NCBI RefSeq assembly: GCF_964355755.1 | Contig: NC_092678.1 | Span: forward strand, 2,565,922 to 2,629,921 | Direction of reading: 5' to 3' | From: Antedon mediterranea | Taxonomy: Eukaryota > Echinodermata > Crinoidea > Comatulida > Antedonidae | DNA length: 64,000 nucleotides | Shown: in pieces, positions 1-64,000 of the stretch | Layout: each line of letters begins with the position of its first letter | Position numbering within the stretch: the first letter of the stretch is position 1 | Translations under genes and position numbers: made by a program | Notes under the pieces: generated by a model | The model's input: the letters and a program-made list of their open reading frames with translations, nothing else | Databases searched by the model: none | Told to the model about the DNA's origin: nothing

Positions 1-142
1 ACCTTGTATGTTCAGCTTTTAATGTTTGATAGTTTGTTTTGTGTTGTTCAGATCTTATCTTTTCGTCTGTCAGCATCTTTTGCAGTTCACTTTCCTGGGT
101 TAGCTTTGGAAGAGACTGCCCTAATGAAGAAGGGTTCGTCAT
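1..142 (-). CDS. CEP83: CEP83 (CCDC41), first coding exon, partial
   Basis: CEP83 is a distal-appendage protein of the mother centriole needed for membrane docking when cilia form. Read on the minus strand from an ATG at 142, the frame stays open to the window edge for 47 codons. After a divergent 16-residue leader it carries [11 protein letters not shown] and then [11 protein letters not shown], which match the start of vertebrate CEP83 almost residue for residue. The last bases read AAG|GT, so the exon probably ends at base 3 with a splice donor at the edge. The charged, heptad-like composition fits the start of the long coiled coil of this family. The gene is divergent from the adhesion GPCR, so any shared upstream region lies in the repeat-rich 143-3053 interval. 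The rest of the gene is outside the window. Confidence 0.82.
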
Positions 143-1047
143 TGCTAGGCCGGCGGTACCTCCAATGAAGCTTGACGTCATTATATTTAATATGTGCCTG
201 CTGCATGCAAAAAATGTATATAAAAATGCAACATGTTTACATCATTTTTAACTAAAAACGATCATTTTCAGTGATGTTTTAGGCCTTATATTTTGGAATC
301 TACAAGTCAGATTTTCATAATTATTTCTTTAATTGTAATATTTAATAATATATACTAACAACCTTGATATTTAAACTTTTGAATATAGATAGGCTACATC
401 GTTATTCCTAATAATATAAATAACTTCTATTAAATCAAATCAAAAAATCAAATCAGTATTCGTTCCATATACATAGAAAATGTACATGGAAAATTGTTTT
501 CCTCGACAGAAAAATATGGTAAAACATTCACAATTACATCATATATAGAACAAATTTATAATTTAAAAACATTAATTAAAACATCCATCAACTGTAAAAC
601 TTTAAAATATATATTGCATATGTGCTATTATGATCTAACAATCTTTGAGTTAAAAATATGAGTTGAATTTGGTACAAAAGACAGTCGGTTTCTTGACGTA
701 TCAGCTCTAGGAGCCCGTAGCCGGCCTGACTTGTTCTTATAAAATCTCATATCATATGTAATGGATGTTTCTTATCTTCTAAAATTTTACTTAATTTACT
801 TAAAATTTAAAGAAACGAGCACCAGCAAAAGTTAGCATTTCATAGAAAATAACGTTTTTCTGGCGGAGCCTCAACTTGACCTAATCCGGGCTAGATACTA
901 AGCCTAGCAGGTTGCTGAATTGATGGACCATAAATAAAAACAAAAATGGATGCTGCCATCATCAATCAATATTGACAATATATTAATTTAATTATAATAT
1001 AATAGTAGCCAGCTAGGACTAGGTTACTAGGTTGTATAATGTATGTT
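143..1047. other. Upstream of CEP83: no gene seen
   Basis: AT-rich DNA with no supported coding exon. About 225-455 and 800-885 are diverged direct repeats of 1455-1660 and 1665-1765, so this stretch probably holds a broken second copy of the TIR element at 1056-1766. The CEP83 promoter and 5' UTR must begin here but show no clear TATA signal. Confidence 0.5.
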
Positions 1048-1055
1048 CTTTGTAG

Positions 1056-1766
1056 GGGATATGACCGGTTGGGCCGCCGACAAGTTGAGCCGCCGGTAAT
1101 TTCTATGAAACGCCCGCAATTTTGTCGGTTTGAACCGCCATAACAACACAGCAAAGGAAAGTAGTCATATTTAATAATTTAATTGTTTTTAATCTTTCAA
1201 GGTAAAAATGCAGTGCACTCCATAATATTTTTCTCGCGTAAAATCACGTTGTCTCTCAGGACTAATAGAGTATTGATACTCTTCGAATGAGGTTAAATAA
1301 TTATTGTTTTTTATCTACTATCTTTTAATAATAATATCATATTTTATTGAATTTTACAATGTTAATACACAAAATATTTTACAAAAAAACGGTGATTTTA
1401 TGCAATTATTTTACCGAAAAATGGAGTAGGCCTAGTTCATACAACTGCCGCCTAAGGGGGCAACATGTTTATGTCATTTTTGGCTAAAAACGATCATTTT
1501 CGGTCATGTTTTAGGCCTTATATTTTGGAATCTACAAGTCAGATATTCATAATTATTTCTCTTTAATTATAATATTTAATAATATATACTAAAAACCGTG
1601 ATATATAAACTTTGGAATATACATCGTTATATCTAATAATTAATATAAATAGAACTTCTATTAAATAGAAACGAGCACCGGCGAAAGTAAGCATTTGGCG
1701 TTTCATAGAAAATAACGTTTTTCTGGCGGCGGCTCAACTTGTCGGCGGCTCAACTTGGCCTAATCC
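1056..1766. mobile_element. Non-autonomous hAT-like TIR element
   Basis: The ends are imperfect inverted repeats of about 65 bp: both carry CAAGTTGAGCCGCCG and TCTATGAAACGCC in opposite orientation. The element is flanked by identical 8-bp direct repeats CTTTGTAG at 1048-1055 and 1767-1774. An 8-bp target-site duplication is typical of the hAT superfamily. The 711-bp interior has no transposase frame, so it would depend on an enzyme supplied elsewhere. Confidence 0.6.
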
Positions 1767-1774
1767 CTTTGTAG

Positions 1775-3053
1775 ATAGGCCTAACCAACCCACTCAAACA
1801 GCCTGAATTTAGCCGGGTACTGTATTCCCTAGCTAGGCCGACGGTATAGTAAGCCTAGCGCCGCCGCGGGAAGGCCTGCCCTTCTTCTTGTGAGTGTCTA
1901 GGCCTAGTCACTAGGGACTAGCCTAGAGGCCTACTAGGGCCTAGGCCTAGGCCTATAGCTAGTGGTGGTGGTAGGCTAGCAGTAGGCCTAGAGGCCTAGC
2001 CTACCAAGAAACCTAGCTACGTTATTATATTTAATCAAGGAAAACATATTTAGTAAGTTGAATGTCTAAATAAGCTTAGGATCTCCTAAGCTTAAATTAA
2101 CCGATCATTTCAACACTATTTTAATTGCTATCCTGTTTTTTTACCTTTTCCCAACCGCTAAAACGCCGAAAAACTTTTGGATCAAAACAAACATTTGTTA
2201 TAAAACTGTAGAGGGCGTTGTATTTGTTTATGGTGGGTACCGGTATTGGAGGCCAGTGGTGCCTTTACAAATGCTAGTTAGTTATAACATGGAGGTATAA
2301 GACCATCGTCTCTCTCTCTCTCTCTGATCGTCATTACACTGGAACTCCTCTCAAAGAATATTATGTAATTTGAATGTATAAACTGTTGTGCATGAAACCA
2401 CACGTGGGGGTAGTTTATAAGAGCTTTATCACATGCTTTATCACTCTTGTATAAAAAAAAGAAGAGTCTCTGAACATTTTTTTGTGGAAGAATTCAATTG
2501 TAAATGTAAGTGACCTCGTGTTAAATGCGCCCTAGATTTAGGATGGAAGATATTGAAAAACCGCTGAAATTCAATATTTTCAATCTGGTGAATGAGTTTA
2601 AAGACCTCTATCATATCGCCTGGGTTCTTCTGTCTTTAAGTGAGGGCAAATCAAGACCAGTTAGTCTTTCCTTTGCTGTAAAAAGTAAGTCTGGTACAAG
2701 TTTGGTGGGTGGCACAATTTTGAGGGTACCAAACTTAAACAGCATATTCCAAAGGCCTCACAAGAGTTTTGTAAAGCGGAATAAACATTTGTTTGACTTT
2801 CTGATTCTACCATAGAATTTGCCTTAGCACACACCTTGTAGATATGGAGTGATGCTTTAAGATCAGAAGTGACAATAATTCCAAGATAATATTGATCACC
2901 TTTTATATATTTAGTTTAATTTTGAGTGCAAGGTGGGAAGGGTGCCAAACAACTAGCAAGCTTCATCGTTATATATCCACCCCTGATTTCAATCTATTAA
3001 TATGGAGATGCATACGGTAATGTCTAAAATATAGATTTATTTTTTTTCTTCAG
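1775..3053. other. Low-complexity GGCCTA-rich DNA; expected GPCR 5' region
   Basis: Positions 1790-2010 are dominated by irregular AGGCCTAG/CCTAG words. A short (CT)n microsatellite sits near 2309-2325. The first exon or exons of the adhesion GPCR (signal peptide) should lie here or further upstream, but I could not identify one with a hydrophobic leader and a matching phase-1 donor. Confidence 0.4.
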
Positions 3054-3804
3054 GAAATGTCACTGGTACATCTGTATCTATTTTAGAAACTGTGACATTA
3101 GTTACACAAAATGTATTCGACTTCAATTTACAGTGGTGCCACATTCAATGTGTACAACAAATCACAAACCAGACGTCTGCACTTTGTTTTTCGGCTGGCA
3201 ACGAAGTGATAAACAACAACTGTGACTTGTCACCACTGGCAACGGCATATAATACTTCAGATTCAACATTGTATTGTTATGATAATCGTTGCCCAGGTCA
3301 GTTTAAATGCCCTTGTCAGTTTAAAATTTCAGGTCAGTTTGAAATACACATATCAGTTTAAAATACCCAGACCCGTTTAAAATACCCAGACCCGTAGTAC
3401 CCAGGTCAGTTTAAAATTCACATATCAGTTTAAAATTCCCAGGTCAGTTTAAATGGCCTTGTACCCCAGGGTGGGTATATAAAAGTTACTTTGAATTTAA
3501 TCTATTGTTCATTCATTTACAGTGTACTATGATCTAGGTCCTTGGTTTATGTTTTTGCCTTGGAGAATAAAGGATACATTTTCACTGGAATCAACAACCT
3601 CAAATGAAACGTTTTTAGTTGGCAATGAAACTAACCGTCACAATGCGGACCTTCGCTGTGCTTTGGAGGCTGACGGAACATATGACTTCTTTGTCATTGA
3701 TGGAAATTATTTACATTGCCTGGGAAACAACAACCTTCCAGACTATATTCGTCCAAGAGATAATGAGTTTAACAAGAAGTTTGAACTCTATACCTTCAAG
3801 CAAT
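3054..3804 (+). CDS. Adhesion GPCR exons: N-terminal Cys-rich segments
   Basis: Exons 3054-3296 and 3523-3804 encode an extracellular region with about eight Cys and many N-glycosylation sequons (NVT, NQT, NTS, NET). I recognise no domain. Both introns are phase 1, as is usual for shuffled extracellular modules. The donor after 3296 lies in a short tandem repeat that contains further copies of the donor sequence. Confidence 0.8.
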
Positions 3805-6800
3805 GTAAATTCAATCATTTTTAAAATAATATAGATAGGAATTTGTCAATGTTGCATAAAATAGCGTGAAGTATAATTATGTTCATGGTAGTTTACAGTA
3901 TGCTACCCCCAGGGGCCCGAAGCTTATGGGGGCGCTCCTGAACAGTGCCCAGAGGGGAAAAAGGGAAAAAATTATGTCGAAAAAGGTTAAAAACAACCGA
4001 GGCCACCAGCGTTGGAGGGCCACTTGAGGTTCCTAAACCAGGGCTTCAGGTCTATAAATTACACCACTGCCCTGATCAGACTTTTCTCAGACTTCTCTTG
4101 TAGGATTAGGAATAAAAAGCAACAATTTTAAGTCTTGATAAATTTGTTGCATTTTTGGCACAAAAGTTTAAAGTGCATGTGGCAGTGGAAATGGCAGCTT
4201 GGAAAGGGCACTGTGAACAATTATTGCCCTTTTTTCGTCAGGCACTAATGGTTTTTCCAGAATCCCCCTTTAATTGATACTAATTATTAATGTATCAATT
4301 ATTACAGCATTCCTGGATGATTGGACGTCATGGTTATCGTGGAGTTCATGTGATGCAGCGTGCGGAACAGGAAGTCAAGAACGATGGCGTTATTGTTTTC
4401 CGGATGTGAATGGTGTTCAGAATTGCACAGAGACAAACAGTTTTGATAATAGAACCTGCAACACTGAAGAATGTCCGTGGAAAAGTGAGTAGTTTGTTTT
4501 GATATTCACAGAGAGACTTTATAGTTAAAATGATGCTAGAGCAAGTCGGCACAAAATAACTAGCTTAGCATGAAATAAAGTACTAATCATTGTTGAGTGG
4601 CTGAGAGGTTAAGGCAGGGGTGCCGTAAATCCTAGAAGCCATACAATCAGCACAGGTTCAAGCCTCTCGACCATCGATATTTCTGGTGGTAGAACAAGAC
4701 TTCTCAGATAAGGACTTGTTTGCACTTTAAAGAACACAGTGTATCTTTCGGAAGAGTAGAAGTTACCCAGGACTGGTCCTTTAGCCCTTGTTGTTTATCT
4801 GGGTAGGACTGCTGTGAGTCCGTAGAGGGCCTTGTCCAATTTTCCTGATAAGCTTCAGGACGCATATAATTACATTTAAGTTTAAAATTTAATTTAAGAT
4901 TAAAATTATTAGTTTACTAATTGCAAAATATTTTAGATTTTAAATTTTTATTTACAGATGGAACAACTTACAAACATTTAGGCTGCCGAAGTAGATATAA
5001 TTATGAGTACTTATTTACGGAAGAAATGGAAAGTAAACATAAACTGTTAGATTCACCAGCAGAAGAGCGTCTGTTTCCAATAGAAAAATGTGCAATTGTT
5101 ACTTTAAATTTTAGTAGAACAATCTTTGCACTTTCATCCTATGCATGTCTTAATTCGGTGAATGAGACGTACACGTATGACACGTACCTAAATGCAACCA
5201 GTACGTATGATTGCCAATGGAATTCGGAGAACGCTTTTGATATTTATACCTTGAACAACGGTAAGGTTTTATATCAAGAAGAGGGAGATGAAGATTCTAA
5301 CTTCCTCACTGAATTTACAAGATATGAACAGATTTAATGACTGGCTCAGAATAGACCACATAATTAAAATATTGATAAAGAAGAACCAACTATATGTGTG
5401 GATGTGATTGATAAAATACAAAGCCAACCAACCCTATATTAATTATTGGTATAGACCAAACCCAACGTTACCTTAAGGGTTTTTGCTCTTATTTAGTTGG
5501 CTATCTTCTTTCTAGCAGCCTGACAGAACTCACACCAGTTATTAAATGTCTTTAATGTTATGGCTTCCACATCCCTCTACCTTTATTTTTCTTTCCAGTT
5601 GTGTCATCTGAGCTTGAAACATCCATTTGCATAGTGGTCAAGTTTTAGGCTGTGTTTTTTTTTCAGATATTGTTGATGGTCAGTGGGGGCCATGGAGCTC
5701 TGGAGGATGTAATCAGGATTGTGGTGGAGGTAATTCCACCGAAGCAAGATTTTGTGACAACCCACCAGTCTTTGATGGAGTTAACTGTACAGGAATTTCT
5801 GAAGTAGTGGTCAGTTGTAATGAGCATCTTTGTCCAACAACAACTGAAATGACAACAGAAGGTAATGTAATATTGCGGTACTTCTGCTGCTAGACACTAG
5901 TATAAGGAGGACACTTCTCTTTAAAAATTGTGTGGGGTGGAGGGCTTAGGAGTGTTTATTTAAACCCTTGAACCCTCTGGCTAGATATGTCTAACCAAAC
6001 GTAGAACTACAGTGGCGGATCCTGTGGCTGGGGCCACTTCTTCCCCTTGGATCTGCCACTGAACTATATGGTTTAAAATATCTGCAAACCCACAACAGCT
6101 AATAACATCATTCATTGAATAAGTCATACAAATGTAGAAGGAATATGGTAAATGATAAATAATTTTATTTGTACAGATCCTTCGTTGAGTGTCTTGGACA
6201 GCATAAACTATTTGGAATCTCTCGTCGTTGGTGTGAACCGATTATGGAATGAAGAAGAAGTGAATAAATACATTGATGATGTCACCTCAGAAGCCAGTCA
6301 AATTATTGACCTTGATAATGCGGCAGAATGGCAACAGGTAGGTACTGGGGAGGTCTGCATTATACAGGTAGGTACTGGGGAGGTCTGCATTATACAAGTA
6401 GGTACTGGTGGGGGGCGGGGTCTGCATTGTTCAAAAAGTAGTTGTGATAAAAGCAGTTGTCTTTTGTGTGTGTTATGTTTATAACATTCACATTCATAAT
6501 GTGTTTTTCCTTTGATTTCAAGGCAGATGATTCTGAAGTGATACATTTGATAGACATAATGGAGAAATTTGCCTTGGATCTTTTGACTGTAGGAAATTCA
6601 TTTCATATTGTAAAGAAAAATTTAGGTAGGTTGCATAACAATAACTCTATCCTCTTCATGTATTATCAATCAATGAAGTCTTGATGTCACTCTATCCTCT
6701 TCATGGATTATCAATCAATGAAGTCTTGATGTCACTCTATCCTCTTCATGGATTATCAATCAATGAAGTCTTGATTTAATTTGTTATTATCCAACAGATA

Positions 6801-9800
6801 TGTATGTCTCTAGTCATATAGTGAACTCTGATTTGGCAGAATCTGGATTACCAGTTAACCAGTTAGTCTCCTTGTCACCAACCAACTTCCAAAACCTGGA
6901 AACATCAGGTCAGTTGTAACTTCACTAAAGCAAATCACATTTAGATATGCATCAAAGTCCATTGCGGTTAGTATAACAGATATGCATTATCATGGTTAGT
7001 CCACAGTCAAATAAGTACCAATTAAGTACAAAAATAAGTAATTTAGGCAACACAAAATAAGTATGCATCGCACGCTACTAGTCAAGCTAGTGCTGCGGTC
7101 ATACAGTGCTGCGATCAGATAAGCTCTACAGTCAGACAGTGCTGCGGTCAGATAGGGATGTGGTCAGACAATTGCTGGATCAGACAAGCTTTACAGTTAG
7201 ACAGTGCTGTGGTCAGATAGGGATGTGGTCAGACAATTGCTGTGGTCAGATCAGCACTGTGGTCAGACAAGCGCTGTGATCAGACAATTGTTACGATCGG
7301 TTATACACATGCCAGAATGATTGTGTTATCTCAATCTCTATCACTTTATTTTATCACTTTTTTCTCTTGACAGTCGACTCTGAATTGGGTGTTGCTACTT
7401 TGCAGTTTAACAATATAGATATGTGGATCAAACCAACATCAAATATAACAGAGTAAAGTATACAATTAAACATCAGATGTATTTGTATTTATATACAGTA
7501 AATAAATGGCTTAATACATGATTAAGTAGTCGCGAAGGCTTCAAAGCTCTGTGTACACTATCAAATTAGTTTGACAAAACTGTGATGTGCCCCAATATGG
7601 TAGTAATATTCTCAAATATGGTAGTAATGACATCATGTCCATATATGGGCACATCACATTTTTTTGTCACATAAAGTTTGATAGTGTAGACAGAGCTTTA
7701 ATCATAAGTTTCTTGTACACATTTTTTGTTGTTGCAATATGATAACACATCATCCATAATTGGAGCTAATTGTGCCAATAACATTGAAGTATTCTTTATT
7801 GTGATCATGTCATGATGTTACAAACATTTTTTCAGTTTCTTGAAGAAAATAACAAATATTTATTTGTTTTTTAAATAGGTCTGGAGATTCAAACTTTACT
7901 TTGATAAATAGCAAGTTGCTATCGATAGCAACGTATCCACATCTTACAACCATATTCACTGACATTGATGTCGAGTTAAAGCTTGTCAAACTTCACAATG
8001 AGACGAATGAAGAGAAAAAGATTGAACTGCTATGTTCGTTCCTGGACATCAACCAAACAAAGTGTGTTTGATTTAATCACGCAAGTAATATACTTTACTG
8101 TTTCAGGAATAAGGCCAGACTGAGGTATCAACCCTTTTTAAAGTATATAAGCCTCGCTTCATACAATTTGGAATTGAATATTAAGTTACCCACTTGCCCC
8201 AACGATAGGAGTGGAGTAGAGTAAGTGTACTTATGCTATGCCTACACTTTAATTGGTGTGTTCATCACAGTGCCAACAAAAAAATGTGCACAAGAAACTG
8301 ATGATTAAAGCTCTGTCTACACTATCAAACTTCATGTGACAACAAAATGTGATGTGCCCATTTATGGACATGATGATGTCATATTATTACCATATTCGGG
8401 CATGTCACACTTTTTTAATCAAACTAGTTTGGTAGTGTTAGGCCTCATATTGCTTATGATTTTGATTTCCAAAATTGTTTAACTGCTTGGCAATGTTCGT
8501 AATTACACCTCTCTTCTTGACACCCCACTCTTCCAATCCAATACTATAACATTGATTATAAAATGGTTTGCATTGCAAGGTCTTCTGAGAATTTGTGGTC
8601 TCAACGTGGCTGTCATTTAATCAATTCTGACGGGCTCTATATCTTGTGTAAGTGTAATCATCTCACAGCATTTGGTGTCTTGATGCGAGTCACTGATGTC
8701 CCGGTAAGTAACATACGTTTTGATGATTAGGTATAATATTTGATTATTTAGTTCTTGACTTTATACCCATTTGAACTAATATCCAGGGGACAGCCTTGAG
8801 GGGACAGCCTTGAGGGGACAGCCTTGAGGGGACAGCCTTGAGGGGACTAGTAAATGCAAGGCAAGCTTTTTTACTTGATTCCCACTGCAATGTTTCCTGT
8901 ATACAATGAATAGAGATGTTCTAATGAACTACTTAACTGAAGAAAGATTAACTTTGTAGACATTGAATTAGATGTTTCTCTCATCCATGTTCATAGCTTG
9001 TAGTGGAATTACGTTTTTAAAATTGTATACGTCCTTTAGGCACATGGATTATCAATAGTAATTTAATCTCTGTGGTAATCCCCCTAAAAGGCTGGGGCTA
9101 TTTTGTAAAACAGTTCACTGGAGTAACCCCCTAATCGTCTCAAATGGTGAACTTGGTGCACACTGTGTACACTGGACCTATGGAGTATACAATAGTCCTT
9201 ATCTGAGAAGACTTGAGACAGCCTTAAACCCATGCCAAAGTTGTTGGACAGACATATACACTCACATTACCAAAACTATTGCCTTACCTATGATAATATA
9301 CATGCATTATTTTATGTGTTTGTTTCTAACAGATGGATCCAATACATGAGGAAATACTGAGCTGGATCACTACTGTGTGTTGCTACCTGTCACTCACTTG
9401 TCTTCTGGCTGCATTTGTCATATTTGTCTTATTCAGGTAAAAACTGTAGGCCTACTGGTGGCAACATTTTATTATGTATAATTTGTTGCAATGTATATAA
9501 AGGTGGTCACAATTCAATCTTATTTATTACTTATTAAATGAGAACCTCTTGTTCCAATCTCAAATTCAAATTGATTATAACTTAAGGCTGTCCTGTACAC
9601 CGTTAAAGACCCCTCCCTACAATTTGTGACGTTTTGTAAAAATAATACATATATATTACTTTAAAAACATTAAACCAGGTCATTCCTTGTCTTAAATGTA
9701 CGTTGTATGGTAAATTATGATAAAAAGTGAGAAACAATGCACTACCTAAGTAGCTCGCGGCGAATGACCTCTGGTGGATGGTCTTTAGGCCTAGCCTAGC

Positions 9801-12800
9801 TAGGCTTAGTTTTGTAGGCCTAGCTGGTAAACATCGGTAACGTACGAACATCGTACGCTAGCTATATACCTAGCCTGACGTTGTATAGTTGCTGCATTAT
9901 TTGTCTTTCTATATTTGCCAGACTCCGTAGATACAAATTGTGGAAAGACCGGTATTTTTGCTGAAAAGTTAGGAATCTTCCATTTGCTTTGGCCTCACGA
10001 TCGATCAAAAAGAAGGAAGAAACACAAAAATATCAATCCGCGCGAAAAAATTTATCGCAATAGGACCATATATTATTATTTTTACATTAAATATAGTTTG
10101 TGATCTTAAATTAGATCTAAAAAACGTAGGAAAGGGGTCTCTAATTTGCGCCATACAAAACCAATCTTCTTTATGGAGGAAGAGTGGAAAATGATTTTTA
10201 AAGTTAAAGAAAGTTTATTTCATTCTTTTTTGAATGAATTACCAACTAAAAATTAAACAGGAGGTAGCATTTTGTGTTGCCCTTAAATTTAACAGGAGGT
10301 AGCATTTTGTGTTGCCCTTAAATTTAACAGGAGGTAGCATTTTGTGTTGCCCTTAAATTGAAAAAAGCACTAGCGTGAATGTCACAAAATAATTATAAGA
10401 ATAGGATTAAATTCTTCAAATAGTTTATAACAATTTTTCAGAAATTTACTTGGAGATCAGTTTATTATTCACAAAAACTTGATAGCATCTTTATTTTGTG
10501 CTCAACTTCTTTATGTCACCGGAATAGGAGCAACAAATAATGAGGTATGTTTATGTGTTCATTTGTTTTTAAAAGATAATTTGTGCTTCGCACAAATGAA
10601 CCATAGTCAGACAAATATTTTAATTCTGGCCCTGCTTAATTTGTACCAAATTTATGAAAATATTTGTCATTAATATGTTAACTTGCTTATGTATGTTTAC
10701 CAAATGCCAGATAACCTGATAAGGAACTGATTTGATGAGAAGGCATGGTGTCCAAGTAAGGGGTCCAATAAAGCGGACCAAGGGATTTTCAGTACAAAGA
10801 CTAGAGACATTTGCTGAGATATAAATGTTAGTTAATGGTCTCATTGCAGATAGTGTGTAAATTGATTGCGATTTCTTTACATTTCTTTTACACTGTGTCA
10901 TTTTGCTGGATGCTCATTGAGGGTGTTAACTTGTATTTTAAGTTGGTAAAAGTTTTCAATAACAACAACAGGTTTCCTTACTACTACATCATTGGATGGG
11001 GTAAGTCAATGTAGAATATTTGTGTTGTCCTGAAATTCCACTCTGTTGATATTCTTTGTTCAGCTAATGTGGTCTATACAAACTTTAATTAACGCAATTG
11101 CATCATCTCTAGATAATGTCCTGAGATTCCATTATCATACGAGGTAGATTAAAATTAATATGTCATGTAACGCAAAAAAGTGAGTGAAGTAAAACTGTTT
11201 ATGGCCAACGTCTCGTCGTGAACGACAATGTCAATTAGTTTTACATTCATCTGAATGATGGATGAAACTAAGCCAGGACTGATTAAAGCACCTTGATTGG
11301 TTCTAACATTGATCAAAGGCTTCTCTTGTCCAGTGCCCACCTTGACCAGAGGAAAGGCATGGGCCAATACGTCTGAGGCAGATACTAGATGCAGGGGCTG
11401 CCATAAGATTTCAAATGCCTACCGGGACCCCAGCTCCACCAGCACCCGATATTCTCCCATCCAAGCTCATAACCAGGTCCAACATTGCTTAACTTTGGTA
11501 ATCTGACAAGAACCGTTGTTCCAACATAAAGTAAACTATGCTTAAAGTAAATATACTATATATTTACAGTTCAAATGAAAAACCAGAAATTATTAAAACG
11601 GACAGAATAAAAATGTGCAAGTGTTCGGTTCAAAATCTTTTATTAGTCTAGTTAATTTTTAGGATAAAGTAATTGGGAACATTAATGTGCATGTAATTTC
11701 TTACAAAGGCAAAAAAAAAATTATACTAAAAACAACAACCTAAAAAAATAATAATGTTTTTGGCCGGACCGATTTTGCTGTGACATATACACCAGTTTTT
11801 ATATATGATTTTAAAGATTCTGATTTAATTTTTCCAGATACTATAAAGTTTTGATTTTAATAATATTAAACATGTTAGCATACTCTAATTTCATTAACAT
11901 AAGTATAATTTTTAAACATATAACTAGTTATGTATTGACCCTGGAATTTTGTGCTACAAATTCACCTGATTCAATAACTTATGACGTTGCTATACAACCA
12001 TCTAAGTTTAATAATACATCTATACTCCTTTCTGCTTTGTTTAATAATTGAATATTTTAACACTGTTATCTTTATCAGCTACTGCTATCATTTGTGGTCT
12101 GTTGGAAATTACAGTGATTCCAGCTGGATTTTTTAGTGCATCATTAAAATCATTTATTCGTTTTAAGAAGATACCATTTCTGTCAAATAACTGCAGTTTA
12201 TTCATACTGGATATTATTATGTTTTCATTCATGTCCGTTACTATAGCACAAGGATACAAAACATTTCCATCTTCTTTACCTTTATTTACAAGAATTTTAA
12301 CTAAAGTACCATTTGCATCAAACACTTGTATTCTATGATGACTACGGTCAGTAACCATTAAATGACCACCTCTGGTTAAAGTGATATCATATGGATGGAA
12401 TTTACCTGCACCCTGGAATCCTATCTTACCCAACATGCTGCCATCCTCAACATTAAATTTACAAACACAATGAAGGTGAATGTCTGCAACATACAGAACT
12501 TCATTTTTTACCTTCAAACCCATCGGCCATTCTAATATTCCCTTACCAAATTGAGTATGCTCTTCAAATTTATTATTAAGCATCACAACCATCTTTCTTT
12601 GTATATCACTGTACACAATGTGACCATTACCCATGTTATGCATTCTACTGATCATGGCATTTTGTGCCAGTTTGATATTGGCAACAAATTCACCTGATTT
12701 GGTAAACTTCAATAACTCATTGCAGTCACTTGATACTAATAAACAACCATCTGAGTCTAACACTCCATCTGATATTTTGTATTCAATATGTTTGTGTGCT

Positions 12801-15800
12801 GCAATGGTTTGTACTAGTCCTATTGGTTCTACTTTGATTTTCACTGGTGTTCCTTTAAAGTGTGCTACTCCAGCAGTGACCTCCATCTTCCAGTCACCTA
12901 CCTTATCACATCTTCCTTTTATTCTGTACTCTCCATTTCCCATGTCTTCTACCTCAGTGGCAGTTTTTTCACCTGATGGAGTTATCAGAGTAGCAGCTAC
13001 TTTACATGTATCATTTTTATCCAGACATTCTGCTTTCACTACAAATGTTTGTTCCTTTGATACTGTAATGGATCTATCATCTTTGTCAAGGATGAACCTG
13101 TTATCAACACTTGCGATTTCACCAAGGCCTTTTGTTAGCGCATCATCCAGTTCGATATTAAATGTGAAGTTTGGTTTGAGATTATTTCCACAAGATGAGT
13201 ATCTGGAATTCATTTCCTTTATGTTTTGGTTGACTGCATGGATATTTGTATTGATATCATCAAGTGTTTTTGTCTTTTCTGGTTTGTTCATTGTTTCTAA
13301 ACTTGACCTCTTCAGACTTTGCACTTCCATTTGATGTGATTCTAGCTCTTTCACTTGACCTTCGATGGCATCATTCCTTTGCTTACATACATCTTCAAGA
13401 TCCAACAATAGTTTTTTTGTTTCTTCTTCAACTTTAGAAACAATAGTTTCTTTATGCATGTTAATAACATCTCTGATCATCTTTACATGTGATTCAAAGT
13501 CTGCTTTGTCATCCATTATAGAATGAAATGTATTCTCTAATTCCTGTTTGACATCTTCAGCTGACCTGATCACTTCTGTTACTTGTTTGTTAAATGCTTC
13601 TATAGCATCACTCATTCCTATCATATCATGATGATCTTTATAACAGCTCATAACGCATTTCTTACATACACTTTTTGTACAAGTTGTACAAAATCTTTCT
13701 ACTGTGTTATCTGGATGGTCTTGGCAACAAGTACCTTTTACTTCTTGACTTGACATCTGTAAAATACAGTATGCAAATACGGTTCTGGTTTTAATTAACA
13801 GGCCCATTAACAGGGTGTGGGGAGAGGGAGGGGTTCAAGGGGTTCGAACAAACCCCACCATTTGCTAGCTGGCTGTGCTTGGCAAAAAAATAATAGAGAA
13901 AAAAGAATAAAAAGCAATTAAAAAGAAAAAGTTAATTAGATATTTAAAAAATGTAAGAAAGCACAGAGGAGTATAAAGTAGAGGGGAGAATTGAGGCCCC
14001 GTCTGCCTATAGAGTGTCTGAGTACATTTGAAAAATTGTAGTTTGTGTCCACAATCACTTTTATTTGCACCCTAAACTAAATAACAATGTTAAATATAGT
14101 TTATTTACCTTATTTCTTGAATGTCTTCTTCTTGCATAGACAACATACACTATGGGCACGGTGGCTTCACAATGAATGACGTTGCATTTAGTACTTCCTT
14201 TATTATCAACAATAGGACTTCCTGATATACTATGACATGCCAGTACGGTCATAATTATATCTAGTTTATAATCATTACACAAAACTACCTATCAAGTATA
14301 TTACCATAATTTTTAGGGCCGACCTTGATAATTCTTTTACAACTGGTTATTTAGTAATTTATTATATTTTTTATAGATTTGAAATAAAAATAACCTTATG
14401 AAGGACATCTGTAATTTAGACCTAGATATAGTTTACATAGCACTTACATCATGTTTTCCCATCAAGTCATCTGGAAGATTTTTAAAACCCAACATATTGT
14501 ACTACAAAACAAATAAATATATATGTACAAAAGCATTGATATATCAATGGCCATGGTGTTTTACTCACTGAGATAGCCGTTATTTTTTAAATACATTATG
14601 ATCCAAGGATAGCTGTAATTAATTAAAACTTCATTGATGCGATCAGTCAATACTTTTGTTCGGCTGCCGAAACTAAACACTGTTTGAATTTGGTGGCTCG
14701 GCAAATGTCAATCTTCAGATAAGGTTATACAATGTTATGTTGAGAATATTTAGAAATACACGCGCAACAAAATTCGTGGAAAGAAAAAAGAATAAGATAG
14801 AAGAAAAAAAAGATCCTGACAATAACAAGTGGTTATACACCAATGGCGGATAACCAATAATTGTTTGTGAATGCAATACAACCACCATTTTTACTAGTTC
14901 AAACTAAAATTGCAAATACTGTTATTTTTGTAGCCTTTTGATATTGAACATCTAATCAAAATAGATAGGTTGAGTTAAAATGAAATGAATTACTCCAAGT
15001 AGCAAGGAAAGGTTAGACAACTTTACCTTATTTTGTTCTTCTTGTCCAGTGCCCACCTTGACCAGAGGAAAGGCATGGGCCAATACGTCTGAGGCAGATA
15101 CTAGATGCAAGGGCTGCAATAAGAGTCAGCAGTGCTGATTTCAAATGCCTAGCGGGACCCCAGCTCCATATACAGCACACGATATTCCCAGATGGTCTCC
15201 CATCAAAGTTCTAAACAGGCCCAACATTGCTTAACTTCGGTGATCTGACGAGAACCGGTGTTCCAACGTGAAGTGTGCTTAAAGTAAAATATACTAAATA
15301 TTACAGTTCAAACGAAAAACCAGAGATTATTAAAATGGGCAGAATAAAAATGTGCAAGAAACATAAATGGGTGTTCAGTTCAAAATCTTTTATTAGTCTA
15401 GTTAATTTGTAGGATAAAGTAAATTAGGAAAATTAAGGTGCGTGTAATTTCTTACAAAGGAAAAAAAAATATGATCAACAACTTAAAAAAATAATAATGT
15501 TTTTGGTAGGACCGATTTTGCCGTGACATATACACAAGTTTCACATTTAATTTTTTCAGATACTATAAAGTTTTGATTTTAATAATATTAAACATGTTAG
15601 CATACTCTAATTACATTAACATAAGTATAATTTTTAAACATATAACTAGTTGTGTATTGACCCTGGAATTTTGTGCCAATTTTATATTGGCTACAAATTC
15701 AGCTGAATCAGTAACTTATTACGTTGCCTAATATACCACCATCTGATTCTACATCTGTACTCCTTTCTGCTTTGTTTAATAATTTAATATTTTAACACTG

Positions 15801-18800
15801 CTATCTTTATCAGCTACTGCTATGGTTTGTGGTCTATTAAAAATTACAGTGATTCCAGTTGGATACTTTAGTCCATCATCAAAATCATCTATTCGTTTTA
15901 AGAAGATACGATTTCTATCAAATAACTGCAGTTTATTCATACTGGATATTATTATGTTTTCATCCATGTCCGTTACTATAGCACAAGGATAGAAAACATT
16001 TCCATCTTCTTTGCCTTCACTTGCAAGTGTTTTAACAAAAGTACCATTTGCATCAAACACTTGTATTCTATGATTACGACGGTTAGTAACCATTAAATGA
16101 CCACCTCTGGTTAAAGTGATATCATGAGGATGGAATTGACCTGCGCCCTTGAATTCTATCTTACTCAACAGGCTGCCATCCTCAACATTAAATTTACAAA
16201 CACAATGAAGGTGAATGTCTGCAACGTACAGAACTTCATTTTTTACCTTCAAACCCATCGGCCATTCTAATATTCCCTTACCAAATTGAGTGGATTCTTT
16301 AAATTTATCATTAAGCATCACAACAATCTGTCTTCCTGTATCACTGTACACAATGTGACCATTACCCATGTTATGCATGCTACTGACCATGGCATCTTGT
16401 GCCAATTCAATATTGGCAACAAATTCACCCGATTTGGAAAACTTTAATAACTCATTACAATAGCTTGATACTAATATACAACCATCTGAGTCTAACACTA
16501 CATCTGATATTTTATGTTCCTTATTATCTACTCTGTGTACATTTATGTTATCAATGGTATGTACAAGTCCTATTGGTTCTACTTTGATCTTCACTGGTGA
16601 ACCTTTAAAGTGTGCTACTCCAGCAGTGATCTCCATCTTCCAATTACCTTCCTTATCACATCTTCCTTTTATTCTATACTCTCCACTTCCAATGTCTTCT
16701 ACCTCCATGTTAGTTTTTTCACCTGATGGAGTTATCAGAGTAGCAGCTACTTTACATGTATCACTTTTATCCAGACTTTCTGCTTTAACTTAAAGTTTAC
16801 TTTGTTAGTTTAATGGATCTATCATCTTTGTTAATGATGAACCTGTTATCAACACTTGTGATTTCACCAAGGCCTTTTGTGAGAGCATCATCCAGGTCTG
16901 TATTAAATCTAAAGTTTGGTTTAAGATTGGTTGTGCAAGATAAAAATATGGAATTCATTTTCTTGACGTTTTGTTTTACTGCATTGATATCAGTCTTGAT
17001 ATCATTAAATGTTTTCGTCTTCTCTGGTTGGTTCATTGTTTCTGAACTTGACGTCTTCAGACTTTGCACTTCCATTTGGTGTGATTCTAGCTCTTTCACT
17101 TGACCTTTAATGGCCTCATTCTTTTGCTTACATACATTTTCAAGATCCAACAATAGTTGTTTCGTTTCTTCTTCAATCTTAGAAACAATGGTTTCTTTAT
17201 GCATATTAATAACATCTCTGATCATCTTTACATGAGATTCAAAGTCTGCTTTGTCGTCCATTATAGAATGAAATGTATTCTCTAATTCTTGCTTGATATC
17301 TTCAGCTGACCTGATCACTTTAGTTACTTGTTTGTTAAATGCATCTATAGCAATACTCATTCCTATCATATCATGATCTTCTTTATAACAACTCATAAGA
17401 CATTTCTTACATATTGATTAAGTAATATATTCAAGCAAAGAAAAGTTATACCATATATTTGAATATTAAATAATATTTAACAAGTTAATTTTATTCATAT
17501 ATTTTAATGAAAATAACTTTCAATTATACCTACAGTATAAGTAATTTAATCAAACCAGAGGAAGCTTATAAACAATGTCATATAGTGTATTAATCTTATA
17601 CTTAAGAAATAATAACAAAGCAAATGAATAATAAATTCATTCATTCTGAAGACTCTATTTTATTATTTATTAATTATGAAAATTGATGGTTCATTAAAAT
17701 TATAGTAATTTCATATGTTTTAGAAATAGAATATTTTAACATTGTTATCTTTATAATCAAATACTGCTATTGTTTGTGGTCTGTTAGAAATTACAATGAT
17801 TCTAAATGGATATTTTAGCCCATCATCATCAGTATCTATTCGTTTCAAGAAAACACCATTTTTGTCAAATAATTGTACTTTATTATCACTGGATACTATT
17901 ATATTTTCATCCTTGTCCGTTTCTATAGCACAGGGGTGGATAACTTTCCCATCGTTCGGACCTTTACTTACAAGTGTTTTTGTAAAGGTGCCATTTGCAT
18001 TGATCATTTGGATTCTACTACTACTCCATTCAGTAACCAGTAAATGTCCTTCCCTGGTTAAAGTCACATCATTTGGGCAATCAACGTCATTTCTATTCTC
18101 TAAAAATATCTTACCCAATAGACTACCACCATCAATATCAAATTTACAAACACAATTAGCTTTAATATCTACAACATACAAAACTTGTGTTTTATTGTTT
18201 ACTGTCAAACCTAGTGGACGTTTCAATATTTTTTTACCAAATTGCATACACTCTTCAAATTTATCATTAAGCATCACAACAATATTCCTTTGCCTATCAC
18301 TGTACACAATATGACCATTACCCATGCTATGCATTTTACTAACCTTGGCATTTTCTGCCAGTTTAATATTGGCAACAAATTTACCTGATTTGGTAAACTT
18401 CAATAACTCATTACAGTCACTTGATACTAATATACAACTATCGGAGTTGAACACTACATCTGATACCCCATACCAGATTTGTTTGTGTGTTGCTATTTTA
18501 ATGTTATCTATAAGTCCAAGTGGTTCAACTTTGATATTCACTGGTGAACCTTTAAAGTGTGCTACTCCAGCAGTGATCTCCATCTTCCAGTCACCTTCCT
18601 TATCACATCTTCCTTTTATTCTATACTCTCCACTTCCCATGTGTTCTACCTCTGTGGCAGTTTGTTTACCTGATGGAGTTATCAGAGTAGCAGCTACTTT
18701 ACATGTATCACTTTTATCCAGACTTTCTGCTTTCACTTCAAATGTTTGTCCCTTTGATACTGTAATGGATCTATCATCTTTTTCAATGATGAACCTGTTA

Positions 18801-21800
18801 TCAACACTTGTGATTTCACCAAGGCCTTTTGTTAGAGCATCATCCAGGTCTGAATTAAATGTCACGTTTGGTTTAAGATTATTTGCACAAGATAAATATT
18901 GGGAATTCATTTCCTTTACATTTTTTTTAACTTCATTGATATTTGTATTGAAATCATCAAGTGTTTTTGTTTTTTCTGGTTGGTTCATCGTTTCTGAACT
19001 TGACCTCTTCAGACTTTGCAATTCCATTTGGTGTGATTCTAGCTCTTTCACTTGACCTTCAATGGCATCATTCTTTTGCTTGCATACATTTCCAAGATCC
19101 AACAATAGTTTTTTGGTTTCTTCTTCAACTTTAGAAACAATAGTTTCTTTATGCATTTTAATAACTTCTTTGATCTTCTTTACATGTGATTCAAAGTCTG
19201 CTTTGTCGTCCATTATAGAATGAAATGTATTTTCTAATTCTTGCTTGATATCTTCAGCTGACCTGATCACTTCAGTTACTTGTTTGTTAAATGCATCTAT
19301 AGCATCACTCATTGTTAAGATGTCATGGTGGTCTTTATAACAACTCATAATGCATCTCTTACATACTCTTTTAGTACAAGTTGTACAAAATCTTTCTACT
19401 GTGTTATCTGGATGGTCTTGGCAACAAGTACCTTGCACTTCTTGACTTGACATCTGTAACATTACAAAAGAATGCAAACAATTAATTTTACATTGTGAAG
19501 TATTAGTAAAATTTATGATTTCCTAATTTTAACTAATATTTAATTACATCTAATTATTATACGAAACTTAGAATAGGCCTACAACTTACCTTATTTCCGA
19601 TCCTTACCTTCACAGACAATATTCAGTTAGCGATATAAGTGCGATTTACAATTGATATTTTTGTGTGGTATGCTGACTTCTTTCAAAGTATATACAAATT
19701 ACCAAAGCATAAAAAGATTTCTCATCCGTAAAATTTGAACTTCTAATAGATGAATAGATTGTTTAACTGTTATTGCATACAACAACAATAGTGAAATCAT
19801 TGAGGAAACAAAATATAATATAGCCTATGCCTACTGTAGGCTTGCTGTTTCAGCAATCGTTTCATTCTCCTTTTCTTACTTTACATTTATTTTAAATAAT
19901 TTTGAAGCGGATTACAAATGCAGACTTCAAACATGCAATTTATTACCATTATGTTATAGGCGTCACTTTGTCTTATTTCTTTTTAAGTTATTCAATTCTA
20001 ATTTAATTATTACTGACAATTTATTTAATATTTGTAATCCACATGTTACTTGTAGCTCTTCTTCTGTTGATACTCTTTTTGAAATTTGTTGCTGCAGAAC
20101 AGATTGTTCTTTTCAATCATATATCCCACGTGTTACCAGAATTTGGAATAACTTTACCCGGTGAAATTTGTACCCTATAGATATATCTCAGAAACATCTA
20201 CAAAACAATGCGCCGACTGAATAAATGTTACGGTTCAGTCTGCCAATTTACAAATATTCTCTTCCAGCCCTGGACGTCTATAACGTTATATGGATATTTT
20301 TTTACGATGAAATGGGATCTCAATTTTAATTTAATGGCAGAAAAAACATTTAGTCCTGTATGATGATGTCATGATGATCTTTAAAACAACTTGTAATACA
20401 TTTCTTGTATACACTTATAACAGAATTTATTTTATGGATATTTTTCCCCATAGTGAAAAAAATGTAAATAATCAACCAATTATTAAACCAAATTGTCAGT
20501 AAATAATAATGGTCATACTTGCAGATTCAGCAATGCTTTGTTTGCTAAATATTCTTTATGACATCGGATCAATTGGTTGGGATTCGGTTCCCCCTTCAAT
20601 ATATGGGTTGAATGACTATGTTTTTAAAGATTTTCAGTGGGTAGTGCGTCTCACGTTTGGTACTGTATTATTTGTTGATTCCAACTATACCTCAATGTGT
20701 GACAGATATTTAGTATACAAATAATGAATGAAGAACAGGAAGCAGGCCATTAAAAAGGCAGTGCTCCAACTTTAGATGCAGAGTAGAACAGTTATAGACT
20801 GCGCACACAACACATACTTTTATTTCTGAACTTGATCAGTCAACAATATTGTTTGTTGTCTGTCCATCAATAATGTGTCTGTAGTAATACGGGATATTAC
20901 AGGGCATGGTCGGATGTCACAAAAAGAAACGGCAAAGCACTGTTGGGTTCATATGATTTTATTTGAATACCAAGAAATACAGCAAAACGAAAAAAAAATA
21001 CCTTTTTCTGAGGCTTAATGAACGTTGTTCAGTCAATCAGATCTCAAGATAAACTGACGAAATTTAGGATAAAACTGTCACAACTGGACACAAACATAGC
21101 CCCACAGAACTTAGGAACTTCCTGTTTGTGTGTTAATTGGTCACCATAGTCCATTTCAACTTTTGCCATGGACAAACACTGATTGATTTAATGTTACTGA
21201 TAATTAAGAAAACAGTCCGAACACTTTACTTTAATGAAAATATTACTTCGCAGGTTCCATACTTTGAACTTAACAATTAAATTGCAGTCATTTGGGTACT
21301 GTTAATGATTAAAACACACATATTCTTTTAAATCGTGATTCAGTCAATTATAGTTTTTAAAAGGAGCTTACACCTGTCCCTCTGTGTAAATACCAAAGTC
21401 ACCTCATGGTTACTCTAAATATTGATTTGTAGTGTAATAATCTTTATCATTTCACTACATGTCTATTTGTTTGGAAAAAAAACAACCTAATTATCAAGGA
21501 TATCTGTTAGTTTATACCTAATATAGTTTACTATACTTGTTTTTTTATGCCATCATTCTTTTGCTTACATACATTTTCAAGATCCAACAATAGTTGTTTC
21601 GTTTCTTCTTCAATCTTAGAAACAATAGTTTCTTTATGCATGTTAATAACATCTCTGATCATCTTTACATGTGATTCAAAGTCTGCTTTGTCGTCCATTA
21701 TAGAATGAAATGTATTCTCTAATTCTTGCTTGACATCATCAGCTGACCTGATCACTTCTGTTACTTGTTTGTTGAATGCATCTATAGCATCACTCATTTC

Positions 21801-24800
21801 TATGATGTCATGATAATCTTTATAACAACTCATAAGACATTTCTTACATACTCTTTTTGTACAAGTTGTACAAAATCTTTCTACTCTGTTGTCTGGATGA
21901 GCTTCACATCCCCTACCTTGTACTAAGTTTTGACTTGACATCTGTAACATTACAACAGGATGCAAACAATTAATTTTCTGTTATGAAGTTAAATAACATT
22001 TATGGTTTCTGGCTTCAACTAATTTATATAATTACATTTTTAACTGTAATACTTAGCATACAACATACAGTACCTTGTTTTAAATGTAATTACTGCTGAA
22101 GCTTTAATACAATTTAAATCTTACCTTCACAGACAAAATATGTTAGCAATGTTGGGTGTGAAATGCATATTTTGATATGGTATTCTAACTTCTTTTCAAA
22201 GTCTATACAAAATACCGATTTCTCATCCGTTAAGTTTGAACTTGGACATAATAGATGAATATATTGTTGAAACAGTTATTACATATGACAAATGAAATAA
22301 TTGAGGAAATAATAATTCAAATATATATATTTAGTCTTATGATTATTAGTATTATTGTGCTGTTGAATAAAAATGAGACATTAAAGTTCAGCAATTGTTG
22401 CATTCTTCTTTTCTAATTTTATATGTTGCGAAATGTCTTATGAATTCATTAATCAAAAATTTAAATCACAGGAACACTAAATTTATTTCAATTCAATATT
22501 TAACAGTTAATTATAAACAAAACAATCAGATTTATACTTTTTTAATTATTTTTTTCATGCATTTTTGTAATCCTAATAAAATAATTTTAAAGATGTATAT
22601 TGTCCCCAAAAACATGGAAAATAAACATTAATTAAATCAGACTTTGAATGTGTTATTTTGTAGTTTTGATAAATTAGTCACTTCCTTAGAAAAAAAAACG
22701 AAATGTCAAAATAAATGGTTAAATTCAACCCATTGACTGGCAGCCAATTTGACCATTTTTTACTTTAAATTACAGTTTTTTTTTCAGGTAAATACATTTT
22801 TTTGGATCCAATTTTTTGTTAAAGTGGATAACTATTATGTTACATAAAAATGTTATATTCAACAAAAATGTTGTTAAGAATTTTTTTCAGGTGGACAATA
22901 CATCTTTAAACAAACTGTATTAATTTAAATAACACAAATCATATAACATGCAGTAGGGTAACAGTAATTTCTGATTGGTCAATAAACATTATAACATCAC
23001 TGGCGTTAATGATACGACTTTTTATTTCTTAGGTATCCGTGACTGGAACAGGCTCCCCAATTCACTCAAATCAATACAAAATAATGCAACCTTCAAAATA
23101 AAACTTAAAGAATATTTTAATAATGAACAGCTTGGAATTTCAGTTTAATTAAGTTATTTTTAATATTGTTTTTTGATGTTATCTTGTCTTGTATGTATTT
23201 TCTTGTTTTTTCATTTTTACTGAGTCATACTTAATGATAATTGTACTAGGCCCAACCACTCACTTTTCAGTCATTACGGATTGGACCCCATTGGAAATAA
23301 GTTTACTTTTTTGTCGACTTAATGGGTTATTCTCTTTTATACATTGTATATTTTAACTTTTATGTATGAATATCGAATAAAATCAATCAATCAATCACTG
23401 CCTCCCAGCACCACACCGCATCCATCATTTATATATCTATATAGCCAGATATATTTGAGTTAATTATGACTGCTCTTTGAGGTTTGTTTTTGTATCATAA
23501 AAGGCCTGAACATTTTATAAATATTTTCAGATTCCAAAGCTATTGCTGTTGTTGCCTTTGGATATTCAAAATATGAAATTACATTAAATATTAAAAGATT
23601 TGAGGGTATAAATATAATAAATTATAAAAGATATACACTAAGAAAAAAGAACACCATTAAAACTATACAATTAAATAACTAACGTTATTATGATGGAACT
23701 CTGCATGTATGTTGAATACTTTTGCCACAAAATAAGTACTGTCCCTATAATACTGAATCAGAGCCATATATATAAAGAGTTACAACATTGAAAATTAGAA
23801 GCCATTTTTGTGTCAAAGAATTCGCACGCTGAGGGCGCGCGCGTCTCTTTTGTATAGCGTTTTCCTGTAGTTCCATGCATTATTTTTAGATTTTGTTGTT
23901 AATGAAATAACGCTTAGATTCCGTTTTTATTTTAGTAAATAAAGTTATTAATGGTATTAATTTGGTAACATATATATATTGTGTCTATAATAACAAAAGA
24001 ATAAATGCTAGGGCCTACATGCAAGTCAGGATACATCAAAGCATGAACCAATACAAAAAACACACAAATTCACCCCTCTTTTTATACAGTATATGGCTCT
24101 CTGTGTGTTTTTGACACAAACTTTCAGAGACTCGTTCATCATTTCATTTGTAATAATTTGCCTTTATTATTTTAATATTGTTCATACCTATTCAATATAT
24201 TAACAAATATATCCACGACACTTTATTATTTTATTTAGTCATCAAAGCATGCATTATGAATTGAAAATATTACATAATTGTTATTAATGGGACGTAGTTA
24301 TGGGATGTTTTGTTCCAAAATCAATCAATCGAACGTTATAATGTACTAGCGTACGCGCGCGCAATATTCTTTGGCGCAAGTGGTTCTGTACGCTGTGCAC
24401 GTCGATATTCCACCGTAAAATGTGCAATTACATTTTTTTTAATATAAGAAAAAGTTTAAAGTAATTTCTTGCTCCTATACTTTACATGCATTAACGGAGA
24501 CAAGTTTGACACATTTTGATCTGCATATCACGTGACTATAATCCAATGTCGTAACTCTTTATATATATGGCTCTGTACTGAATTATCATATACTGCCCTC
24601 TCCTGTTCAATAAGATATGAATAAAAGGACACAACATGCTCTTGTATAGTCTGATTATAATTGTGTATCCACAAAACACGTCCACACTCAATACATGACT
24701 TAGATAGAAACTACCACGCTGCTGTATAGTCTGATTGTCAAGTGTCCACAAAACACGTCCACACACAATACATGACTTAGAAACTACCACACTGTTGTAT

Positions 24801-27800
24801 AGTCTGATTGTCAAGTGTCCACAAAACACGTCCACACACAATACATAACTTAGAAACTACCACGCTGTTGTATAGTCTGTTTAATATTGTGTGTTTACAA
24901 AACATGTCCACACACAATACATGACTTAGAAACTAACACGCTGTTGTATAGTCTGTTTAATATTGTGTGTTTACAAAACATGTCCACACACAATACATGA
25001 CTTAGAAACTAACACGCTGTTGTATAGTCTGATTGTCAAGTGTCCACAAAACATGTCCACACACAATACATGACTTAGAAACTACCACACTGTTGTATAG
25101 TCTGATTGTCAAGTGTCCACAAAACATGTCCACACACAATACATAACTTAGAAACTACCACGCTGTTGTATAGTCTGTTTAATATTGTGTGTTTACAAAA
25201 CACGTCCACACACAATACATGACATAGAAACTAACACGCTGTTGTATAGTCTGATTGTTAAGTGTCCACAAAACACGTCCACACACAATACATGACTTAG
25301 AAACTAACACGCTGTTGTATAGTCTGATTGTTAAGTGTCCACAAAACACGTCCACACACAATACATGACTTAGAAACTAACACGCTGTTGTATAGTCTGA
25401 TTGTTAAGTGTCCACAAAACACGTCCACACACAATACATGACTTAGAAACTAACACGCTGTTGTATAGTCTGATTGTTAAGTGTCCACAAAACACGTCCA
25501 CACACAATAATAAGCAGCACATGAAATAACATTCTAAACAATGGTTATTTTGAGGTCATTTAATGTTGACTTTGCTATGACTTGATTACAATACAATACA
25601 AATCGTTTGAAAATGTTACGAGGAATACAGTAGTATGAATAAAATAGAATAGACACCTCCCTTGAATAAAGGCCCCCAAAAGACCCACCTGAACAATAAG
25701 CGTTTATTCGGTTTAAATACAGTATAGATATTGTAGTGTTCAAATAAATACAGTATAGATATAATATTGTAGTGTTCAAATAAAGTTATCATATATATGA
25801 AAGGTGAATAATTAATTATTATATTCAAATAAAGTAAAGTTAGATATATAATATTTGAATATTAAATAATATTGAGCATGTGAATTTTAATTAGGTATGA
25901 AATTTACATAAATATAACATTAATTCTCAAACATAATATAACTACAGTACAGCATGTGATTATTATTTAATTAATAAAATTTACATATAATTTATATGAA
26001 AATAGAGATTCATTAATATACAAAAGTAATTTAAATTAAATGAATATTCATCTATGAAGTTTGCATGCTTATAACTACAGTATTACATACTTCCATAAAT
26101 ACATACTATCAACAAGTAACTTAATAAAGAAATAAAAACCGTACCGTACATAATATTTTTATAAAAAAAATGATAGTGATTTGTGTAGACAATTTTAGTA
26201 ATTAAATATTTTAACATTGTTAACATCGAAATCAGCTACTGCTATCGTTTGTGGTCTGTTAGAAATTACAGAGATTCCAATAGGATATTTTAGTCCATCA
26301 TCAGCAGTATCTATTCGTTTTAGGAAAACACCATTTTTGTCAAATAATTGTAGTTTTTTCCCACTGGATACTATAATGTTTTTATTCATGTCTGTTACTA
26401 TAGCATGAGGATACTTAACTTTCCCATCTTCTTCACCTTCATTTACAAGTGTTTCAAAGATACCATTTTCATTTAATATTTGTATTCTATGTTTATTACG
26501 ATCATTAACAATTACACGACCTTTCCCTGATAAAGAGACAGCACTTCTGGATTTCTTTTCACCTGTACTCTGTAAGACAATCTTATCCAACAGCATACCA
26601 TCCAAAATGTCAAACTTCCAAACACAATGAGCAGTACCATCTGCAACATACAGAACTTGTGTTTCATTGTTTACCGTCAACCCCAGTGGCCATTTTAATA
26701 TTCCTTTACCAAATTGAGTGCACTCTTCCAATTTATCATTAAGCATTACAACAATAAGTCTTCCTACATCACTATACACAATGTGACCATTACCCATGTT
26801 ATGCATTCTACTGACCTCAGCATTTCGTGCCAATTGAATGTTGGCAACAAATTCACCTGATTTGGTAAATTTCATCAACTCATTACAATAGTTTGATAGT
26901 AATAAACAACCATTGGAGTCCAATACAACATCTGATACTGCAAATCTTCTTCTATACACTGCTATGCCAATGGTATGTACAAGTCCTAGAGGTTCCACTT
27001 TGATCTTCACTGGTGAACCTTTAAAGTGTGTTACTCCAGCAGTGATCTCCATCTTCCAATCCCCTTCCTTATCACATCTTCCTTTTATTCTATACTTTCT
27101 ACTTCCCATGTCTTCTACCTCAGTGGCAGTTTTTTTACCTGATGGAGTTATCAGAGTAGCAGCTACTTTACATGTATCACTTTTATCCAGACTTTTTGCT
27201 TTCACTTCAAATGTTTGTCCCTTTGATACTGTAATGAATCTATCATCTTCATCAATGATGAACCTACTATCAACACTTGTGATTTCACCAAGGCCTTTTG
27301 TTAGAGCATCATCCAGGTCTGTATTAAATGTGACGTTTGGTTTGAGATTTTTTGCAAAAGATGAATATCTGGAATTCATTTCCTTGGTATTTGTTTTAGC
27401 CCCATTGATATCTGACTTGAAATCATCAAGTGTTTTTGTCTTTTCTGGTTGGTCCATCGTTTCTGAACTTGACCTCTTTAGACTTTGCACTTCCATTTGG
27501 TGTGATTCTAGCTCTTTCACTTGACTTTCAATGCCATCATTCTTTTGCTTACATACATTTTCAAGATCCAACAAGAGTTTTTTGCTTTCTTCTTCAACTT
27601 TAGAAATAATAGTTTCTTTATGTGTTTTAATAATGTCTCGGATCATGCTTACATGTGATTCAAAGTCTGCTTTGTCGTCCATTATAGAATGAAAAGTATT
27701 TTCTAATTCTTGTTTGACATCTTCAGCTGACGTGATCACTTGAGCTACCTGTTTGTTAAATGCATCTATAGCATCACTCATTGCTATTATGTTATGGTGA

Positions 27801-30800
27801 TCTTTATAACAACTCATAACATTTTTCTTGCATACAATTTTAGTACAAGTTGTACAAAACCTGTCTGCTTCAGTTACTTGTTTTTTTGATATATCAGTGT
27901 CCCGCACTTGTGTAGTAGTATGTTGTGCTCTAAGACAAGTCATAAAACATATTGTACATAAGGTTTTGTTACAAGTTGTACAAAATCTTTCTGCTTTGTT
28001 GTCAGGATGGTCTTTGCATCTAGTAGCTTGCACTTTTTTACTTGATGATCTGTAAATTACAAATTGATTCAAACATGTCATGTGTAGTTAGTTTATAATT
28101 GACAGTCTTTGGTTTTCAATCTTAGGTATAAATTGTTTAATGTTTTACACATTAACTTAGTTAGATGATTGCCTAATTGTTTCTGCATATTTCCTGGCAT
28201 ATTTTTCTTTTAATACTTTGTTACTATTTCAATTTAAAATTTGAAATCATTGCATTTAATTTTATGTTCAAAATATATAATTTAACTTATTAATAATTAA
28301 AAAACAAATTGTAGTTATAAGTTTGGACAAGATTAGATAACTATACTGTACTAGGTTATGTTTAATACTAACCTTGATTTGGTCCTCATAATAGTCCTAC
28401 CGTTATGATTATGTTGGGACAGCTGACAATGTATACATTTATAGGGTAATAGGGTACAGAGTGCAATATTTTATGTTCATAATTTTGACAAACAAATGTT
28501 GTCAAAACAAATAGCAATCAAACAGCATTTATGATTTGAGTTATAACTTTGTGTACTAATATTCCAAGTTGATACTTCCCCACCAACACTTACAATCAAG
28601 GGTGAACTCTAAATGAACTCTAAAATCTTTTTATTGCTGTTTTATTATCTTATTAACTTATTACAACTTCATATGTTTATTCACATACTGAAAAAACTTA
28701 TTTTTATTGTTTAGCAAACTTATTTTGATGATTAATGACCCCTTAATGACCCCTTAATGACCCTTAATGACCCCTTAATGACCCCTTAATGACCCTGTCA
28801 ATGTGCAATTAAAATTTGAAAAAAAGAACAATGTATAAAGTTCATATAATTGCATCACTGTAAAAGTAATACCAACATTTTTATATTATATTTTTAAGGT
28901 TATTAACTAATTAATTAATTTTGAATTTTAAACTTGACAATTTTAAAAAGTTCCATTTACAAAGACAAAATTATGCATTTTTTAAAATACTAAATAGGTA
29001 TGCCTATTATACTGGTTGGAACTTCACTTGGAATTGCTTATGATGGCTATGGGACAGCTGAATAGTAAGTATACACAATAAGGTATACAATAATGCATGC
29101 ATCCAAAAACTATGAAACAGATTAAATTATTGAAATTAAATATATACCGTATTTATTTGAATAAATGCCCCGGGTGTTTTTTTTGTTAAAGGTGGTTTAT
29201 TGAAGGGCCATATATTTGGGGAGGCATTTAATTTTTTGAATGTATGGTAAGACGTATAATGAAACATATACCCTAATATTAAAAAAAACAAGAAATGCTT
29301 GGTAAATTGTAGATCATGTCAATCAATGAATTCTACTACAAGTAGAAATTATTTGTTGTAAAATAACTTGTGTAACTTGTGTATATGCAAGTGGCAGGGC
29401 ATTTGTTTGAGGAAAAAATTAAATTCCATGGGACGTTTATTCGAGTAGGGCGGAATTTATTATAATGTTCTGTGGGGAGAATTTTGAAGGGGCCTTTATT
29501 CAAAGCTGGCAATTTATTTGAATAAATACTGTAACTTTCTTAATTCATATTGTATTTTCTATTATGGTTTTCTAATAACTTGTGTTAAAATTACTAGAAT
29601 TTGGGATGTGTCCAATCTGTGGGTAATAAAGATGGAAGTTTGCAACTTCATAGTCAGGTCGACCTTGAATAGTTATGGCTAAGGTTAACTATTGAATTAA
29701 TGTACATAATGTTGTTATTGATACTTTAATTTTTTTTTACTTTTACTTTTTAGTTGCTGGTTATCAACAGACATACGCTGGTTTTTCGTCGGGCCTGTAT
29801 TGGTTGTGATTGTAGTAAGTGATACACGAGGGAGTGTATTAATTTAATAAGATTCATATTGCATGTGTACAGTGCAATTGACAACTACTCTAGCTGTACT
29901 ATCACAATGATGACAACTACTCTAGCTGTACTATCACAATGATGACAACTACTCTAGCTGTACTATCACAATGATACATGTATCATTTTGGCTGACCAAA
30001 TCTAGTACTACCCCTGCATCAACATGACATGCTGTATAAAAGAACAAAGAGACATAGTTCTTTACATAAATCAGAAGTTTGATTATTGTTTGGCGATTTT
30101 CTTGTCTTGTCAAATCAATATTTGTTTGTTTATTTATTTCAGATAAACACTGGGATTTTGATTCTAGTTATTAAAATTATCATTCAATCTTCAATAAATC
30201 TGCCAAAAGTAAAAAACAAGGATGGCTCGCCCAAGTTCAGGTAACTTTTCTAAAACCTTTCATAGTAATAACTTCAGCATTTTTATTTTAAATGTTCAAA
30301 TAATAACTATAAAGCTCAGAATCTGTTGCCTGACTAGACTACTGCATTCTCTAGAAATGTTTATTTGTTTTTCTTGATGTATATAAAATAGAACATTAAC
30401 TCATTAGATTTATTATCTGCTGTAACTCTGTTATTTCTTTCCAGCTCCATTAGCATAAAATTATTTTTCATCATGTGCAGTTCTATTTTAATATTTTTTC
30501 TTTCCAGCTCCATTAGATCTGGCATAAAGGGATCCGTCATTTTATTACCAATTCTTGGAGCAACATGGATATTTGGAACCTTGTCGCTCAACTCTGATCT
30601 CTTAGTGTTTGAATATTTGTTTGCAGTTTTAAACAGTCTACAAGGCGTATTTATTTTCTTGTTTTATTGTGCTCTGAATTCAGATGTAAGTATTTTTGTA
30701 TTTAAAAGTTTGTGTATGTTTGAGGGAGCTAGTGTTGCTTACCCCAATGTATCTTATGCACTTTGTGTACAAATAAATCGTTTTCAATAAAAGAGGCCAT

Positions 30801-32294
30801 ATATAATCAATTTTTTATGTTGTGTGTGACGAAGGCTGTAATTCAAACTAAATGTTCTTTTTTTAGGTACGACGTGCTTTCAAATTAAAATGGACTCAAA
30901 AAATTTCAAACAGTATTTCTCCAGGGGTAAATACAAGTTGTTTATTTAGAATTCACATCCAAGTTTCAAAATTCTATTATTTAATGTAAAATATTAGCAT
31001 ATTTATCTGTATGTTTTATTAATATATTTTGAAAATGTACTCATATTATTTCCATTTTAATTGGCAAAATAAAATTGAACCTTGATGTTGTTTGTTTTGG
31101 AAACAAACAAAAAATGTTTGTATGAGAAAGAATGTAGCTTGTTTGGACCGTATCGACATTGATGGGGAGGATGTTGCCTTCAATCAATAACCAATAATCT
31201 GTAGATAAAACTAACTTAGATTGGTAAAATAATGAAAAAATAGCTTTTGTTGTATTTATTCTTATTTGTAGATGTCCAATGTTAGAGATGACCATAGGTT
31301 AGCCAGTCTCATTCTATCAGGTAACAGATATAAAAAGTCAACGCCATCAACCACAAGACCTATACCACCACGTCCTGCACCACCTTGCAAGGCTATTAGT
31401 ATGCATGTTGAGGATTTAGAAGGTAACGTACCGCATCATATGTGTTCTTCTTTCCCCCACCCTCTTCTACTAAATTGATATTATATAGGTCTATAGGGTT
31501 CTAGTTGAAAGGTACCAAGTCATTTCTCATAGTCATGTATCCAGTCCATTCTAAGTCACCACCAAGAAGCCTTTCTTTAATAGTGCTTGTATGACTGGAT
31601 AACTGGTTGGAGTAGGAACGTTAGTAGACCTAGTAATGTTTTGATGTTACGGCCTGTCAGGAAATTATCTTTTGATGTTAATGCAAAATTTGTATAGAAT
31701 TATTCCATTTCTGAATTCCCAAGGGAAAAATAAGATTTAGATTTATTACATGTACAACACTGGCTCAGTAACTTCACAATATTTAAACAAAGGCGCTCTT
31801 TGATCATCTAATAATATAACTGTATGTTATAGTCCTAATTCTATCTGTCCCAACTTCATATCCATCAACTTAAATTCTACTTTATTTAGGAGAAATCAAG
31901 GACCACAAAGAATTGGTAACATCAAGTGATGTCAACCTGAATCAATCACAGTCCACTTTAGAGAACAAGCCCAAGCATGTAGGTTGATCATATTTAAATC
32001 TCAACACTATAAAAAATGTGATGTGCCCAAATATGGTAGTGATATGACATCATCACGTCCATATATGGGCACAATAAATTTGTTTTTCACATAAAGTTTG
32101 TTAGTCTAGCATTGTACAGGTGCCTACAGATTGCTAATATATTTACATACAACTGAAAATGTAACCCAGAAATACTGTATGAAACATACCCAGTGAAGGT
32201 AAAATAAATTTTTTTTCTTCTTCAGAATAATTCAGAAAATCCATTCAAGAAAAAACCTGTACTGTATCGCAAGAAACCATCATGGAGGATTTGA
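3054..32294 (+). CDS. Adhesion G-protein-coupled receptor (class B2), 23 exons, 5' incomplete
   Basis: A cell-surface receptor whose autoproteolysed ectodomain tethers an agonist peptide to a seven-helix bundle. Coding exons: 3054-3296, 3523-3804, 4308-4484, 4958-5260, 5667-5861, 6177-6337, 6523-6625, 6798-6908, 7374-7452, 7879-8061, 8107-8220, 8580-8703, 9333-9436, 10442-10544, 10850-11000, 28998-29064, 29754-29814, 30143-30240, 30508-30685, 30867-30926, 31272-31422, 31890-31978, 32226-32294 (TGA). Every junction has AG/GT borders and matching phase, giving 1067 residues. Order: two Cys/Asn-rich exons, TSP1, linker, TSP1, GAIN, GPS, 7TM, Pro- and Lys-rich tail. TM3 WMLIEGVNLY, TM4 GWGMPIILVG and TM6 LLPILGATWIFG are class B2 signatures. 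The domain order matches no vertebrate subfamily I can name with confidence. The 18-kb intron 11001-28997 holds five minus-strand TRIM-like genes. Confidence 0.9.
4308..5861 (+). CDS. Adhesion GPCR exons: TSP1 - linker - TSP1
   Basis: Exon 4308-4484 is one thrombospondin type-1 repeat (WTSWLSWSSCDAACGTG, then a C..C..C tail ending in EECP). Exon 4958-5260 is an extracellular linker with six Cys and NFS, NET and NAT sequons. Exon 5667-5861 is a second TSP1 (GQWGPWSSGGCNQDCGGG ending in EHLCP), followed by a Thr-rich stalk. All introns here are phase 1, so either TSP1 exon could be skipped without breaking the frame. TSP1 modules commonly bind matrix or glycan ligands. Confidence 0.88.
4590..4880 (+). 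mobile_element. tRNA-derived SINE, copy 1
   Basis: The head resembles a class II (Leu/Ser type) tRNA: A box TGGCTGAGAGGTTAAG and B box AGGTTCAAGCCTC with a long insert between. The tail (TGGTGGTA..., GCACTTTAAAGAAC, GTCCGTAGAGGGCC) is shared with copies at 9085-9245, 41010-41115 and 47137-47480. It sits in a GPCR intron. Confidence 0.6.
6177..8703 (+). CDS. Adhesion GPCR exons: GAIN domain and GPS
   Basis: Seven exons (6177-6337 to 8580-8703) encode a GAIN-like region ending in the GPCR proteolysis site. The last exon has the Trp and Cys of the GPS and then CKCNHLTAFGVLM. Family knowledge predicts self-cleavage between Leu and Thr of HLT, freeing TAFGVLM as the tethered agonist. The catalytic His and Thr are both present, so the receptor should be cleavage-competent. 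Confidence 0.88.
6338..6425 (+). repeat. 30-bp tandem repeat that copies a splice donor
   Basis: Immediately after the exon ending at 6337, the unit GTAGGTACTGGGGAGGTCTG plus ten more bases occurs twice almost perfectly and a third time diverged. Each unit starts with GTAGGT preceded by CAG or CAA, so the donor is repeated at 6338, 6368 and 6398. The period is 30, so each extra unit would add ten residues without changing frame. Confidence 0.75.
6640..6780 (+). repeat. ~42-bp tandem repeat, three copies
   Basis: CTCTATCCTCTTCATG followed by ATTATCAATCAATGAAGTC recurs three times inside a GPCR intron. No coding role is seen. Confidence 0.7.
7075..7300 (+). repeat. Degenerate ~17-bp minisatellite
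   Basis: GCTGCGGTCAGACA-like units are repeated a dozen or so times with substitutions inside a GPCR intron. Confidence 0.65.
7543..7699. mobile_element. Palindromic MITE, copy 1 (most complete)
   Basis: Inverted termini AAAGCTCTGTGTACACTATC and its near-complement GATAGTGTAGACAGAGCTTT enclose mirror-image motifs (GATGTGCCC ... GGGCACATCAC). At least seven further copies lie at 8307-8440, 32003-32110, 41908-42022, 42726-42856, 44380-44491, 47650-47760 and 51826-51900. There is no coding capacity. Confidence 0.75.
8307..8440. mobile_element. Palindromic MITE, copy 2
   Basis: Same family as 7543-7699. The left terminus AAAGCTCTGTCTACACTATC is intact and preceded by TT, while the right terminus is decayed (GGTAGTGTTAGG). 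Confidence 0.7.
8785..8850 (+). repeat. 14-bp tandem repeat
   Basis: AGGGGACAGCCTTG occurs about five times just downstream of the GPS exon, in the intron. Confidence 0.8.
9085..9245 (-). mobile_element. tRNA-derived SINE tail, copy 2 (reverse)
   Basis: Read on the minus strand it matches the SINE at 47137-47480: AAGGACTAT, TAGGTCCAGTGTACAC, then GAGACGATTAGGGGGTTAC. The tRNA-like head is missing. Confidence 0.55.
9333..11000 (+). CDS. Adhesion GPCR exons: TM1-TM3
   Basis: Exon 9333-9436 encodes TM1 (from SWITTVCCYLSLTCLL to FVLFR). Exon 10442-10544 encodes ICL1/TM2 with QFIIHKNLIASLF, a class B2 hallmark. Exon 10850-11000 encodes TM3 with WMLIEGVNLY and the start of TM4 (YYYIIGWG). The donor at 11001 is GTAAGT, and the next exon is 18 kb away. 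Confidence 0.9.
10255..10365 (+). repeat. ~36-bp tandem repeat, three copies
   Basis: ACAGGAGGTAGCATTTTGTG plus TTGCCCTTAAATT occurs three times just before the TM2 exon. Confidence 0.8.
11325..11531 (-). mobile_element. 5S rRNA-derived SINE, copy A
   Basis: On the minus strand, 11531-11438 reads like a decayed 5S rRNA (…GTCAGATTACC…GTTAAGCAATGTTGGACC…GGATGGGAGAATATCGGGTG…). A non-5S tail (…CAAGGTGGGCACTGGACAAG) follows and is shared with copy B at 15050-15282. 5S-headed SINEs (SINE3 type) are known in animals. Copy A has lost about 12 bp of the 5S internal region. Sequence on both sides is also shared with copy B, so the element was carried along when the TRIM gene was duplicated. Confidence 0.6.
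12041..13756 (-). CDS. TRIM-like A: B-box, coiled coil, filamin, NHL (no RING), 571 aa
   Basis: Intact single-exon coding region. Residues about 9-45 form a B-box-type zinc finger (CQDH, CTTC, CKKC and a late HH pair). About 50-190 are charged heptad-like sequence (coiled coil). About 217-312 are a filamin/ABP280-type Ig repeat ending in VKIKVEP. About 320-571 are NHL-like beta-propeller repeats. This is the TRIM2/3/71 body without a RING, so E3 ligase activity cannot be assumed. The start is set at the ATG of MSSQEV because it directly follows a polypyrimidine-AG acceptor (TATTTTACAG|ATG), implying an upstream 5' exon. A minus-strand ATG exon with a GTAAGT donor near 14453-14498 (MLGFKNLPDD…) could join in frame but is unproven. 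Nested antisense in the GPCR intron. Confidence 0.88.
   Translation of the reverse strand: MSSQEVKGTCCQDHPDNTVERFCTTCTKSVCKKCVMSCYKDHHDMIGMSDAIEAFNKQVTEVIRSAEDVKQELENTFHSIMDDKADFESHVKMIRDVINMHKETIVSKVEEETKKLLLDLEDVCKQRNDAIEGQVKELESHQMEVQSLKRSSLETMNKPEKTKTLDDINTNIHAVNQNIKEMNSRYSSCGNNLKPNFTFNIELDDALTKGLGEIASVDNRFILDKDDRSITVSKEQTFVVKAECLDKNDTCKVAATLITPSGEKTATEVEDMGNGEYRIKGRCDKVGDWKMEVTAGVAHFKGTPVKIKVEPIGLVQTIAAHKHIEYKISDGVLDSDGCLLVSSDCNELLKFTKSGEFVANIKLAQNAMISRMHNMGNGHIVYSDIQRKMVVMLNNKFEEHTQFGKGILEWPMGLKVKNEVLYVADIHLHCVCKFNVEDGSMLGKIGFQGAGKFHPYDITLTRGGHLMVTDRSHHRIQVFDANGTLVKILVNKGKEDGNVLYPCAIVTDMNENIIISSMNKLQLFDRNGIFLKRINDFNDALKNPAGITVISNRPQMIAVADKDNSVKIFNY
13810..15040. other. Between TRIM-like A and B: possible 5' exons only
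   Basis: No long frame. On the minus strand GAAATAAG|GTAAAT (near 14110), CATGAT|GTAAGT (near 14450) and AAATAAG|GTAAAG (near 15030) look like donors of 5' exons for TRIM-like A; similar donors precede the other copies. Confidence 0.35.
15050..15282 (-). mobile_element. 5S rRNA-derived SINE, copy B (better preserved)
   Basis: Read on the minus strand, 15280-15171 aligns over about 110 bp with eukaryotic 5S rRNA, including GATGGGAGACCATCTGGGAA (the box C region) and a TGT-GCTGTA end. A unique tail of about 120 bp, shared with copy A, follows. The 5S head has too many substitutions to be a functional rRNA gene. Confidence 0.65.
15776..17410 (-). pseudogene. TRIM-like B, frameshifted and 5'-truncated pseudogene
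   Basis: Two frames, 17396-16797 (partial B-box end, coiled coil, start of filamin) and 16708-15776 (filamin and NHL), match consecutive parts of TRIM-like A and C. Between them the sequence has lost 5 bp relative to copy C (near 16788-16812) and gained an in-frame TAA, so the reading frame is broken inside the filamin repeat. Upstream of MSCYKEDHD the homology stops: the first zinc-binding pairs of the B-box and the start codon are missing. The 3' flank 15285-15775 is homologous to that of TRIM-like A. The NHL half has no further breaks, suggesting fairly recent loss or two residual shorter products. Confidence 0.82.
17720..19453 (-). CDS. TRIM-like C: B-box, coiled coil, filamin, NHL (no RING), 577 aa
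   Basis: Intact single-exon coding region with the layout of TRIM-like A. The B-box is at about 9-45 (CQDH, CTTC, CKRC, YKDHHD), the coiled coil at 50-190, the filamin repeat at about 215-312 and NHL repeats to the end. The C-terminal propeller differs most from copy A (DIKANCVCKF, SSSRIQMINANG), while the B-box and coiled coil are nearly identical, so divergence is concentrated in the presumed ligand-binding half. The start follows the acceptor AATGTTACAG|ATG. About 130 bp upstream, two donor-like sites (GTGAAG|GTAAGG and AAATAAG|GTAAGT near 19590-19610) mark probable 5' UTR exons; the GTCTGTGAAG|GTAAG form recurs before copy D. Confidence 0.88.
   Translation of the reverse strand: MSSQEVQGTCCQDHPDNTVERFCTTCTKRVCKRCIMSCYKDHHDILTMSDAIDAFNKQVTEVIRSAEDIKQELENTFHSIMDDKADFESHVKKIKEVIKMHKETIVSKVEEETKKLLLDLGNVCKQKNDAIEGQVKELESHQMELQSLKRSSSETMNQPEKTKTLDDFNTNINEVKKNVKEMNSQYLSCANNLKPNVTFNSDLDDALTKGLGEITSVDNRFIIEKDDRSITVSKGQTFEVKAESLDKSDTCKVAATLITPSGKQTATEVEHMGSGEYRIKGRCDKEGDWKMEITAGVAHFKGSPVNIKVEPLGLIDNIKIATHKQIWYGVSDVVFNSDSCILVSSDCNELLKFTKSGKFVANIKLAENAKVSKMHSMGNGHIVYSDRQRNIVVMLNDKFEECMQFGKKILKRPLGLTVNNKTQVLYVVDIKANCVCKFDIDGGSLLGKIFLENRNDVDCPNDVTLTREGHLLVTEWSSSRIQMINANGTFTKTLVSKGPNDGKVIHPCAIETDKDENIIVSSDNKVQLFDKNGVFLKRIDTDDDGLKYPFRIIVISNRPQTIAVFDYKDNNVKIFYF
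19480..21530. other. Between TRIM-like C and D: transposon remnants
   Basis: No gene seen. Around 20040-20165 the plus strand reads SYIPRVTRIWNNF, which resembles the C-terminal end of many non-LTR retrotransposon polyproteins. The rest is AT-rich unique DNA. Confidence 0.4.
21531..21941 (-). pseudogene. TRIM-like D: B-box and coiled coil only, 3'-truncated copy
   Basis: From ATG at 21941 (again right after a TTACAG acceptor) the frame encodes a full B-box (CEAH, CTTC, CKKC, YKDYHD with one His replaced by Tyr) and about 95 residues of coiled coil nearly identical to TRIM-like A and B. Homology stops abruptly after QKNDGIKKQV at 21531, with no filamin or NHL sequence beyond. It could be a dead fragment, or a 136-aa B-box/coiled-coil protein able to oligomerise with its full-length relatives. 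A 5'-exon-like donor (GTCTGTGAAG|GTAAGA) is kept near 22120. Confidence 0.7.
21970..23020. other. AT-rich spacer
   Basis: No supported gene. Contains the probable 5' exon donor of TRIM-like D near 22120 and otherwise AT-rich unique DNA. Confidence 0.4.
23030..23398 (+). mobile_element. 3' end of a CR1/L2-type LINE
   Basis: Positions 23035-23148 encode IRDWNRLPNSLKSIQNNATF followed by a short Lys-rich end and a stop, the usual C-terminus of Jockey/CR1-group LINE polyproteins. A short 3' UTR follows, ending AATAAAATCAATCAATCAATC; a short tandem repeat tail of this kind is typical of CR1/L2 elements. Only the last few hundred bases are present, as expected for 5'-truncated insertion. Confidence 0.7.
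23400..24640. other. AT-rich spacer in the GPCR intron
   Basis: No gene recognised. Short alternating GC tracts (GCGCGCGCG near 23835 and 24353) are the only notable features. Confidence 0.4.
24640..25510. repeat. 73-77 bp tandem repeat array, about 12 copies
   Basis: The unit contains TGTATAGTCTGATTGTCAAG, TGTCCACAAAACACGTCCAC and ACACAATACATGACTTAGAA. Two subtypes alternate: a 73-bp form and a longer form with TTAATATTGTGTGTTTACAA. The last copies are nearly identical, indicating recent homogenisation. Short frames here are by-products of the repeat. Confidence 0.9.
26195..28081 (-). CDS. TRIM-like E: remodelled N-terminus, partial double B-box, filamin, NHL, 628 aa
   Basis: Full-length relative of TRIM-like A and C with an open frame of 628 codons. 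The MSSQEV start of its relatives is lost: the homologous site reads AG|ATCATCAAGT, so ATG has become ATC with a shift. The frame instead opens at an upstream ATG (MTCLNQFVIY…) that reads through the old acceptor. The B-box is partly duplicated. The first unit has CKDH, CTTC and CTIC; after a spacer (THISKKQVTEAD-like, near residues 55-72) the second has CTTC and CKKN, losing a zinc ligand and the leading CxxH, but keeps YKDHHN. Coiled coil, filamin (about 275-370) and NHL repeats follow unbroken. Either this start is used or a 5' exon supplies a new one. Confidence 0.8.
   Translation of the reverse strand: MTCLNQFVIYRSSSKKVQATRCKDHPDNKAERFCTTCNKTLCTICFMTCLRAQHTTTQVRDTDISKKQVTEADRFCTTCTKIVCKKNVMSCYKDHHNIIAMSDAIDAFNKQVAQVITSAEDVKQELENTFHSIMDDKADFESHVSMIRDIIKTHKETIISKVEEESKKLLLDLENVCKQKNDGIESQVKELESHQMEVQSLKRSSSETMDQPEKTKTLDDFKSDINGAKTNTKEMNSRYSSFAKNLKPNVTFNTDLDDALTKGLGEITSVDSRFIIDEDDRFITVSKGQTFEVKAKSLDKSDTCKVAATLITPSGKKTATEVEDMGSRKYRIKGRCDKEGDWKMEITAGVTHFKGSPVKIKVEPLGLVHTIGIAVYRRRFAVSDVVLDSNGCLLLSNYCNELMKFTKSGEFVANIQLARNAEVSRMHNMGNGHIVYSDVGRLIVVMLNDKLEECTQFGKGILKWPLGLTVNNETQVLYVADGTAHCVWKFDILDGMLLDKIVLQSTGEKKSRSAVSLSGKGRVIVNDRNKHRIQILNENGIFETLVNEGEEDGKVKYPHAIVTDMNKNIIVSSGKKLQLFDKNGVFLKRIDTADDGLKYPIGISVISNRPQTIAVADFDVNNVKIFNY
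28100..28997. other. Spacer before the TM4 exon
   Basis: No gene. At 28733-28797 the unit TTAATGACCCC is repeated about six times. On the minus strand AAATCAAG|GTTAGT near 28370 may be a 5' exon donor for TRIM-like E. Confidence 0.5.
28998..30685 (+). CDS. Adhesion GPCR exons: TM4-TM7
   Basis: Exon 28998-29064 resumes TM4 exactly in phase (GW G|MPIILVG) and reaches DGYGTAEY. Exon 29754-29814 gives CWLSTDIRWFFVGPV (ECL2/TM5), 30143-30240 the end of TM5 and ICL3, and 30508-30685 TM6 (PILGATWIFGTL) and TM7 (AVLNSLQGVFIFLFYC). The acceptor of the last exon is duplicated 63 bp upstream at 30445; using it would add 21 mostly hydrophobic in-frame residues. Confidence 0.9.
29885..29978 (+). repeat. 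32-bp tandem repeat, three copies
   Basis: GACAACTACTCTAGCTGTAC plus TATCACAATGAT occurs three times in the GPCR intron after TM5. Confidence 0.8.
30867..32294 (+). CDS. Adhesion GPCR exons: cytoplasmic tail and stop
   Basis: Exons 30867-30926, 31272-31422, 31890-31978 and 32226-32294 encode a basic, Ser/Pro-rich intracellular tail starting VRRAFKLKW, including a proline-rich patch (RPIPPRPAPP) that could bind SH3 domains, and ending PSWRI before TGA. All four stay in frame. There is no C-terminal PDZ ligand of the classic S/T-x-V type. Confidence 0.8.
32003..32110. mobile_element. Palindromic MITE, copy 3 (decayed)
   Basis: Keeps GTGATGTGCCCAAATATGGT and the mirror CATATATGGGCAC with ATAAAGTTTG; both outer termini are eroded. 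It lies in the last GPCR intron. Confidence 0.6.
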
Positions 32295-33254
32295 GTTTGG
32301 AAGAATTAATAAAAAAAACACTATAAAGAAAAAACATGTTCTAAATAGCAAAGAACTGCAGTTGGTTTGTTTGAGCTAATGTATAATTTATCTCAAAGAA
32401 AAATGTGCAATACCTAAAGTTCTTTTCTCTGACCAGATTGAATGACACACTTTGCGTTTACATACTGCCTGCTCGTAATACTACTCGGCAAGCGTGTGCT
32501 TTGAGGAAACTTGGAAGGATATGGATTGCACTCAGATTAAGATATGTCAAATAGTTTGTAGCTGAGAGCATTAATTTGTGGAAATTCTTTCTGCTGTAGC
32601 TTTTTATTCAAATTAATCTTTACCTCTTATTAGGGTTCTCTGGTTGGCAAAAGTTTCACTCAAACCACTAAATCCCACTCTCTATGGAACAAATTAAGTT
32701 ATTGACAAGAGTATTCAAGTAAGAAGTTGTTATGGTAAGCAGGATACTTAGATTTTTACTTTTTGCAGCAAAAAATATTTTGATTTTACTCTTCTGATAA
32801 ATTAAATATCTTTAAAGACTCAATTAGTAGCATCTCCTTTAAACATTAAAAATGTAAGACATATATATTTTTCCATTATTTCTAGTAAGTTTAGCTACTT
32901 GCACTTATTGTTTTTGTGAATTAACTTTTTCTAAACAATTAAACTTGAAAACAAGTTAAAGCTACAAAACGTTGATTTTGATATTTTTGTAGGTAGAAGA
33001 TGTGAGATATTTTGTGAACAAAATAATGAAAATTAGAATTTGAATTTTATGTGCATTTATTTACTGAAATAAATATGGTACAGAAACATGTCGTATTGTT
33101 ATTTTCTGTCAAACTATTGACATACTATAAAAATGTTTTGGTTTACTTAATGTATTTTGGTAATAAAGTATTTATATTTTGTTTCCATTGACAATAATTC
33201 AAACCCCATAGTTTCATCCAAAAGAAGATCTCTTATTTCTTTGTCTCTTGTTAT
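32295..33254. other. Convergent 3' ends of the GPCR and INTS13
   Basis: Likely GPCR 3' UTR. Candidate poly(A) signals are AATAAA near 33069 and 33163. No other gene seen; the two genes are tail-to-tail about 960 bp apart. Confidence 0.5.
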
Positions 33255-36200
33255 TCATTTTCCATTCTCGTCCTTTTTCAAATGAGTATATAGTTCTGTT
33301 TTGTTATTTACAGCTTCTAGTCTCCCTGCAAACTCTTCGTGCCTCATTGTGTTGACTGCTTTAATCCGGCTACTCCATAGTGACAGTAAGGAGACCGGCC
33401 CACCTTAAATAATAAGATAAATAAAAGATAATTCTTTATTGTCATGTATTACCAAATAACTTGAGTTTAAATAATCCACATAAACAACTCTTTATCATTA
33501 AGTCTTGATTTTCAATCATTAATCACGACATCAATAAAGCGAATTTAAAAAATGCACAAAATATGAATACCTTTTTGTCTGTCCCTGCTTTCATCTTTTG
33601 ATATCCTAAGTTTCTTTATTGGCGGTGCGCCCTCGGTTGTCCTTGAATCAGCACTCGATAAGTAGTCCTGTTTTTCTCGATGTGTCATACTTTGCAATCT
33701 GGATTTAAAAAAATGTTTAACAATTATTTTTATAATTACATTTTATGATTTCATTTTCTACTGCACACTTATTAAATATCAAGTTCTTACTTATCTAAGT
33801 CTTTCCACGCCTTTTCTGTTTCACTGGTTTTATCTGTTCCCTTTGCCGTCGTCTTGTCCGACCCTTTCTTTGCATTGCAATCGTTACTCACTGGTTTACA
33901 ATCGTGTAAGCAGTCAAGTACTTGTTTGTGTTCAGGTGATGTGCTACTGTAGGCTTTGAGCAACGACTCTAGCTCCGCCCACATTTGCCTGTAATGTTCT
34001 TCCCTGATGAAGTAAAGTGGAGCTTTATCAAAAATTTCATGCATAACATCTAGATTTAATTGTGGAGTAGGTTTGCGTCAGAGTGTTTTTTTTTCGCAAG
34101 TATTCTCAATGTACTTGATGTATAAAGTACAAATTACGTCAGAGTAGGGAAAACATCTGACCAATTTACATAATTGGCTCAACTGCACTGTGGTGTTTAG
34201 TATTACTGTAGTATTCATAATAAAACTCACTTTTTGGGAGCTTTGCCCCTAATACCTGGTGGTAACGGTAAGGGATCACCCTTTGCTTCGATCCCAACCA
34301 AGTGAAATATGGCTTTCTTGCACTGTGTTACATCTTCCTCATCCAGGCAAAGTTTAGCAATTATTGTTGGTATTGGGTCTATGTGCTGAAAGATAAAATG
34401 TAGACAAGTTCAACTGACGGATCATACATATATCAAATCTGTACACTGATTACAGGTAGTAAAGTGTAAAGAAATACTAACCGATGCCATGTTGAATATG
34501 ATAGTATCGCTAATTACCATTGGCCAATGTCTAGTTTGTCTTTCTAGCTGTGTTTTGGCTGTAAGATACAAATTATGCTTATGAAGAATGAATGAATTAA
34601 AGAGTAACTTATTTGTTGTTAAGTGTGAGATAGTCATTGCATCTTTATCATCTGTTTTGGCTAGTTGGGTTGGTATAATTAATGTATCGTAGATGAGTAC
34701 ATTGCTTGTAAGGGCTATATTAATTTTATATTTGTAATGTGGAATGGATACCCTTTGAAATTGGCACTTCCTTTTCTTGATCGTCTGTAATAGTGAAAGG
34801 TGCAAGGCGGTTGTCTTTCATAAACTCGCCAAAATCTGTGATTCTGTAATCGGTCACTCTCCCACCACAACCTTCACTGATCGACGGCGGATCTTCAAGA
34901 TACGATCGGGAAGTTGATAGGCAGTGGATAAAGATTTCTCCACCATGACTCGTAAGCATATGTGACATGACCTTTGCCCCAGGTTTGCGAGGTTGTTCAA
35001 GCATGACCTGACGACCATTGAGGAGGAAGTTTGTCAGACATAATGAAGGCCTGCTATTCACCTACCAAAAAGATATTTGAACATTATTAATTTCATATTA
35101 TGGTATTATTTAAATATATTGTCATACAGTTGATGTACAGTGCATGATAAAAACATTTGGAAGTATTCCTAAATGAAAATTTGTCCGAAAATATATTGTG
35201 ATAAGAAATTAACTTATTTTATTTTGTGGATACTCACATCAACTGGTGAAATTCTATAGGCACCTGTACAGTAAAGTAATTCTAAAAAAAAAAAAGATAA
35301 AATATTGTAATGTTTTGGCTTTCACTGTCACTGCAAATTTAACATGAAACCATTCAATGAGCTCATAGCCTCTTTAAATCACTAAAGATAAGAACTGTCA
35401 CAATATACAGTAAGAAGTAACAAGAACATTTATTGCATGCATGGCTGCAGTGGATCTATTGTATTACAACTAACCATTTGACATTCCTCTTGGTGAACAC
35501 CATTTCAGTAAGATGTTGTTCTCCTCCTGACTCAGTAATTTATGACCAGCATCACCGCTGGATGAAGGACTTTGAGAAGTGTTCTTGCGAACCTCCTTGT
35601 GGCCGTCCTTATGATGTAGTAATTCTACGTCATAGTTGGCTGAGCTACTAGAATTCTGCTCTTCCTGTTGGGTAAATAACAAGTAAAACGTTAGCATGTA
35701 TTTGAATATATTAATATAATAAAATATAATAATTAATACAGTATGTGAAATTAAGGATCAATTATGGAAGCAGGTTTTATTTGTCTTCAACCTAAATCAG
35801 TGTCATAACAGATAAAAGCGCTTACTGGCTAAACCCAGAGAATGAGCAGCCCAAATGATCCCTAACGCAGCATTGGAGGGCGCTGTTGCTCCCCGCGTTA
35901 TGCTTACATAAGTAAAACTATTAAAACTGCAATGGGACATTAGATGTTGATTATAAAGCTGTAATTTCTTAATGAGAAATATATTATTCAATGGTATATA
36001 TTATTCAATGTTGGTATACAATTCAATGGTGTATATTAATCAATGGTATATTCAATGCTTTAAAAAGCTCATGTATTTACCTTCATTGGAATACCTGTTA
36101 TCGTTGTCATAACTAAATCATGATGCAGCTGAACTAATTTGCATAAATGACTCGCAAGATGCTGTGCAGATACCACCGATATCAACCGAAACGATAAATT

Positions 36201-37516
36201 TGATGACACATTTTGGCGCGCTTTTGATGATAGTGATAACGACGAATCTTCTGGAATGTGTACATGGAGTACAACAAGTTCGCAGTGGTTTATTAACAGC
36301 AAACTGAAAAATCAGAGTTGGTATCAATTAACAGTTTTTTTTGTGGGTGTATGATTTTTTAGAATGAATAGATTCTGATCATTTTTTAATTTTGTTTCAG
36401 TTTTTAGCGTCAGTAATAGAAGATTTGCACAATCTGACAAACATTTCAAGACTGAAGTGAGAAAAACTTATTTTTTTAGCACTACTAATTCACAGTATTA
36501 TTTTCACGTTCAAGTGGAAAAGATTTACTACATTACATGGGTTAATTTATTTTCCCTAAACTTGAATGAATCAAAACTAAACTATGTCTTACTTATCAGA
36601 CCCAGCAGCGATTTTGTTGTGTTGTGTTAAAGCATCTTGTACACTTTTCTTCAAAACTTCAACATGACTTTCACTGTAAACAGAAAAAAAAGTTTATACT
36701 AATAGCAAAGAACGATAATTTTTTTCTAATTTTCTTACTTATTTGTAATTTAAACATATTTTAATGAAATAATGTATTACTTTTTGACTGATGTAAAACA
36801 AATAATTCTGCCCTTATTTGAAACTTTTGAGGCGACATCTGTCATAGATGTGCGCACTCTGTGTTGTTCTTCGGTACACTCACACAACACCTCCACTGCT
36901 GCTGCAAGGCCGTGTAGTATACTGCAATTCTCATCATTACCCTCTGGGTTTGCCGGGCCTAGCTCCGCAAAAATCTGCATCAGCTGAAAGACAATATATA
37001 AAATGTTTTTTTAAAAATGATACTTGATTTATAAATATGTAAATTCATCTGAAGGAATATTTTGTAGAATCTTACGTCACTTAATTTTTGATCCGATTTC
37101 TTCCAAGTATTTAAAAGTCTTGCTTCAGTGTCTGCAGCAATAAATCGTATCTAAAAATTTGGAAAAAACAACTGCAGAATTGGATGTAAGATAAAAACTT
37201 AATATTAAAAAATATACACAACATTTAAATTATTCATTCAAGTGTTTTGGATAATTGCAATTAAAAAAATGTACATTCAGTTCATAAACATACCAACCGA
37301 TCTGATGAAAATATGTCGTATACAATACGGCAGTACTCGAAAGCAGCCTCAACGGCGCATGTCCAAAGCGACTTGCAAAATGGATCAAGAGGAATATTGG
37401 ACACTCCTGAGCGTGATTTGCTGATGATGTCATACTCAATTTTATGGCCGCATGACTTTCCGAAGTACGGGCTGTGATCGACAACGATTACGGTCTTATG
37501 TGAAGCAGGGAACATT
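33255..37516 (-). CDS. INTS13: INTS13 / asunder, Integrator complex subunit, complete, 13 exons
   Basis: Component of the Integrator complex, which processes snRNA 3' ends and attenuates paused RNA polymerase II; the fly homolog Asunder is needed for dynein positioning in germ cells. Exons (minus): 37516-37294, 37150-37076, 36983-36781, 36673-36593, 36303-36081, 35664-35475, 35281-35238, 35061-34752, 34558-34482, 34385-34231, 34003-33791, 33698-33571, 33403-33255. All phases match, giving 689 aa (human about 706). Landmarks: SHKTVIVVDHSPYFG at the start, CCSILHGL-like NCSILHGLAAAVE, SANYDVELLHHKDGH, PPSISEGCGGRVTDYRITDF, RHWPMVISDTIIFNMAS, and C-terminal PVSLLSLWSSRI with EEFAGRLEAVNN, the conserved tail that contacts the rest of the complex. 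The ATG at 37515 is one base after an acceptor (TTTTTCAG|A), so a 5' UTR exon lies upstream. No lesions are seen. Confidence 0.95.
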
Positions 37517-38389
37517 CTGAAAAAGCAAAGTAAAATAAGTAAAAACAAAAAAATAATAAATAAAATCCTACAATAAAGATAGCTGCTGTGAGTCTGTGTA
37601 CATCCATCCAAGAAACTTTTTTGTTATATATTGAGATACTGGTTATATTCCTTCCATTTTATTAAATATTAAGTACCAATTATATGAGTATATGAACGCA
37701 ATCTGCCGCTAATATCACTCCTAACGGCGCTGCAAAGCCTAGCGGCCAAGCACAGCATATGTGGCAGAATCAACGGCGGCAGAATAGCAATCCGCTCCGC
37801 TGAACTTACTTTCTCTTGCTACTTAGGATTGACCAAACCTGGGCCTAGCTATTTTGAAGAGCTTTTCCACAACTTTTAATATACCATTTGTCAAGATTTT
37901 TGTAGTATAAGCTTGCGAATATATATTATAGATTTTAGTATCGTATTATTATACAATAGACTTTGACAAACGAACGAAAAACCAATGTTTTACTCCTCAG
38001 CAAAAACAAAAACACAACATCGTACAAGTGCGGTTACTCTATTATTTGCCGTCAACTAACCGTCAACTGTTCGTTACAAATCCCGTTAAAATATAGAGGC
38101 TAAGGCCTCATGGTGTAAACACCATGAAAAAGTAAACAATTTTGACGAAAACGATCAATGTATAAGCTGATATTATTGACATATAAATCTCAACCCAATA
38201 TGAATTTCCAATGGAATAAAATACCGTTGACTGAAATTGGTATACAAGCGAGTAGTTGACGAAAAACGCGTGAGCACTCCCGCGCATGGAGACATGCCAT
38301 TGTTTTTGTTTTTCAACTAGGCCTGGGGCCTAGCCTAAACGAGGCCTAACTAGGTACTTTCGTGATAATAGTTATCGATGAACACTGGA
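37517..38389. promoter_or_regulatory. Head-to-head interval between INTS13 and the DDX20 copy
   Basis: About 870 bp separate the INTS13 start (minus) from the first ATG of the DDX20-like copy (plus). It must hold the INTS13 promoter and 5' UTR exon, and presumably once drove both genes. There is a GC-richer patch near 37700-37810 and no obvious TATA box. Confidence 0.4.
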
Positions 38390-38705
38390 ATGAAAACTGC
38401 ACATGATATAACAATACGGCCTAGGACAGATGATGTTCTAAATGAGGAAAACAGCAACGTTGATTTCGCCTCATATTGCTGTTGTCTAGGCCTAGCCTAC
38501 TAGACTAGGAAGCTAGGCCCGGAGGCAAGGCCCGTGTTGAAAGGATTGCAAAGGACGGGCTTTCACAGCCCATCGCCTATTCAACTGAAAGCCATCCCGC
38601 TTGGACGCTGCGGACTAGGTAGGCCTAAGACTAACGTGTTGTTTTGTATAAATTATGTTTCAACAACGAACACAAAGACTATATAGGCCTACTAAGACTA
38701 TATAT

Positions 38706-39502
38706 GTTATGCGCGATTTGAACGATTTGCGCAATTTGAAATTGCGCAAAAAAATCCTTGCGCAATTTGAAATTGCGCAAAGAATTCTTGCGCAATTTTA
38801 AATTGCGCAAGGATTTTTTTGCGCAATTTCAAATTGCGCAATCAACTTGCGCAATTTCAAATTGCGCAAGAAAATCTTTGCGCAATTTTAAATTGCGCTG
38901 CACAATTTGTAAATTGCGCAAGATAGTTCTTGCGCAATATGACACCTTTGCGCAATTTGAAAACGAACTGTAAATTTTCCCATACATGGCTAGGCTAGGC
39001 CTAGGCAGAGGAGTTTAAAATTTAGTATTTTATTATATAAATAAGACCATTTCAATGAAGATAATGTTTAATACTCACTTTTTAAGTTTTTAATATTAGT
39101 TTAAGCTAGGCCATGTAACCTAGTCAGTATCAGTAGTCCAGACCCTAGCTAGGCTAGAGTAGTATAGCCGGCCGCCCGCGCCGCGCCCGCCTGGTGGAAC
39201 ACCACCGCTTCGTTTTCCTTCGTCGGTTCTTCGACGGTATGCTAACTTATAACAATATTTGCACTACTAAAATAAGGAAATGCGATATTTATCTTTAATT
39301 TTGAATCATTCTTAGAAATTACTATAAAAATATGGGTGTGCATGATTTCACAATCTGTCGAAAAACCTTGCGCAATTTGCAGATTACTTGCGCAATTTAA
39401 TACGTTGCTTGCGCAATTTGAAACACATGTTTCAATTCAAATTGCGCAAGGATTTTTTTTGCGCAATTTCAAATTGCGCAAATCGTTCAAATCGCGCATA
39501 AC
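38706..39502. mobile_element. Foldback element built of TTGCGCAATTT palindromes
   Basis: The first ~80 bp (GTTATGCGCGATTTGAACGA…) recur in reverse complement at the right end (…TCGTTCAAATCGCGCATAAC). The interior of both arms consists of repeated palindromes TTGCGCAATTT…AAATTGCGCAA, over ten units on the left and several on the right. ATATAT lies directly outside both ends (38700-38705 and 39503-39508), a possible 6-bp target duplication. It sits in the first intron of the DDX20 copy and has no coding capacity. Confidence 0.7.
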
Positions 39503-41009
39503 ATATATAACAACGTCTCGAGCCGAGTCAAACAAATGTTTTGATTCTGCTGTTTTAAAAATTTTAATAACTTTTTTTGCACTAAAAAATAATTAATACT
39601 AATAGCCTAGGCCTAGTGAGACAGGCCTAACCATCTAAATGATAAGCCTACTACCATATATACTATATATTAGGCCTACTACTAATAATAATCCTTCACC
39701 ACAAATCTGTGTGCTTGGTTTTTTCAGAAAAAAAATCATACTCCCAAGCCAAGTCTGCTTCCGGGGTTTTTCCGCATCCGTCTCGTATGACAGTGACCTT
39801 TCTTCCTTTTTATATAGCACACCAAAGCAAGTATGCAGCATACCATACCACCCCACCCCTGCAACAAAAAAGTAACTTACCTTTACATGACGATGACGCA
39901 CCCATTTTAAAATTAATGATGGACCTTTTACTTTTAGAGAGAACATGGCGCACCATGACTGTCTTTTGTGCTAAGTGACGACCATTGACACACCTTTGTT
40001 CATTTGTAAATGTCGCACCTCCCGGGGGAAAATACATCATTTGTAAATGATGCACCTCTCCTGAGGCAAAGTACAATTGACAAGTGCATTAATTGTACAA
40101 GGTAACTGAATTTCTTTCAGATCTTATAATCCAAGGAAAGTCAGGCACAGGGAAAACATGTGTATTTTCCGTGATTGCTCTAGAATCGTTAGACATGTCC
40201 AGCAATGCTTTGCAGGTCCTTATCCTTGCACCAACACGGGAGATTGCTGTCCAGATACAACAGGTAATCTTGGACATTGGTCAGGTGATGGAGAAACTCA
40301 AATGTCATGTGTTTATCGGGGGGACGCTGATTGGTCCAGATAAACAAAATTTGAAGAAATGTCATATTGCAGTTGGAACCCCAGGTGAGATTTTGAAAAA
40401 AACCGAATAAAAGCAGACCAATGGAACAAAAATCACTACTTCTATTTACCGGCAATTTAAGGTGAACAGATCTGTCAGCACATAATACTCTCAGATGTTG
40501 ACTGCCCTCTCTGTAATAGTCTTTGCCATCTATAATAAAAAGGTGCAAGCACTGTGGTATGGACCCAAATCCTTTTCAGCCTTAATGAGGTAGAAAAATG
40601 ACTCTAAATATTTTCTTAAATGTTGTTTTCCAATTTGAGGAGGTAATTTCAAATGAATATTCTAAATAAACAAATGTTTGTTTTATTGCTCATTATAGGA
40701 CGTGTAGGTTTGATGGTTCCAGACTCAATCAGACTGTTTATTCTAGATGAAGCTGATAAGCTACTGGATGACAAATTTCAAAGCCAAATCAAGTAAGTGT
40801 AAAACACTACTTTAAAATATTGTATATATAGTAACTACCGTATATGCTCAGATATAATCCCATTTCCTAATTTAGGCTGTGTTTCGAAATTTCAAATTGC
40901 TAACTTATCAACTGAAGTCATTGATAGCTGGTACAGCTTGTATCATAATTTGTTTTGTTATTGTTAACATAATTAGCTTGTGTCGAAATACGAACTTGGT
41001 TCACTATTA

Positions 41010-41115
41010 AAAAAAGCAGGGGATTGTCCCCGGTGTTCTGATCTTGGGAGGTAGGCCTGTTGGCTGCTGTGGGTCTGTAGAGGCCTAATCCGAATTTCCT
41101 CAGTTGCAAGTTTGA
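41010..41115 (+). mobile_element. tRNA-derived SINE tail, copy 3
   Basis: GGGTCTGTAGAGGCCTAATC and preceding CCCCGGTGTTCTGATCTTGG match the 3' half of the SINE at 4590-4880. The head is absent. Confidence 0.5.
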
Positions 41116-41907
41116 GGATAACAAATGCCTTTAATTTCCCTTTTTATTTGATTTTATAGTTGGATTTATAATGAGCTGCCATACAGCAAGCAGATTGTGG
41201 CTGCCTCCGCAACTTACCCAGAATACCTTGCGCAACACTTGACAACGTACATGAGAGACGCAACCTTCGTGAGATTAAACCCAAAAGAGATTGCTTTACA
41301 TGGTATTATATCTTGGCTTTCTTTTATGCTTGATAAAAACATTTCAACCAGATTACTGACAACAGAATGCTTAGGACACTTGGCTGTCATACAGAAAGAC
41401 CTGGGTTTATTTCCCAACAACTCTTAGTCTACTCAGCTGTAAATGAGTACTTGGTTGAAAATACTAGGGAGGATAAGGCGGCATGGAAAGGAACTACCCA
41501 CCCTACACATAATTGTAAAATAAGCTCTTAACGCTCATTCCCCTACCTACTGCTAAAATCATGTTAATATTGGTCTATTGGTGGTGAAAATCTTGCAGAT
41601 ACCCAGAGGTTTCGTTAGTGGGCGCTATGTTGAAATTGGGGTAGGGTGTGTGATCTAATATGTATATATGTATTCAAATGTTGATTTCTTCACTACTGTT
41701 ACTCATATTTACTTTCCATTTTTTCAGGAATTCGTCAGTATTACAAATTAGTTGAATCTCATGATCTTCCTCATAAGTCGTTTGCTTTAAAGGTCAATGA
41801 TCTTATTGACCTTTTGTCTAATGTGACCTTTCAACAGTGCTTGATCTTCTAAAATTTGCATACAAGGTAACATTTATTTGTATTGATCATTCTGGAATAA
41901 ATTAGTA

Positions 41908-42022
41908 AATGTGTCTACACTATCAAACTTTATGTGACAAAATAATTTGATGTGCCCATATATGGACATGATGATGTCATATTACTACCATATTTGGGCA
42001 TGTCACTGCCATATTTGGGCAC
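41908..42022. mobile_element. Palindromic MITE, copy 4
   Basis: GTGTCTACACTATCAAACTT on the left, then GATGTGCCCATATATGGACA; the right arm is truncated. It lies in a DDX20-copy intron. Confidence 0.65.
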
Positions 42023-42725
42023 AAATTCGAATTCTAAAGTGCCCGGTGATATACTGAATATAAATTATTTTTATATTTTTTTGAGCTGAAAACCTTTGTG
42101 ATATTCTTTGTCAGAAAGGTTGGCCGAGTATGTTCATCTCTGGAGGGTTAGAACAAAAACAACGTCTTCACGCAATGTCAACGTTTAAGAAGTTTGAATG
42201 CAGAATTCTCATTTCAACTGATCTGGTAAACTATCAAATTTTGTTCAATATCTATTCTTTTGCATACATTGGGTGTTAAACTAGAATTGAGCAATCTATT
42301 ATTTAACCTATTGTCCATTTTGTAAATGTCATTGTTGTGGTTATTTCTGGCAATAAAATTTAAAGTATTTAGCACTCCTAAGCCCTCCAATGCTGGTTAG
42401 TTAGTATTGGGACTGTTATGTTCTGGGGCCTCTGGGTGGTTTGGCCAGTGAGCGCTCATAGCCTAATTACATCCTAGACTATGTTAAACTATGATCTTTC
42501 AGACTGCAAGAGGTATTGACGCTGAGAAGGTGAACCTAGTGATCAATCTGGATGTACCAGTTGATGTCAAAATGTACATGCATCGCATTGGCAGAGCTTT
42601 GGAACCTATGGCGCTTCAATAACACTCGCTAGTTTCGGTAGAGAAGAACTCTTGCTTCACAGCATCCAGAAAGAGTGTCATGTACCTATTCGGCCATTAC
42701 CAGGTTAGCTTACAAATGATTCTTA

Positions 42726-42856
42726 AAATCTGTCTACACTATCAAACTAGTTTGACAAAAAAGTGTGATTTGCCCAAGTATGGTAGTGATATGACATCAT
42801 CATGAGCACATCACATTTTTTTGTCCCATAAAGTTTGATAGTGTAGACAGAGCTTT
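42726..42856. mobile_element. Palindromic MITE, copy 5
   Basis: Both arms present: ATCTGTCTACACTATCAAAC on the left and GATAGTGTAGACAGAGCTTT on the right. It lies in a DDX20-copy intron. Confidence 0.75.
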
Positions 42857-44379
42857 ACATTATTCCAAAGTGCCTCCAGAATTGTCTGATCAATCTTGTC
42901 CATACAAATGGTTACCTGCTTAGGTCGAAGCACCAACTTCGCTGATTACAGGCTTGTTAAAAATAACCGGGCTAATAAAGTCTTTTAAACATATTTATAT
43001 GGGATTTGCTCTATATGAATTAATACACATTGTATGTTGCAAATGTTACTTTTAAAGTTTACTAGTGTTGGTTCGCCATCTACAACTATGATGAAATTGA
43101 CAAGTTCTTTGTATGAGCACAATGTCTCAACAATTCTACTAATTGCCTCGTCATCATAAAGTTATATCTATGATATCAAGGATTGTAACACTATAGTATA
43201 TTTAACATATTTCCTCAAAGAATTTAAAGGAAAGTAGACCCCAAATTTTGCTCTTATGTGGAGGTTCTGATCTTAAGTTTCTTCATTGTTCTTTCAGATC
43301 CAGTGCCCTCTGACCTTTTAAGTCCAAATGTTGGAGTTGCTGCTATGAAGACAGACGGTGCATCTACTACAACACAAAAATGTGTAGAAAAAGCAGTGAC
43401 CTTAAAACAGTGCAGTACGACGTCAAAAGGAAGTGCATCACCATCCCGCAAAATTTCCGGAGATTCCGCAACCTCTTTTAACGGACACGATTCTTTTCTA
43501 GCAAATGACAATGATTCATCTGGATAAAATTACACCGAATGCTGGTGCTATCCGGAAGATATCATCTTTACAGAAAGTACTGCTTGATGAAGACTGTCAG
43601 ACAATTGACCCAAATTCTGTTTTTAGTATCATAACCTCTGAGATACCATCATTAAAAAAAACTTTAGGCTTGAGAAATCTCCAAAATGGTCGTTTGCAGA
43701 TGCTGTAAAAGACTTTAGACATTTTTTAAGTACAGGTGAGATTGGAAATACAATGATTGAGAATACTAGCTGTAACTCTTATATAAAAAACAATGATTAG
43801 TCAGAACTTCAAGAAGCTAATTCTAAGAAAAGTATTATTTTGGAGCATTGTGACGTAGAAACCAAAGAGAATCAATCAGAAGAAATTAATTTGAATGATA
43901 ACTTCCATATCATGAACGAAACTAAGTCTGAAAATAATTTATTTGTTGAAGAGTCCCCTGGTCCTTGTTTACTTCAGAAGGAATACAGAAAAGATAAAAT
44001 TGAAGAATGTATGTTACCTGTGGAAGAACAAACTTATAAAGCAAATCTTACTTTGTTGAATAAAGAAAAAACAAAATAATTTTCAAAGGAATCTGTTATA
44101 CCTAAAGCTGACTTTTGTCAGAAAAATGTAGATGCTGACAACATTTCAAGGATGTCTGTGGACGCCTTTAAGCTTTTGGTTCCCACACACTTTAGTTGGC
44201 GCAATGCAAGCGAGTTAAATGAGAAGCGGCAATAAATATAAATAATAATGTTTAATATTAATACAACAGAAAGCAAAGCTTGTGGGTGGGTTTAGATTAC
44301 ACAAACTTCTAATTCTATACCCTCTATAACAACAATCAAATTTGAGAAAAATGCTTGTGATAGTAGCCTACTTAGTAGG

Positions 44380-44491
44380 CTACATGATGATGTCATATCA
44401 TTAACATATTTAATTAGCTTATCACTACCATGTTTGGGCACATCACATCATTATTTGTCAAACTAGTTTGATAGTGTAGATAAAGCTTTAT
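44380..44491. mobile_element. Palindromic MITE, copy 6 (left arm lost)
   Basis: Keeps GTTTGGGCACATCACATCAT and the right terminus GATAGTGTAGATAAAGCTTT. Confidence 0.65.
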
Positions 44492-44886
44492 ACATTTTCT
44501 CCAAATGTCACGTTTCATCAACTGTTTACTTCAAAGCAATGTTGCCACACAATCGGTTGAAAGGACTTCACACATGAACAACCCACATAAAAAAAAACAG
44601 AGACATAATACTATACTTTAATCATATTTATAATATTTCGAAAACTGTCCAGTTTTTGGCTATGGTTTAATCACGAAATGTTTGTCCTCACTGCACGTCG
44701 CGGTACAACCTCTGATTGGTTTTTTGATTTGCACTCGACATCAATCTTGCAACGGAGATAGTCATGGGTTATATAAAAAGTTCGTAAACCAAATATTTAT
44801 TAAATTATGCCTTATTAAATGTTTTAAAATTTACCTCTGGATCAAAGGGCTATAAAATGTGAAATTTCCAGAGGGCGTCATTAAAC

Positions 44887-45537
44887 TATAAAAGCAGGAA
44901 CCGAGAAAAAAGGGCAGCATTACCGTTTAGAGAGGTGACAATTGTCAATAAGGTAGGCACAATTTTAAAGTAAAATAAAAGCAAGTCGTGGATTATTTTC
45001 GTTCACTTCCATTTGTAATAATAAACATTTATAGGATTATTTATAGAGGCTACATAACTATATTGTTATATCTTTGTAAAATTTGAAGTATGGCTCTACA
45101 TTTATTCGTTTTCTTTCATTAGCGTTCAAAATCGTACATCGACTTTGCCACCTGTATTGTAACAATGGGAATGGGAATTATTCGTTAAGGTGATCATTAC
45201 TATAACCTTTTGCTACGTTTTTATTCTAAGCATACTCTAGCCCTGACGGTCCCTACACAATCCCATGTTATATACAGTTAGCCTACGTAATATTCTTCAT
45301 TATTCTACTATTACTAATTTGCCGAATAATTACAAGCATATTGTTGGTACCTTATTATATTTTTACTCTGGAATACCTAATTTAATCAAAAAGTTTTTTA
45401 ATGCATTTTAATTTTACTTTGCAGCTATTAGGCTACATCAGTTTCCACGATGGATACTGTACCTACGAGTCCAATTGTATCATCGTATTCGGGATTGTCA
45501 ACGCACACGAGTCTGCTAATTTCCAGTTTATTGATCA
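44887..45537 (+). promoter_or_regulatory. Possible TATA promoter with a 5' exon and first coding exon
   Basis: TATAAAAG at 44887-44894 (with another TATAAAA-like site near 44850 and a CCAAT box, ATTGG, near 44716) is followed by a short exon-like stretch ending CAATAAG|GTAGGC near 44951. An acceptor TTTACTTTGCAG at about 45423 opens a stretch with ATG in CACGATGGATAC and MDTVPTSPIVSSYSGLST, Ser/Thr-rich then hydrophobic, up to a possible donor ATA|GTAATG at 45537. No later exon was found, so this may be a short non-coding or decayed gene start. Confidence 0.25.
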
Positions 45538-45539
45538 AT

Positions 45540-46535
45540 ATAGTAATGTAATTGTTATAAGACCCTATATACTGTTGTTAGTTTTCGATTTTTGTCTATC
45601 CAATCCAAGTAAACTTTTGTAGTGAAAGTCCTACAGTTAAATTAGTGTTAATGTATATAAGCCCATGAAGTAATTTATAGTTCTTCCATAACCATCCTAA
45701 TTACATGTAGGCCTACATGAATACAGTAAAGATAAAATCGTAACATTTTATATCTTATCTGTTTTGTACTGTATTTGCATTGTATTTCAGTAATAAACGG
45801 CTACTACCTGTAAGGAAACACATTTCTGTACTCTATGGTAATCATTAATTAAAATAATATTAATTATTTGCCTATCTACAGACGTACCACCATTTTCAAA
45901 ACTCTTTCAATAGGCCTATATTCTAGCAATACTTTCGAATTCCTAAATAACAGTGGACTTTTTTTTTTTAACTTCAGATTACGGACGTAGGCAACGTAAC
46001 ACTTGCAAGTGTATTTAAAATATAGGCCTAGTCTTTAATTTTATTACAATGAATTTTACTGACCGCCGCATACATAGCATATTTATAATAAGCATTTAGC
46101 CTACCATGACTTTCTTTCAATATCAATCCTTTGTGTACAAATGGATTTAAAACATAAAAAAATAAGACTTCAATTGCAATTCCTGCATATTATTTTACCT
46201 TAGGCCTACGTTTGACAAGTTTTCTCGGCGCGGTTGAAATCAACATCATCATTCGCGGTACTATACGTACCATTTATTTGTATCAACAAAATATATATAA
46301 TTATACAGTAATTCTTTCACAAGAATATTTCTATAAACGTATTTGATACAAAACGGGTATGCAATGAGCCGAAGCTCTTAAACGCATTATCCTATAATAC
46401 AGATATCTAATTAGCAAATTAATAAAACAATAAAAGTACAAATAGAAATAAAAAGTAAAAGTAACAAAAGTGAACTCTACATTTATTTATTAATAGTAGT
46501 TGTATTTCCTTTCTAAATTTTCCGATTTTAGTTTA
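45540..46535. other. AT-rich spacer
   Basis: No coding exon, RNA gene or clear transposon recognised. Confidence 0.4.
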
Positions 46536-46539
46536 CACT

Positions 46540-46975
46540 TTATGTTTTCAGGTAAACGGTGCCAAATATTTGCCCCTCTATAGACAATACTCCTATATTT
46601 GTTCTTTTTAGAGGAATACGGAAATCGCTCTTCTTCTGCGTACCATACTCTTGTACAGATTTCATTTTTGTAAAAAAAGGGTTAAATGAAACTGGTAAAT
46701 TGCCCATACAGAATTGAAACATAAATACAGCAGTGTACTTCTCATACAAGTCAAAAATATTCAATAGGTTTTTGTTATAGAATAAATTTGTTGATGGATG
46801 CGGATAGTGCACTTTACATATAATTCTGATCGCTCCTTTTTCGAAGTATGTATTCTATGTAGCTTCGTTGCCCCCGCAACTCCCCAAATAGTTATTGCAT
46901 ATATTAGGTGAGGTAAAATTACCGAGTTGTACATTATTAACAAAACATGAACAATATATTTAAGTTTCACACCCG
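46540..46975 (-). mobile_element. LINE reverse-transcriptase C-terminal fragment
   Basis: Two adjacent minus-strand frames read MYNSVILPHLIYAITIWGVAG and then LNIFDLYEKYTAVFMFQF…LPVSFN, the thumb/C-terminal region found in Jockey/CR1-group non-LTR polyproteins (ILPHLxYxIxxWG). It is frameshifted and truncated, so dead. Confidence 0.65.
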
Positions 46976-47136
46976 TCGAAGGAGACGGTTACTATAATGC
47001 TAGTAGAATATCCAATATTATTTCCAAGTATAATGGCATTTTATTTAGATTAAAACAAACACTTGCACCAAACTTTATTTTCTTTGTATCACGCATTAGT
47101 TCTCCCATATTTAAATTACCGTAACCGTAACCAATG

Positions 47137-47480
47137 TGAGTGAGTGGCCGAGCGGTTAAGACAGTGGAACTATAATTACGTAGCCATAACATCGGCAAGG
47201 GTTCGAGGCTCACTTACTCCATGGTTCTGGTGGTAAAACATAAGGACTATAAACCGTAGGTCCAGTGTACACATCTAGCTCGTGTGCACTTTAAAGAACC
47301 TAGTACATCTTTCGAGACGAGTAGGGGGTTACCCCGGTGTATTAGTACATCACAGCCACTGATCACCAACCACCAACTGGGCCCTCTGGGAGACCAGTCT
47401 TTGACTGAAGAGGTTACCCAGTATAAATATATATTTCAATTATTTGGGCAGATGTTATAGGCCTAATCTGAAAATCATTC
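47137..47480 (+). mobile_element. tRNA-derived SINE, copy 4 (best head)
   Basis: The head at 47137-47221 has A box GTGGCCGAGCGGTTAAG and B box GGGTTCGAGGCTC at class II tRNA spacing, but no plausible clean acceptor stem, so it is a SINE rather than a tRNA gene. The tail carries TAGGTCCAGTGTACAC, GTGCACTTTAAAGAACC and GGGGGTTACCCCGGTG, shared with the other copies. Confidence 0.65.
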
Positions 47481-47649
47481 ACTTAGGCCTAAAACAAAAG
47501 AACATAATTAGACTACTCTGTTCAAACTGGCTGGTCCATACTGCACCTTTATTTTTTTAGTTACAAACCTTTATATTAAAACATTCTATGATATTCATAA
47601 ATGACAAAAAGCAATTTTTAAATGTTCAATTTCGTTAATAAAAAAAAGT

Positions 47650-47760
47650 GATATATAGAGATGATATCATATCACTACCATATTTAAGCATAACACTACC
47701 ATATATGGGAACATCACATTTTTTGACAAATAAAGTTTGATAGTTTAGAAAATGCTTTAA
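47650..47760. mobile_element. Palindromic MITE, copy 7
   Basis: ATATCACTACCATATTTAAG and the right arm ATAAAGTTTGATAGTTTAGA remain; the left terminus is lost. Confidence 0.6.
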
Positions 47761-47764
47761 GTTT

Positions 47765-48310
47765 TAAACCAGTATCGTTATAAATTTTTTTTTTTATGAA
47801 TTTTAAATAGGTTGAATGATAAAAAATCGTTCAAGATCCGCCCGTGAGAGGTATAAAGCTCTCGTTTTGAACCATAAAAATACCAACCTTAAAATTATAT
47901 AAATCATAAAAATGGTAAAAATTAATTACGTGTTTTCCGGGATTATAATAATCATTAGGCTTATTACATTTAATTGCCTAGAAACTGTACTCTTTAGTTA
48001 CCATGCTATACGGACTATCTTCAGAAGGTTCGAAATAGCACTGATCTAACGTTGGTAAATTATCAGGTGAACGTGGCTAGAGTGGTGCAAAACCTTTATT
48101 TCAGGACTGTGATTATGATACTAAATCAAGACAAAAACAAATTTAGGTTTGTTTCGTTTATATACTTTATATATCAAGCATGGATGATGGAGGTATCAAA
48201 ATACGGGATTGCATGAGCACAAAATGGAAAAGCATAGTATAGGCTTTGCCATTTAGTGGCCCTGCTGCAATAATTGTCCACATCCAAACTTCTAGTGCGT
48301 GTTTCTGATG
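47765..48310. other. AT-rich spacer before the PYGR promoter
   Basis: No coding exon or repeat family recognised. Confidence 0.35.
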
Positions 48311-48500
48311 TGTTGTGTGCGGCGATTGGCCAGTTCTTGTTAGTTCATGTCGGAGTCACAGTAACAAGAAAGCTGATTGGTTGTACAGGTATTTGTTTGT
48401 GATTGGTCAAAACCACCTGTTGGTGTTGTGTGCGGCGATTGGCCATTTTTTTGTTTCTGATTAGTAAACTGTTTCTGATTGGTCAAAAGACAACACGTTC
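48311..48500 (+). promoter_or_regulatory. Cluster of five inverted CCAAT boxes upstream of the PYGR gene
   Basis: ATTGG occurs at 48325-48329, 48376-48380, 48402-48406, 48438-48442 and 48478-48482, all in the same orientation. Two copies share the longer context GTTGTGTGCGGCGATTGGCC. The cluster ends about 120 bp before the ATG at 48605, as expected for an NF-Y-driven promoter without a TATA box. Confidence 0.55.
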
Positions 48501-48604
48501 GTTATTTTGCCGCCAAGAATACAAGATCCACTTTTCAATCTTTCCGTCCGCCATTCAACACACCAAAAATAAAAAGATCAAAATCAAAAAATCAAAATCA
48601 AACC

Positions 48605-51600
48605 ATGACTCGATTACAAACGTGAGTATTGTTTAAATCTTATTAATTCAATAGTAAACCTCCTAGGCCCTACTGTTGTCTTTTATAGCAAATGGTTTGC
48701 AATAAATCAAGAAGACTGAGGTTAGTTAGCCGAGACCGTTTGGGTCCATGGGTGCAGATTAGTGTGTACGGTCGGGCCACACTGACACTTTGTGGATTAG
48801 GCATAGACAGCTTGTTCATAATTATTAGAACATATGCTAGCCTAGTTGGGCTAACACAATACCGTTTGGGCCTAAAAAATCTAGCCTACACTTTGTTAAT
48901 TTTATATAAAACTAATATTTTATATATATAAAAGGATCCCAATGAAAATAAGTGATTCTCTTTCTATTAATAATGGTATGTTAAATAGACACATACATGC
49001 TGCCAACACTCCCATTTTAGAAGGCTTATTGAGAGAAATGTGCCTCTTGTTGTTCAGGTTCCTTGTGTCCTAGTATCAACAACGACGGTTTCTAGTCAGA
49101 TGGGGTAACTGTTTATCGGATAGTTTCCCAGTTACAAATGGTGTAAGGCAAGGGGGTGTAATGTCTCCTCTATTATACAATATATATGTTGACACTCTCA
49201 GTACGTCTCTTGGTAAAAGTAGATATGGATGTTATTTTAACAATGCATGTTTTAATCATTTATGCTATGCTGATGATTTGGTTGTGTTAGCTCCCTCTGC
49301 CTCAGGCCTTCAAAAACTGGTTAACACGTGTGTAGGTTTTTGCATGATATTATTTATAATAATAAAACTTAGACTCATATCCTAGCCTAACATGTGCTTC
49401 CAGTTTTCCATATTTTCTCCCGGATTACAAATATAACTGACCATCTGTGGTTATAATTGTTTGATTTGACAGAAAGGGGATTCCTCTCACAAGATCTTTG
49501 TTACCTCTCGATAATAGATAGAGGGCGCATTTGACCTTTCAAAAAACACCACCTATTAATTGATGCATGGTCTATAATAACAGGTACAAGGTACACATTT
49601 ATCAGCCATGTCTTTTTTAAAATAAAACACTATTTTAAATTTTTCTGCAACCCGACGGATCGTTTTTATCATTATGAAATATTTAGCATCCCCCCCCCCC
49701 CCACCTGATTTATAATGCTGGATCCGCCCCTGAATAATATAAATGTATCTATGCCTAGGCTTCTGTGATTGTTGTATTTTAAACAATTTATATATCATGG
49801 TAGCACATCCCTTAAAAACTCGCATTGTATATTTTTTTTAAAATAAATGCAAACGTCTAAAAAAATATATTAACCCCATGAAAACCAAATAAAAGCGATT
49901 AAACCCTGTAGTGTATGATTTGAATGTAAATTCAACAAATTATTAATTAATGGTCTATTTTTAGGGTAAAACCGCATTTTTTAGTGAAAATAATAATTGT
50001 TAAACTCTGCAAACCTCAAAACACATACACATCCCATGAAAGCCAAATAAAATCAATAAAATCCTGTATTGCATAAATTGAATTGTATGTAAATTCAACA
50101 AATTATAATTTGTTGTTGTTTGGACAACCTATTTTTGGGGTGAAACATCATTTTTTTGGTTAAAAATAATTGTTAAACTCTGCAAACCTCAAAACACATA
50201 CACATCCCATGAAAACCAAATAAAATCAATTAAATCCTGTATTGCATTAATTGAATTGTATGTAAATTAAAAAAATTATAATTTGTTGTTGTTTGGACAA
50301 CCTATTTTTGGGTGTAAAACATCATTTTTTGGTTAAAAATAATTGTTAAACTCTGTAAACCTCAAAAACACATAGGCATCCCATGAAAACCAATTAAAAG
50401 TAATTAAATACTAGTAGTGTATGAATTGAATTGTATGTAAATTCAATAAATTATAATTTTGTTGTTGTTTTAACAACCTAGTTTTGGTGAAAAATAATTA
50501 TTAAACTCTGCAAACCTAAAAAACACAGACGTCCCATGAAAACAAAATAAAAGCAATTACATCCTGTACTGTATGAATTGAATTGTATATGAATTCAACA
50601 AATTATTGACTGTAAAGTAACAACCTATTTTATGGGGTAAAACATCGTTTTTTTGGTATAAATAATTGTTTAACCGATCAAACCTAAAAAAAAACCAGAA
50701 AACCAATTAAAGCAATAAAATCATGTAGTTTTTTTGTTCTTTTAAAAACCTATTTTTGAGGTAAAACATCATTTTTTTTCTTTAAAATAATTGTTAAACT
50801 CTGTAAACCTCAAAAACACATAGGCATCCCATGAAAACCAATTAAAAGTAATTAAATACTAGTAGTGTATGAATTGAATTGTATGTAAATTCAATAAATT
50901 ATAATTTTGTTGTTGTTTTAACAACCTAGTTTTGGTGAAAAATAATTATTAAACTCTGCAAACCTAAAAAACACAGACGTCCCATGAAAACAAAATAAAA
51001 GCAATTACATCCTGTACTGTATGAATTGAATTGTATATGAATTCAACAAATTATTGACTGTAAAGTAACAACCTATTTTATGGGGTAAAACATCGTTTTT
51101 TTGGTATAAATAATTGTTTAACCGATCAAACCTAAAAAAAAACCAGAAAACCAATTAAAGCAATAAAATCATGTAGTTTTTTTGTTCTTTTAAAAACCTA
51201 TTTTTGAGGTAAAACATCATTTTTTTTCTTTAAAATAATTGTTAAACTCTGCAAACCTCAAAAACACATAGGCATCCCATGAAAACCAATTAAAAGTAAT
51301 TAAATACTAGTAGTGTATGAATTGAATTGTATGTAAATTCAATAAATTATAATTTTTTGTTGTTTTAACAACCTAGTTTTGGTGAAAAATAATGATTAAA
51401 CTCTGCAAACCTAAAAAACACAGACGTCCCATGAAAACAAAATAAAAGCAATTACATCCTGTACTGTATGAATTGAATTGTATATGAATTCAACAAATTA
51501 TTGACTGTGAAGTAACAACCTATTTTTTGGGGTAAAACATCGTTTTTTTGGTATAAATAATTGTTTAACCGATCAAACCTAAAAAACCTCAGAAAACCAA

Positions 51601-53323
51601 TTAAAGCAATAAAATCATGTAGTTTTTTTGTTCTTTTAAAAACCTATTTTTGGGGTAAAACATCATTTTTTTGGTTACAAATAAATGTTAAACTCTGCAA
51701 ACCTCAAAAACACATACATCCCATTAAACCCCCCTAAAAAATTGATTAAGAGTCCTGTAGTGTATAAATTGAATTGTATGTAAATTCAACAAATTATAAT
51801 TTGTTGTTGTTTGAACAACCTATTTCATGATGGTGTCATATCACTACCATATTTGGGCATATATCACTAGTTTGACAAAAATGGTACACAGAGCTTTACA
51901 CAATTTAATTTTGATCACATATTCCTGGCAAGATCTCTTGAAACATTTCATTTATTTAAAAAAGATATATATAAATTTTCATTGCGCAAGTGTTGATATT
52001 TTTCAAAATTGATAAGGAAATGTGTTTTTGGAAAGTTTACAGAGTCTGTATCATGCGTACACGGATAACGATATTTTTGTTTTCGTTATGACCTTGAACT
52101 TTCACCTAAAAAAGTTGACCAGGTGTGGATTCATCATCTCCACCCACTTTATTTTACCATTTTTAGTCTCCACCCCGCCCACCACATATTTTTTTTTAAA
52201 ATTCCTGGATCTTCCACAAAATCACTGGTCATCATTATAGGTTGCGCTATAGGGGTTATACTAACAAATAAGGTGATTTGGAGGTACATTTATTATTTGT
52301 GATTTGCATAAAAAAATATATTCAATATTTAGGAAAATGTGTTTTTGAAAAATTTACAGAGACTGTTTCTCCTACTTTCAATTTGATAGGATATTGATAT
52401 GTAACACACGTTAATAGAATCTGGACCAATTTCATATAATGGACCATATTGATTAAAGTTTAATTTGTTTCACTCATTTATTATTATATTTTGTTTCTGT
52501 TTTTAACAGACTGTTAAACGAAGCACACAACTTTTTGTGCGAGGGAGTTTACCGTCCCTACGGTAGAGTTGCCCGGATAGATGAGGAAGTAGTATTTCGA
52601 CAACGAGAATGTCGACGGTTTCATCCTTATGGCCGAACTGCAAGAGGTTTTAATCGCTCCCCACTACGTGTGCCTATACCACCACCACCACAACCACGAC
52701 CACCACGCAGACGAAGACCACAGCATCATTCACCACCACGACCACAACATCATTCACCACCCAGACCACAAACACCACCAGACAGAATACAGTTCAGACG
52801 CACGAGACAACAACGACAACGTGAAGAACGTGAACGCCTCATTAGATTACGCAGACTACAACATTCCCCACCAAGACAACAGCATTCACCGCCACAACAT
52901 CATTCACTGCCTCAGCGACGAAAATGTCCACGACAATGCACCACTTCACCTTCATCATCACTTACTTGTTCATCGTCTGAATGTGCATTTCGCCCACCTC
53001 CTAATTTGCCTCCTTACAATGCAGAGATGGAAAGACAGAGGGCAGTAGCGAATTGGCATCAGATGTGCGTGGCAGGTGGGCATTTTGATATGCTAGGCAT
53101 CCCAAATCCAGGAGCCGATGATGGTGGGCCTGCGGCTGCGGCAGCGGCCGTGCCTCCTGCTCCGGCTGTTCCGGTAGTGGTGCCGGATGTGGCTGTAGTG
53201 GTGCCTGTGCCGGACGTGGCTCCGGTGCCGGATGTGGCGGCCGTGCCTGCTGTTGCAGCTGGCGTGTACAGAACTCGATCGGGAAGAATAAGTCGGCCAC
53301 CAGTTAGGTATTCACCATATTAG
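48605..53323 (+). CDS. PYGR-motif Pro/Arg/His-rich protein, two exons, 276 aa, family unknown
   Basis: Exon 1 is 48605-48621 (ATG ACT CGA TTA CAA AC, donor GTGAGT) and exon 2 is 52510-53323 (acceptor TTTTTAACAG). Phases match, giving MTRLQT|LLNEAHNFLCEG. Residues about 20-55 hold two similar motifs, YRPYGRVARIDEE and FHPYGRTARGF. About 58-135 is Pro/Arg/His-rich with PPRPQHHSPP-type repeats and a very basic RQQRQREERERL stretch; about 140-155 is Ser-rich; a less biased block (NAEMERQRAVANWHQMC) follows; then an Ala/Val/Pro repeat (VVPDVAVV, PVPDVAPV); the end is RTRSGRISRPPVRYSPY. Exon 2 is much richer in GC than its surroundings. No conserved domain is recognised. The TRSGR..RPPVRY ending resembles tails of some retrotransposon polyproteins, so a mobile-element origin is possible. 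Degenerate copies of both exons lie inverted at 55.5-56.1 kb. Confidence 0.55.
49080..49375 (+). mobile_element. Non-LTR reverse transcriptase fragment (YADD)
   Basis: Reads …FPVTNGVRQGGVMSPLLYNI and later HLCYADDLVVLAPSASGLQK, which are reverse transcriptase palm motifs with the catalytic YADD. Only about 95 codons survive, inside the PYGR intron. Confidence 0.8.
49900..51825. repeat. AT-rich satellite with ~180-bp units and a ~440-455-bp higher-order repeat
   Basis: The basic unit contains TTAAACTCTGCAAACCTCAA, CATCCCATGAAAACCAA and GAATTGAATTGTATGTAAAT. Between about 50345 and 51660 a composite block (unit plus a diverged partner with TAACCGATCAAACC) recurs at 50345, 50800 and 51242 with near identity, i.e. 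a higher-order repeat. It lies in the PYGR intron. Confidence 0.88.
51826..51900. mobile_element. Palindromic MITE, copy 8 (partial)
   Basis: ATATCACTACCATATTTGGGC-like core and the terminal ACACAGAGCTTTA remain. Confidence 0.55.
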
Positions 53324-53329
53324 TAAACT

Positions 53330-54245
53330 TTTTTTCTTTTTCTTTATTAATATTATTCATTTTTTTATGATGCACACCCCAAGTCCCCGTCTACCTGCAA
53401 GAAGGTAGATAATTATTAAAGAAAAAAACATTACTGAAATACAGTAATAACAGTCCCCACAGATGTTATCGGGCCATTTAGGCAATGTTAACTCAGATGT
53501 AACTTTTAATTTTTCTTATCATGAATAAATGGAATTAGCTCTTTTCAAACAAATTGCAAAATTAATAGTTGACCCTATTGAATCTTGTTTGGTTTAACCT
53601 AAAAATTGATTACAAAAATGTTTTACATTATATTATCAAGAAATTAGAAAATTAATAAAAACAATTATTTTATATGTACAATATAAATAGGAAGGATCCA
53701 TCTTTCAAACATAGTAATTACTAATCTACAAGGAGTAAAAATGTTTGGTTGTAAGGTTGATGCACAGTCAATCCAGTTCATTAATCAAAACACAACACTG
53801 CATGTCATAAATTTCTTCTTTCCATGACACGACAACATGACGACATGACTATGCTGCTGGACTATCCACTCTTTTTGGAATATTTTTATTTACTTGCGAC
53901 TCTCTACGGCCTAAATATCCAATAGCACTCTTTTCTCCTGAATAAGAAAAAATTTGTTTATTTTATGGCACCCATTCAAAATTTCTTCTTAAAATTGGAT
54001 GTACATAAAATATTACATATTACAAACTTCATGTCGCTTACAAGGTTGTGAGCTTGCCTTGTTTATCATATCCAGTACACTTCCACATGTCTTTTATGAT
54101 GTTTGCTAACAATTCTCTTATCAAAGTATGCCCTAGCATAATCACGACTGTGACATAGTCACGTATTCTTAACTTCTTTTATACGTTTTTAAGCGCAAAT
54201 TCATGAATTCACAGTGCAAGCCAATGATATATAAATTGTTCAGGA
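53330..54245. other. 3' flank of the PYGR gene
   Basis: Contains AT-rich DNA and a short CATGACACGACAACATGACG-type repeat near 53825. No coding exon recognised. Confidence 0.4.
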
Positions 54246-54249
54246 GCAT

Positions 54250-55174
54250 CTTACGCCCGTATTCTTAAACCGGACTTTAGTCGTAGTTCGAAGTTCGACT
54301 TGAAAAAGTCGTAGTTCGAGCTATTACTTCAAATTCGATTAAAAAACGAAGTAGTCGAAGTTTGCAGTTCGACTTAATGAAGTCGAGCTTTTAGTCGAGT
54401 TGCACACGTCTGGGTAACAAAGGCTATACATTGGCCAATGACAAGAGAGTATTTGAGGAGCAGACGAAATTTTGCGCATTGATATCACTTTCCATTTTCT
54501 TACAACACTTTTTACGCATCAGGACTATATACATAAAAAATAATTTTAATCGTTAATTATTAGAACAAGATCAGTATTAATTTAACAGTGAAGTACAACA
54601 AACAAAATCTTCAAAATATATTTAAGAACCATGGCGGTACGGTAACTTTCATATTTTCTAGGCCTCCAACAAAGTATGATCGCGACGAACCACGCACTTC
54701 ATAGCGTGACAAGAAAGCGCTAGGCCCCCTAAACATTCCATCGCGTGGTGAATTGCCGCATTTCCCATTGTCACTATGGCGTGACGTAGTTCAAGTCGGA
54801 CTTGCGCGAAGAAAATAATGTAATTTGTATACAGTTGTAAATAAAGATGATTTTCATTATTATAACTTATACCAATGTATATTTAATTAAGCTAATATAA
54901 ATATATATATTTCATTCTTCAATATCTGACCAATATAACAACTCAATGACTGTTACGTTTTTTATAAACATCGTTTAAAAACCATTTAATCGACCATTTA
55001 GCCTGCCCCCTCCAGGACTAAAAAAATTGATCAAAATCCGTCTCGATTTAGTCGAGGTTGGCCTGATTTAGTCGGTGATTTAGTTGAAGTTCGGTTTATG
55101 AATTAAAATGACGTCATTTTTTTAGTTTTAGCTCGAACTACGACTGAAGTCCAGTTTAAAAATGCGGGCGTAAG
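54250..55174. mobile_element. 925-bp non-autonomous TIR element
   Basis: The left end CTTACGCCCGTATTCTTAAA…CGTAGTTCGA is mirrored at the right end (…TCGAACTACGACTGAAGTCC…GCGGGCGTAAG). Subterminal regions carry many AGTTCGACTT/AAGTCGAACT-like words in both orientations. No transposase frame and no convincing target-site duplication were seen. Confidence 0.65.
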
Positions 55175-55254
55175 GCCTAAATGTATTCATATTATTATAG
55201 ACCATACAGCAATTAAACTTATCGTGTCGAGTAATTTAAGTCCAAAAAGGTTAG

Positions 55255-55445
55255 CTTATATTATTTTCATTGGGATCATCCTTTTTATAAAGGCATAATC
55301 TAAAATAAAATTACAAAGTATTGATTTCTTTTTATAAAAGGTCCAAACTGTCTACTTTGTGTTGGCCTAGCTTATCATTTAATTAGTCCACAACATGTGC
55401 AGTATGGCCCGATCTGCACCCAATCGTCCGTGGAACCAAACGAAC
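55255..55445 (-). repeat. Inverted copy of the 5' part of the PYGR intron
   Basis: On the minus strand it matches 48735-48960 in several blocks: CCAC/TGG..GTGCAGAT.GGGCCA, then AAAAGGAT…CCCAATGAAAATAA. Confidence 0.6.
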
Positions 55446-55582
55446 CAATTATGTCCATAGGGATGAAACTGGTGAAACTCGCATTTCTTCATCTATCTTG
55501 GTCTCCGTAAGGAATGGTATTCAACGCCCTTTACAAAATTTTAGTTTAGTTTAGTAATCTTTGGTTACAAATTATTTTTTTT

Positions 55583-56071
55583 TTAGGGACGGTAAACTCC
55601 CTCGTATACAAAGTTGTGCCCCTCGTTTAACAATCTGTTAAAAACAGAAACAAAATATAATAAGTGAAACAAATTAAACTTTAATCAATATGGTCCATTA
55701 TATGTAATTGGTCCAGATTCTATTAACGCGTGTCACATATCAATATCCTATCAATTCTAGGCTTAATATTTTCAAAAAGTTTTTGTTTACTTTCTGTTGT
55801 GTCCTTGTTGTGATTTCGCCTAGAACTAACAGCCGTAAGATGAGCCGTGTATTTTTGCCTCACTCTTATAGCATTTGCACAAAGTCACATGTGTAAAAAT
55901 ATTGATAATTCAGTAGTTTTCTGCTGTTCCAAATTTTCAATCTTAGTATGTTACTTCTTCATATCCAGCTTTAGATGTGTGAACAAAATTTAAAACTGCG
56001 GGCTTATTAAATTAATAAAAGTGTTAGATAAGATTTAAACATTATCCTCAGCACGTTTGTAAGCGACTCAT
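55583..56071 (-). pseudogene. Truncated inverted copy of the PYGR gene
   Basis: On the minus strand 56071-56055 is ATGAGTCGCTTACAAAC, the 17-nt counterpart of PYGR exon 1 (MSRLQT), but the donor is GTGCTG instead of GTGAGT. After a 420-bp intron, 55634-55583 matches the intron end and exon 2 start (TTTTTAACAG|A TTG TTA AAC GAG) and reads LLNEGHNFVYEGVYRP before a stop. Further minus-strand sequence at 55480-55575 resembles the PYGR/RIDEE/FHPYG region but is out of frame. The intron homology extends to 55755, paralleling 52390-52509. Confidence 0.6.
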
Positions 56072-56084
56072 GTTTGCTGTTTTT

Positions 56085-56260
56085 TGTTTGTTTAATTGAT
56101 TGTGTTTTTTCTTCGTCTTCTTCTTCTTCTTCTCTGTGCGGATGTGTTCATCTATCCGGACAACTCTACCATAAGGAACAGTATTCAACCCCCTTAACGA
56201 AATTGAAGGCCTCCTTTTGTAATCTTTGGTTACAAAGTATTACTTTTTTTTATAAAAGCC
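56085..56260 (-). pseudogene. Second PYGR-motif fragment (inverted)
   Basis: Minus strand reads VPYGRVVRIDEHIRTEKK then a Lys-rich stretch, ending just before the exon-1-like ATG at 56071. A preceding block (GTAACCAAAGATTAC…TTGAATACTGTTCC) also precedes the matching fragment at 55480-55600, so the two fragments share a longer duplicated unit. Confidence 0.5.
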
Positions 56261-56427
56261 CTGAATTGTCTTATATTGAACAAGATGTCTAGTCCACATC
56301 TATCCAGGTATCCATCCTTTGCATCCAGCACACTGAACACTTTAGCTTGACACAAATCTTAACGCCTCGTCTAGTGTCGGATAATGTCTGCATTTAATCA
56401 CAGCATTGATATCCCTAGGATCTAGGC

Positions 56428-56780
56428 TTAATATTTCCAAAAAGTTTTTGTTAACTTTCTGTTGTGTCCTTGATGTGATTTCGCCTTGAACAAACGGCCG
56501 TAAGATGAGCCGTGTATTTTTTCCTCACTTTTATCGCGTTTGCACAAAGTCACATGTGTAAAAATATTGATAATAATTAGTGTATAGATCCGCCTATCGG
56601 TACATCCGGTTTCCCACATTTACTACAAATCTAAACGACTCTTCATCATCGGATAATGTTTGCATTTAATCGCAGCATTGAAATCTCTAGGATTTTTGTT
56701 GCATTAACAGCCGTAAGATGAGGCATCTTTTTCTTTGCTCTATGATGATCCCATTTGCACAAATCAGAAATTTATTCTCC
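56428..56780 (-). repeat. Repeated module encoding GSSYGR-like peptides
   Basis: Minus-strand 56619-56428 has an open stretch KIHGSSYGRLFKAKSHQGH. A decayed copy lies at 55920-55745 and a third fragment near 56640-56780. Each is followed by sequence resembling AVIKCRHYP. These look like duplicated remnants linked to the PYGR copies; no function can be given. Confidence 0.4.
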
Positions 56781-56784
56781 TATT

Positions 56785-57565
56785 GCACTTGTTCTGCTAA
56801 GTTCTTACCCACAGTCTGTCTAGGCCATCCTAGGAAAAGTAACTCGCACTGTAAACAGAAAAGTATAATGTGTGCCACTTATCAATGTGACCTGTGTCAA
56901 TGTGTACAGCACTGGGTCTCTCACCCCGCACAAACATGCCATCATCACCCAACTATTCTTAGCAAAGGGTAATTTGGAAAAGTAGGGAAGATACTTACTA
57001 TTAAAAAAAATTAGTCTTGTGTCCTGTTTTGCATACCAATATGATATTGCGAGGGACATGACATATCATGAGTGACACGACATTGTGAAACGACAGGACT
57101 TTAACTATACCTCTTACAAGTTGGACAAAGATTTTTCATATATAATAAGGTACAGGAAAACTATTTGCTTTGAGATCATTTCATTTTTTAAATATACAGC
57201 TCTTGAAAACTTCTCTTGAAAAATTGTTATGCTTAAATCGTCGGTGAGGCAACCATTTTTGAAATTTTAAAGTTCTCATTTATTTTAAATATTACTTCTG
57301 AGAATTAAGTATATTATACTAAGGTACTCTTCAAATACAAATGATGTACCATGCTTTGCCATATGAATCTTTTCAAAGACATTTAAAAAATAAACAACTA
57401 ACCAACCAAGGCATCAACCTTTTCAAAGACATTAAAAAAAACAACCAAGGCATGGACCTTTTAAAAGACATTAAAAAAAACAATAAATAAATCTGAAAAA
57501 TAATAACTATGGATCTTAGAAGACAAAATTTGGTCAGTTTTATTTTAAAACGTTTTTAGAATTTT
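56785..57565. other. AT-rich spacer
   Basis: No gene supported. CATCAACCTTTTCAAAGACA and relatives are repeated about three times at 57360-57480. Confidence 0.4.
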
Positions 57566-57570
57566 GTTTT

Positions 57571-59474
57571 ATTTAGAATTTTATGTTATAAGCTCTACAG
57601 ACTTTTAAAAATCCAAAACGTGTATAAACGTTTTGTTTGCTTGTTTGTACTTTGTAAAACTACCTCCTCTCCGACTCCTGTACATCCCCATGCTTTTTGT
57701 TTTGTTTTGGTTGTTCTGCCCACTAAGAGGCAAACCGAAAAGGCCAATTTGGTTAGACTTTGGAGTTCTCCAATGATTTGACATGGAATTACCTATGGAA
57801 ATTGGTTATTAACCACTGGACAAATGCATGTAGAGTAGACTCTACCATTGTTAAAGTTCGTCTACTGGTGTTAGCGTTTGTCTACTGGTGTTAGCGTTTG
57901 TCTACTGATGTTATAGGGGATCTACTTCACACTCTTAATAGCGTTAGGCTAGCACTCTTGGTAGCGTTAGGCTCGCACTCATAATAGCGTTAAGCTTGCA
58001 CTCTTACTAGTGTTAGATTCACACTCTTAATAGCATTAAGGCTCGCACTCTTACTAGAGTTAGGCTTGCACTCTTTAATAGCAGTAGGCTCGCATTCTTA
58101 ATAGCGTTAGACTCGCATACTTAATAGAGTTAGTTCGCATTCTTAATAGCGTTAGGCTCGAATTCTTAAAAGAGTTAGGCTCGCACTCTAGCAGCTGTGG
58201 GCTCGCACTCTTTAGCAGCTGTAGGCTTGTACTTTAGCAGCTGTAGGCTCGCACTCATAATAGCGTTAGGCTCGCACTCTTACTAGAGTTAGGTTCGCTC
58301 TCTTAATAGCCGTAGGCTCGCATTCTTACTAGCGTTAGACTCGCACTCTCATTAGCGTTAGGCTTGCACTCTTTAATAGCAGTAGGCTCGCATTCATAAT
58401 AGCGTTAGGCTCGCATTCTTAATAGAGTTAGTTCGCATTCTTAATAGCGTTAGGCTCACACATTCTTAATAGCGTTAGGCTCGCACTCTTTAGCAGCCGT
58501 AGGCTCCCACTCTTTAGCAGCTGTAGGCTCGCAATTTATAGCAGGTGTAGGCTTGTACTCTTTAGCAGCTGTATAGGCTTGTACTTCTTTAGCAGCTGTA
58601 GGCTTGCGCTCTTTAGCAGCTCTAGGCTCGCACTCTTTAGCAGTGATAGGCTGGTACTATGTAGGCTGGTACTTCTGTAGCAGCTGTAGGCTCGTACTTC
58701 TCAGCTGCGGTTGGCTTGTACTTCTGAAGCAGCTGTAGGCTTGTACTTCTTAGCAGCTTCTTCAGCAGATGTAGGCTCGTACTCTTCGGTAGGCTCGCAC
58801 TCTAATGTAGGCATGTCCTCTATGGTTGGATCGCACTCTTTGGTAGGATCGCACTCTTCGGTAGGATCGCACTCTTCCGTAGGCACGCACTCTTCCGTAG
58901 GCACGCACTCTTCCGTAGGCACGCACTCTTCCGTAGGCACGCACTCTTCCGTAGGCACGCACTCTTCCGTAGGCACGCACTCTTCCGTAGGCACGCACTC
59001 TTCCGTAGGCACGCACTCTTCCGTAGGCACGCACTCTTCCGTAGGCACGCACTCTTCCGTAGGCACGCACTCTTCCGTAGGCTCGCACTCTTCAGTAGGC
59101 TCGCACTCTTCAGTAGACTTGCTCTAGCATTGGTAGGCGTGCTCTAACATCGGTAGGCACACTTTAACATCGGTAGGCGCACTCTAGCAATGGTAGAGTC
59201 TACTCTACATGCATAGTCTGGTGGTTAGTATCCAATTTCTGTGGGTATTTTCATGTCAAATTGTTGGAGTACTTCATAGTAAAATCAAATTGACCTTTTT
59301 GGTTTGTCATCTTAGTTGGCAGAACAACCAAAACAACACTTAAGCATGAGGATGTACGGCTCTTGGAGAAGAGGTGGTTTTTGTTTTGTTTGTATTCTTT
59401 TTTTTTTTCTTTTTTTTTTAAAGTTTATAAACGTTTTGGTTTTTTAAAAGTCTGTAGATCTTTGTATTCTAAAT
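57571..59474. mobile_element. Foldback element: ~290-bp inverted repeats around a minisatellite
   Basis: 57571-57860 recurs in reverse complement at 59190-59474. Shared blocks include TCTACAGACTTTTAAAAA, ACATCC.CATGC, GTTGTTCTGCC, TGACATG.AA and ATGCATGTAGAGTAGACTC (left) against GAGTCTACTCTACATGCAT (right). Between the arms lies 1.3 kb of minisatellite. The arms are diverged, so the element is not brand new. No transposase frame. Confidence 0.75.
57850..59185. repeat. Minisatellite: degenerate 23-25-bp units grading into a near-perfect 18-bp array
   Basis: From 57850 to about 58780 units such as TAGGCTCGCACTCTTAATAG vary in length and sequence. From about 58800, and almost perfectly from 58862 to 59090, they become GTAGGCACGCACTCTTCC (18 bp, about 13 copies). 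Because 18 is a multiple of 3, long frames are open in more than one register (PTEECV-, AYGRVR- and THSSVG-type hexapeptides); these are best read as by-products. Confidence 0.88.
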
Positions 59475-59934
59475 ATTATGTTTTTATAATTTGTTTACTG
59501 GTGTGTTGGGATAAAATTGTATGCATTTATATGCAGATAACATATTTTATAGATTCTGTTATTTATTAGTAAAATATGATACTGTAAAATATACTACAGT
59601 ATAACAAACCAGGACAAAACATCTGACCATAATGAACCATAATATTGCAATTTGTTACAATAGCTAATTCCATTTATTTATATATGTATTTTGACTATAT
59701 TGCATTTTCAGTAACGTGTAGTACTACAACTAGAAAACTTTACCCTCTGTGTCTATGGCAGTTTTACAAACACTACTTTTCTGTCATAACAGCTTTTACT
59801 AATAAGATATTGGATCTGTAACAAGACCTGACCCTAAACCCATACTGTTTGTATGTGGTCAAAATGTGGCATCTTGACCTGCCACTATCCTTGTTTGCAT
59901 GGACCAATGTGTTGTCAAATCGTGGCAGCTTGGC

Positions 59935-60085
59935 CTGCTGAATCATTAGGCTAGCTGCACACTCCTGCAGCATTAGACTAGCTGCACACTCCTGCAGCAT
60001 TAGGCTGGCTGCACACTCCTGCAGCATTAGGCTGGCTGCACACTCCTGCAGCATTAGGCTGGCTGCACACTCCTGCAGCTTTTTG
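59935..60085. repeat. 27-bp minisatellite, first block (five to six units)
   Basis: AGCATTAGGCTGGCTGCACA plus CTCCTGC is repeated almost perfectly. The same unit recurs at 60475-60720. Confidence 0.9.
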
Positions 60086-60089
60086 ATCA

Positions 60090-63000
60090 TTCAGTGTAGT
60101 GATCATTCTCGTCATTTGCTTATGGTTCAGACCAGAAACCTAATAAATTGAAGTCCATAGAATGAATTCAAAATATTAAATCAAATATTATTTCCCTTTT
60201 ATTATTTCAATGCTATATGTCTTTACCTAATCTTTAAACATTCTTAAACCTTTGCTTGGTTATAAGACATAATGGTGATATTGTTTCACCTGTGCTCAAA
60301 CGTCACTCTTTTTGTAGTCCTATCACCTAGAACTTTGCTGCTTCCAGGCTGGCTTCACACACCATTTGCATGTGTGGTCAAAAGCTGGCTTCACAATCCT
60401 GCATCCTTTTGATTATTCAATGTAATGATCTCGGACTTTCCTTGTGGTTCAGTCACAAAAGCTGTCTTCACACTCCTGCAGCATTAGGCTGGCTTCACAC
60501 TCCTGCAGCATTAGCTGGCTTCACACGCCTGCAGCATTAGGCTAGCTGCACACTCCTGCAGCATTAGGCTGGCTTCACACTCCTGCAGCATTAGGCTGGC
60601 TTCACACGCCTGCAGCATTAGGCTGGCTTCACACTCCTGCAGCATTAGGCTGGCTTCACACTCCTGCAGCATTTGGCTGGCTGCACACTCCTGCAACATT
60701 AGGCTGGCTGCACACTCCTTTGGATTATTCAATGTAATGATCTTGTCCTTGTGGTTCAGTCACTGCTCTATTGACATGACCAGAAATGAATTTGAAATAT
60801 TAAATCAAATATTATTTACCTATGCAATGTCTTTACCTTATCTTTAAAGATTCTTAAATCTTTGCTTGGTATAAGACATAATGGTGGTATTGTTTCACCT
60901 GTGCCAATAACGTCACTCTTTTTGTAGTCCTATTACCTAGAACTTTGCTGCTTCAAGGCAGCATGCAGAAGTTTTTTTTAAAAACAAATCAGAGCTTTGC
61001 ACACTATCCTCTTATATCTAAATCTTTTTCTCATTTCCATTTTTAATGCTATAAGCTTCTTGCTTAAATACATATGTACCAACATTAGGTATGCTGTGTC
61101 TCTTACTTTTCAATTGCATCAACCATTGATTGTAGATTGTTGTATAGTGCTGTTATATGCAGCACTAGGTCTTAAAAACAATCTTTTTTTAAACCTGCCC
61201 ATTCCCATTCTTGGTGCTATAAGCTTCTTGCTTAAATACATTTGTACCAATATTAGGTATACTGTGTTTCCTTTTTCTTTCCTTTTTAATTGCTATCGAC
61301 CATTGATCGTAGATTGTTGTATAGTGCTGTTATATGCAGCACTAGGTTTTAAAAACAATCTTTTTTTAAAGCACTGTTCCTTTTCTTATAACCCGTAAGG
61401 CCTAGCTTGTATAGTGTTTATGAATTGCCTTTATGCAATATAATCAGCATAGTTCTAATTGATAACCCGATAGTTATCTTAAAAAAAATATCTCCATCAA
61501 AAATATCTTTATCAAAGCCATTTACATTTTCAAAATGGCCAATTCTGTGGATGACTTGTATCCTTTATTTTCAACTATATCCCGGCATTCTTTTGAACAT
61601 TCAGTGTAATGATCTCGTCCTTTCCTTATGGTTTAGTCACTGCTCTGTTGACATGACCAGAAATTATTATCTACCTTGATTATTTCAATGTTGTTGAATA
61701 AACAAAAATCCATACTGTTCTTAAACCTTTACTTGGTGTAAGACATAATGGTGATATTGTTATCACCTGTACCAAAACATCACTTTTTAAAAAAGCAACC
61801 ATTCTGCATGCTTTAATAGCTTTGCACACTACCCTCTTGCATCTAAACCTTGATTATTTCAATGCTATATGTCTTTACCTAACCTTTAAAGATTCTTAAA
61901 CCTTTACTTGGTATAAGACAAAATAGTGATATATTGTTTCCCCTGTGCCCAAACATCACTCCTTTTGTAGTCCTATAACCTAGAACGCTAATAACCACTT
62001 TTGCATGCTCTAAGAGCATGCAGAAGTGATTGTTAAAGCACTATTCCTTTTCTTACAACCCGTAAGGCCTAGCTTGTATAGTGTTTATGAATTGCCTTTA
62101 TGCAATATAATCAGGCATAGTTCTAATTGATAACCCGATAGTTATCTTTAAAAAAGGATCTTCATCAAAGCCATTTACATTTTCAAAATGGCCAATTCTG
62201 TGGATGACAATTATATCCCTTTATTTTCAACTATATCCCTGCATCCTTTTGAACATTCAGTGTAATGATCTCGTCCTTTCCTTATGGTTTAGTTACTGCT
62301 CTGTTGACATGACCAGAAATTATTATTCACCTTGATTATTTCAATGTTGAATAAACAAAAATCCATACTGTTCTTAAACCTTTACTTGGTACAAGACATA
62401 ATGGTGATATTGTTATCACCTGTACCAAAACATCACTTTTTAAAAAAGCAACCATTCTGCATGTTTTAAGAGCTTTGCACACTACCCTCTTGCATCTACA
62501 CCTTGATTATTTCAATGTTATATGACTTTACCTAACCTTTAAAGATTCTTAAACCTTTACTTGGTATAAGACAAAATAGTGATATATTGTTTCCCCTGTG
62601 CCCAAACATCACTCCTTTTGTACTCCTATTACCTAGAACGCTAATAACCACTTTGCATGCTCTAAGAGCCTTGCATCTACATCTTTTTCTCATTTTTTTT
62701 TTATTCTATAAGCTTCTTGCTTAAATACACTTGTACCAATATTAGGTATACTGTGGTTCTTCCGTTTCAATCGCATCAACCATTAATTGTAGATTGTTGT
62801 ATAGTGCTGTTATATGCAGCACTACAGTAGGTCTTAAAAATAATCTTTTTTTAAAACCTGCTTTGCTGCTTCCAGGCTGATAGAGCATTCAGAAGGCTAT
62901 CAGCCTGGAATCATACTAGCCTCTTGAATCTACACCTTTTTCCAATTCCCATTCTTGGTGCTATAAGCTTCTTGCTTAAATACATTTGTACCAATCTTAG

Positions 63001-64000
63001 TTATACTGCGTCTCTTTTTCCTTCCTTTTTAATTGTCATCGACCATTGATCATAGATTGTTGTATAGTGCTGTTATATGCAGCACTAGCTCTTAAAAACA
63101 ATCTTTTTTTTAAAGCACTGTTCCTTTTCTTACAACCCGTAAGGCCTAGCTTGTATAGTGTTTATGAATTGCCTTTATGCAATATAATCAGGCATAATTC
63201 TAATTGATAACCCGATAGTTATCTTTTAAAAATATCTTCATCAAAGCCATTTACATTTTCAAAATTGCCAATTCTGTGGATGACTTGTATCCCTTTTTTT
63301 AAACTATATCCCTGCATCCTTTTGAACATTCAGTGTAATGATCTCGTCCTTTCCTTATGGTTTAGTCACTGCTCTGTTGACATGACCAGAAATTATTATT
63401 TACCTTGATTATTTCAATTTTGTTGACTAGACAAAAATCCATACTGTTCTTAAACCTTTACTTGGTACAAGACATAATGGTGATATTGTTATCACCTGTA
63501 CCAAAACATCACTTTTTAAAAAAGCAACCATTCTGCATGCTTTAATAGCTTTGCACACTACCCTCTTGCATCTACACCTTGATTATTTCAATGCTATATG
63601 TCTTTACCTAACCTTTAAAGATTCTTAAACCTTTACTTGGTATAAGACAAAATAGTGATATATTGTTTCCCCTGTGCCCAAAAGTCACTCCTTTTGTAGT
63701 CCTATTACCTAGAACGCTAATTAACCACTTTTGCATGCTCTAAGAGCATGCAGAAGTGATTGCTTTGTTAAACAAAGCATTCAGAAGGCTATCAGCCTGG
63801 AAGCATACTAGCCTCTTGAATCTACATCTTTTTCCCATTCCCATTCTTGGTGCTATAAGCTTCTTGCTTAAATACATTTGTACCAATCTTAGTTATACTG
63901 CGTCTCTTTTTCCTTCCTTTTTAATTGTCATTGACCATTGTTCATAGATTGTTGTATAGTGCTGTTATATGCAGCACTAGCTCTTAAAAACAATCTTTTT
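60090..64000. repeat. Long composite repeat array running off the right edge
   Basis: Blocks recur in changing order. TTACAACCCGTAAGGCCTAG lies near 61388, 62054 and 63132; AAGCTTCTTGCTTAAATACA near 61052, 61220, 62710, 62967 and 63858; GATTGTTGTATAGTGCTGTT near 61134, 61311, 62790, 63056 and 63948; and ACCTTTACTTGGTATAAGAC at several sites. Spacing between equivalent blocks is about 0.66 to 1.1 kb. No gene is seen; short frames such as 60997-61398 are parts of the repeat. Confidence 0.8.
60475..60725. repeat. 27-bp minisatellite, second block (about ten units)
   Basis: The same unit as 59935-60085, with a GCTTCACAC variant alternating with GCTGCACAC. Sequences after both blocks (AATGTAATGATC…GTGGTTCAGTCAC…AAGACATAATGGTG) are also homologous, so the minisatellite is part of a larger duplicated segment. 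Confidence 0.9.

Follow-up and report, generated by a model that had tools for sequence, protein, structure and literature searches.

A partly decayed antisense array of TRIM-like genes in one intron of an adhesion GPCR gene of Antedon mediterranea

The window, a 64,000-nt stretch of contig NC_092678.1 of the Antedon mediterranea assembly, carries on its plus strand a receptor gene of 23 exons with GT-AG junctions (3054-32295), which form a single open frame without internal stops, against 70 and 95 stops in the alternative two frames. Exons 1-14 (3054-3296, 3523-3804, 4308-4484, 4958-5260, 5667-5861, 6177-6337, 6523-6625, 6798-6908, 7374-7452, 7879-8061, 8107-8220, 8580-8703, 9333-9436 and 10442-10544) encode TSP1 repeats, the GPS and TM1-TM2; exon 15 (10850-11000) encodes TM3 and the start of TM4, ending in phase 1 at ...IIGW/G; exon 16 (28998-29064) encodes TM4 (G/MPIILVG...); and exons 17-23 (29754-29814, 30143-30240, 30508-30685, 30867-30926, 31272-31422, 31890-31978 and 32226-32295) encode TM5-TM7, the tail and the stop. 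No signal-peptide exon was found for the chain starting at 3054. The product combines the GPS motif (E = 4.9e-8) and secretin-like 7TM region (7tm_2, E = 1.7e-57) of an adhesion GPCR, and these domains, together with TSP_1 in two stretches, score above their cut-offs. Its best PDB sequence match is ADGRD1, followed by ADGRL3; the solved ADGRD1 (8x9s) aligns with the 7TM region in a single stretch (E = 4e-71, query 650-954) that crosses the TM3/TM4 junction uninterrupted. It shares the GPS and 7TM with the ADGRD1/ADGRL receptors, from which it differs by the TSP1 repeats of its ectodomain. Adhesion GPCRs typically self-cleave at the GPS and carry a tethered agonist.

Intron 15 (11001-28997, plus strand, GT-AG) measures 17,997 nt, about 18 times the next largest of the gene; the remaining 21 introns of the chain span 45-1,005 nt. 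The initial annotation had ended the TM3 exon at 11000 (phase 1), begun the TM4 exon at 28998 and read them as one receptor gene, and this was upheld: the edges are GT/AG, and the frame is continuous. The intron is not exclusive to this receptor, since its position and phase recur in two of the ten paralogue loci, L015 (398 nt) and L018 (124 nt); in the other eight the TM3/TM4 exon continues through the position. Around half of the intron is accounted for by duplicated gene copies, a transposon and a tandem repeat. The transposon, a short DNA element of ~818 nt (23759-24576) with 32-nt terminal inverted repeats, has 39 further genomic copies listed (94-100%, one truncated), and the repeat comprises 11.8 copies of a 73-nt unit (24633-25509).

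The gene copies in intron 15, which we number T1 to T5, all lie on the minus strand. T1 (12041-13756; 571 aa plus stop, beginning MSSQEV) and T3 (17720-19453; 577 aa plus stop) are intact coding exons, T1 reading through B-box, coiled-coil, filamin-like and NHL regions. T2 (15776-17414) is a pseudogene that has lost its first ~25-30 residues and survives as two frames with stops (16800-17414 and 15779-16789), and T4 (21531-21941) is a 5' fragment holding the B-box and part of the coiled coil, with a stop after ~136 residues. At 20363-20416 another B-box region survives as a remnant of 54 nt that matches T4 at 85%. T5 (26195-28081), with the transposon between it and T4, is open for 628 aa from an ATG at 28081, but the homologous ATG is gone, the B-box region is duplicated in part, and N replaces a cysteine that the other copies shown retain, presumably a zinc ligand. 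Protein identity of T1, T2, T4 and T5 to T3 is 67-82% over the matched parts, so chance is no concern for the presence of nested genes, and exons 15 and 16, joined in one frame, flank all copies, placing each whole coding unit within one host intron. A minus-strand array of such B-box/coiled-coil/filamin-like/NHL exons, belonging to a lineage-expanded family and nested antisense in the receptor, had been proposed and is confirmed; the count of five genes was too high, five intact genes being ruled out by the decay of T2 and T4 and the start loss of T5.

By domain scan, no RING match was obtained at E<=0.001 in T1, T2, T3 or T5, while the same scan detected one in the 722-aa ORF of a relative in the same genome (L007). 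Nor was there any sign of a RING in an upstream exon at T3, the copy considered for this, where the candidate 5' UTR exon has an in-frame TGA before the ATG. Because the N-terminal RING finger of TRIM (RBCC) proteins was not found in the nested copies scanned, we term them TRIM-like rather than TRIM. The B-box is recognized in T5 (zf-B_box, 25.4 bits against a cut-off of 24.1) and is weak in T1 and T3, where nothing matched at E<=0.001 although the same C/H positions align; filamin was matched in four proteins (E from 2.9e-5 to 7.6e-4), each time under the curated cut-off. The NHL beta-propeller scores above cut-off in T1, T2 (C-terminal half), T3 and T5, and its modelled fold matches TRIM3 (Z = 33.6), TRIM2 (Z = 33.2) and TRIM71, over a range of Z 32.3-33.6. 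TRIM-NHL proteins are described in PMC3503706 as class VII or subfamily C, including TRIM2, TRIM3, TRIM32, TRIM56, TRIM71 and others. The nested copies have in common with them the B-box, coiled coil and NHL propeller, together with a candidate filamin-like domain, the modelled propeller being closest to TRIM3 and TRIM2, and differ in having no detected RING, RING-bearing relatives lying elsewhere in the genome. They likewise resemble the TRIM-like genes of the same source, presented there as domain-loss derivatives, kin of canonical TRIMs with part of the RING/B-box signature missing; different here are the tens of copies (at least ~75 in the genome) and the exchange between loci.

A splice acceptor (TTACAG or TTGCAG) adjoins the ATG on its 5' side in 10 of the 14 rows examined, the exceptions being T2 (start misplaced), T5 (acceptor present, ATG lost) and two RING-type rows. 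Its presence immediately 5' of the T1 and T3 ATG implies a 5' UTR intron, so that the annotated single-exon coding region stands for these two with that addition. Candidate 5' UTR exons, both approximate and on the minus strand, were located for T3 (19608-19742, exon start not fixed; donor CTGTGAAG/GTAAGG) and T4 (22125-22255; donor CTGTGAAG/GTAAGA), and patches of 5' flank are common to T3, T4 and a copy on contig 5.

T2 is a tandem duplicate of T1 including the 3' flank (15040-17413 vs 11324-13668, 86%), and both the T1/T2 and T3/T4 duplications extend into flanks. Further afield, T1 and the copy at C9:5464034, 2.9 Mb away, share 355 identical nucleotides within genes that are 86% alike overall, with 0 changes in the block vs a dS of 0.30 outside it. 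This shared block is a new observation and points to exchange between loci. The domain trees disagree: the NHL tree (24 rows) groups T1 with T2 (100/100) and T3 with the copy on contig 5 (100/99), in conflict with the coiled-coil tree (14 rows), where T1 pairs with C9_5.464 (100/99). The filamin tree (24 rows) does not resolve the nested copies. A single clade of nested copies is unsupported in all three. DNA similarity of unlinked copies is almost limited to the coding exon, so that the family may have dispersed either by straightforward duplication of DNA or by copying with later conversion confined to the exon.

Comparison of T1 with T3 gave dN/dS = 0.54, which is not strong constraint. In neutral simulations of T1 and T3, 0 of 5,000 runs each remained open at 0.125 substitutions per site, and ~1% did so at 0.06. 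Mean dN/dS exceeded 1 in four sliding windows (T3 residue starts 211, 226, 451 and 541), in the two filamin windows because dS is very low (0.06-0.09); from these sliding-window means positive selection is not claimed.

The NHL sister of T3 (L001), on the chromosome-sized contig 5, lies antisense within an intron (5,412 nt) of a gene with TPR repeats, for which Pfam gives TPR only and which may be TTC6-like. This second antisense nest of a T3 relative, in a different host, is new here. Among nine family loci outside the window (L001, L002, L003, L004/L029, L005, L006, L021, L022 and L023), L001 is nested and two, L005 and L023, are read as intergenic, counts that are weak given an exon finder trained on few genes that missed short exons; no placement was called for L002, L003, L004/L029, L006, L021 and L022. 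The intergenic readings follow from coding-like frames on opposite strands at either side, one side each confirmed by Pfam, with Ras and BTB to the right of L005 and SRCR on the left in L023. Among the matches listed, comparison by eye found no other family array flanked on either side by 7TM matches both lying within 100 kb. This, with the T3 sister residing in a TPR gene, leaves no sign of specific receptor-TRIM pairing, and the notion that receptor and cluster are locked together was not borne out. The second antisense nest in an unrelated host instead suggests that nesting tracks the dispersing family, not the receptor.

The outsized intron, ~18 times the next largest, might be taken to mean that the receptor halves are not one gene, either because the assembly is misjoined there or because TM1-3 and TM4-7 belong to separate genes. 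We hold this to be extremely improbable: frame and phase agree across 11000/28998, the junction residues extend the 7TM match in a single stretch, the intron position recurs in two paralogues with short introns, and copies, transposon and repeat explain about half of the length. T1 and T3 could owe their open frames to conversion from functional copies and have no function now; if conversion alone kept them open, the entire array would be dead, as the decay of T2, T4 and the remnant, the lost start of T5 and the T1 block identical to a copy elsewhere might suggest. That outcome is unlikely, since T1 and T3 keep their acceptor, start and stop and read open from end to end, the converted block seen covers only 118 of the 571 T1 codons, and no frame stayed open in neutral simulation at the observed divergence.

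Dispersal by mRNA retroposition would fit the coding region in a single exon and the almost exon-limited similarity between unlinked loci, yet intronic acceptor sequence is retained 5' of the ATG, the 3' flank is common to T1 and T2, and T3 and T4 share patches of 5' flank with the copy on contig 5. For the copies with such shared intronic flank retroposition is refuted, and we consider it rather improbable for the family. Regulation between host and nest is possible; antisense regulation and an immune-type role of the cluster were initially suggested as possibilities. It is nevertheless unlikely that the nested genes have been retained for an effect of their transcription, or of dsRNA formed with the receptor pre-mRNA, on the output of the receptor or of the TRIM-like genes. 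Orientation is antisense in both nests, and nested genes can interfere via intron retention, exonization or cryptic polyadenylation (PMC3192792); however, according to PMC3786989 nested genes are often antisense regardless, tim2 and 2mit have no functional relationship, and an expression survey cited there, covering 109 pairs from human and 752 from fly, found nothing significant. Moreover, T2, T4 and the remnant have decayed and T5 is doubtful, and related copies sit in two unrelated hosts, so no host specificity is seen.

With good confidence we favor chance nesting of a dispersing, converting TRIM-like family in a receptor intron that is spliced out normally. An ADGRD1/ADGRL-like receptor, with a TM3/TM4 intron common to two paralogues, would have gained an antisense DNA copy of a RING-less TRIM-like gene, and local duplication with flanks would have built up an array of five or more copies, of which two or three remained open while others decayed, helping to enlarge intron 15 to 18 kb; the coding exons would go on swapping sequence with family members at other loci. 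Most probably the nested genes are transcribed independently from the minus strand and have an intron in the 5' UTR, and ordinary splicing would remove the 18-kb intron from the receptor transcript. The receptor would function like other adhesion GPCRs, and T1 and T3 would act as coiled-coil scaffolds or modulators, the NHL propeller binding the target, probably without ligase activity of their own.

Genes within introns are common in animals, so the array clearly exemplifies a phenomenon already known, not a new one; a nested case of genes on opposite strands was reportedly described by Henikoff in 1986. Drosophila 2mit is a coding unit inside an intron of tim2, on the opposite strand and encoding an unrelated protein (PMC3786989, PMC8527503). 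All of these features recur here; what differs is that the nested genes form a tandem array, in part decayed, from a large family undergoing conversion, with a related copy nested in a second host gene. One intron thereby records nesting, tandem growth, decay and exchange with distant copies, a clean case, and if transcription between host and nest matters, two natural hosts of one nested family permit a controlled comparison. Sp185/333 of sea urchins is a protein family other than that of the TRIM-like copies. Its immune clusters are described as similar clustered genes with repeats, diversifying by duplication (PMC5103432), and the present array likewise has clustered similar genes, repeats and duplication.

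Finally, in a highly speculative reading, pre-mRNA of the receptor would act in trans as antisense RNA against the TRIM-like family, and host introns could serve as shelters for dispersal and conversion. If so, receptor transcription could dampen the entire family via dsRNA, or the reverse. Several family members are present in intron 15 as their reverse complement, with a stretch of 355 nt in perfect complementarity to the message of the C9:5464034 copy.

The receptor, an adhesion GPCR gene on the plus strand of the window, which covers C9:2565922-2629921, could be read as one open frame from 23 GT-AG exons (3054-32295) with zero internal stops, against 70 and 95 stops when this exon chain is read in the two alternative frames. 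Its protein carries TSP_1 in two stretches, together with a GPS motif and 7tm_2. Its top solved relative by sequence was ADGRD1 (8x9s, E 4e-71), with ADGRL3 next; the ADGRD1 match is a single stretch, unbroken over query residues 650-954, and thus crosses the TM3/TM4 junction of the receptor. The first exon(s), which would encode the signal peptide, could not be located. Immediately downstream lies a minus-strand gene with Mat89Bb (Pfam PF10221) matches in five exon-sized frames (33790-37623).

Intron 15, which hosts the TRIM-like copies, runs in phase 1 from the end of exon 15 at 11000 to the start of exon 16 at 28998, and at 17,997 nt compares with 45-1,005 nt for the receptor's other 21 introns. 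TM3 and TM4 lie within one exon in eight of the 10 paralogous 7TM loci that were read; the remaining two (L015 and L018) have an intron at the identical codon and phase, of 398 nt (from positions) and 124 nt, respectively, showing that the position is common to some paralogues. It is length, not position, that sets the host intron apart. Recognised elements make up 9.1 of its 18.0 kb: the TRIM-like stretches (7.4 kb), an element of ~818 nt with 32-nt terminal inverted repeats (TIRs; 23759-24576), and a tandem repeat of 11.8 copies of a 73-nt unit with a higher-order period of 222 (24633-25509). The TIR element is a recently active short DNA transposon, with at least 39 other genomic copies at 94-100% identity, one of them truncated, among 40 of 4419 candidates scored.

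The initial annotation had described five antisense TRIM-like genes in this intron. The exon chain and the uniformly minus-strand copies bear out the place and kind of the array, but five genes is too many. Numbering along the intron, T1 (12041-13756; 571 aa) and T3 (17720-19453; 577 aa) are intact; T5 (26195-28081) has an open frame and a partly duplicated B-box region, and has lost the ATG at the homologous place, with an alternative possible (28081 in the predicted ORF); T2 (15776-17414) lacks its N-terminus and is split into two frames; T4 (21531-21941) is reduced to its 5' part. A sixth trace, of 54 nt, lies at 20363-20416.

We scanned five nested proteins (T1, T3, T5 and both halves of T2) with Pfam, finding NHL above cut-off in four, filamin under cut-off in four, B-box in one, and RING in none. 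The structure model of T3 (mean pLDDT 63.6, pTM 0.51) had a poor N-terminal half and an NHL part mostly >80, and resembled the NHL domains of TRIM3 (Z 33.6) and TRIM2 (Z 33.2). TRIM-like genes that have lost their RING are a recognised class (PMC3503706). Since a 722-aa relative elsewhere in the genome (L007) combines RING and NHL with two B-box stretches, RING was either lost in the nested clade or gained on the side of that relative; of the two, loss is simpler.

Pairwise dN/dS among TRIM-like copies ranged from 0.29 to 0.68 (33 values computed), with means over seven copies of 0.38 for B-box, 0.54 for coiled coil, 0.51 for filamin and 0.62 for NHL. In neutral simulations at 0.125 substitutions per site and lineage, the frame was still open in 0 of 5,000 runs for T1, 0 of 5,000 for T3 and 1 of 5,000 for T5; at 0.06, about 1% were still open. 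These results point to past constraint, though conversion can also preserve frames and make copies look less diverged.

Exchange between loci was evident for T1 and a copy 2.9 Mb away on the same contig (C9:5464034), which share 86% identity over 1.7 kb and 355 identical nt at codons 82-200. There are zero changes within this block, against a dS of 0.30 outside it, and the remaining 14 pairs among the six copies compared differ there at 32-91 sites. The coiled-coil tree pairs T1 with the C9:5464034 copy (support 100/99), the NHL tree with T2 (100/100). Between unlinked copies similarity stops near the acceptor and the stop, except for 5' patches (see below) and some dispersed repeats, as expected if exchange involved the coding exon alone, or if the flanks had long diverged. 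Preceding the C9:5464034 copy is a death-effector-domain match under cut-off (L002:13-582, C9:5459012 on; E 4.9e-7). A splice acceptor immediately 5' of the ATG in 10 of the 14 family rows examined implies an intron in the 5' UTR; upstream of their coding exons, T3 and T4 have a donor-like CTGTGAAG/GTAAG in common, and an in-frame stop precedes the ATG in the candidate 5' UTR exon of T3.

A protein search of the genome (354 Mb, 18 contigs) gave at least 81 matched stretches, or at least about 75 copies with window copies counted and six split ones merged, these counts being lower bounds; the search overlooked T4. Those listed lay on contigs 2, 3, 4, 5, 6, 7, 9 and 10, and among them only the window array was flanked on each side by 7TM matches within 100 kb (lists compared by eye). 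A second nest was found at C5:6516539 (+), where a copy with 77% identity to T3, its sister in the NHL tree (support 100/99), sits antisense inside a 5,412-nt intron of a TPR gene and shares 5' flank patches with T3 and T4. Minus-strand TPR exons lie on either side: one ends in SVRAYLYR, phase 2, with donor ACAG/GTAAGA, the other starts directly after TTATCAG, and joining them leaves the frame open and brings back the 34-residue TPR period. No further nest came to light at eight other family loci, of which strand context could be read at two, both apparently intergenic. At C10:15437295-15465274 a 7tm_2 match (1279-aa open frame) is followed ~5 kb further on by three same-strand TRIM-like copies; as far as seen, these are neighbours, not nested. 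Five NHL-region matches spaced about 15-33 kb apart at C7:25523888-25603552, four with identical scores, look as if a large unit had recently been amplified.

Nested intronic genes are widespread in animals (PMC8527503; PMC3786989), accounting in a ctenophore for 12.24% of exonic bases, with similar values in primates and some arthropods (PMC8527503); about 6% of Drosophila genes are nested, often on the opposite strand (PMC3786989), and nested genes can interfere with host transcripts (PMC3192792). The receptor/TRIM-like arrangement is a well-formed example of this known kind, to which sequence exchange between loci and a second nest add interest. No array of TRIM-like genes within an adhesion-GPCR intron was named in the titles and abstract openings searched, a search mostly outside subscription journals. 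Elsewhere in the window we noted a reverse-transcriptase fragment (49074-49382; RVT_1, E 8.1e-13) and an open frame with hexapeptide-like repeats (58690-59124; Hexapep, E 5.6e-8), where long open frames on both strands suggest a tandem repeat.
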